Shown here piece by piece: positions 1 through 21,447 of a stretch of DNA of 21,447 nt. The stretch comes from a virus, in IMG/VR virus record IMGVR_UViG_3300013138_000059, positions 1 to 21,447 of that record; one strand, 5' to 3'. The notes below the pieces were generated by a model. That model did no database searches. It saw only the letters and a list, made by a program, of their open reading frames with translations, and was not told the DNA's origin. The stretch's first letter is position 1. Every line of letters begins with the position of its first letter. Both the position numbers and the translations under genes were made by a program.

Positions 1-324
1 AAGGAATGGCATATAGACAATATTCGTGAGTCTATTGAGAATGTCATAGAAAAGAATGGGGTTAAGTTATCTCATGATGAATTTAAAGATAGGTACAGAT
101 ATTGTTATGTTTTACCCGATGAAAACGGGGATTTCTATGATTATGACTATCCAGATGACATTATTGAGTTATTTAAAAGGTCAATACCTATACTTAAAGC
201 TGCGTACATCTACGCAAAAAGAATAGATTATCTTTTATCTGGTGATGATGGTGAAGATAGTTTTAAGAGAAGATTAAAGGACGAACTAAAAAAGGAGGGA
301 ATAGAGAATGGAATTATCATCTAA
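1..324 (+). CDS. Hypothetical protein, C-terminal part (gene begins before the window)
   Basis: Frame 1 is open from the first base to a TAA at 322-324, giving at least 107 residues with no start codon needed inside the window. The visible part is highly charged and rich in aromatic residues, with an acidic Asp/Tyr stretch around residues 39-51 and a basic-acidic C-terminus. I see no motif that identifies a family. The end overlaps the next gene by 17 bases, and that gene's ribosome binding site (AAGGAGG near 291-297) lies inside this reading frame, so the two are probably translationally coupled. Judged real because of length, codon use like its neighbours and the overlap; function unknown. 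Confidence 0.7.
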   Translation, partial: KEWHIDNIRESIENVIEKNGVKLSHDEFKDRYRYCYVLPDENGDFYDYDYPDDIIELFKRSIPILKAAYIYAKRIDYLLSGDDGEDSFKRRLKDELKKEGIENGIII

Positions 325-511
325 AGACTGCCCAATAGGATATACTTTTTATATAGAAAGCGGAAATAAGATTGTTTGCGTGAAAGCACCAACCAATACA
401 TGTAAAGAATGTATAGGTCTTGAGTCCGCTGAACACTGTTCTGCAATGCCATTATGCACATCAGAATACAGAAAAGACAATAACGATGTAATATTTGTTA
501 AAGTTGATTGA
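308..511 (+). CDS. Small cysteine-containing hypothetical protein (67 aa)
   Basis: The ATG follows an unusually good Shine-Dalgarno sequence for this genome (AAGGAGG about 10 bases upstream). The product has six cysteines, two of them in a CKEC pair near residues 32-35 and others at about 8, 24, 44 and 50. This could form a small zinc-binding or disulfide-stabilised fold, but no complete known zinc-finger pattern is evident. It overlaps the upstream gene by 17 bases and is the last gene before the promoter at 508-537, so it appears to close an upstream operon. No function is proposed. Confidence 0.65.
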   Translation: MELSSKDCPIGYTFYIESGNKIVCVKAPTNTCKECIGLESAEHCSAMPLCTSEYRKDNNDVIFVKVD

Positions 512-537
512 TTTTTAGTTATTTATATTTATCTTTG
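508..537 (+). promoter_or_regulatory. Bacteroidota-type promoter for the replication operon
   Basis: The -7 element TATCTTTG lies at 530-537 and a TTG -33 element at 508-510, with a 19-base spacer. This matches the known Bacteroides housekeeping sigma consensus (TTTG, about 19-21 bases, TAnnTTTG). Transcription should begin near 542-545, leaving a leader of about 10 bases before the initiator ATG at 554. The -33 element overlaps the last codons of the preceding gene. Confidence 0.75.
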
Positions 538-553
538 CAAAAAATATATAATC

Positions 554-1366
554 ATGGGAAGACTTTTTAATAACATCAAAAGAAACTTCACTATAATCCC
601 AAATGAAATACTATACGATAGCAGTATATGTAATAATTCAAAAGTTGTTTTTTGGTATATGGCATCTAAGCCTGATGATTGGGATTTCTTTCACGAAACC
701 ATCAGTTCGGAACTGCACGTTTCTGTCGATAGCGTTCGTAAATATCTTAACGAATTGTGTGATTCTGGATGGGTGACTAAAATAGGTCAGGTTGTAGAGA
801 ACGGCAGATTTAAGAATGTAGAGTATATTCTAAACGAGTCTCCTACATCGGAACAGCCAGACATAAATGATGAAACCGTTGGGGAAAATTTCCGACACGG
901 AAAAAAACCGACACGGAAAATTTCCGATACGGAAAATTTCGGCAACATACTAAATAAAGATATTATAACAAAGAAAGAAGAAGAAGAAATAAATAATATA
1001 AATATATTGCCCGTTAATGATAAATCTGAGAATTGGCGTACAAACTACGGGCTATACGTGTCGGTAGTAAATGATGCGAAAGACAGGCTCATTGATGACA
1101 TTGAATACAAGCTCAAAATGGAAACATGGTATGGTGCTACGCTTGATTACAAATCAACTGTTTTAAAGACCGCTGACTGGTGGTTGACTGAAGATGGATG
1201 GATGTATTCAAAAAAGAAAAAGCGTGGCTCAGCTGACATGCTAAGCACCTTAAAAAGAAACTTGGAACGCAATAGGATATACACTATTGGCGCAACAAAG
1301 CCATTTGGTCAAAAAGCATCAATGGATGATAAGCTTGAAGCGTTTAGAAAGGCGAGAGGTTTATGA
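554..1366 (+). CDS. Replication initiator / helix-turn-helix protein (DnaD- or lambda O-like)
   Basis: Residues 1-95 form a winged helix-turn-helix-like domain of the kind seen at the N-terminus of phage and plasmid initiators in Bacteroidota: an N-terminal basic segment, a helix reading SKVVFWYMASKP, then an HTH region around VSVDSVRKYLNELCDSGW and a short wing. A hydrophilic linker (about 100-155) follows, then a helical C-terminal domain rich in Trp and Lys, plausibly DnaD/DnaT-like and able to load a helicase. The linker region of the gene contains four 16-bp DNA direct repeats. The stop codon overlaps the ATG of the primase-helicase gene (ATGA at 1363-1366), fitting an initiator plus replicative helicase unit. 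The DNA-binding role is inferred from the fold and context; exact family membership is not certain. Confidence 0.75.
   Translation: MGRLFNNIKRNFTIIPNEILYDSSICNNSKVVFWYMASKPDDWDFFHETISSELHVSVDSVRKYLNELCDSGWVTKIGQVVENGRFKNVEYILNESPTSEQPDINDETVGENFRHGKKPTRKISDTENFGNILNKDIITKKEEEEINNINILPVNDKSENWRTNYGLYVSVVNDAKDRLIDDIEYKLKMETWYGATLDYKSTVLKTADWWLTEDGWMYSKKKKRGSADMLSTLKRNLERNRIYTIGATKPFGQKASMDDKLEAFRKARGL
876..939 (+). repeat. Four tandem 16-bp iterons inside the initiator gene
   Basis: Four head-to-tail units begin at 876, 892, 908 and 924. The consensus is CCGACACGGAAAATTT. Units 3 and 4 differ at one base, unit 2 has AAA in place of TTT at its end, and unit 1 is diverged in its middle (CCGTTGGGG). 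Each of units 2-4 contains the inverted pair CCG-n3-CGG. A 16-bp period is not a multiple of three, so the repeats are translated in different frames and give no peptide repeat. This argues that the DNA itself is conserved, as expected for initiator-binding iterons. Confidence 0.85.
940..1010 (+). other. A+T-rich tract beside the iterons, candidate DNA unwinding element of an origin
   Basis: Directly after the last iteron comes a stretch of about 70 bases that is almost entirely A and T with purine-rich runs (the AAGAAGAAG segment and the TAAATAATATAAATATATT segment), all inside the initiator coding sequence. In lambdoid phages, iterons within the O gene are followed by an A+T-rich unwinding region. 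The same arrangement here makes 876-1010 a candidate replication origin. The role is inferred from layout only. Confidence 0.55.
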
Positions 1367-3450
1367 ACGAGATAGAAGTAAGAAAGTTTATAGACATCAT
1401 TCATCCTGACAATGATTTATTTGAGATAAGGGTTATTGATGGTAAGCGTACTATGAGTGGTTATTTCACTGATAGTAAAGATGCTTATGACGCTATTCAA
1501 TCAGTAAGCTCTGGAAATATTTATATTGTTTTTAATAAAATAAAACCTGCATGTTACAGTAGACAACAAAAGGACTTTCTTGTTCCTACACCACGAAGCA
1601 CAACAAGTGATTCTGATGTAACTGACTACCAATGGATATTGATTGACATTGACCCCGATAGACCATCAGACTGTAACTCGTCCGATGAAGAGCTTAAAGA
1701 GGCGTTAAAGGTTGCAAGCAAACTTGGAACGTATTTAAAGTTTAATGGTTTCTCAGACCCTGTTTTTGGAATGTCTGGTAATGGGTATCATTATCTGTAT
1801 AAAGTTAACTTCGCTAATAGCGCAGAGAACCAAACATACGTTAAGAGATTCTTACAGATGCTATCGATACTTTTCAGTAACGATAGAGTAAAAATTGACA
1901 CTTCTGTTTTTTCTCCCGCACAGCTAACGAAGTTACTCGGAACACTATCGAGGAAAGGAACTAATCTTGATGCTGAAAGACCACAGAGGTTGAGCAGGGT
2001 TCTTCACGTACCTGACGTAATAGTTAAAAATGATTTAAAGTTAATTCAAAACATAGCATGTCAGTTACCTGAGCCAGAGAAGCCAACGTATCAGAATAAT
2101 TACGGAAGGGATAGGATGGATATAGATTCATTCATATCATCATCAGGATTAAAGGTAGCAAGAGATACATCAAGTGGTGGTGTAAGGAAGATTATATTAG
2201 ACGAGTGCCCTTTTAACAGCTCACATAAAGCACCAGATTCTGCGTTGTTCGTGTTACCCAATGGCGCTGTTGGTTTTAAATGCCTGCACAATTCATGTGC
2301 TCATCTCGGCTGGCGTGATTTAAGAGCAATGGTTCACCCTGAGTCTTTTGCTCAAAGACATTCTGATGTGTCAAGAGCTATAAGACCACTACCGCCAAAA
2401 GTGTCAGATGAAAGTGCCGATACTGATGAGATAAAGGGTTCTAAATTTTTACAGCTACATCAAATACAGAACTTAGACAGAAGTAAGATTATTACGATAC
2501 CGACTAAGCTTATAGGTGTAGATAAGAGAATTATAGGGCTTAATAAAGGTGAAACATCATTAGTGTCTGGCTCAAGTGGTGGTGGCAAATCTACAATAGT
2601 AAACCAAATATGCCTTAATGCCGTTGATGCTGGATTTAAAGCGAGTATTTGGTCTGGTGAGCTTACTGCCAACAGAATGAAACATTGGATACATTTACAG
2701 GCAGCAGGAAAGCAACATTCATCACCTTCTGCATTTGCAGATAACAGCTTCTACGTGAAAGCATCAGTTGGTGCTAAGATTGACGAGTGGCTGAAAGATA
2801 GGCTTTATATCTACAACAATGATTATGGGAATAAGTTTAGTCAGTTGCTTTTAGATTTAGAAGAGCATGTAAAAGAGTCGTCAATAGATTTAGTTGTGTT
2901 AGATAACCTTATGGCTATGGATATTCTAATGCTTGAGGGAAACTCTAATCAACAGCAATCTAAGATGATTATAGAGCTTACAAATCTTGCAAAGAGGTTG
3001 CAGATACATCTTATACTTATTGCTCACCCACGTAAAGTTGTTTCATTTTTAAGAAAGAATGATATTTCAGGTAGTGCAGACCTTGCCAATGCTGTTGATA
3101 ATGTGTTTATTGTTCATCGTGTAAATAATGACTTCGTAAGAACGGCTGGTGAATTTTTCGGAAATGAAACGGCAGCGAGATACTTCTCTTTCGATAATGT
3201 CATAGAGATTTGTAAGAACAGGGATTGCGGCATTCAGGATGAACTTTTTGGTTTCTTTTTTGAACTTGAAAGTAAAAGGTATCTTAATGAAAGATTTGAA
3301 TCGTATCAGTATGGATGGACTGATGCAATAGAGCAAAAAGAAATCGACATAGAAAGTTATTTTGACTCATTCTCACGACAACTTCCGCAAGAAAGAGAAA
3401 ATGCTTTTTATGCAGAATCATCACAAGTTAAAGGTGAATGTCCTTTTTAA
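1363..3450 (+). CDS. Primase-helicase fusion (AEP primase, zinc-binding-like middle, DnaB/RecA-like helicase)
   Basis: At 695 aa this protein carries both replicative activities. Residues about 1-230 look like an archaeo-eukaryotic (PrimPol-type) primase: motif I LIDIDPD near 92-98 (metal-binding Asp pair), motif II SGNGYHYLY near 138-146, and a motif III-like IDTSVF segment followed by LLGTLSRKG. Residues about 278-315 contain a CPFNSSH...C...C arrangement that could bind zinc. The C-terminal half is a RecA/DnaB-type helicase with Walker A GSSGGGKST near 402-410, Walker B DLVVLDN near 505-511, a LILIAHPRK segment and a SGSADLANAVD motif. It would unwind DNA and prime synthesis at the fork. 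It overlaps the initiator gene by four bases, and a metallophosphoesterase gene follows. Confidence 0.85.
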   Translation: MNEIEVRKFIDIIHPDNDLFEIRVIDGKRTMSGYFTDSKDAYDAIQSVSSGNIYIVFNKIKPACYSRQQKDFLVPTPRSTTSDSDVTDYQWILIDIDPDRPSDCNSSDEELKEALKVASKLGTYLKFNGFSDPVFGMSGNGYHYLYKVNFANSAENQTYVKRFLQMLSILFSNDRVKIDTSVFSPAQLTKLLGTLSRKGTNLDAERPQRLSRVLHVPDVIVKNDLKLIQNIACQLPEPEKPTYQNNYGRDRMDIDSFISSSGLKVARDTSSGGVRKIILDECPFNSSHKAPDSALFVLPNGAVGFKCLHNSCAHLGWRDLRAMVHPESFAQRHSDVSRAIRPLPPKVSDESADTDEIKGSKFLQLHQIQNLDRSKIITIPTKLIGVDKRIIGLNKGETSLVSGSSGGGKSTIVNQICLNAVDAGFKASIWSGELTANRMKHWIHLQAAGKQHSSPSAFADNSFYVKASVGAKIDEWLKDRLYIYNNDYGNKFSQLLLDLEEHVKESSIDLVVLDNLMAMDILMLEGNSNQQQSKMIIELTNLAKRLQIHLILIAHPRKVVSFLRKNDISGSADLANAVDNVFIVHRVNNDFVRTAGEFFGNETAARYFSFDNVIEICKNRDCGIQDELFGFFFELESKRYLNERFESYQYGWTDAIEQKEIDIESYFDSFSRQLPQERENAFYAESSQVKGECPF

Positions 3451-3473
3451 ATTACTAACTTAAATATATAAAT

Positions 3474-4586
3474 ATGTCAAAAGCAAATTACAGACCACGT
3501 GTTAAACAAACCGAGTATGAATTTATTAAAAAAATTACAGATGGTAAATATACAGGAGGTAAAAGACCCAGACTAACAGAAAAACAATACAGAGAACTTA
3601 TTGCTTTCAGAAGTCTTTCAGGTGTAGGAAATGTTTACAAAAAAGACAACTATGTGATGATTAGCAAAAACGAAGAAAGCGAATATAAAGATTTTTTAGA
3701 GCTAACGGCACTGAAAGGTAAATTTGAGTTGTATGATTTAGTTCCGAACCCAACAGCAGGAAACAGAGAAACGGTTGCGATAGCGCAGTTCTCAGACCAA
3801 CATATTGATGAGGTTGTAGAAAAAGATAGTGTTCTCGGAATGAATGAGTATAATTTTGATATAGCTAAAAAGCGTTTTGATACTCACTTTTATAAGTTAA
3901 ACAAACTCATTACACATCATCAGGCTCATTATAACATTAAGAATGTTTTCCTTTTGTTTCAGGGGGATACGATAGGCGGATGGATACATGATGAGCTTGC
4001 TCAAACAAACTCAATGTCACCAAATAAAGCAATCTTTGAAGCTAAAAGCATGTACATTTCAGGACTTAAATATCTTCACGATAATCTTGACGTTGATGAG
4101 ATAACCGTTGTGTGTATATGTGGAAATCACTCACGTGAAACAAAGAAAGTTCAGTTTGCAAACTTTAACGAAACAAATAAAGAGTTTTGGATGTATCTTG
4201 AAATTGAGAATATTTGTAAGATGCTCGGACTGAGCAAGCTTAAATTCATAATACCAAAAGCAGAGATAGCGATACTTAATATCTTCGGCAAAAGGTATGC
4301 TGTCGCACACGGACATCAGTTTAAGTTTGCTGGAGGTATTGGCGGTATATTCCCATCAATGTTACGGTGGTTCGCTAATCTCGCTAAGACGTTAAAGATA
4401 GAGTCTGCGTTCATCGGGCATTGGCATACAAGCATATTTACATCAAAGGTTATCGTTAATGGGTCAATGAAAGGCTATGATGCTTTTGCGTTGTCAAAAA
4501 TGCTTGAGTTTCAACAGCCGTCACAAAACCTTATATTACTTGATAGTGAATTTGGATTGTGTAATTTTCAACCAATAGTATTATGA
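3474..4586 (+). CDS. Metallophosphoesterase (calcineurin-like), probable phage nuclease
   Basis: The 370-residue protein has the dinuclear-metal motifs of the calcineurin-like superfamily in order: SDQH (DxH) near residues 104-107, QGDTIGG (GD) near 162-168, GNHSRE (GNH) near 219-224, HGHQ near 279-282 and GHWH near 316-319. An N-terminal extension of about 95 residues, basic and helical, precedes the catalytic domain and may bind DNA. Members in phage replication operons are often annotated as SbcD/Mre11-like exonucleases; the position directly after the primase-helicase suits a DNA-processing role, but substrate cannot be read from sequence. The gene begins 23 bases after the helicase stop, behind an A+T-rich leader, and its TGA overlaps the next ATG. 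Confidence 0.8.
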   Translation: MSKANYRPRVKQTEYEFIKKITDGKYTGGKRPRLTEKQYRELIAFRSLSGVGNVYKKDNYVMISKNEESEYKDFLELTALKGKFELYDLVPNPTAGNRETVAIAQFSDQHIDEVVEKDSVLGMNEYNFDIAKKRFDTHFYKLNKLITHHQAHYNIKNVFLLFQGDTIGGWIHDELAQTNSMSPNKAIFEAKSMYISGLKYLHDNLDVDEITVVCICGNHSRETKKVQFANFNETNKEFWMYLEIENICKMLGLSKLKFIIPKAEIAILNIFGKRYAVAHGHQFKFAGGIGGIFPSMLRWFANLAKTLKIESAFIGHWHTSIFTSKVIVNGSMKGYDAFALSKMLEFQQPSQNLILLDSEFGLCNFQPIVL

Positions 4587-4738
4587 TACTCGAAAAGAAA
4601 GAACAGATTAAAAGCCTTTGCAAGTTCATAGATAATTTTAATGGTGAACTTGTTATACGTGGTCACGAGATATACAATAACGGAAATCTCGTTGCAACAT
4701 TTAAGGGAAATAAAGCTTATATAGTTTATAGAATATGA
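4583..4738 (+). CDS. Small hypothetical protein (51 aa) between phosphoesterase and Hint-like gene
   Basis: The ATG at 4583 overlaps the TGA of the upstream gene (ATGA), the frame runs to TGA at 4736-4738, and that stop overlaps the next ATG at 4735. Two perfect four-base start/stop overlaps filling a gap exactly are good evidence for a real coupled gene. The product begins MILEKKEQIKSLCKFI (helical) and continues with short alternating hydrophobic segments resembling a small beta-sheet (ELVIRGHEIYNNG, LVATFKGNKAYIVYRI). No family is recognised. Confidence 0.7.
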   Translation: MILEKKEQIKSLCKFIDNFNGELVIRGHEIYNNGNLVATFKGNKAYIVYRI

Positions 4739-5700
4739 TGTACGAAAACCTTTTTTTACCGCAAGAAACGTCATTGGTAACGCTAAGAGGTATTAAAAGA
4801 ATATCAGAGATGAACTCAAAGGATATCATCATTGCGATTGATAGATTTGGGCTCATCTCTTTCGTTAATCCAATAATAGAAAAGCCAGAAAGTTTTGGCA
4901 TATTATGTAACTTTAAAACAAGTTATTTTGATTTCTCTGTTGGTCTCGATAAAAAGATATTCGTTAATAATGATTTCGATATGACGCTTTCGACTGGTGA
5001 TATATGCGATACCCTTACTGGGTATAACATATCAATGACATCAGGATGCTGTTATTCTGATTCAAACAACCTTAGATATGCTGATTGGGCTATCGTGCTT
5101 TACGCCCTTGCAATGCTCAAACGAACTAAGTATGTAGATGATGATATACGCATCATATCAAGAGGTGGCTCTAAGTCTTCATTTATAGAATCATATCTAT
5201 CAAGGTCTGGGGTTAAATTCAGGAAAGAGCCTTTCGGAAAACGAAACAGAGTAGCCTTTTATATAGGCTATAAAGGAAAGATAAAAAGACGCATATCGAA
5301 AGATTTTGTAATGATGTGTAACTCACGTCAGGCTAAGCTTTTCGTTGAAACATGTATGTTGTTTGACTCAGTTCCCAACAGAGATAGATGCGAGCGTGGG
5401 CATATATTCCTTTGTCAGCCACAAAACATATCTCTTATGATAGCTTTGTGCATGAAGGCTGGATACAGAGTACATGCTGGAAATGTGTATGGGATATCAC
5501 AATACAAATATGACTCTATAATTGTCTCCAATCATAGCGGTTGGGATACAAACATTATAAGCCATACAATATCTCAAAACACGTCAAATGATGTGCACGT
5601 TATTATATCGGACGAGTATGTTGGATTTTTAGCTGTGTATGATTCATGTATTGTAGTGTTACCAAACGATATGTATCTTAATAAATTTAAAGCCGTTTAA
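4735..5700 (+). CDS. Degenerate Hint/intein-like protein with possible homing-endonuclease middle region
   Basis: The first 35 residues follow the pattern of a Hint (hedgehog/intein) N-terminus: FLPQETSLVTLRGIKRISEM resembles the family form C-L-P-x-x-T-x-V-x-T-x-x-G-x-K-x-I. The catalytic first Cys is replaced by Phe 7. A block-B-like segment follows (SVGLDKKIFV) in which the expected His is Asp. The middle 200 residues, around FVMMCNSRQAKLFVETCMLFD and later LMIALCMKAGYRV, resemble the layout of a LAGLIDADG-type endonuclease without clear acidic active-site motifs. The C-terminus (FLAVYDSCIVVLPN) recalls intein blocks F/G with HN changed to PN. If correct, it is a free-standing, splicing-dead relative. 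Homology is judged by eye and is uncertain. It overlaps the preceding small gene by four bases. Confidence 0.5.
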   Translation: MMYENLFLPQETSLVTLRGIKRISEMNSKDIIIAIDRFGLISFVNPIIEKPESFGILCNFKTSYFDFSVGLDKKIFVNNDFDMTLSTGDICDTLTGYNISMTSGCCYSDSNNLRYADWAIVLYALAMLKRTKYVDDDIRIISRGGSKSSFIESYLSRSGVKFRKEPFGKRNRVAFYIGYKGKIKRRISKDFVMMCNSRQAKLFVETCMLFDSVPNRDRCERGHIFLCQPQNISLMIALCMKAGYRVHAGNVYGISQYKYDSIIVSNHSGWDTNIISHTISQNTSNDVHVIISDEYVGFLAVYDSCIVVLPNDMYLNKFKAV

Positions 5701-5721
5701 GTTTATTTAACTATAATTATT

Positions 5722-5751
5722 TTTGTGTTATATATATTATTATTATTTTTG
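5722..5751 (+). promoter_or_regulatory. Bacteroidota-type promoter upstream of the SSB-like gene
   Basis: TATTTTTG at 5744-5751 fits the TAnnTTTG -7 element, and TTTG at 5722-5725 fits the -33 element with an 18-base spacer. The surrounding 75-base gap is almost all A and T. Transcription would start near 5757, about 20 bases before the ATG at 5776. A separate promoter would give the SSB-like gene its own expression level. Confidence 0.6.
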
Positions 5752-5775
5752 TATCATTAAATTAAATTTTTATTT

Positions 5776-6144
5776 ATGGAATTAGTTACAATCAGGCTTT
5801 CACGCCTTGGAAAAGATTGCGTAGTTGCTAACGAAAATGGAAATCAGTTTCTCGATTTATCAAAAGTTGCATCTATTAGTAAAGGGTATAATGACGAACT
5901 TGAATTAAAGATTGCGGTTCGTAAAGCAAGAAAGAAAACAACAACAGGGAAGCAATGTCTTTTGGTTTCTGAGGTTCAAACAAGAGAACAGATTGACGCA
6001 AAAGAAGCGCCTGTGTGGATTGGTGATGGTATTATTCTTTATGAGGATAATCTTGGTAAAGACTACGAGCAAGCAAATCAGCAGGGTCAATCGCAACACC
6101 AAACGATGCCACCACCCCCTGCTGGAAAACCACTACCATTTTAA
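5776..6144 (+). CDS. Possible single-stranded DNA-binding-like protein (122 aa)
   Basis: The protein has a compact N-terminal region of predicted beta-strands (about 1-95), then a Gln/Ser/Pro-rich flexible tail ending AGKPLPF. A disordered tail ending in a hydrophobic LPF or IPF tip is the signature by which bacterial and phage SSB proteins recruit partners. Size, the replication neighbourhood (helicase upstream, DUF1064 nuclease downstream) and its own promoter also suit an SSB. The tail is not acidic as in canonical SSB, and I cannot show an OB fold from sequence alone, so it could be another small replication or recombination accessory protein. The next gene starts 13 bases downstream. Confidence 0.4.
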   Translation: MELVTIRLSRLGKDCVVANENGNQFLDLSKVASISKGYNDELELKIAVRKARKKTTTGKQCLLVSEVQTREQIDAKEAPVWIGDGIILYEDNLGKDYEQANQQGQSQHQTMPPPPAGKPLPF

Positions 6145-6157
6145 ATTGTAGGATGTG

Positions 6158-6541
6158 ATGAAAAGAAGTAAGTATAATTCGTCAAAGGTAGTAATCGGTG
6201 ATAGTAAGTATGACAGCAAGAGGGAATATCATAGGCATTTGGTTCTATTAGACAGAGAAAAGAGAGGTGAAATATGGGGATTGAGAAGACAAGTCGAGTT
6301 CGTATTACTACCACCTGTATCTGTGACGGATTATACTATACTTAAAACAAAAGTCAAAGTAACTGAGCGAAACATACAACAACCGATTAAATACTTTGCT
6401 GACTTTGTTTATTATGAGAATGGTGAATATATTGTTGAGGATGTAAAAATATCAAAGAAGCTACAACCGTCAGAGTACGTGTTAAAAAAGAAAATGTTGT
6501 TTTATCGTTATGGAATAGTTATTAGAGAGTATTATGGATGA
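6158..6541 (+). CDS. DUF1064-family nuclease-like protein
   Basis: The 127-residue product matches the DUF1064 phage family, thought to have a PD-(D/E)XK/VRR-like nuclease fold. It has KYDSKREYHRHLVLL near the N-terminus (SK-E-Y motif with the conserved Glu), a GEIWGLRRQVEFVLL strand-turn segment, then YFADFVYYENGEYIVEDVK carrying the Asp and the E-x-K triad, and a C-terminal KKKMLFYRYGI. Family members lie in replication/recombination modules and are proposed to cut branched or recombination DNA; that activity is inferred here. I prefer ATG 6158 with AGGA at 6150-6153; a GTG at 6155 is in frame one codon earlier and too close to that site. The end overlaps the next gene by 8 bases. Confidence 0.75.
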   Translation: MKRSKYNSSKVVIGDSKYDSKREYHRHLVLLDREKRGEIWGLRRQVEFVLLPPVSVTDYTILKTKVKVTERNIQQPIKYFADFVYYENGEYIVEDVKISKKLQPSEYVLKKKMLFYRYGIVIREYYG

Positions 6542-6890
6542 TTCAGAAAAACTGCGTAGTGCCGAAGATTTAGTATTCGCTATGCAAAAGAAAAATGAGG
6601 CGTTAGAAAGAGTTATTGATGATTATAGGAAGATTATTGATATTCTTAAATCGGAAGTTTATAAACAAAAAAATAGATTACAAATGAAAAGAATTTTAAA
6701 GTTTTTTGGTCTTGTTTCCTACAAGGAGTACAAAGAAACCATGCAAGTATTGATTGATACTAACGTTAATTCATTGGGGATGTATATTGCTGCGTTGTTA
6801 AGAATTGATGAGCTTGAAGAAGAAAACGAAAAGCCGAAAGCGTTAAAAAAAGATGCTAAGGTTGCTGTTAAGAAGGAGAAGAAGGATTAA
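6534..6890 (+). CDS. Coiled-coil hypothetical protein (118 aa)
   Basis: The sequence is strongly helical with heptad-like spacing through residues 1-50 (EALERVIDDYRKIIDILKSE and onward), a middle hydrophobic helix, and a lysine-rich C-terminal tail ending in alternating Lys/Glu with KKEKKD. This suggests a short coiled-coil oligomer with a basic tail that could contact nucleic acid, but no family is recognised. It starts inside the DUF1064 gene (8-base overlap), so it belongs to the same operon, and a terminator-like hairpin follows 22 bases after its stop. Confidence 0.65.
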   Translation: MDDSEKLRSAEDLVFAMQKKNEALERVIDDYRKIIDILKSEVYKQKNRLQMKRILKFFGLVSYKEYKETMQVLIDTNVNSLGMYIAALLRIDELEEENEKPKALKKDAKVAVKKEKKD

Positions 6891-6912
6891 GGTTGTGTTG
6901 TTGTTGTTTTAT

Positions 6913-6943
6913 GGGGGAGTATTTGTTATTCCCCTATTTGTTT
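6913..6943 (+). terminator. Candidate Rho-independent terminator before the glycosyltransferase gene
   Basis: GGGGGA at 6913-6918 pairs with TTCCCC at 6929-6934 (6 bp including one G-T), with a 10-base loop and the T-rich tail TATTTGTTT. It sits between the stop at 6890 and the ATG at 6950. The tail is interrupted and the stem short, so termination may be partial. Confidence 0.4.
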
Positions 6944-6949
6944 AAAGAC

Positions 6950-8092
6950 ATGAATAAAATAAAGATTATAGCGTTAGAGTGCGGGAATGGGGTATCATAT
7001 CACAGGGTAATAAAGCCTATGCAGAGGCTTATGAGTATATATCCTGATGATTACGAAATTCATTTTATGAACGTAAAAGATAAAGACATATCTAAGCTTC
7101 CTAACCCAGTTGAACATAAGTTTGATATTATATATTTCAATACTATACTTGGAATAGATGAGAAAAGCCCACTATTAAGGTATCTTGAAGTATGCCTTAT
7201 TCATGGTGCCAAGATTGTATTGGACATAGATGATTATTTCAAGTTTGGTCGCTCAGTAGCTGTAAAGAAAACAACTGCCGATAAACATCACGAGCTTGTT
7301 CCAGAGGCTATAAAGGCTGCCGATTATGTTACAACTACAACTGAAACATACAGACAAAAGCTTCTTGAATTGAACAACAATGTTTATGTGTTTCCTAATT
7401 TCGCTGATAGTTATGACGAACAGTATGTTGTAAAGAAAACACATAGTGATGTTATAAGGATAGGCGTTACTGGCTCTGTTATGCACAAGTATGATGTTAG
7501 ACTGTTGAATATGGTTAGCATGTTATTAAAGCGTGACGGTCTTATTGATAGGGTTAAATTTGTATTATGCGGTTACTCTAACAATATCTATTATCACGAA
7601 TACGAAAAAATAATAACATCTGATTATAGGATTGTTTCACGACAATACAAACATATACTTGAGAACAAGCAAGTCAAAGATGTTGATATGGATGGTCAGC
7701 CATATAGGCGTGTATCATGGAGAAATACAAATGAATACATGACTATATACAACGACATAGATGTGCTATTAGCACCGCTTGAAAATACGGTATTCAACGA
7801 AGCGAAGTCTCAAATTAAATACATTGAAGCTGGATACATGGATACCCTGTTTATAGGTTCTGACGTTCCATCGTATAATATGTTTGTAGAAGACGGCAAA
7901 AACGGATTCCTATGTAAGAGTTCAAAGGATTTTTATGAGACAATAAAGAAGGTTATTCTTGGCTGGGAATCGACAAATGGGTTTAGAAATATAAGAGATA
8001 ATGCTCGCATTGACATAGAAAATTATTATGAATCAATACCAGTAACAAGTGATAGGGATATATTTTTTAAAAGTATTGTAAATGGAAAATAA
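6950..8092 (+). CDS. Glycosyltransferase, GT4-like (GT-B fold)
   Basis: The protein starts MNKIKIIALECGNGVSYHRV, a Rossmann-type strand and Gly-rich turn typical of GT-B enzymes in phages. A KIVLDIDDYF segment (about 93-102) is common in phage glycosyltransferases. The C-terminal donor domain shows IRIGVTGSVMHKYDVRLL, DVLLAPLENTVFNEAKSQIKYIEAG (an E-x7-E-like motif binding the nucleotide sugar) and GFLCKSSKDFYETIKK. It probably transfers a sugar from a nucleotide-sugar donor; the acceptor could be modified phage DNA, a host surface glycan or a virion protein. The frame is open upstream to a TTG at 6893 and an ATG at 6911, but those codons lie across the hairpin and encode an unusual Cys-run, so ATG 6950 is preferred (380 aa). 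It overlaps the next gene by 11 bases. Confidence 0.75.
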   Translation: MNKIKIIALECGNGVSYHRVIKPMQRLMSIYPDDYEIHFMNVKDKDISKLPNPVEHKFDIIYFNTILGIDEKSPLLRYLEVCLIHGAKIVLDIDDYFKFGRSVAVKKTTADKHHELVPEAIKAADYVTTTTETYRQKLLELNNNVYVFPNFADSYDEQYVVKKTHSDVIRIGVTGSVMHKYDVRLLNMVSMLLKRDGLIDRVKFVLCGYSNNIYYHEYEKIITSDYRIVSRQYKHILENKQVKDVDMDGQPYRRVSWRNTNEYMTIYNDIDVLLAPLENTVFNEAKSQIKYIEAGYMDTLFIGSDVPSYNMFVEDGKNGFLCKSSKDFYETIKKVILGWESTNGFRNIRDNARIDIENYYESIPVTSDRDIFFKSIVNGK

Positions 8093-8960
8093 AGCAAGGA
8101 GATATAATTCAGGTAAAACAAGATATGAGCTTATACCGCATTTTGCGTTAAATCAATTAGCAGATGTTTATACACGTGGTGCTCATAAGTATAGCATTTA
8201 CGAAGACGCCAATGGGAATAAGCTAAAAGGATCCGAGATAGCACTTGCCGATGCGTCTTCCTGTAAGTTAATCGAAGATGGTGCTGATAATTGGAGAAGT
8301 GGATTATCTTGGACTGGTGCTTTGGATTCAGTAAAAAGACATATAGAGGCTTATAGGAATGGTGAGGATTACGACAAAGAACTCGGAACTCTTCATCTTG
8401 CTAATGCTGCTTGGGGTCTTTTTGCTCTTATGGAATATTATAAGATATACCCACAGGGTGATGATAGAAAGCACGCATATCTTAACAGACCAAAAATAGG
8501 TCTTGATATTGATGATGTTCTATCTGACTTTTGCGGTAAATGGTGTTCACATTTTAATGCTGAAATGCCTGAATCTTGGGGATTTGATAGAAACATAGGA
8601 GATAAATTCAGCTCACTCGATAAAGATTTTTGGCTAAGTATTGAGCCAAAAGTAAATCCATCAGATATACCGTTTGAGCCACATTGCTATATTACGTCAA
8701 GGTCTATACCTATTGAATGGACGATAGAGTGGTTAGATAAAAACAAATTTCCAACAGCACCTGTTTATTCGATAGGATTTGACGAATCCAAAGTTGATGT
8801 GGCAAAAAAATCTGGATGCGACATATTTGTAGATGATAGATATGAAAACTTTGTTGAGCTTAATAAAAACGGCATTTGCTGTTACCTTTATGATATGCCA
8901 CATAACAGGCGTTATGATGTTGGCTATAAGAGAATAAAATCATTAAATGAATTGATTTGA
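8082..8960 (+). CDS. Fusion: dATP/dGTP diphosphohydrolase domain + HAD 5'-nucleotidase domain
   Basis: Residues about 1-125 match the dATP/dGTP diphosphohydrolase N-terminal family (formerly DUF5664, related to phage MazZ): NSGKTRYELIPHFALNQLAD, a GAHKY motif, DGADNWRSGLSW and a helical segment RHIEAYRNGEDYD leading to GTLHLANAAWG. This domain hydrolyses a purine dNTP to dNMP and pyrophosphate. Residues about 136-292 are a HAD phosphatase: GLDIDDVLSDF (nucleophile DxD near 142-144), YITSRS (motif II), and a Lys followed by DIFVDD (motifs III/IV), like 5'(3')-deoxyribonucleotidases. Joined, the domains could take a dNTP to nucleoside in two steps. Neighbours are a glycosyltransferase and a phosphoesterase. 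No PurZ gene is seen in the window. Domain calls are by motif; substrates are inferred. Confidence 0.75.
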   Translation: MENKARRYNSGKTRYELIPHFALNQLADVYTRGAHKYSIYEDANGNKLKGSEIALADASSCKLIEDGADNWRSGLSWTGALDSVKRHIEAYRNGEDYDKELGTLHLANAAWGLFALMEYYKIYPQGDDRKHAYLNRPKIGLDIDDVLSDFCGKWCSHFNAEMPESWGFDRNIGDKFSSLDKDFWLSIEPKVNPSDIPFEPHCYITSRSIPIEWTIEWLDKNKFPTAPVYSIGFDESKVDVAKKSGCDIFVDDRYENFVELNKNGICCYLYDMPHNRRYDVGYKRIKSLNELI

Positions 8961-8974
8961 AATAATTTGATAAG

Positions 8975-9472
8975 ATGAGTAAAGTATATGTAATTTCAGA
9001 CCTACACTTAGGTCATGTAAATATGGCTATAAAAAGAGGCTTCTCTTCCATAGCCGAACATGATGCCCATATTATTAAAATGTGGAACAGCGTTGTTACC
9101 AAAAGAGATGTTGTTTATATATTGGGCGACATCACTATGAGCAAAGCTGGTTTCTATCCGATGCTCAATGCTCTTAAAGGTGAGAAGAAAGTTATCCTTG
9201 GAAACCATGATAAACAAGCACACGTAAAGTTATTGCTTAATTATGTGAACTCAGTGGCTGGGATGATTAAATATCGTGGATGGTTTTTAACTCATTGCCC
9301 TATACATACAAATGAACTACAGCATTGCAAAGGGAATGTTCACGGTCATGTTCATGAAAAGACAATAGACGACAACAGGTATATAAATGTTTCATGTGAA
9401 GCATTAGACTATACACCTGCATTACTCGATGATTTAATTAACATTCGCAATTCGCAAATCGAAAATAAATAG
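8975..9472 (+). CDS. Small metallophosphoesterase (calcineurin-like)
   Basis: The 165-residue protein has all five metal-site motifs in a minimal domain: ISDLHLGH near residues 7-14, LGDIT near 50-54, GNHD near 75-78, a THCP segment near 106-109 and GHVH near 124-127. It resembles the compact phage/bacterial phosphoesterases often labelled YfcE-like or Icc-like. It follows the dNTP-hydrolase/nucleotidase gene by 14 bases and may act on nucleotides or another small phosphodiester; no substrate can be assigned. It has no DNA-binding extension, unlike the larger phosphoesterase at 3474-4586. Confidence 0.8.
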   Translation: MSKVYVISDLHLGHVNMAIKRGFSSIAEHDAHIIKMWNSVVTKRDVVYILGDITMSKAGFYPMLNALKGEKKVILGNHDKQAHVKLLLNYVNSVAGMIKYRGWFLTHCPIHTNELQHCKGNVHGHVHEKTIDDNRYINVSCEALDYTPALLDDLINIRNSQIENK

Positions 9473-9475
9473 CAT

Positions 9476-9643
9476 ATGTCAAGAAATTATAAGGTATATA
9501 ACCCTGGCGAACAATACGTTAGGATTAAAGCAACTGGACAAGTTGGTGAGGCTTACGAACGATTAATGCACTTTGTTAGTGTGTTCTTTTATGGTAGCAA
9601 TACGTGTTTCTATTACAAGATAGAAGAGGTGGAATTTATATAG
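9476..9643 (+). CDS. Small hypothetical protein (55 aa)
   Basis: An ATG at 9476, three bases after the phosphoesterase stop, opens a 55-codon frame ending TAG at 9641-9643, only six bases before the next gene. It fills the gap almost exactly. The product (starting MSRNYKVYNPGEQYVRIKATG) has a probable short beta-strand N-terminus, a helical centre and an acidic C-terminal VEFI. No cysteine motif or membrane segment; no family recognised. Confidence 0.65.
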   Translation: MSRNYKVYNPGEQYVRIKATGQVGEAYERLMHFVSVFFYGSNTCFYYKIEEVEFI

Positions 9644-9649
9644 AAACAA

Positions 9650-10012
9650 ATGGAAAATACTAATACAAAAGAGTGGCATAATATGAATGGAGAGATTTTT
9701 AAACATAAAAGAATTTTAGGGTTTTATCCCTATTATTGGGCAGTAATACTTATCGCTAAGATTAAATTGTTCTTTGGATATAAATATGATAAGTCCATTA
9801 TACCTATCGGGCATTATTGCTATGCACCCGATAACGAAAAGAATATGAAAGAAACTGGATTCATATACCATATTATCCCATGCGAGCATTATGTTCCATT
9901 AGGTAAAGGATGGAACGCATGTAAGTACAATGGGATAATTACTGACGATATGGTCTTTGATGACCAGTGTAAGATTTGTGGAGAAAGATATAACGATACT
10001 AAAAATGATTAA
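9650..10012 (+). CDS. Hypothetical protein with a hydrophobic segment and CxxC-type motifs (120 aa)
   Basis: Residues about 24-42 form a hydrophobic stretch (FYPYYWAVILIAKIKLFF) that could be an interfacial or membrane helix. The C-terminal half contains HYCYAP, IIPCEHYVPLGKGWNAC and a terminal CKICG, so Cys/His pairs could bind zinc. The order hydrophobic helix then cysteine-rich domain suggests a membrane-associated small zinc protein, but this is only a reading of composition. It lies in a run of small genes with three-base spacing to the next gene. Confidence 0.6.
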   Translation: MENTNTKEWHNMNGEIFKHKRILGFYPYYWAVILIAKIKLFFGYKYDKSIIPIGHYCYAPDNEKNMKETGFIYHIIPCEHYVPLGKGWNACKYNGIITDDMVFDDQCKICGERYNDTKND

Positions 10013-10015
10013 GTT

Positions 10016-10198
10016 ATGGAAAATATTTTATATTTCATATTAGCATACGTGTTAGGATTTTGGATTGCCTACGCTATATCCGTTCACTATATAAACAAAT
10101 ATAGGACGAACGATAATCCAATAATAGGTGCTTTGTTTAGCTGGATTACAGTCCTGATTGTAATATTAGCTGAAATAGGAAAGGGAAAATCAAAATGA
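10016..10198 (+). CDS. Small membrane protein with two predicted transmembrane segments (60 aa)
   Basis: Two hydrophobic helices are visible: residues about 3-23 (ILYFILAYVLGFWIAYAIS) and about 36-54 (IIGALFSWITVLIVILAEI), joined by a short polar loop with charged residues, and a basic tail GKGKSK. The shape is that of a small hairpin membrane protein. It could act in superinfection exclusion or host membrane alteration, but no family is recognised. The gene overlaps the next by four bases (ATGA). Confidence 0.6.
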   Translation: MENILYFILAYVLGFWIAYAISVHYINKYRTNDNPIIGALFSWITVLIVILAEIGKGKSK

Positions 10199-10467
10199 GA
10201 ACGATATATGTTATCTTTACAAATACAGAATGGGGTATAAGCCCGTTAAAAGCTTTTAAAAACAAATCAGACGCTACGAGGTATTGCGCTAAGTATAATA
10301 GGATACTCAAAAAATACAAAGAGTATTACAAGAAGTACGAAGTAAATAAGCTTGGGTTGCTTGATTGGATAGACGATAAATACATCGGAATGGGTGTCTA
10401 CGATAAATGGTATTCAGTAAAAAATACATATAATTGCTCTTACGAACAGGTTAATTACATTGATTAA
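10195..10467 (+). CDS. Hypothetical protein (90 aa)
   Basis: The ATG overlaps the TGA of the membrane-protein gene. The product is rich in Tyr and Lys (a KKYKEYYKKYE stretch near residues 37-48) with an N-terminal strand-like IYVIFTNTEWG followed by KAFKNKSDATRYCAKYN, which resembles the layout of small proteins that read or bind a ligand through a beta-alpha-beta unit. No recognised family or active-site motif. Confidence 0.6.
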   Translation: MRTIYVIFTNTEWGISPLKAFKNKSDATRYCAKYNRILKKYKEYYKKYEVNKLGLLDWIDDKYIGMGVYDKWYSVKNTYNCSYEQVNYID

Positions 10468-10478
10468 TTTATTTTATT

Positions 10479-10667
10479 ATGAATCATATAAAGTGTACCA
10501 TAACAGAGCTTTCGACCGAATTACCATTACAAAAAGTAGATAGAATTGAGATTATTAGTGATATAGGTCGATTATTCGTGAAATGTGAAAACGAAAGCAT
10601 CATCAATAAGATTGTATCTCAGGATAATGACCGAACGATTAAGATATTTCTAAATAAAAATTGTTAA
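10479..10667 (+). CDS. Small hypothetical protein (62 aa)
   Basis: A 62-residue product of alternating strands and polar turns (IKCTITELS, VDRIEIISDIGRLFVKCE, RTIKIFLNKNC), consistent with a small all-beta protein. It begins 11 bases after the preceding gene behind an A+T-rich leader and is the last protein gene before the promoter and RNA locus at 10681-11100. No family recognised. Confidence 0.55.
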   Translation: MNHIKCTITELSTELPLQKVDRIEIISDIGRLFVKCENESIINKIVSQDNDRTIKIFLNKNC

Positions 10668-10680
10668 AAATATCTAATTG

Positions 10681-10712
10681 TTTTGCTAATTAGAAATATA
10701 TTTGTACCTTTG
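10681..10712 (+). promoter_or_regulatory. Strong Bacteroidota-type promoter of the RNA locus
   Basis: TACCTTTG at 10705-10712 is a full TAnnTTTG -7 element, and TTTTG at 10681-10685 supplies the -33 element with a 19-base spacer. Transcription should begin at about 10716-10718 with GAACGGGG. No protein gene starts within 400 bases downstream, apart from a 9-codon ORF, so the immediate product is an RNA. Confidence 0.8.
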
Positions 10713-10716
10713 TACT

Positions 10717-10806
10717 GAACGGGGTCGCACTCGTTTTGAGTACATCCCGTTTATGAGAATACCCATTGAACAGTTTGCGACCCCTGTTTGATGGGTGTTC
10801 TTTTTT
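10717..10806 (+). ncRNA. Short leader RNA or sRNA with mutually exclusive pairings (attenuator-like)
   Basis: Three competing helices can be drawn. First, GAACGGG (10717-10723) pairs with CCCGTTT (10746-10752), enclosing a small ACTC/GAGT hairpin (10729-10732 with 10738-10741). Second, GGGGTCGCA (10721-10729) is perfectly complementary to TGCGACCCC (10776-10784). Third, a 17-bp terminator stem uses 10757-10773 and 10784-10800. The second helix uses the loop of the third and cannot easily form with it, because no linker remains between 10783 and 10784. The first competes with the second for the same G residues. This is the logic of an attenuator or riboswitch, or of a roughly 90-base phage sRNA. 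No known family is recognised. Confidence 0.6.
10757..10806 (+). terminator. Rho-independent terminator, 17-bp stem plus T6
   Basis: The arm at 10757-10773 (GAATACCCATTGAACAG) pairs with 10784-10800 over 17 consecutive positions, allowing G-T pairs, with a 10-base loop (10774-10783). Six T residues follow at 10801-10806. This is the strongest intrinsic terminator in the window, only about 40 bases after the expected transcription start. Confidence 0.8.
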
Positions 10807-10879
10807 ACGCCCAAGACATAGTGCTTTTTTAGTCCTGTTTTTGGCACATAATAAATATTAAGAACGAAATGGTAGATAC

Positions 10880-11100
10880 GAACGTTTGTCAATGCTAAAA
10901 ACTTGATGCTCTGTCCAACCTGACAACATCGACCTCATGCGTATTGGCAATCGACAGAAAACGCAAAAGAAGTAGCTAATCTTTTGGTCTTGTGAAATAC
11001 AAGGAGAGGGGCTGAAGTGTCGTGGTCTGCTCGGAATAAGCCGATGATGTTCTCTGGATATTAAGGCTTATTTCATACTCAAGTGCCAAAGCATGAGGGG
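10880..11100 (+). ncRNA. Candidate structured non-coding RNA of unknown family
   Basis: Within a region that has no convincing protein gene, many complementary arms nest. CCTCATGC (10933-10940) pairs with GCATGAGG (11091-11098). TTGGCA (10944-10949) then pairs with TGCCAA (11084-11089), continuing the same helix across a 3x1 internal loop. Enclosed are hairpins CAAAAGA/TCTTTTG (10964-10970 with 10980-10986), TCTTGT/ACAAGG (10988-10993 with 10999-11004, loop GAAAT) and GGAATAAGCC/GGCTTATTTC (11033-11042 with 11065-11074, 10 bp). CGACA/TGTCG (10952-10956 with 11018-11022) may close an inner multiloop. A TTGTCA/TGACAA pair (10886-10891 with 10921-10926) lies just outside. The result resembles a multibranched RNA. 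It would be transcribed by read-through from 10681-10712, and no separate promoter was seen. Confidence 0.55.
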
Positions 11101-11140
11101 TAATGGACTAACTATATTGTTAAACTAAAAATACAGTAAA

Positions 11141-11341
11141 ATGAACAATGAATTGAAAATAATTTTACATGAGTACAGCTACAAATGTGCTGACGGATGT
11201 TGTGATAATTACGGTACTATAACATATGTTAATGGTGTGGACTTGCCATTTCATGACCAAGATGCGGATAATATTTTAAAACAAGTACTTGAGTATTTGG
11301 GATACGATGTTACAATAGAGCATTCTTGGGATATTAGATGA
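11141..11341 (+). CDS. Small hypothetical protein (66 aa) downstream of the RNA locus
   Basis: The ATG follows an A-rich leader (AAATACAGTAAA), the usual form in this genome. The product is acidic, with a YKCADGCCDNYGTITYVNG segment (three cysteines near residues 16-21) and a helical C-terminal half (DADNILKQVLEYLGYDV). Similar short acidic proteins with a CxDGCCDxYG-type segment occur in phages, but I cannot name a family. If the attenuator at 10717-10806 is real, this is the first gene under its control. Confidence 0.6.
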   Translation: MNNELKIILHEYSYKCADGCCDNYGTITYVNGVDLPFHDQDADNILKQVLEYLGYDVTIEHSWDIR

Positions 11342-11357
11342 AGAATAAATATAAAAA

Positions 11358-11585
11358 ATGTGTAATATGATTTTAGAAAAAACAAAAGAAATACTTCTTC
11401 CTATTGGAAGTAGAAACGTATCTGTAAGTTACGATGGTGTATATACAGTTGTAGGTTACGATACAGAGAGGAGAAAAGGATGTCAATGGTTTGTTATAGG
11501 GGAGTACGATATTAGCTTTTACGATACAAATAGAGTACATGGGCAACATATGGTTTTATTAAAGCTAATAGAAAAGGGGAGTTAA
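11358..11585 (+). CDS. Small hypothetical protein (75 aa), last plus-strand gene
   Basis: A 75-residue all-beta-looking protein (VSVSYDGVYTVVGYDTE, CQWFVIGEYDISFYD) with no recognised family. An in-frame ATG three codons later (11367) is an equally good start. The TAA stop at 11583-11585 lies in the loop of the terminator shared with the converging gene and overlaps that gene's stop codon. Confidence 0.6.
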   Translation: MCNMILEKTKEILLPIGSRNVSVSYDGVYTVVGYDTERRKGCQWFVIGEYDISFYDTNRVHGQHMVLLKLIEKGS

Positions 11586-11602
11586 TTCTCCCCTTCTTTT
11601 TT
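11574..11602. terminator. Bidirectional terminator between the converging halves
   Basis: AAGGGGAG (11574-11581) pairs with CTCCCCTT (11588-11595), with loop TTAATT. CTTTTTT follows on the plus strand, and on the minus strand the stem is followed by a short TTTTC run. It would stop both plus- and minus-strand transcripts. The loop's TTAA contains the stop codons of both neighbouring genes. Confidence 0.85.
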
Positions 11603-11851
11603 GTTATAAGCAAGCACATCACTTGTTTTCATTAGTGCGTATTCTTTTCCATCCACATCAATAACCTGCTTAATGTACAAAGGAAAGAACACCTCATCAC
11701 CGATACCAAACGGACAATTAGATTGACAGATATACTTAACAATCCCATGTCGTATTTTTATCTCATCTTGCGTCATTGGGAATAATATCCCCCCAACGCT
11801 AACAGTATAATCAGACTCTTCGACTAATACGTTTCCATTAATTAACCTCAT
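11582..11851 (-). CDS. GroES-like co-chaperonin
   Basis: At 89 residues this is close to the 95-100 residues of GroES. The order of features matches Cpn10: an N-terminal strand INGNVLVEE, a short mobile-loop region ending in GGILFP (the conserved G-G-I-hydrophobic segment that contacts GroEL), an RHGIVKYI strand, IGDEVFFPLY (the G-D-x-V-x-F motif), then DVDGKEYALMKTSDVLAYNKK (the family's D-G-K-E-Y...D-V/I-L-A ending). Phage co-chaperonins such as T4 gp31 replace host GroES when folding a large capsid protein. Its place at the distal end of the late cassette suits assembly. It overlaps the upstream gene by 14 bases and is the last minus-strand gene before the terminator. Confidence 0.75.
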   Translation of the reverse strand: MRLINGNVLVEESDYTVSVGGILFPMTQDEIKIRHGIVKYICQSNCPFGIGDEVFFPLYIKQVIDVDGKEYALMKTSDVLAYNKKEGEN

Positions 11852-12290
11852 ATTCTTTTAATAGTTCTTTAAATTTATTAATACTTTCTTTCATCTTTTT
11901 ATCTCTATTGATTATAAGCTTTGATTTTATAAATCTTTTTATTGACTTGATTCTATTTTTAAAACGATACATAAACTCTTTGTATGGAGTTCTCTTTTTA
12001 TGCCTGTACCCCATAAGATATGTTTTATAATTTATGTTTGGATACCCATTCATTGAATGCTCAAGAACGTAGTCGTAATACTTAAAGTATTCTCCTTTTG
12101 GAATATCGTTGTCAACATCATAGCGTATATCGTCAAAATCAAAGTAGTAATCACCATACGACACAACACCACCGATATAATAGCATTCGTCTTTTATGTC
12201 GCTCATATTAAGTTCCCAATCGTTCTTATTTAGGAAATTGAGAACATAATTATCTCTTATCGTTTCATACGATTTTTTTATCCACGTCAC
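11838..12290 (-). CDS. Hypothetical protein (150 aa)
   Basis: The start is a GTG at 12290 with a good GGAGG Shine-Dalgarno about 8 bases upstream; its GTGA overlaps the stop of the glycosyltransferase gene. The N-terminal two-thirds is acidic and Tyr/Asp-rich (a GDYYFDFDDIRYDVDND stretch) and the C-terminus is a long basic helix (KNRIKSIKRFIKSKLIINRDKK). The gene's position between a GT2 enzyme and the co-chaperonin suggests a late accessory function, but nothing identifies it. It overlaps the co-chaperonin start by 14 bases. Confidence 0.65.
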   Translation of the reverse strand: MTWIKKSYETIRDNYVLNFLNKNDWELNMSDIKDECYYIGGVVSYGDYYFDFDDIRYDVDNDIPKGEYFKYYDYVLEHSMNGYPNINYKTYLMGYRHKKRTPYKEFMYRFKNRIKSIKRFIKSKLIINRDKKMKESINKFKELLKEYEVN

Positions 12291-12904
12291 AGCTCACTCC
12301 TCCCTTTATTGTTCGTTTCAACCATACATGCAACTAAGTCAGACCATATAACCATTTCTACCTTGTCTTCAATGTCTTTGATGAACTCTCCGTCAGCCGT
12401 GTATGTATTAGACCACTCCACTAATTTAGCGTGCTTAGAGTGAACGCAAAAGCATGGAATTCCTATATCACCAACAGTAATCTCTCTACCGAAAGAATAT
12501 GATGGTATTAACTTACCGAATGCGTGCATCCTGAATAGCGTTAGTGCATTATCAAGTAAAGCAGTAGATATATGTTCGAGCACATATTTATCCATTAGAT
12601 AATCGTCATCGTCAATACAGTATATGTATCCATCTTCAACCATTTCTATTAATCGGTTAAAATACCGATTATACTCACATATCGACTTTTCAACCGATAC
12701 ATCATTTGAGTAATAGAGATTAGCGTGGCATATATGGGCATCGCCAATGCCATTTTCTTTTACATATTGATATGTTAAATCATCATCAACAGAAACAAAT
12801 ATCTCATAGTTTTTGTATGTTTGAGATGCTATTGAATCGAGAAGTCTTTTGAACTTAACTGGTCGTCTATGCGTTCTTATCAGTATATTTATCTTTTTAT
12901 CCAT
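12287..12904 (-). CDS. Glycosyltransferase, GT2-like (GT-A fold)
   Basis: The 205-residue protein starts INILIRTHRRPVKFKRLLDS, then IASQTYKNYEIFVSVDDD, the classic GT2 N-terminus (nucleotide-sugar binding strand, then the first acidic cluster). YIYCIDDDDYL near residues 94-104 supplies the DXD metal/donor motif. It is shorter than many GT2 enzymes and lacks a membrane anchor, as expected for phage-encoded forms. It lies within the tail/late cassette, so a virion protein is a reasonable acceptor; that is inference. Its ATG lies within the last codons of a small upstream gene, and its stop overlaps the next start. Confidence 0.8.
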   Translation of the reverse strand: MDKKINILIRTHRRPVKFKRLLDSIASQTYKNYEIFVSVDDDLTYQYVKENGIGDAHICHANLYYSNDVSVEKSICEYNRYFNRLIEMVEDGYIYCIDDDDYLMDKYVLEHISTALLDNALTLFRMHAFGKLIPSYSFGREITVGDIGIPCFCVHSKHAKLVEWSNTYTADGEFIKDIEDKVEMVIWSDLVACMVETNNKGRSEL

Positions 12905-13017
12905 TGTATATCATCATTTATAATTCTTTCTGAGTTTTGCATTATTATCATATCTGGTGATAACGATGCAAAGCATATGATAATCCATGGTTGCACGCAA
13001 CACTTCGAGATATCCAT
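12889..13017 (-). CDS. Possible small protein (42 aa) coupled to the GT2 gene
   Basis: An ATG at 13017 opens a 42-codon frame ending TAA at 12889-12891, overlapping the start of the GT2 gene by 16 bases. It fills most of the 200-base gap between 12904 and 13106. The peptide begins MDISKCCVQPWIIICF and ends in an amphipathic charged segment (SERIINDDIQWIKR). A different frame through the same stretch also encodes 37 residues (13061 down to 12948), so the choice rests on the overlap with the downstream start. Function unknown. Confidence 0.45.
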   Translation of the reverse strand: MDISKCCVQPWIIICFASLSPDMIIMQNSERIINDDIQWIKR

Positions 13018-13069
13018 TTTCTCTTTTTTGTTCTCATCACTATGACTATCTTACCTGTCATATAAAGTA

Positions 13070-13098
13070 ATTAATGGCTGACCCGTAAAAGCCAGCCA
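13070..13098 (-). terminator. Weak hairpin after the minus-strand gene ending at 13106
   Basis: TGGCTG (13075-13080) pairs with CAGCCA (13093-13098) over six positions with a 12-base loop. On the minus strand it is followed by TTAATTACTTTATATG, which is only moderately T-rich. It lies just after the stop codon of the gene at 13106-13513, so a partial terminator or an mRNA end-protecting hairpin is possible. Confidence 0.35.
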
Positions 13099-13105
13099 AT
13101 TAAAT

Positions 13106-13513
13106 TTATTGAAGAAGCGATTGAATTTCTTCCTCTAACAATGCTCTCTCGTCATCTGATATATCGCTATCATCATCACCTCTCGGCTCTATTCCGTCAA
13201 GTTTCTTAGCAAGAGCTTCCACTACAATCTTATAAACCTCAGATGCAACCTCTGCATCAGCATGACAGTATGCTGGTATAAACTCAAGACCAACCAATAC
13301 GCTTGCATACTTATCCGCCTCTTCCTGAGTTTCGCAATTAAAAATCATAGAGTAATTAGCATACTCACGTGGGCATCCGTTAGCCATGTATGTTATTTTC
13401 TTGTTAGGGAAAATAATATCTACTTTTCTTTTGTCGAAATTAATCTTAGCGATACCCGACACAAACGTCTTTTTAACGTCATCAACTTTTCCTTTTTTAA
13501 CTTTTGTTCCCAT
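13106..13513 (-). CDS. Hypothetical protein of the tail cassette (135 aa)
   Basis: The N-terminus is basic (GTKVKKGKVDDVKK), the middle looks like a small beta-rich domain (IAKINFDKRKVDIIFPNKKITYM), and the C-terminus is a strongly acidic helix (EPRGDDDSDISDDERALLEEEIQSLLQ pattern, here split as an Asp run then Glu-rich helix). The frame continues three codons upstream to a TTG, but the ATG at 13513, two bases from the upstream stop, is the better start. Its role in tail assembly is suggested only by position between two other tail-region genes and the GT2 gene. Confidence 0.6.
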   Translation of the reverse strand: MGTKVKKGKVDDVKKTFVSGIAKINFDKRKVDIIFPNKKITYMANGCPREYANYSMIFNCETQEEADKYASVLVGLEFIPAYCHADAEVASEVYKIVVEALAKKLDGIEPRGDDDSDISDDERALLEEEIQSLLQ

Positions 13514-13515
13514 AT

Positions 13516-14070
13516 TTACCAAATTGTTCCACCAGTCGATGGATTGAAGTTTTTATTATCGTAACCTAATATATTTGTACATGTTATTTTGAAATGTATA
13601 ACCTTATTTCCGTCTCTCGTTCTTTCAAGGATAATTTCAAAACCTTCGTATGTTAGCCTTTTCAATCCCTTATAGTACGTGTCGTAGTATTCAAACACAC
13701 CCCACTCATTGAGCTTATTAATAATGGTATTGAATGATTGGTTGGCTTTTCTTTCTGATGTATATATTAGCAAATCAAGCTCATTCTTAACGGCTTTTCT
13801 TTTTTTAGCACCTTTTAAATATACATCAACACCATCATCCTCAACCCATTCTCTCGTAAAATACTCCTGAGTTTCTTCTTTTGTTGTCGGTGCTGACAAT
13901 ACTATGGCGTTATTCCATGTAGCAACAAGACTACCGCTTTCTGTTAGTTCGTTGTATGTTGCATATTCAGTAGAAGTTGTAAATGCAGCATTATCACTAA
14001 CACCCGATATACCACACGCAGCATAACTGTCAGGGGATATATATTTTCTAAATTTAAACTTAACACTCAT
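13516..14070 (-). CDS. Hypothetical tail-region protein (184 aa)
   Basis: The sequence looks beta-rich with many short polar segments (KFKFRKYISPDSYAACG, NNAIVLSAPTTKEE, RLTYEGFEIILERT). It lies two genes downstream of the tape measure gene, where siphophages usually encode distal tail and tail-tip proteins, but it is shorter than typical distal tail proteins and I see no motif that settles it. Its ATG lies inside the upstream gene (11-base overlap), so expression is coupled. Confidence 0.6.
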   Translation of the reverse strand: MSVKFKFRKYISPDSYAACGISGVSDNAAFTTSTEYATYNELTESGSLVATWNNAIVLSAPTTKEETQEYFTREWVEDDGVDVYLKGAKKRKAVKNELDLLIYTSERKANQSFNTIINKLNEWGVFEYYDTYYKGLKRLTYEGFEIILERTRDGNKVIHFKITCTNILGYDNKNFNPSTGGTIW

Positions 14071-14536
14071 TTTCTGTATCTTTCTTTAAATTAACACTCT
14101 TAACAGTACTGTTGTTAAATGGATAATCATTGATAGCAACATTACAGTCAATAGTAGATTTTACTATAATATCACAATCACGCCCAACCTTAACCACCAC
14201 GTCACTTCCTCTGCTTATATATATAATTCCAACGTAAAAATCAGGAACATCTATATTACACTTACATCCAACAAAATGCGACTTATATGTATAGCTCTTT
14301 AGCTTTATGTCGTTAGTCTTTTTAATATACAGGTCATTCTGCTCAGCAAGATTTTTAGTTGCACGCTCAAGAGCGCCAAGTGATGGGAAATTCTTTTTTG
14401 CGATAAACTCAATACCGTCAAAAGACATAATCATAGCAATCAAATCCTTTTCAGTCCAATCATCAGTCCACCTCTCAGTCCATTTTTTGCACAGACCATT
14501 TTCAACAGCAGTCTGTTTAAGTTCTTTAATATCCAT
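14060..14536 (-). CDS. Hypothetical protein directly downstream of the tape measure gene (158 aa)
   Basis: Residues 1-75 are helical with a Trp-rich stretch (KKWTERWTDDWTEKDLIAM). The second half is a run of short strands with Cys and Asp (DVPDFYVGIIYISRGSDVV, VGRDCDIIVKSTIDCN), suggesting a beta-solenoid-like or stacked-strand fold. It is the first gene after the internal terminator that follows the tape measure gene, and a TATATTTG -7 element lies 26 bases before its start. A tail-tip or baseplate-associated role is possible from position only. Confidence 0.6.
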   Translation of the reverse strand: MDIKELKQTAVENGLCKKWTERWTDDWTEKDLIAMIMSFDGIEFIAKKNFPSLGALERATKNLAEQNDLYIKKTNDIKLKSYTYKSHFVGCKCNIDVPDFYVGIIYISRGSDVVVKVGRDCDIIVKSTIDCNVAINDYPFNNSTVKSVNLKKDTENEC

Positions 14537-14561
14537 ATGTTATATGTTTTATAATGAACTA

Positions 14562-14569
14562 CAAATATA
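14562..14569 (-). promoter_or_regulatory. Possible minus-strand promoter element upstream of the distal tail genes
   Basis: On the minus strand TATATTTG matches the TAnnTTTG -7 element and sits 26 bases before the ATG of the gene at 14060-14536. I do not see a good -33 TTTG at the expected distance, so it is tentative. It would re-initiate transcription just after the terminator at 14626-14655. Confidence 0.4.
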
Positions 14570-14625
14570 CGAAATAAATTATAATATTAATGATATTTAA
14601 CATTTTTTATACTAATTATGTAAAT

Positions 14626-14655
14626 AAAAAATAGCCTACTTTCACAAGCAAGCTA
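14626..14655 (-). terminator. Rho-independent terminator after the tape measure gene
   Basis: On the minus strand a 10-bp stem (arms at 14655-14646 and 14641-14632, two G-T pairs, loop GTGA) is followed by six T residues and more T-rich sequence. It sits about 30 bases past the tape measure stop at 14687. Confidence 0.75.
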
Positions 14656-14686
14656 CTCTTTCAATTTATATATTTGAGGGTATAAA

Positions 14687-17600
14687 TTATTTTATTCTAA
14701 ATCCTCTCGCTGTTGGGTCATACGCATCCTTTAAATATGCCGTATTGTCCTTTATTGCGATAAGATTACTTAGGTATTGAGGGTAATACTCTGCCATTAT
14801 GTCACGTATTGATGTGAGTGTATCGGACTGGTTAGTACCACTACCCATCTTAGTTTCAAGTATTCTGCGTATGGTAATCACTTCAAGTCTTACTGAGTTC
14901 ATATATGATGCTATAATCTCAGCAGTTGACTCGGTGATATTTTGTATTCCTTTTTGAAGGCTATCCATACTTCCCGTACTTCCAGAGCCCACACCGAATG
15001 ATGCCATAAGACTTTCCATGAAAGGTCTTAGTTTTTCGTACATTTCCCTTGACAGATTTCCAGATGCAAATATAGCTTGTAGCTCATCATCGGTTATGAT
15101 TACACCGCTACCATTCTTATTTGTAGGGTCTACAGCGTTATCTATCTGCTTCATCATCGGTTCGAGTATCTTTTCAAAATACTTAGCAGCTATCTGTTTC
15201 GTTGCTATGTTTTTCATCATTGCACCAAAAGAATCATCAAATGATTTTAGCCCATCACCAGCAGTAAGGAACGCATCAACCCATGAATTAGCAAAAGTAG
15301 AGGCAGCATCCTCTATTGTTGAGCCCCATTCAGCTATTGTAGAATCAATTTGGTCTTGCTTTTTCTTTCTCGCTTCTTCCGCTTTGTCTAAAAAGCTTTC
15401 ATAAGCTTCTTCGTCACTTGCTTTCTTCTCTTTTTCCTCTTTAGCCATCATCTCATACTTGTACGCCATCTCGTCAAAGAGCCTTATAGATTCTTTTATG
15501 TTGTCATTGTACTCATCAGTACCGACAGTCTTATTTAAAGACTCATTTAACTCTGATGATTTTTCTTCGAGCTTTTTAATAGCTTCTTCGTATCTATTTA
15601 TTGTCGCTATATTATCGGCATCCATGATAAGCACATAACTCTTAATAAGCTCTACCCACGCACCTATATCAGCTGGGTTTGCTATTATTCTACCTATCGA
15701 CTGAAATGCTGAGACGGAAGATGTCAGATATGTTTTTCCTTGCTCACTCATTCCAAACAAATCAGCAAGTGGTTCAAGTTTCTGTATTTCATCCGCTATA
15801 AGACCTATGCCTTTACCAAGGACTGAAAAGTTAAATGTGCCATCAGCACCAATAAGCTTCTTAAATGTTTCTTTGATTTCGCCAAAGTTTTTAGACTCGG
15901 CTATCTCTCTAAGCAATTTATCAACCTTAGCTTTGGCATCGCCAATATCCTTAGCGTTTAATATTACTTCTTCACCATTATAATTAAGCTTAAACTTCCC
16001 TTTTCCATCTTTCTGCAAATCCCCACTTGTAATCAACTCTCTTATGCGCAGTAACATAGCCTTGTATGTTTCCTGCCCATACTGTTCAATATCCCCAAAC
16101 AAATCCTGATAAAGCTTTGATGAACGATACATACTATCGTTGAGCTCATCTTCTTGTTTTGCGAGAAGTTGAACGTGCCAGTTATAGTAATTGAGCTCTA
16201 TGGTCATCCTTTGTTTTACCTCATCAGCAAGACCTTCTGTTTTTAATTGCTCTTGAAGCGTTACTATCTTCGCATTTTCTTTTGATATCTGCTCTTGAAT
16301 TATTGCTCTTTTCTTTTGCTCGTCAGCAAGTTGAAACTGTATTTTAGCGGCTTCTGTTGCATAATATAAAATACTTTCAGTCTTTTTCTCTGCTATTTTT
16401 ATATCAAGCTCATTTACTTTTTCAGCACCATCAGCACCCATCTTTTGATACTTGTCACGTATCTCATTGAGTTTTCTGATATATTGCTCATATGTAAGTA
16501 TGTTGTTTTTAAACACACCTGATAAGTCAACACCAGTTTCTACAAATAAAGATTCAAGCTGACCGCCAAATTCTCTTTGTTGGTCTGCCGTAGAAAGCTC
16601 TTTTGATATAGCCGTTATTTGGTCTTTTATCGTACTCTCTTTAATCTTAGCATTAAGCTCTAAAACAAACTCTTCTCCCTTTTTTGATTTAACATTTATC
16701 TTTTTTACAAGCTCTGCTATTTGATTGTATATATTGCTGTTATCAGCACCATCTCTAACGAGTTTAAAAAGAGCATCTATTTCATCTTTTGTTTTCTCAA
16801 ATGTATCTTTTACTTCCTCTATATTTTGAGCACCTTTTGTTCCTACAAGTGCTGTTGTAAGGATTCCTTTTCCTTTAGATGTATTAAAAAATCTTTTTGC
16901 TTTTTCGAGTAAAGCAACCAACTCACTAACAGTAGTAACTGCTGTTATCTCTGGCAGCTTATTACCCATCTCCTTGTTCAGTTCGTTATATTCATCTGTT
17001 AGTTCGTTTATAGATTGACGAGCAGCGTATTCTGAATCTGTATATTCTATATATTTATCATACGCAGAATTAAGTTCTTTGTATATATTAACAAGCCTAC
17101 GAGCTCTTTCAATCTCTGGATTCTCTGTTGAGGGTTTTTCTTCTTTTTTTGATTTAATACCAAAAAAGTCAATTATGCGCATCAATATAGATTTCTTTTC
17201 AAGAGTTTTCGTTAGCTCTTCCTCCTCTATCTTCACCGTACTCAATAACTGTTTATATTCAAAGTAATTTCTCTTTGACGTATCATACGCAGCTGCTTGT
17301 TGTTTCAGCTTCTCAATATATCTCCCCTTCCTTTTTATCTGCAGTTCTATTGCATCTTTTTCTTCGGGTATTTTTTCATATAAATCTGTTAATGTTGTGT
17401 AGTTTACAACAGTAGCTCTTATGGCATCAGCGGCTTCCGCTCTTAGCTCAATATTATTTTTTAACGCTGTATCGCTTTTTTTAATTCCGCTAATCTCTTT
17501 ATTGTACTCATCAGATAGTTTCCTAAATATTTGAGTAATTCCATCCTGAACAGATGTGCCCTTTTTTACTCCTTCTAATAATGCTATATTCTTCTCGCTT

Positions 17601-20254
17601 AATATTGATGGATAATTTCCAGTATCACCACCAGTAAGAAGGACATCGAATAAACTTTTTGTATTAAGCTTTTTGCCTTTTTTCTTCAGCTCGTTTTCAA
17701 CATCAATAGCAACTTTAGTTATAGCTTCTGTTATTTTTTTCTTACGTGCAGCTTCGTCACCAATAATAGATTGCTCTAACTTTGTAACCGCTTTGTTTCT
17801 TTTCTCGTTATAGTTAGCGTCAATAGCAGCATTGGCATCTACCATATACTGCCTTACCCTTTCTGATAAGTCGCCAAACGTAGACTCATTAACCTGTTTA
17901 ATTATTTTAAGTTTCTCTTTTGCTGTTTCTACAAAATTACCATACATATCTGATATTTGAAATTCGGTATTTTTGTTAAAGAATTTTTTACCTTCAAGAC
18001 CAAGACCCATATCATCAGAAATTTTCTTTATATCTTGGAATAATCTCTTGGTATCTCGTCCTTGCATAAGAGCATCTTCAAGCCTTTCTGTATATTGCCT
18101 TGCAGCTACTTTTGCTTCATAATCAGAAAGCCTATACACGTCTACAAGATATTGCTTAAACTCGCCCTCCCCCTTTTGTTTTGACTTCTTAATAAGCTCA
18201 TCCTCTTGCAATGTTGCATAATTCTCCTCCATTGCCTTAATAGCATAGTGTCTTTTAATAGCTTCAGTGGCAGCATCGTAACCATTCGTTATATCTAAAA
18301 GCGTTGAGGTCTCATTAAGCATGTTCGGGTAATACTGTCCGTACTGCGATATGATTTTATCTCTAATATCTTTGTATTCAATACTACCCTGCACTGTTTC
18401 GCTAAGCTGATTTTTCAGTCTATTTAAGCTTCTAACCTCGTTTCTGTATCCTTCGATATTCTCTTGTCCTATTCCTTCAAGTTTTTCTTTATATCTGTCA
18501 ATTTCCTGAGATGCTCTATACCAATGAGCTATAAGAGCAACAAGACCGAATACGGCAGCTGCATAAAAACCCATTTTAAGTATTCTAAGGCGCTTCAGTA
18601 TAACTTCTTGCGCAACTAACATTGACGTGTATCTTGCATTGAGCGTTATATATCCTTTGGCACTTAATATGCTAACGGTATAATAAGCAGCAGTCGCTAC
18701 TGCTACTGCTCCTATTCCATATCCTATATCCTGCCAATTACTAATCATCAATCTCGCAGCGCCAATCATTCCCTTTAACAATCCACCTTGTTCTTTTGAT
18801 ATGTCCAAAAACATAATGTCTATAGCGTCACCAAGGTTGCTATACTGTCCAGCAAGAGTTTTAGATTGCTCAATCTGCATGTTGTAGAACTTGCCACCCT
18901 CTTCGGTCATATCCCTGAATACTTCCTCAATCATCCTGAATGGAACAGCTCTATCAGAAACTCTTTCAAATACTTCTGATGTTGATACCATACGACCCTC
19001 TAACTCGCCAAATTTCTTAGCAAGCGCATCAATAACTGGGATACCGGCTTCTGTGAACTGACGCATTTCCTGACCACGTAAGACCGTTGCAGCTCTAACC
19101 TGACCATAGGCAAGGATAAGTCTGTCTATGTCGACACCGAGCCCAGCAGACAGCTCAGAAAGCATGGATTGTGTTTCGTAGAACTTCTCTGCCTCTATGT
19201 TATATGCGGACAGTTTACGTGTAGAGTCAACGAGTTCCTTAAATCTAAAAGGCGATTCAAGGGCTTGTGATTTCAACTGAGAGAATATGATATTAGCCCT
19301 CGATATGTCATCAACGATAATACTTAACGCTACCTTTTGTTTTTCTAATTCACCACCAATAGTGATAATATTTTTAACAAATCCAGTAACAGCCTGTATG
19401 GAGAATGCCCCGATAAGAGCTCTTTTTAACGAGTCAGTGGTGTCTGTTAATGATTTTTTCTTTTTTGTTAATTCTTCTACCTGACGTCTATTCCTTGCTA
19501 TCTGTCTTTCTACTTCTGCAAACTTTTTTCTACCAGCCTCATTATCGAGCTTTAATTTTGCTTTTGCCTTTGATAACGCTTCTATTCTTGCTCTTAATTC
19601 ATCTGCCGTGCGACCTTCCATCGCCATAGCATCACGGGTGACTCTATCGGCATGTCTGGTTTGTTTTTTAAGAAGAGCTTCTTTTTCTGCTGCACGTGTA
19701 GCTCTTTCAGCAGCACGGATTCTCATTTCATCGCTCTCTGCCTGCCGTCTTTGCCTTGCTCTTTCATCAGATGCGGCTCTTGCTTCATCTTTTTTCTTTT
19801 GCGCTGCAAGTCTTTCCTGTAATGCTACCTGTTCCTGAAGTTTCTTTATATCATCAAAAGTCTTTATTGTGAACTTTTGACCAGTTAGTTGAGTGTATCT
19901 CTGCTGTAATGTGTATATTTTTTCAAGTGAAACATATGAATCACCCATTTGCTTGCGCATTTCCCCCCACGTATTAACGCCCTTGACAAATTCATTTTGA
20001 CCTTTTTTTGTTGATAAGTTTATAGCTCCAATCGTTGTCTCAACTGCTTTCATCTCATCTTTAAGCTTCGATGTAGTACCTAACATTTTTTTGGTACTCT
20101 TTTCCGCAGCATCAGACGCTTTATCATTAACAACCTTAATTGTTCCTCCTTTTTCGAGAAACTTCTGCGTCCGTGATATAGTCTTAGATGCGTCTGAAAG
20201 TGATTTCTCAAACCCCTTAATATCTAAACCTAACGGTATAATTAATCCAGCCAT
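14687..20254 (-). CDS. Tape measure protein
   Basis: The 1855-residue protein is the longest in the window and sits right after the tail assembly chaperone, as in most siphophages. Residues about 130-275 form a long charged coiled coil (Ala/Arg/Glu-rich). Residues about 290-490 match the tape measure domain found in Gram-negative phages, including SPFRFKELVDSTRKLSAY and the VLRGQEMRQFTEAGIPV stretch. Two hydrophobic segments follow, at about 508-530 (IGAVAVATAAYYTVSILSA) and 560-578 (GFYAAAVFGLVALIAHWY), typical of proteins that enter the host membrane on DNA ejection. Long helical repeats and a conserved C-terminal region with an AAKYFEKILEPMM segment complete it. With about 0.15 nm per residue, the tail would be roughly 280 nm long. 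The start ATG lies one base after the frameshifted chaperone stop. Confidence 0.9.
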   Translation of the reverse strand: MAGLIIPLGLDIKGFEKSLSDASKTISRTQKFLEKGGTIKVVNDKASDAAEKSTKKMLGTTSKLKDEMKAVETTIGAINLSTKKGQNEFVKGVNTWGEMRKQMGDSYVSLEKIYTLQQRYTQLTGQKFTIKTFDDIKKLQEQVALQERLAAQKKKDEARAASDERARQRRQAESDEMRIRAAERATRAAEKEALLKKQTRHADRVTRDAMAMEGRTADELRARIEALSKAKAKLKLDNEAGRKKFAEVERQIARNRRQVEELTKKKKSLTDTTDSLKRALIGAFSIQAVTGFVKNIITIGGELEKQKVALSIIVDDISRANIIFSQLKSQALESPFRFKELVDSTRKLSAYNIEAEKFYETQSMLSELSAGLGVDIDRLILAYGQVRAATVLRGQEMRQFTEAGIPVIDALAKKFGELEGRMVSTSEVFERVSDRAVPFRMIEEVFRDMTEEGGKFYNMQIEQSKTLAGQYSNLGDAIDIMFLDISKEQGGLLKGMIGAARLMISNWQDIGYGIGAVAVATAAYYTVSILSAKGYITLNARYTSMLVAQEVILKRLRILKMGFYAAAVFGLVALIAHWYRASQEIDRYKEKLEGIGQENIEGYRNEVRSLNRLKNQLSETVQGSIEYKDIRDKIISQYGQYYPNMLNETSTLLDITNGYDAATEAIKRHYAIKAMEENYATLQEDELIKKSKQKGEGEFKQYLVDVYRLSDYEAKVAARQYTERLEDALMQGRDTKRLFQDIKKISDDMGLGLEGKKFFNKNTEFQISDMYGNFVETAKEKLKIIKQVNESTFGDLSERVRQYMVDANAAIDANYNEKRNKAVTKLEQSIIGDEAARKKKITEAITKVAIDVENELKKKGKKLNTKSLFDVLLTGGDTGNYPSILSEKNIALLEGVKKGTSVQDGITQIFRKLSDEYNKEISGIKKSDTALKNNIELRAEAADAIRATVVNYTTLTDLYEKIPEEKDAIELQIKRKGRYIEKLKQQAAAYDTSKRNYFEYKQLLSTVKIEEEELTKTLEKKSILMRIIDFFGIKSKKEEKPSTENPEIERARRLVNIYKELNSAYDKYIEYTDSEYAARQSINELTDEYNELNKEMGNKLPEITAVTTVSELVALLEKAKRFFNTSKGKGILTTALVGTKGAQNIEEVKDTFEKTKDEIDALFKLVRDGADNSNIYNQIAELVKKINVKSKKGEEFVLELNAKIKESTIKDQITAISKELSTADQQREFGGQLESLFVETGVDLSGVFKNNILTYEQYIRKLNEIRDKYQKMGADGAEKVNELDIKIAEKKTESILYYATEAAKIQFQLADEQKKRAIIQEQISKENAKIVTLQEQLKTEGLADEVKQRMTIELNYYNWHVQLLAKQEDELNDSMYRSSKLYQDLFGDIEQYGQETYKAMLLRIRELITSGDLQKDGKGKFKLNYNGEEVILNAKDIGDAKAKVDKLLREIAESKNFGEIKETFKKLIGADGTFNFSVLGKGIGLIADEIQKLEPLADLFGMSEQGKTYLTSSVSAFQSIGRIIANPADIGAWVELIKSYVLIMDADNIATINRYEEAIKKLEEKSSELNESLNKTVGTDEYNDNIKESIRLFDEMAYKYEMMAKEEKEKKASDEEAYESFLDKAEEARKKKQDQIDSTIAEWGSTIEDAASTFANSWVDAFLTAGDGLKSFDDSFGAMMKNIATKQIAAKYFEKILEPMMKQIDNAVDPTNKNGSGVIITDDELQAIFASGNLSREMYEKLRPFMESLMASFGVGSGSTGSMDSLQKGIQNITESTAEIIASYMNSVRLEVITIRRILETKMGSGTNQSDTLTSIRDIMAEYYPQYLSNLIAIKDNTAYLKDAYDPTARGFRIK

Positions 20255-20255
20255 T

Positions 20256-20558
20256 TTATTTTTTTCTGTTGTTTAAGTAAGACATAAATTCATCAGCAGA
20301 ACTGATAACTTCAGATTCATCATCACACATTTCAACTGTTGGTTTATCTAATCTCATTATCCATAATTGAGGTATAGTATATTTATATACAATATCATCA
20401 TAGGACAAAGAGCCACTAAAATCCTCTATTATTCCTGCAACGTCACCAAGTTCACATGTTGCATTGAATACCCTTGTTCGTCCATCATTTCTTTGCTTTT
20501 TTGATGGTATCCAGCCTTGCTTGGCAGAATATTTATACCTTTTGCTGTTTCTTGAGTA
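20256..20558 (-). CDS. Frameshift extension of the tail assembly chaperone (lambda gpG/gpGT-type)
   Basis: The -1 frame is open from the slippery T run to a TAA at 20258-20256, adding about 100 residues (YSRNSKRYKYSAKQG ... CELGDVAGIIEDFSG ... QLWIMRLDKPTVEMC ... DEFMSYLNNRKK). It has no start codon of its own at the proper place. A TGA in this frame lies just upstream of the T run, so the extension can only be reached by shifting from the main chaperone frame. Together the two give a product of about 227 residues. In lambda and most siphophages such a minor longer chaperone recruits the tail tube protein while the shared part coats the tape measure protein. Confidence 0.75.
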   Translation of the reverse strand, partial: YSRNSKRYKYSAKQGWIPSKKQRNDGRTRVFNATCELGDVAGIIEDFSGSLSYDDIVYKYTIPQLWIMRLDKPTVEMCDDESEVISSADEFMSYLNNRKK

Positions 20559-20938
20559 AAAAAAAACCAGTCAATTTCCATCTTCTGTATGACTACAGTA
20601 AGTGCGTTTAGATACTCCTGCATATTATCGCATTCCATCAATTCATCATACGTCTTATTGTATAGTTCTTTATCCTCTATCTTTTCTTTATCCCTCAATA
20701 TAGCATAAGTGAGTATCTTTACAAGTAATGGTATATCAGAGAACATACTCTCAACAATGTTGATTGTTTCATTCTCAGCTATCTCCATATCATTAATACA
20801 CTCAGATATTAACCATCTTGTGTACATCTTAAGAGCTCTTATCTCATACGTTTTACCAGCTATATCTACGGGTGTACCCCTATCAAGCATCGTATCAGAT
20901 AATCTCTTTTCTATCTCAATATCTTTTTTATCCCTCAT
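20429..20938 (-). CDS. Tail assembly chaperone (short form)
   Basis: The 169-residue helical protein lies between the probable major tail protein gene and the tape measure gene, the invariant place of the siphophage tail assembly chaperone. It is rich in charged helices (KDIEIEKRLSDTMLD, KMYTRWLISECINDMEI, YDELMECDNMQEYLN) and lacks an enzymatic motif. At residues 125-127 the message has nine T residues (TGG TTT TTT TTT ACT) where -1 slippage switches to the extension frame. Translation without slippage ends about 42 residues later. The start ATG lies only a few bases after the T run of the upstream terminator, so its mRNA is probably made by read-through from the major tail protein gene. Confidence 0.75.
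   Translation of the reverse strand: MRDKKDIEIEKRLSDTMLDRGTPVDIAGKTYEIRALKMYTRWLISECINDMEIAENETINIVESMFSDIPLLVKILTYAILRDKEKIEDKELYNKTYDELMECDNMQEYLNALTVVIQKMEIDWFFFTQETAKGINILPSKAGYHQKSKEMMDEQGYSMQHVNLVTLQE
20558..20566 (-). other. Candidate -1 ribosomal frameshift site (nine T residues)
   Basis: In the chaperone frame the message reads TGG TTT TTT TTT ACT, which contains the slippery heptamer T TTT TTT (form X XXY YYZ) in correct phase. The target -1 frame has a TGA about 5 bases upstream of the run and stays open for about 100 codons downstream, fixing the shift to this short window. No obvious stimulatory stem-loop is seen right after it. Confidence 0.7.
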
Positions 20939-20945
20939 ATATATT

Positions 20946-20977
20946 AAAAAATAGGGTAGGCAGTATTGCCCACCCTA
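20946..20977 (-). terminator. Rho-independent terminator between major tail protein and tail chaperone genes
   Basis: On the minus strand TAGGGT-GGCA pairs with TGCC-ACCCTA (10 bp with one mismatch, loop ATAC; 20952-20977), followed by TATTTTTT (20951-20946). It would cut most transcripts after the abundant tail tube gene, letting only part read through into the chaperone and tape measure genes, which are needed in lower amounts. Confidence 0.8.
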
Positions 20978-21002
20978 ATTTATAAATAGTTTAACTAAGT
21001 CG

Positions 21003-21446
21003 TTATGCCAAAATTACTTCAGCTACGTTACTGTTAGTATCAGCCAAACCGATAACTTTCAGGTGTAACTTAAATAATTCAGTTTTAACGTTTGCACCAG
21101 CATAGTTGGCTATAATCTGTGCGTTGTTAAGCTTAATCTTGCTAAGACCTTGGTCGAACTCAAGAACAACTTCACCAAGAATGTTCTTTGCAGAAGCAGG
21201 GATGGTAACGGTTTTAGTTCCAGAAGCCCAAGTACCACCAGTCAATGCAGCGAATTTAGCACCATCAACCTCAATGATATCAGTGTCCATAGAGAAGTCT
21301 CCACGTTGGAACAAAGACATCAGTGTGGCGTCAGAATAATCGCCTTTGAACTTAGTTTCGGTAGGTGTCTCATCATTAATCTGAGTAGAACCTTCCAATA
21401 CCTCACCGATTGATTCGATAGCAGATGTACCACTGAAAATAGTAGT
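21003..21446 (-). CDS. Probable major tail (tube) protein, C-terminal part (runs off the window)
   Basis: The minus-strand frame is open from the window edge to a TAA at 21005-21003, at least 147 residues. The protein is rich in Thr, Ala, Gly and Val with beta-strand character (KTVTIPASAKNILGEVVLEF, KIKLNNAQIIANYAG, ELFKLHLKVIGLADTNS). This fits a tail tube subunit, and it precedes the chaperone and tape measure genes with a terminator in between, the usual place of the major tail protein. A TTG near 21398 has been passed as a possible start only because no ATG is in the window; the frame clearly continues upstream. The assignment rests on order and composition. Confidence 0.65.
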   Translation of the reverse strand, partial: TTIFSGTSAIESIGEVLEGSTQINDETPTETKFKGDYSDATLMSLFQRGDFSMDTDIIEVDGAKFAALTGGTWASGTKTVTIPASAKNILGEVVLEFDQGLSKIKLNNAQIIANYAGANVKTELFKLHLKVIGLADTNSNVAEVILA

Positions 21447-21447
21447 A

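Follow-up and report, generated by a model that had tools for sequence, protein, structure and literature searches.

The largest non-coding gap of the phage contig analysed here begins with a Bacteroidota-type promoter and a compact, strongly folded RNA element. We tentatively read positions 10717-10807 as a transcription attenuator that lies close to the promoter of a short early unit; this reading, held at a little under even confidence, is our first choice for the 5′ element, with a free small RNA ranked second. As modelled, the element as a whole (10682-10807) is very likely a transcribed and terminated RNA, and the promoter and short RNA together most likely constitute either a stop-or-go leader or a free small RNA. 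Nothing in the region analysed calls for a new category.

The window, 21,447 nt in length, is the whole of an IMG/VR virus record and represents a single 21.4-kb phage contig. Genes on the + strand (1-11585) include those for a replication initiator-like protein, a DnaB-like helicase, an exonuclease-like phosphoesterase and a Holliday-junction-resolvase-like protein, and those on the - strand (11582 onward) include GroES-like, glycosyltransferase-like and tape measure protein genes. Bacteroides phage C3_41T2LP is the closest named phage by helicase (42%) and also has distant tape measure and structural genes in common with the contig. Because the closest named helicase relative belongs to this phage, the host is with good probability a member of the Bacteroidota. 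The early/late convergent junction is occupied by a GroES/Cpn10-like protein gene (11582-11848, - strand; Pfam Cpn10, E 6e-10). Two glycosyltransferase-like genes are present, at 6893-8092 (group 1) and 12287-12904 (- strand, family 2), and at 8082-8960 a dATP/dGTP diphosphohydrolase N-terminal domain is fused to a 5′-nucleotidase-like (NT5C) domain, a fusion that suggests altered nucleotide pools. No reverse transcriptase, which would have pointed to a retron association, was found among the scanned proteins.

The gap spans 473 nt (10668-11140) between a 62-aa ORF ending at 10667 and a 66-aa ORF starting at 11141, and is by far the largest of the contig, ahead of gaps of 201 and 150 nt. It contains no ORF longer than 60 aa on the + strand and a single unsupported 68-aa ORF on the - strand. 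A Pfam search of its stop-free frames returned zero supported matches, and its main minus-strand frame had no tblastn match in phages. The sequence-only reading had described this region as devoid of a convincing protein gene, and these searches bear it out. A disrupted gene was rejected as a candidate on the same grounds, the stop-free frames lacking supported Pfam or tblastn matches. The flanking arms that bear on the idea of an invertible promoter are just 76% complementary. The features of the leader and of the presumed transcription unit are as follows.

10682-10712, + strand: Bacteroidota-type promoter by consensus match, TTTG (10682-10685), N19 spacer and TACCTTTG (10705-10712)
10716-10753, + strand: hairpin 1 (anti-antiterminator), -16.4 kcal/mol, from folding
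10717-10729, + strand: switch strand GAACGGGGTCGCA, common to hairpin 1 and the antiterminator, from folding
10753-10791, + strand: 12-codon ORF MRIPIEQFATPV, which runs over the 5′ arm and loop of the terminator; a possible (weak) leader peptide
10755-10807, + strand: intrinsic terminator, 19-bp stem 10755-10773/10784-10802 followed by a U-run, -24.7 kcal/mol
10776-10788 (10776-10789 for the pairing with one bulge), + strand: TGCGACCCC(T)GTTT, the partner of the switch strand in the antiterminator, located in the loop and first part of the 3′ arm of the terminator, from folding and shuffles
11141-11341, + strand: 66-aa ORF whose phage family has CxDGCC..Y.T as an invariant motif, from family search and alignment
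11358-11585, + strand: 75-aa ORF, last in the presumed transcription unit, from the ORF list
11574-11600, + strand: predicted terminator of the presumed unit, opposing the convergent late genes

The promoter is complete, as had been proposed, and agrees with the Bacteroides consensus TTTG / TAnnTTTG (PMC7366714). Two other gaps, those immediately preceding ORFs 554 and 5776, also contain candidate promoters of the same type (508-537 and 5722-5751), and these two further sites make it likely that the phage employs promoters of the TTTG/TAnnTTTG type. The distance from the -7 box to the first ORF is 428 nt at the gap promoter, and the ORF 554 and 5776 units have leaders of ∼15-25 nt. A promoter scan from the 10755-10807 terminator to the 66-aa ORF on the same strand revealed no second Bacteroidota-type promoter.

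With a start site placed from the -7 box, the predicted RNA would have its 5′ end at ∼10717 and, together with the terminator, a length of ∼88 nt (88-90 nt). The terminator hairpin (10755-10802) is the strongest in the contig. The segment 10713-10812 folds with z = -6.3, none of 200 shuffles being as good, and in a sliding-window scan the 5′ element was the most extreme of 284 windows (z -8.2; mean -0.5, sd 1.3).

The switch strand GAACGGGGTCGCA can also pair with TGCGACCCC(T)GTTT to form a 13-bp helix with one bulge. Growing transcripts were folded stepwise in order to compare hairpin 1, the antiterminator and the terminator. Hairpin 1 is the best fold until the transcript reaches 10780, the antiterminator is the minimum-energy structure for ends at ∼10783-10792, and hairpin 1 plus the terminator prevail from 10795. 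For transcript ends from 10786 the antiterminator amounts to -22.2 to -24.1 kcal/mol, as against -17.0 for hairpin 1 alone. The complementarity is rare by chance: shuffling the upstream part 20,000 times reproduced its 9-nt core in 4 cases, and 5 of 3,000 shuffles gave an alternative fold that had 9 or more such pairs and an equally low energy. The leader had been called switch-like from inspection, and mutually exclusive helices that exceed chance in shuffles, one of them optimal in mid-transcription, substantiate that description.

Attenuators and riboswitch expression platforms are typically built from competing terminator and antiterminator helices. The element has in common with these systems an anti-antiterminator hairpin, a promoter-proximal intrinsic terminator and an antiterminator that is mutually exclusive with it, and its promoter, terminator and downstream ORF (11141) lie in the correct order. 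From the sequence elements, competing helices and predicted energies, we infer that the element is used in the cell, responds to a trigger and regulates the genes downstream. Transcription would start at ∼10717 and by default stop after ∼88-90 nt at the 19-bp terminator, giving a stable two-hairpin RNA. Under an alternative condition, set perhaps by slowing of the polymerase, by binding of a protein or ligand, or by a ribosome that occupies the 12-codon ORF, the 5′ strand would instead pair with its partner in the terminator, dissolving hairpin 1 and delaying or blocking the terminator. Polymerase would then continue across the structured 300-nt stretch and on to the 66-aa and 75-aa genes.

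Several observations weigh against this mechanism. At full length the terminated state is favoured by ∼18 kcal/mol, so any switch could only be kinetic or factor-driven. In contrast to known attenuators and riboswitches, the element has no recognisable ligand domain (by the Rfam searches below), T-box or convincing leader peptide, and its antiterminator pairs chiefly with the terminator loop. Coding evidence was not found for the 12-codon ORF, whose U-rich, paired start site is poor for Bacteroidota initiation. Finally, no homolog that might show conservation of either helix was found, and such a leader is absent upstream of the relatives of the downstream gene that were inspected.

A free-standing phage small RNA of ∼88 nt is the closest competitor, somewhat less probable in our estimate. 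Promoter, 5′ hairpin and terminator would then be the entire gene and read-through incidental; the GUCGCA/UGCGAC match would serve as an internal kissing contact, or the loops would pair with host or phage mRNA. The element has its own promoter and intrinsic terminator and, apart from the 12-codon one, no ORF. The 8-9-nt match lies almost entirely inside the 10-nt terminator loop, and the predicted energies permit a 6-bp kissing contact with both hairpins intact. Validated Bacteroides intergenic sRNAs are usually marked by a transcription start site and an intrinsic terminator (PMC7366714). The element resembles such RNAs, for example GibS (PMC7366714), in possessing both signals in an intergenic gap, but differs in being phage-borne and in having neither a sequence homolog nor a target found. 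For neither loop did pairing with phage mRNA starts exceed the chance level (15 of 200 shuffles in each case), and a small RNA leaves unexplained both the 300-nt distance to the next gene and the lack of own promoters for the two genes that follow.

The inverted repeat GGGGTCGCA/TGCGACCCC could also act at the DNA level, as two operators immediately downstream of the promoter, rather than as part of an RNA switch. The contig has these two copies only, each within 75 bp of the promoter. They fall, however, precisely within the loop of the terminator and within hairpin 1, placements for which an operator would have no need, and we regard this reading as very improbable. The weakest candidate is an RNA anti-CRISPR in which hairpin 1 imitates a type I-C repeat (GTCGCACTC...GAGT): the 9 nt GTCGCACTC are similar to what we take to be the start of type I-C repeats, but the 3′ handle GTGGATTGAAA does not adjoin the stem (10721-10771 read directly), near matches of GTGGATTGAAA in the contig are at chance level, the inner stem of hairpin 1 contains a C-A mismatch, and Rfam CRISPR-repeat families gave zero matches, so that we give it almost no credence. 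Phage-encoded Racrs exist (PMC10651486). The present element resembles them as a small phage RNA that has a hairpin, its own promoter and a short likeness to a type I-C repeat, but it lacks the 3′ repeat handle and its stem is imperfect.

Folding of the remainder of the gap predicts the following structures.

10829-11111, + strand: predicted multibranched region that includes two side hairpins, of moderate significance
10829-10835/11105-11111, + strand: closing helix of this region (P 0.75)
10837-10846/10893-10902, + strand: helix within it
10903-10908/10927-10932, + strand: helix within it
10933-10940/11091-11098 with 10944-10949/11084-11089, + strand: stem helices
11033-11042/11065-11074, + strand: helix within it

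Most of the arms that the sequence-only reading had named are recovered: the 8-bp CCTCATGC/GCATGAGG (P 1.00) and 6-bp TTGGCA/TGCCAA (P 0.93) parts of its closing helix, the 10-bp GGAATAAGCC/GGCTTATTTC hairpin (P 0.95), to which an 8-bp helix is added (P 0.97), and the 6-bp CTTGTG/TACAAG hairpin (P 0.85). The 7-bp CAAAAGA/TCTTTTG arm drops out, being absent from the minimum-energy fold. In a region of this size, chance alone should produce perfect 7-8-nt complementary arms (an estimated ∼1.7 8-mers). Three 300-nt frames gave z-scores of -2.5, -4.4 and -3.2 against a contig background with mean -0.8, sd 1.4 and minimum -5.2 (103 windows). The predicted fold thus exceeds chance modestly and is suggestive only.

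Two readings of this stretch, both doubtful, can be set against each other. It may belong to a new phage family of functional, structured RNAs and be made by read-through, which is compatible with either reading of the 5′ element. Several helices with P >0.9, the z-scores of -2.5 to -4.4, a G+C content of 0.445 (10900-11099) versus ∼0.30 in nearby genes and the lack of Pfam or tblastn support for coding favour this possibility, but background windows reach z -5.2, and a single-sequence covariance model found no further matches in 490 kb of related loci and 396 genomes. The stretch resembles GOLLD, ROOL and OLE, which are ornate, large structured non-coding RNAs, some of them phage-carried (PMC12286853); it differs from them in extending over ∼300 nt only, in having no Rfam match and in a fold predicted from a single sequence. 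A new large phage RNA family from 10829-11111 is possible but unsupported.

Alternatively, these 300 nt could be remnants of a lost gene or of acquired DNA, with the fold a by-product of that origin. Their composition is unlike that of the flanks, and a 9-bp direct repeat, ATTGTTAAA, brackets the gap (10660-10668 and 11116-11124); the repeat could be an insertion footprint or chance, ∼1 such pair being expected by chance by our estimate. Against such an origin, no frame resembles a known domain, and the shuffles preserve dinucleotide content, so the z-scores do not come from G+C alone. An improbable further proposal is a two-stage riboregulator, in which the terminator/antiterminator gate would release a ∼285-nt multibranched RNA of a new family acting as a product, not as a leader of the 66-aa gene.

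As had been recommended, the gap region was searched against Rfam 15; even permissive thresholds yielded chance matches only, none near the gathering score. There was no match to the covariance models for group I/II introns, tmRNA, 6S or RNase P RNA or to the aptamer families (riboswitch, T-box), and a tRNA/tmRNA search found none. The earlier impression that the RNA belongs to no known family thus holds within the scope of Rfam 15. BLASTN against INPHARED phages and PLSDB plasmids produced short, mostly AT-rich or marginal matches and no homolog. IMG/VR pattern and structure searches gave none, or chance matches in unrelated, mostly G+C-richer phages. No homolog was detected in 396 Bacteroidota genomes by DNA and with two covariance models, in searches run without a positive control, and a further 48 sources yielded none either. 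Single-sequence covariance models R1 and R2 had no credible match in the loci or the 396 Bacteroidota genomes; the lone R1 match, where a hairpin overlaps a 520-aa ORF at its start, was rejected. By the neighbour-gene route, helicase relatives have only the helicase in common with the contig, one adding a tape measure and a structural gene. These negatives are not proof of absence, as the collections may lack close relatives of the window.

Relatives of the 66-aa ORF occur at 28 viral (IMG/VR) loci and on one Saprospiraceae contig; C, DGCC, Y, T and L residues are invariant in the family, which has no name in Pfam or PHROGs. The protein is possibly metal-binding or redox-active. The 160 nt before the gene in 22 of the 28 viral relatives and in the bacterial one contain no such leader, and in most of them the gene lies close behind the preceding gene. 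The leader therefore belongs to this phage and not to the gene family, and the suggested tie between the RNA and the 66-residue ORF is not conserved.

To our knowledge, regulatory RNAs of Bacteroidota phages are little described. The clean promoter, terminator and antiterminator set would allow RNA-level control in a phage of this kind to be tested cheaply, and a CxDGCC family widespread in phages here sits behind an unusual leader; the downstream RNA, if real, would be a new family. The two runner-up non-coding gaps, 12905-13105 (201 nt) and 14537-14686 (150 nt), are both on the - strand, and the latter contains a minus-strand hairpin and U-run near 14631.
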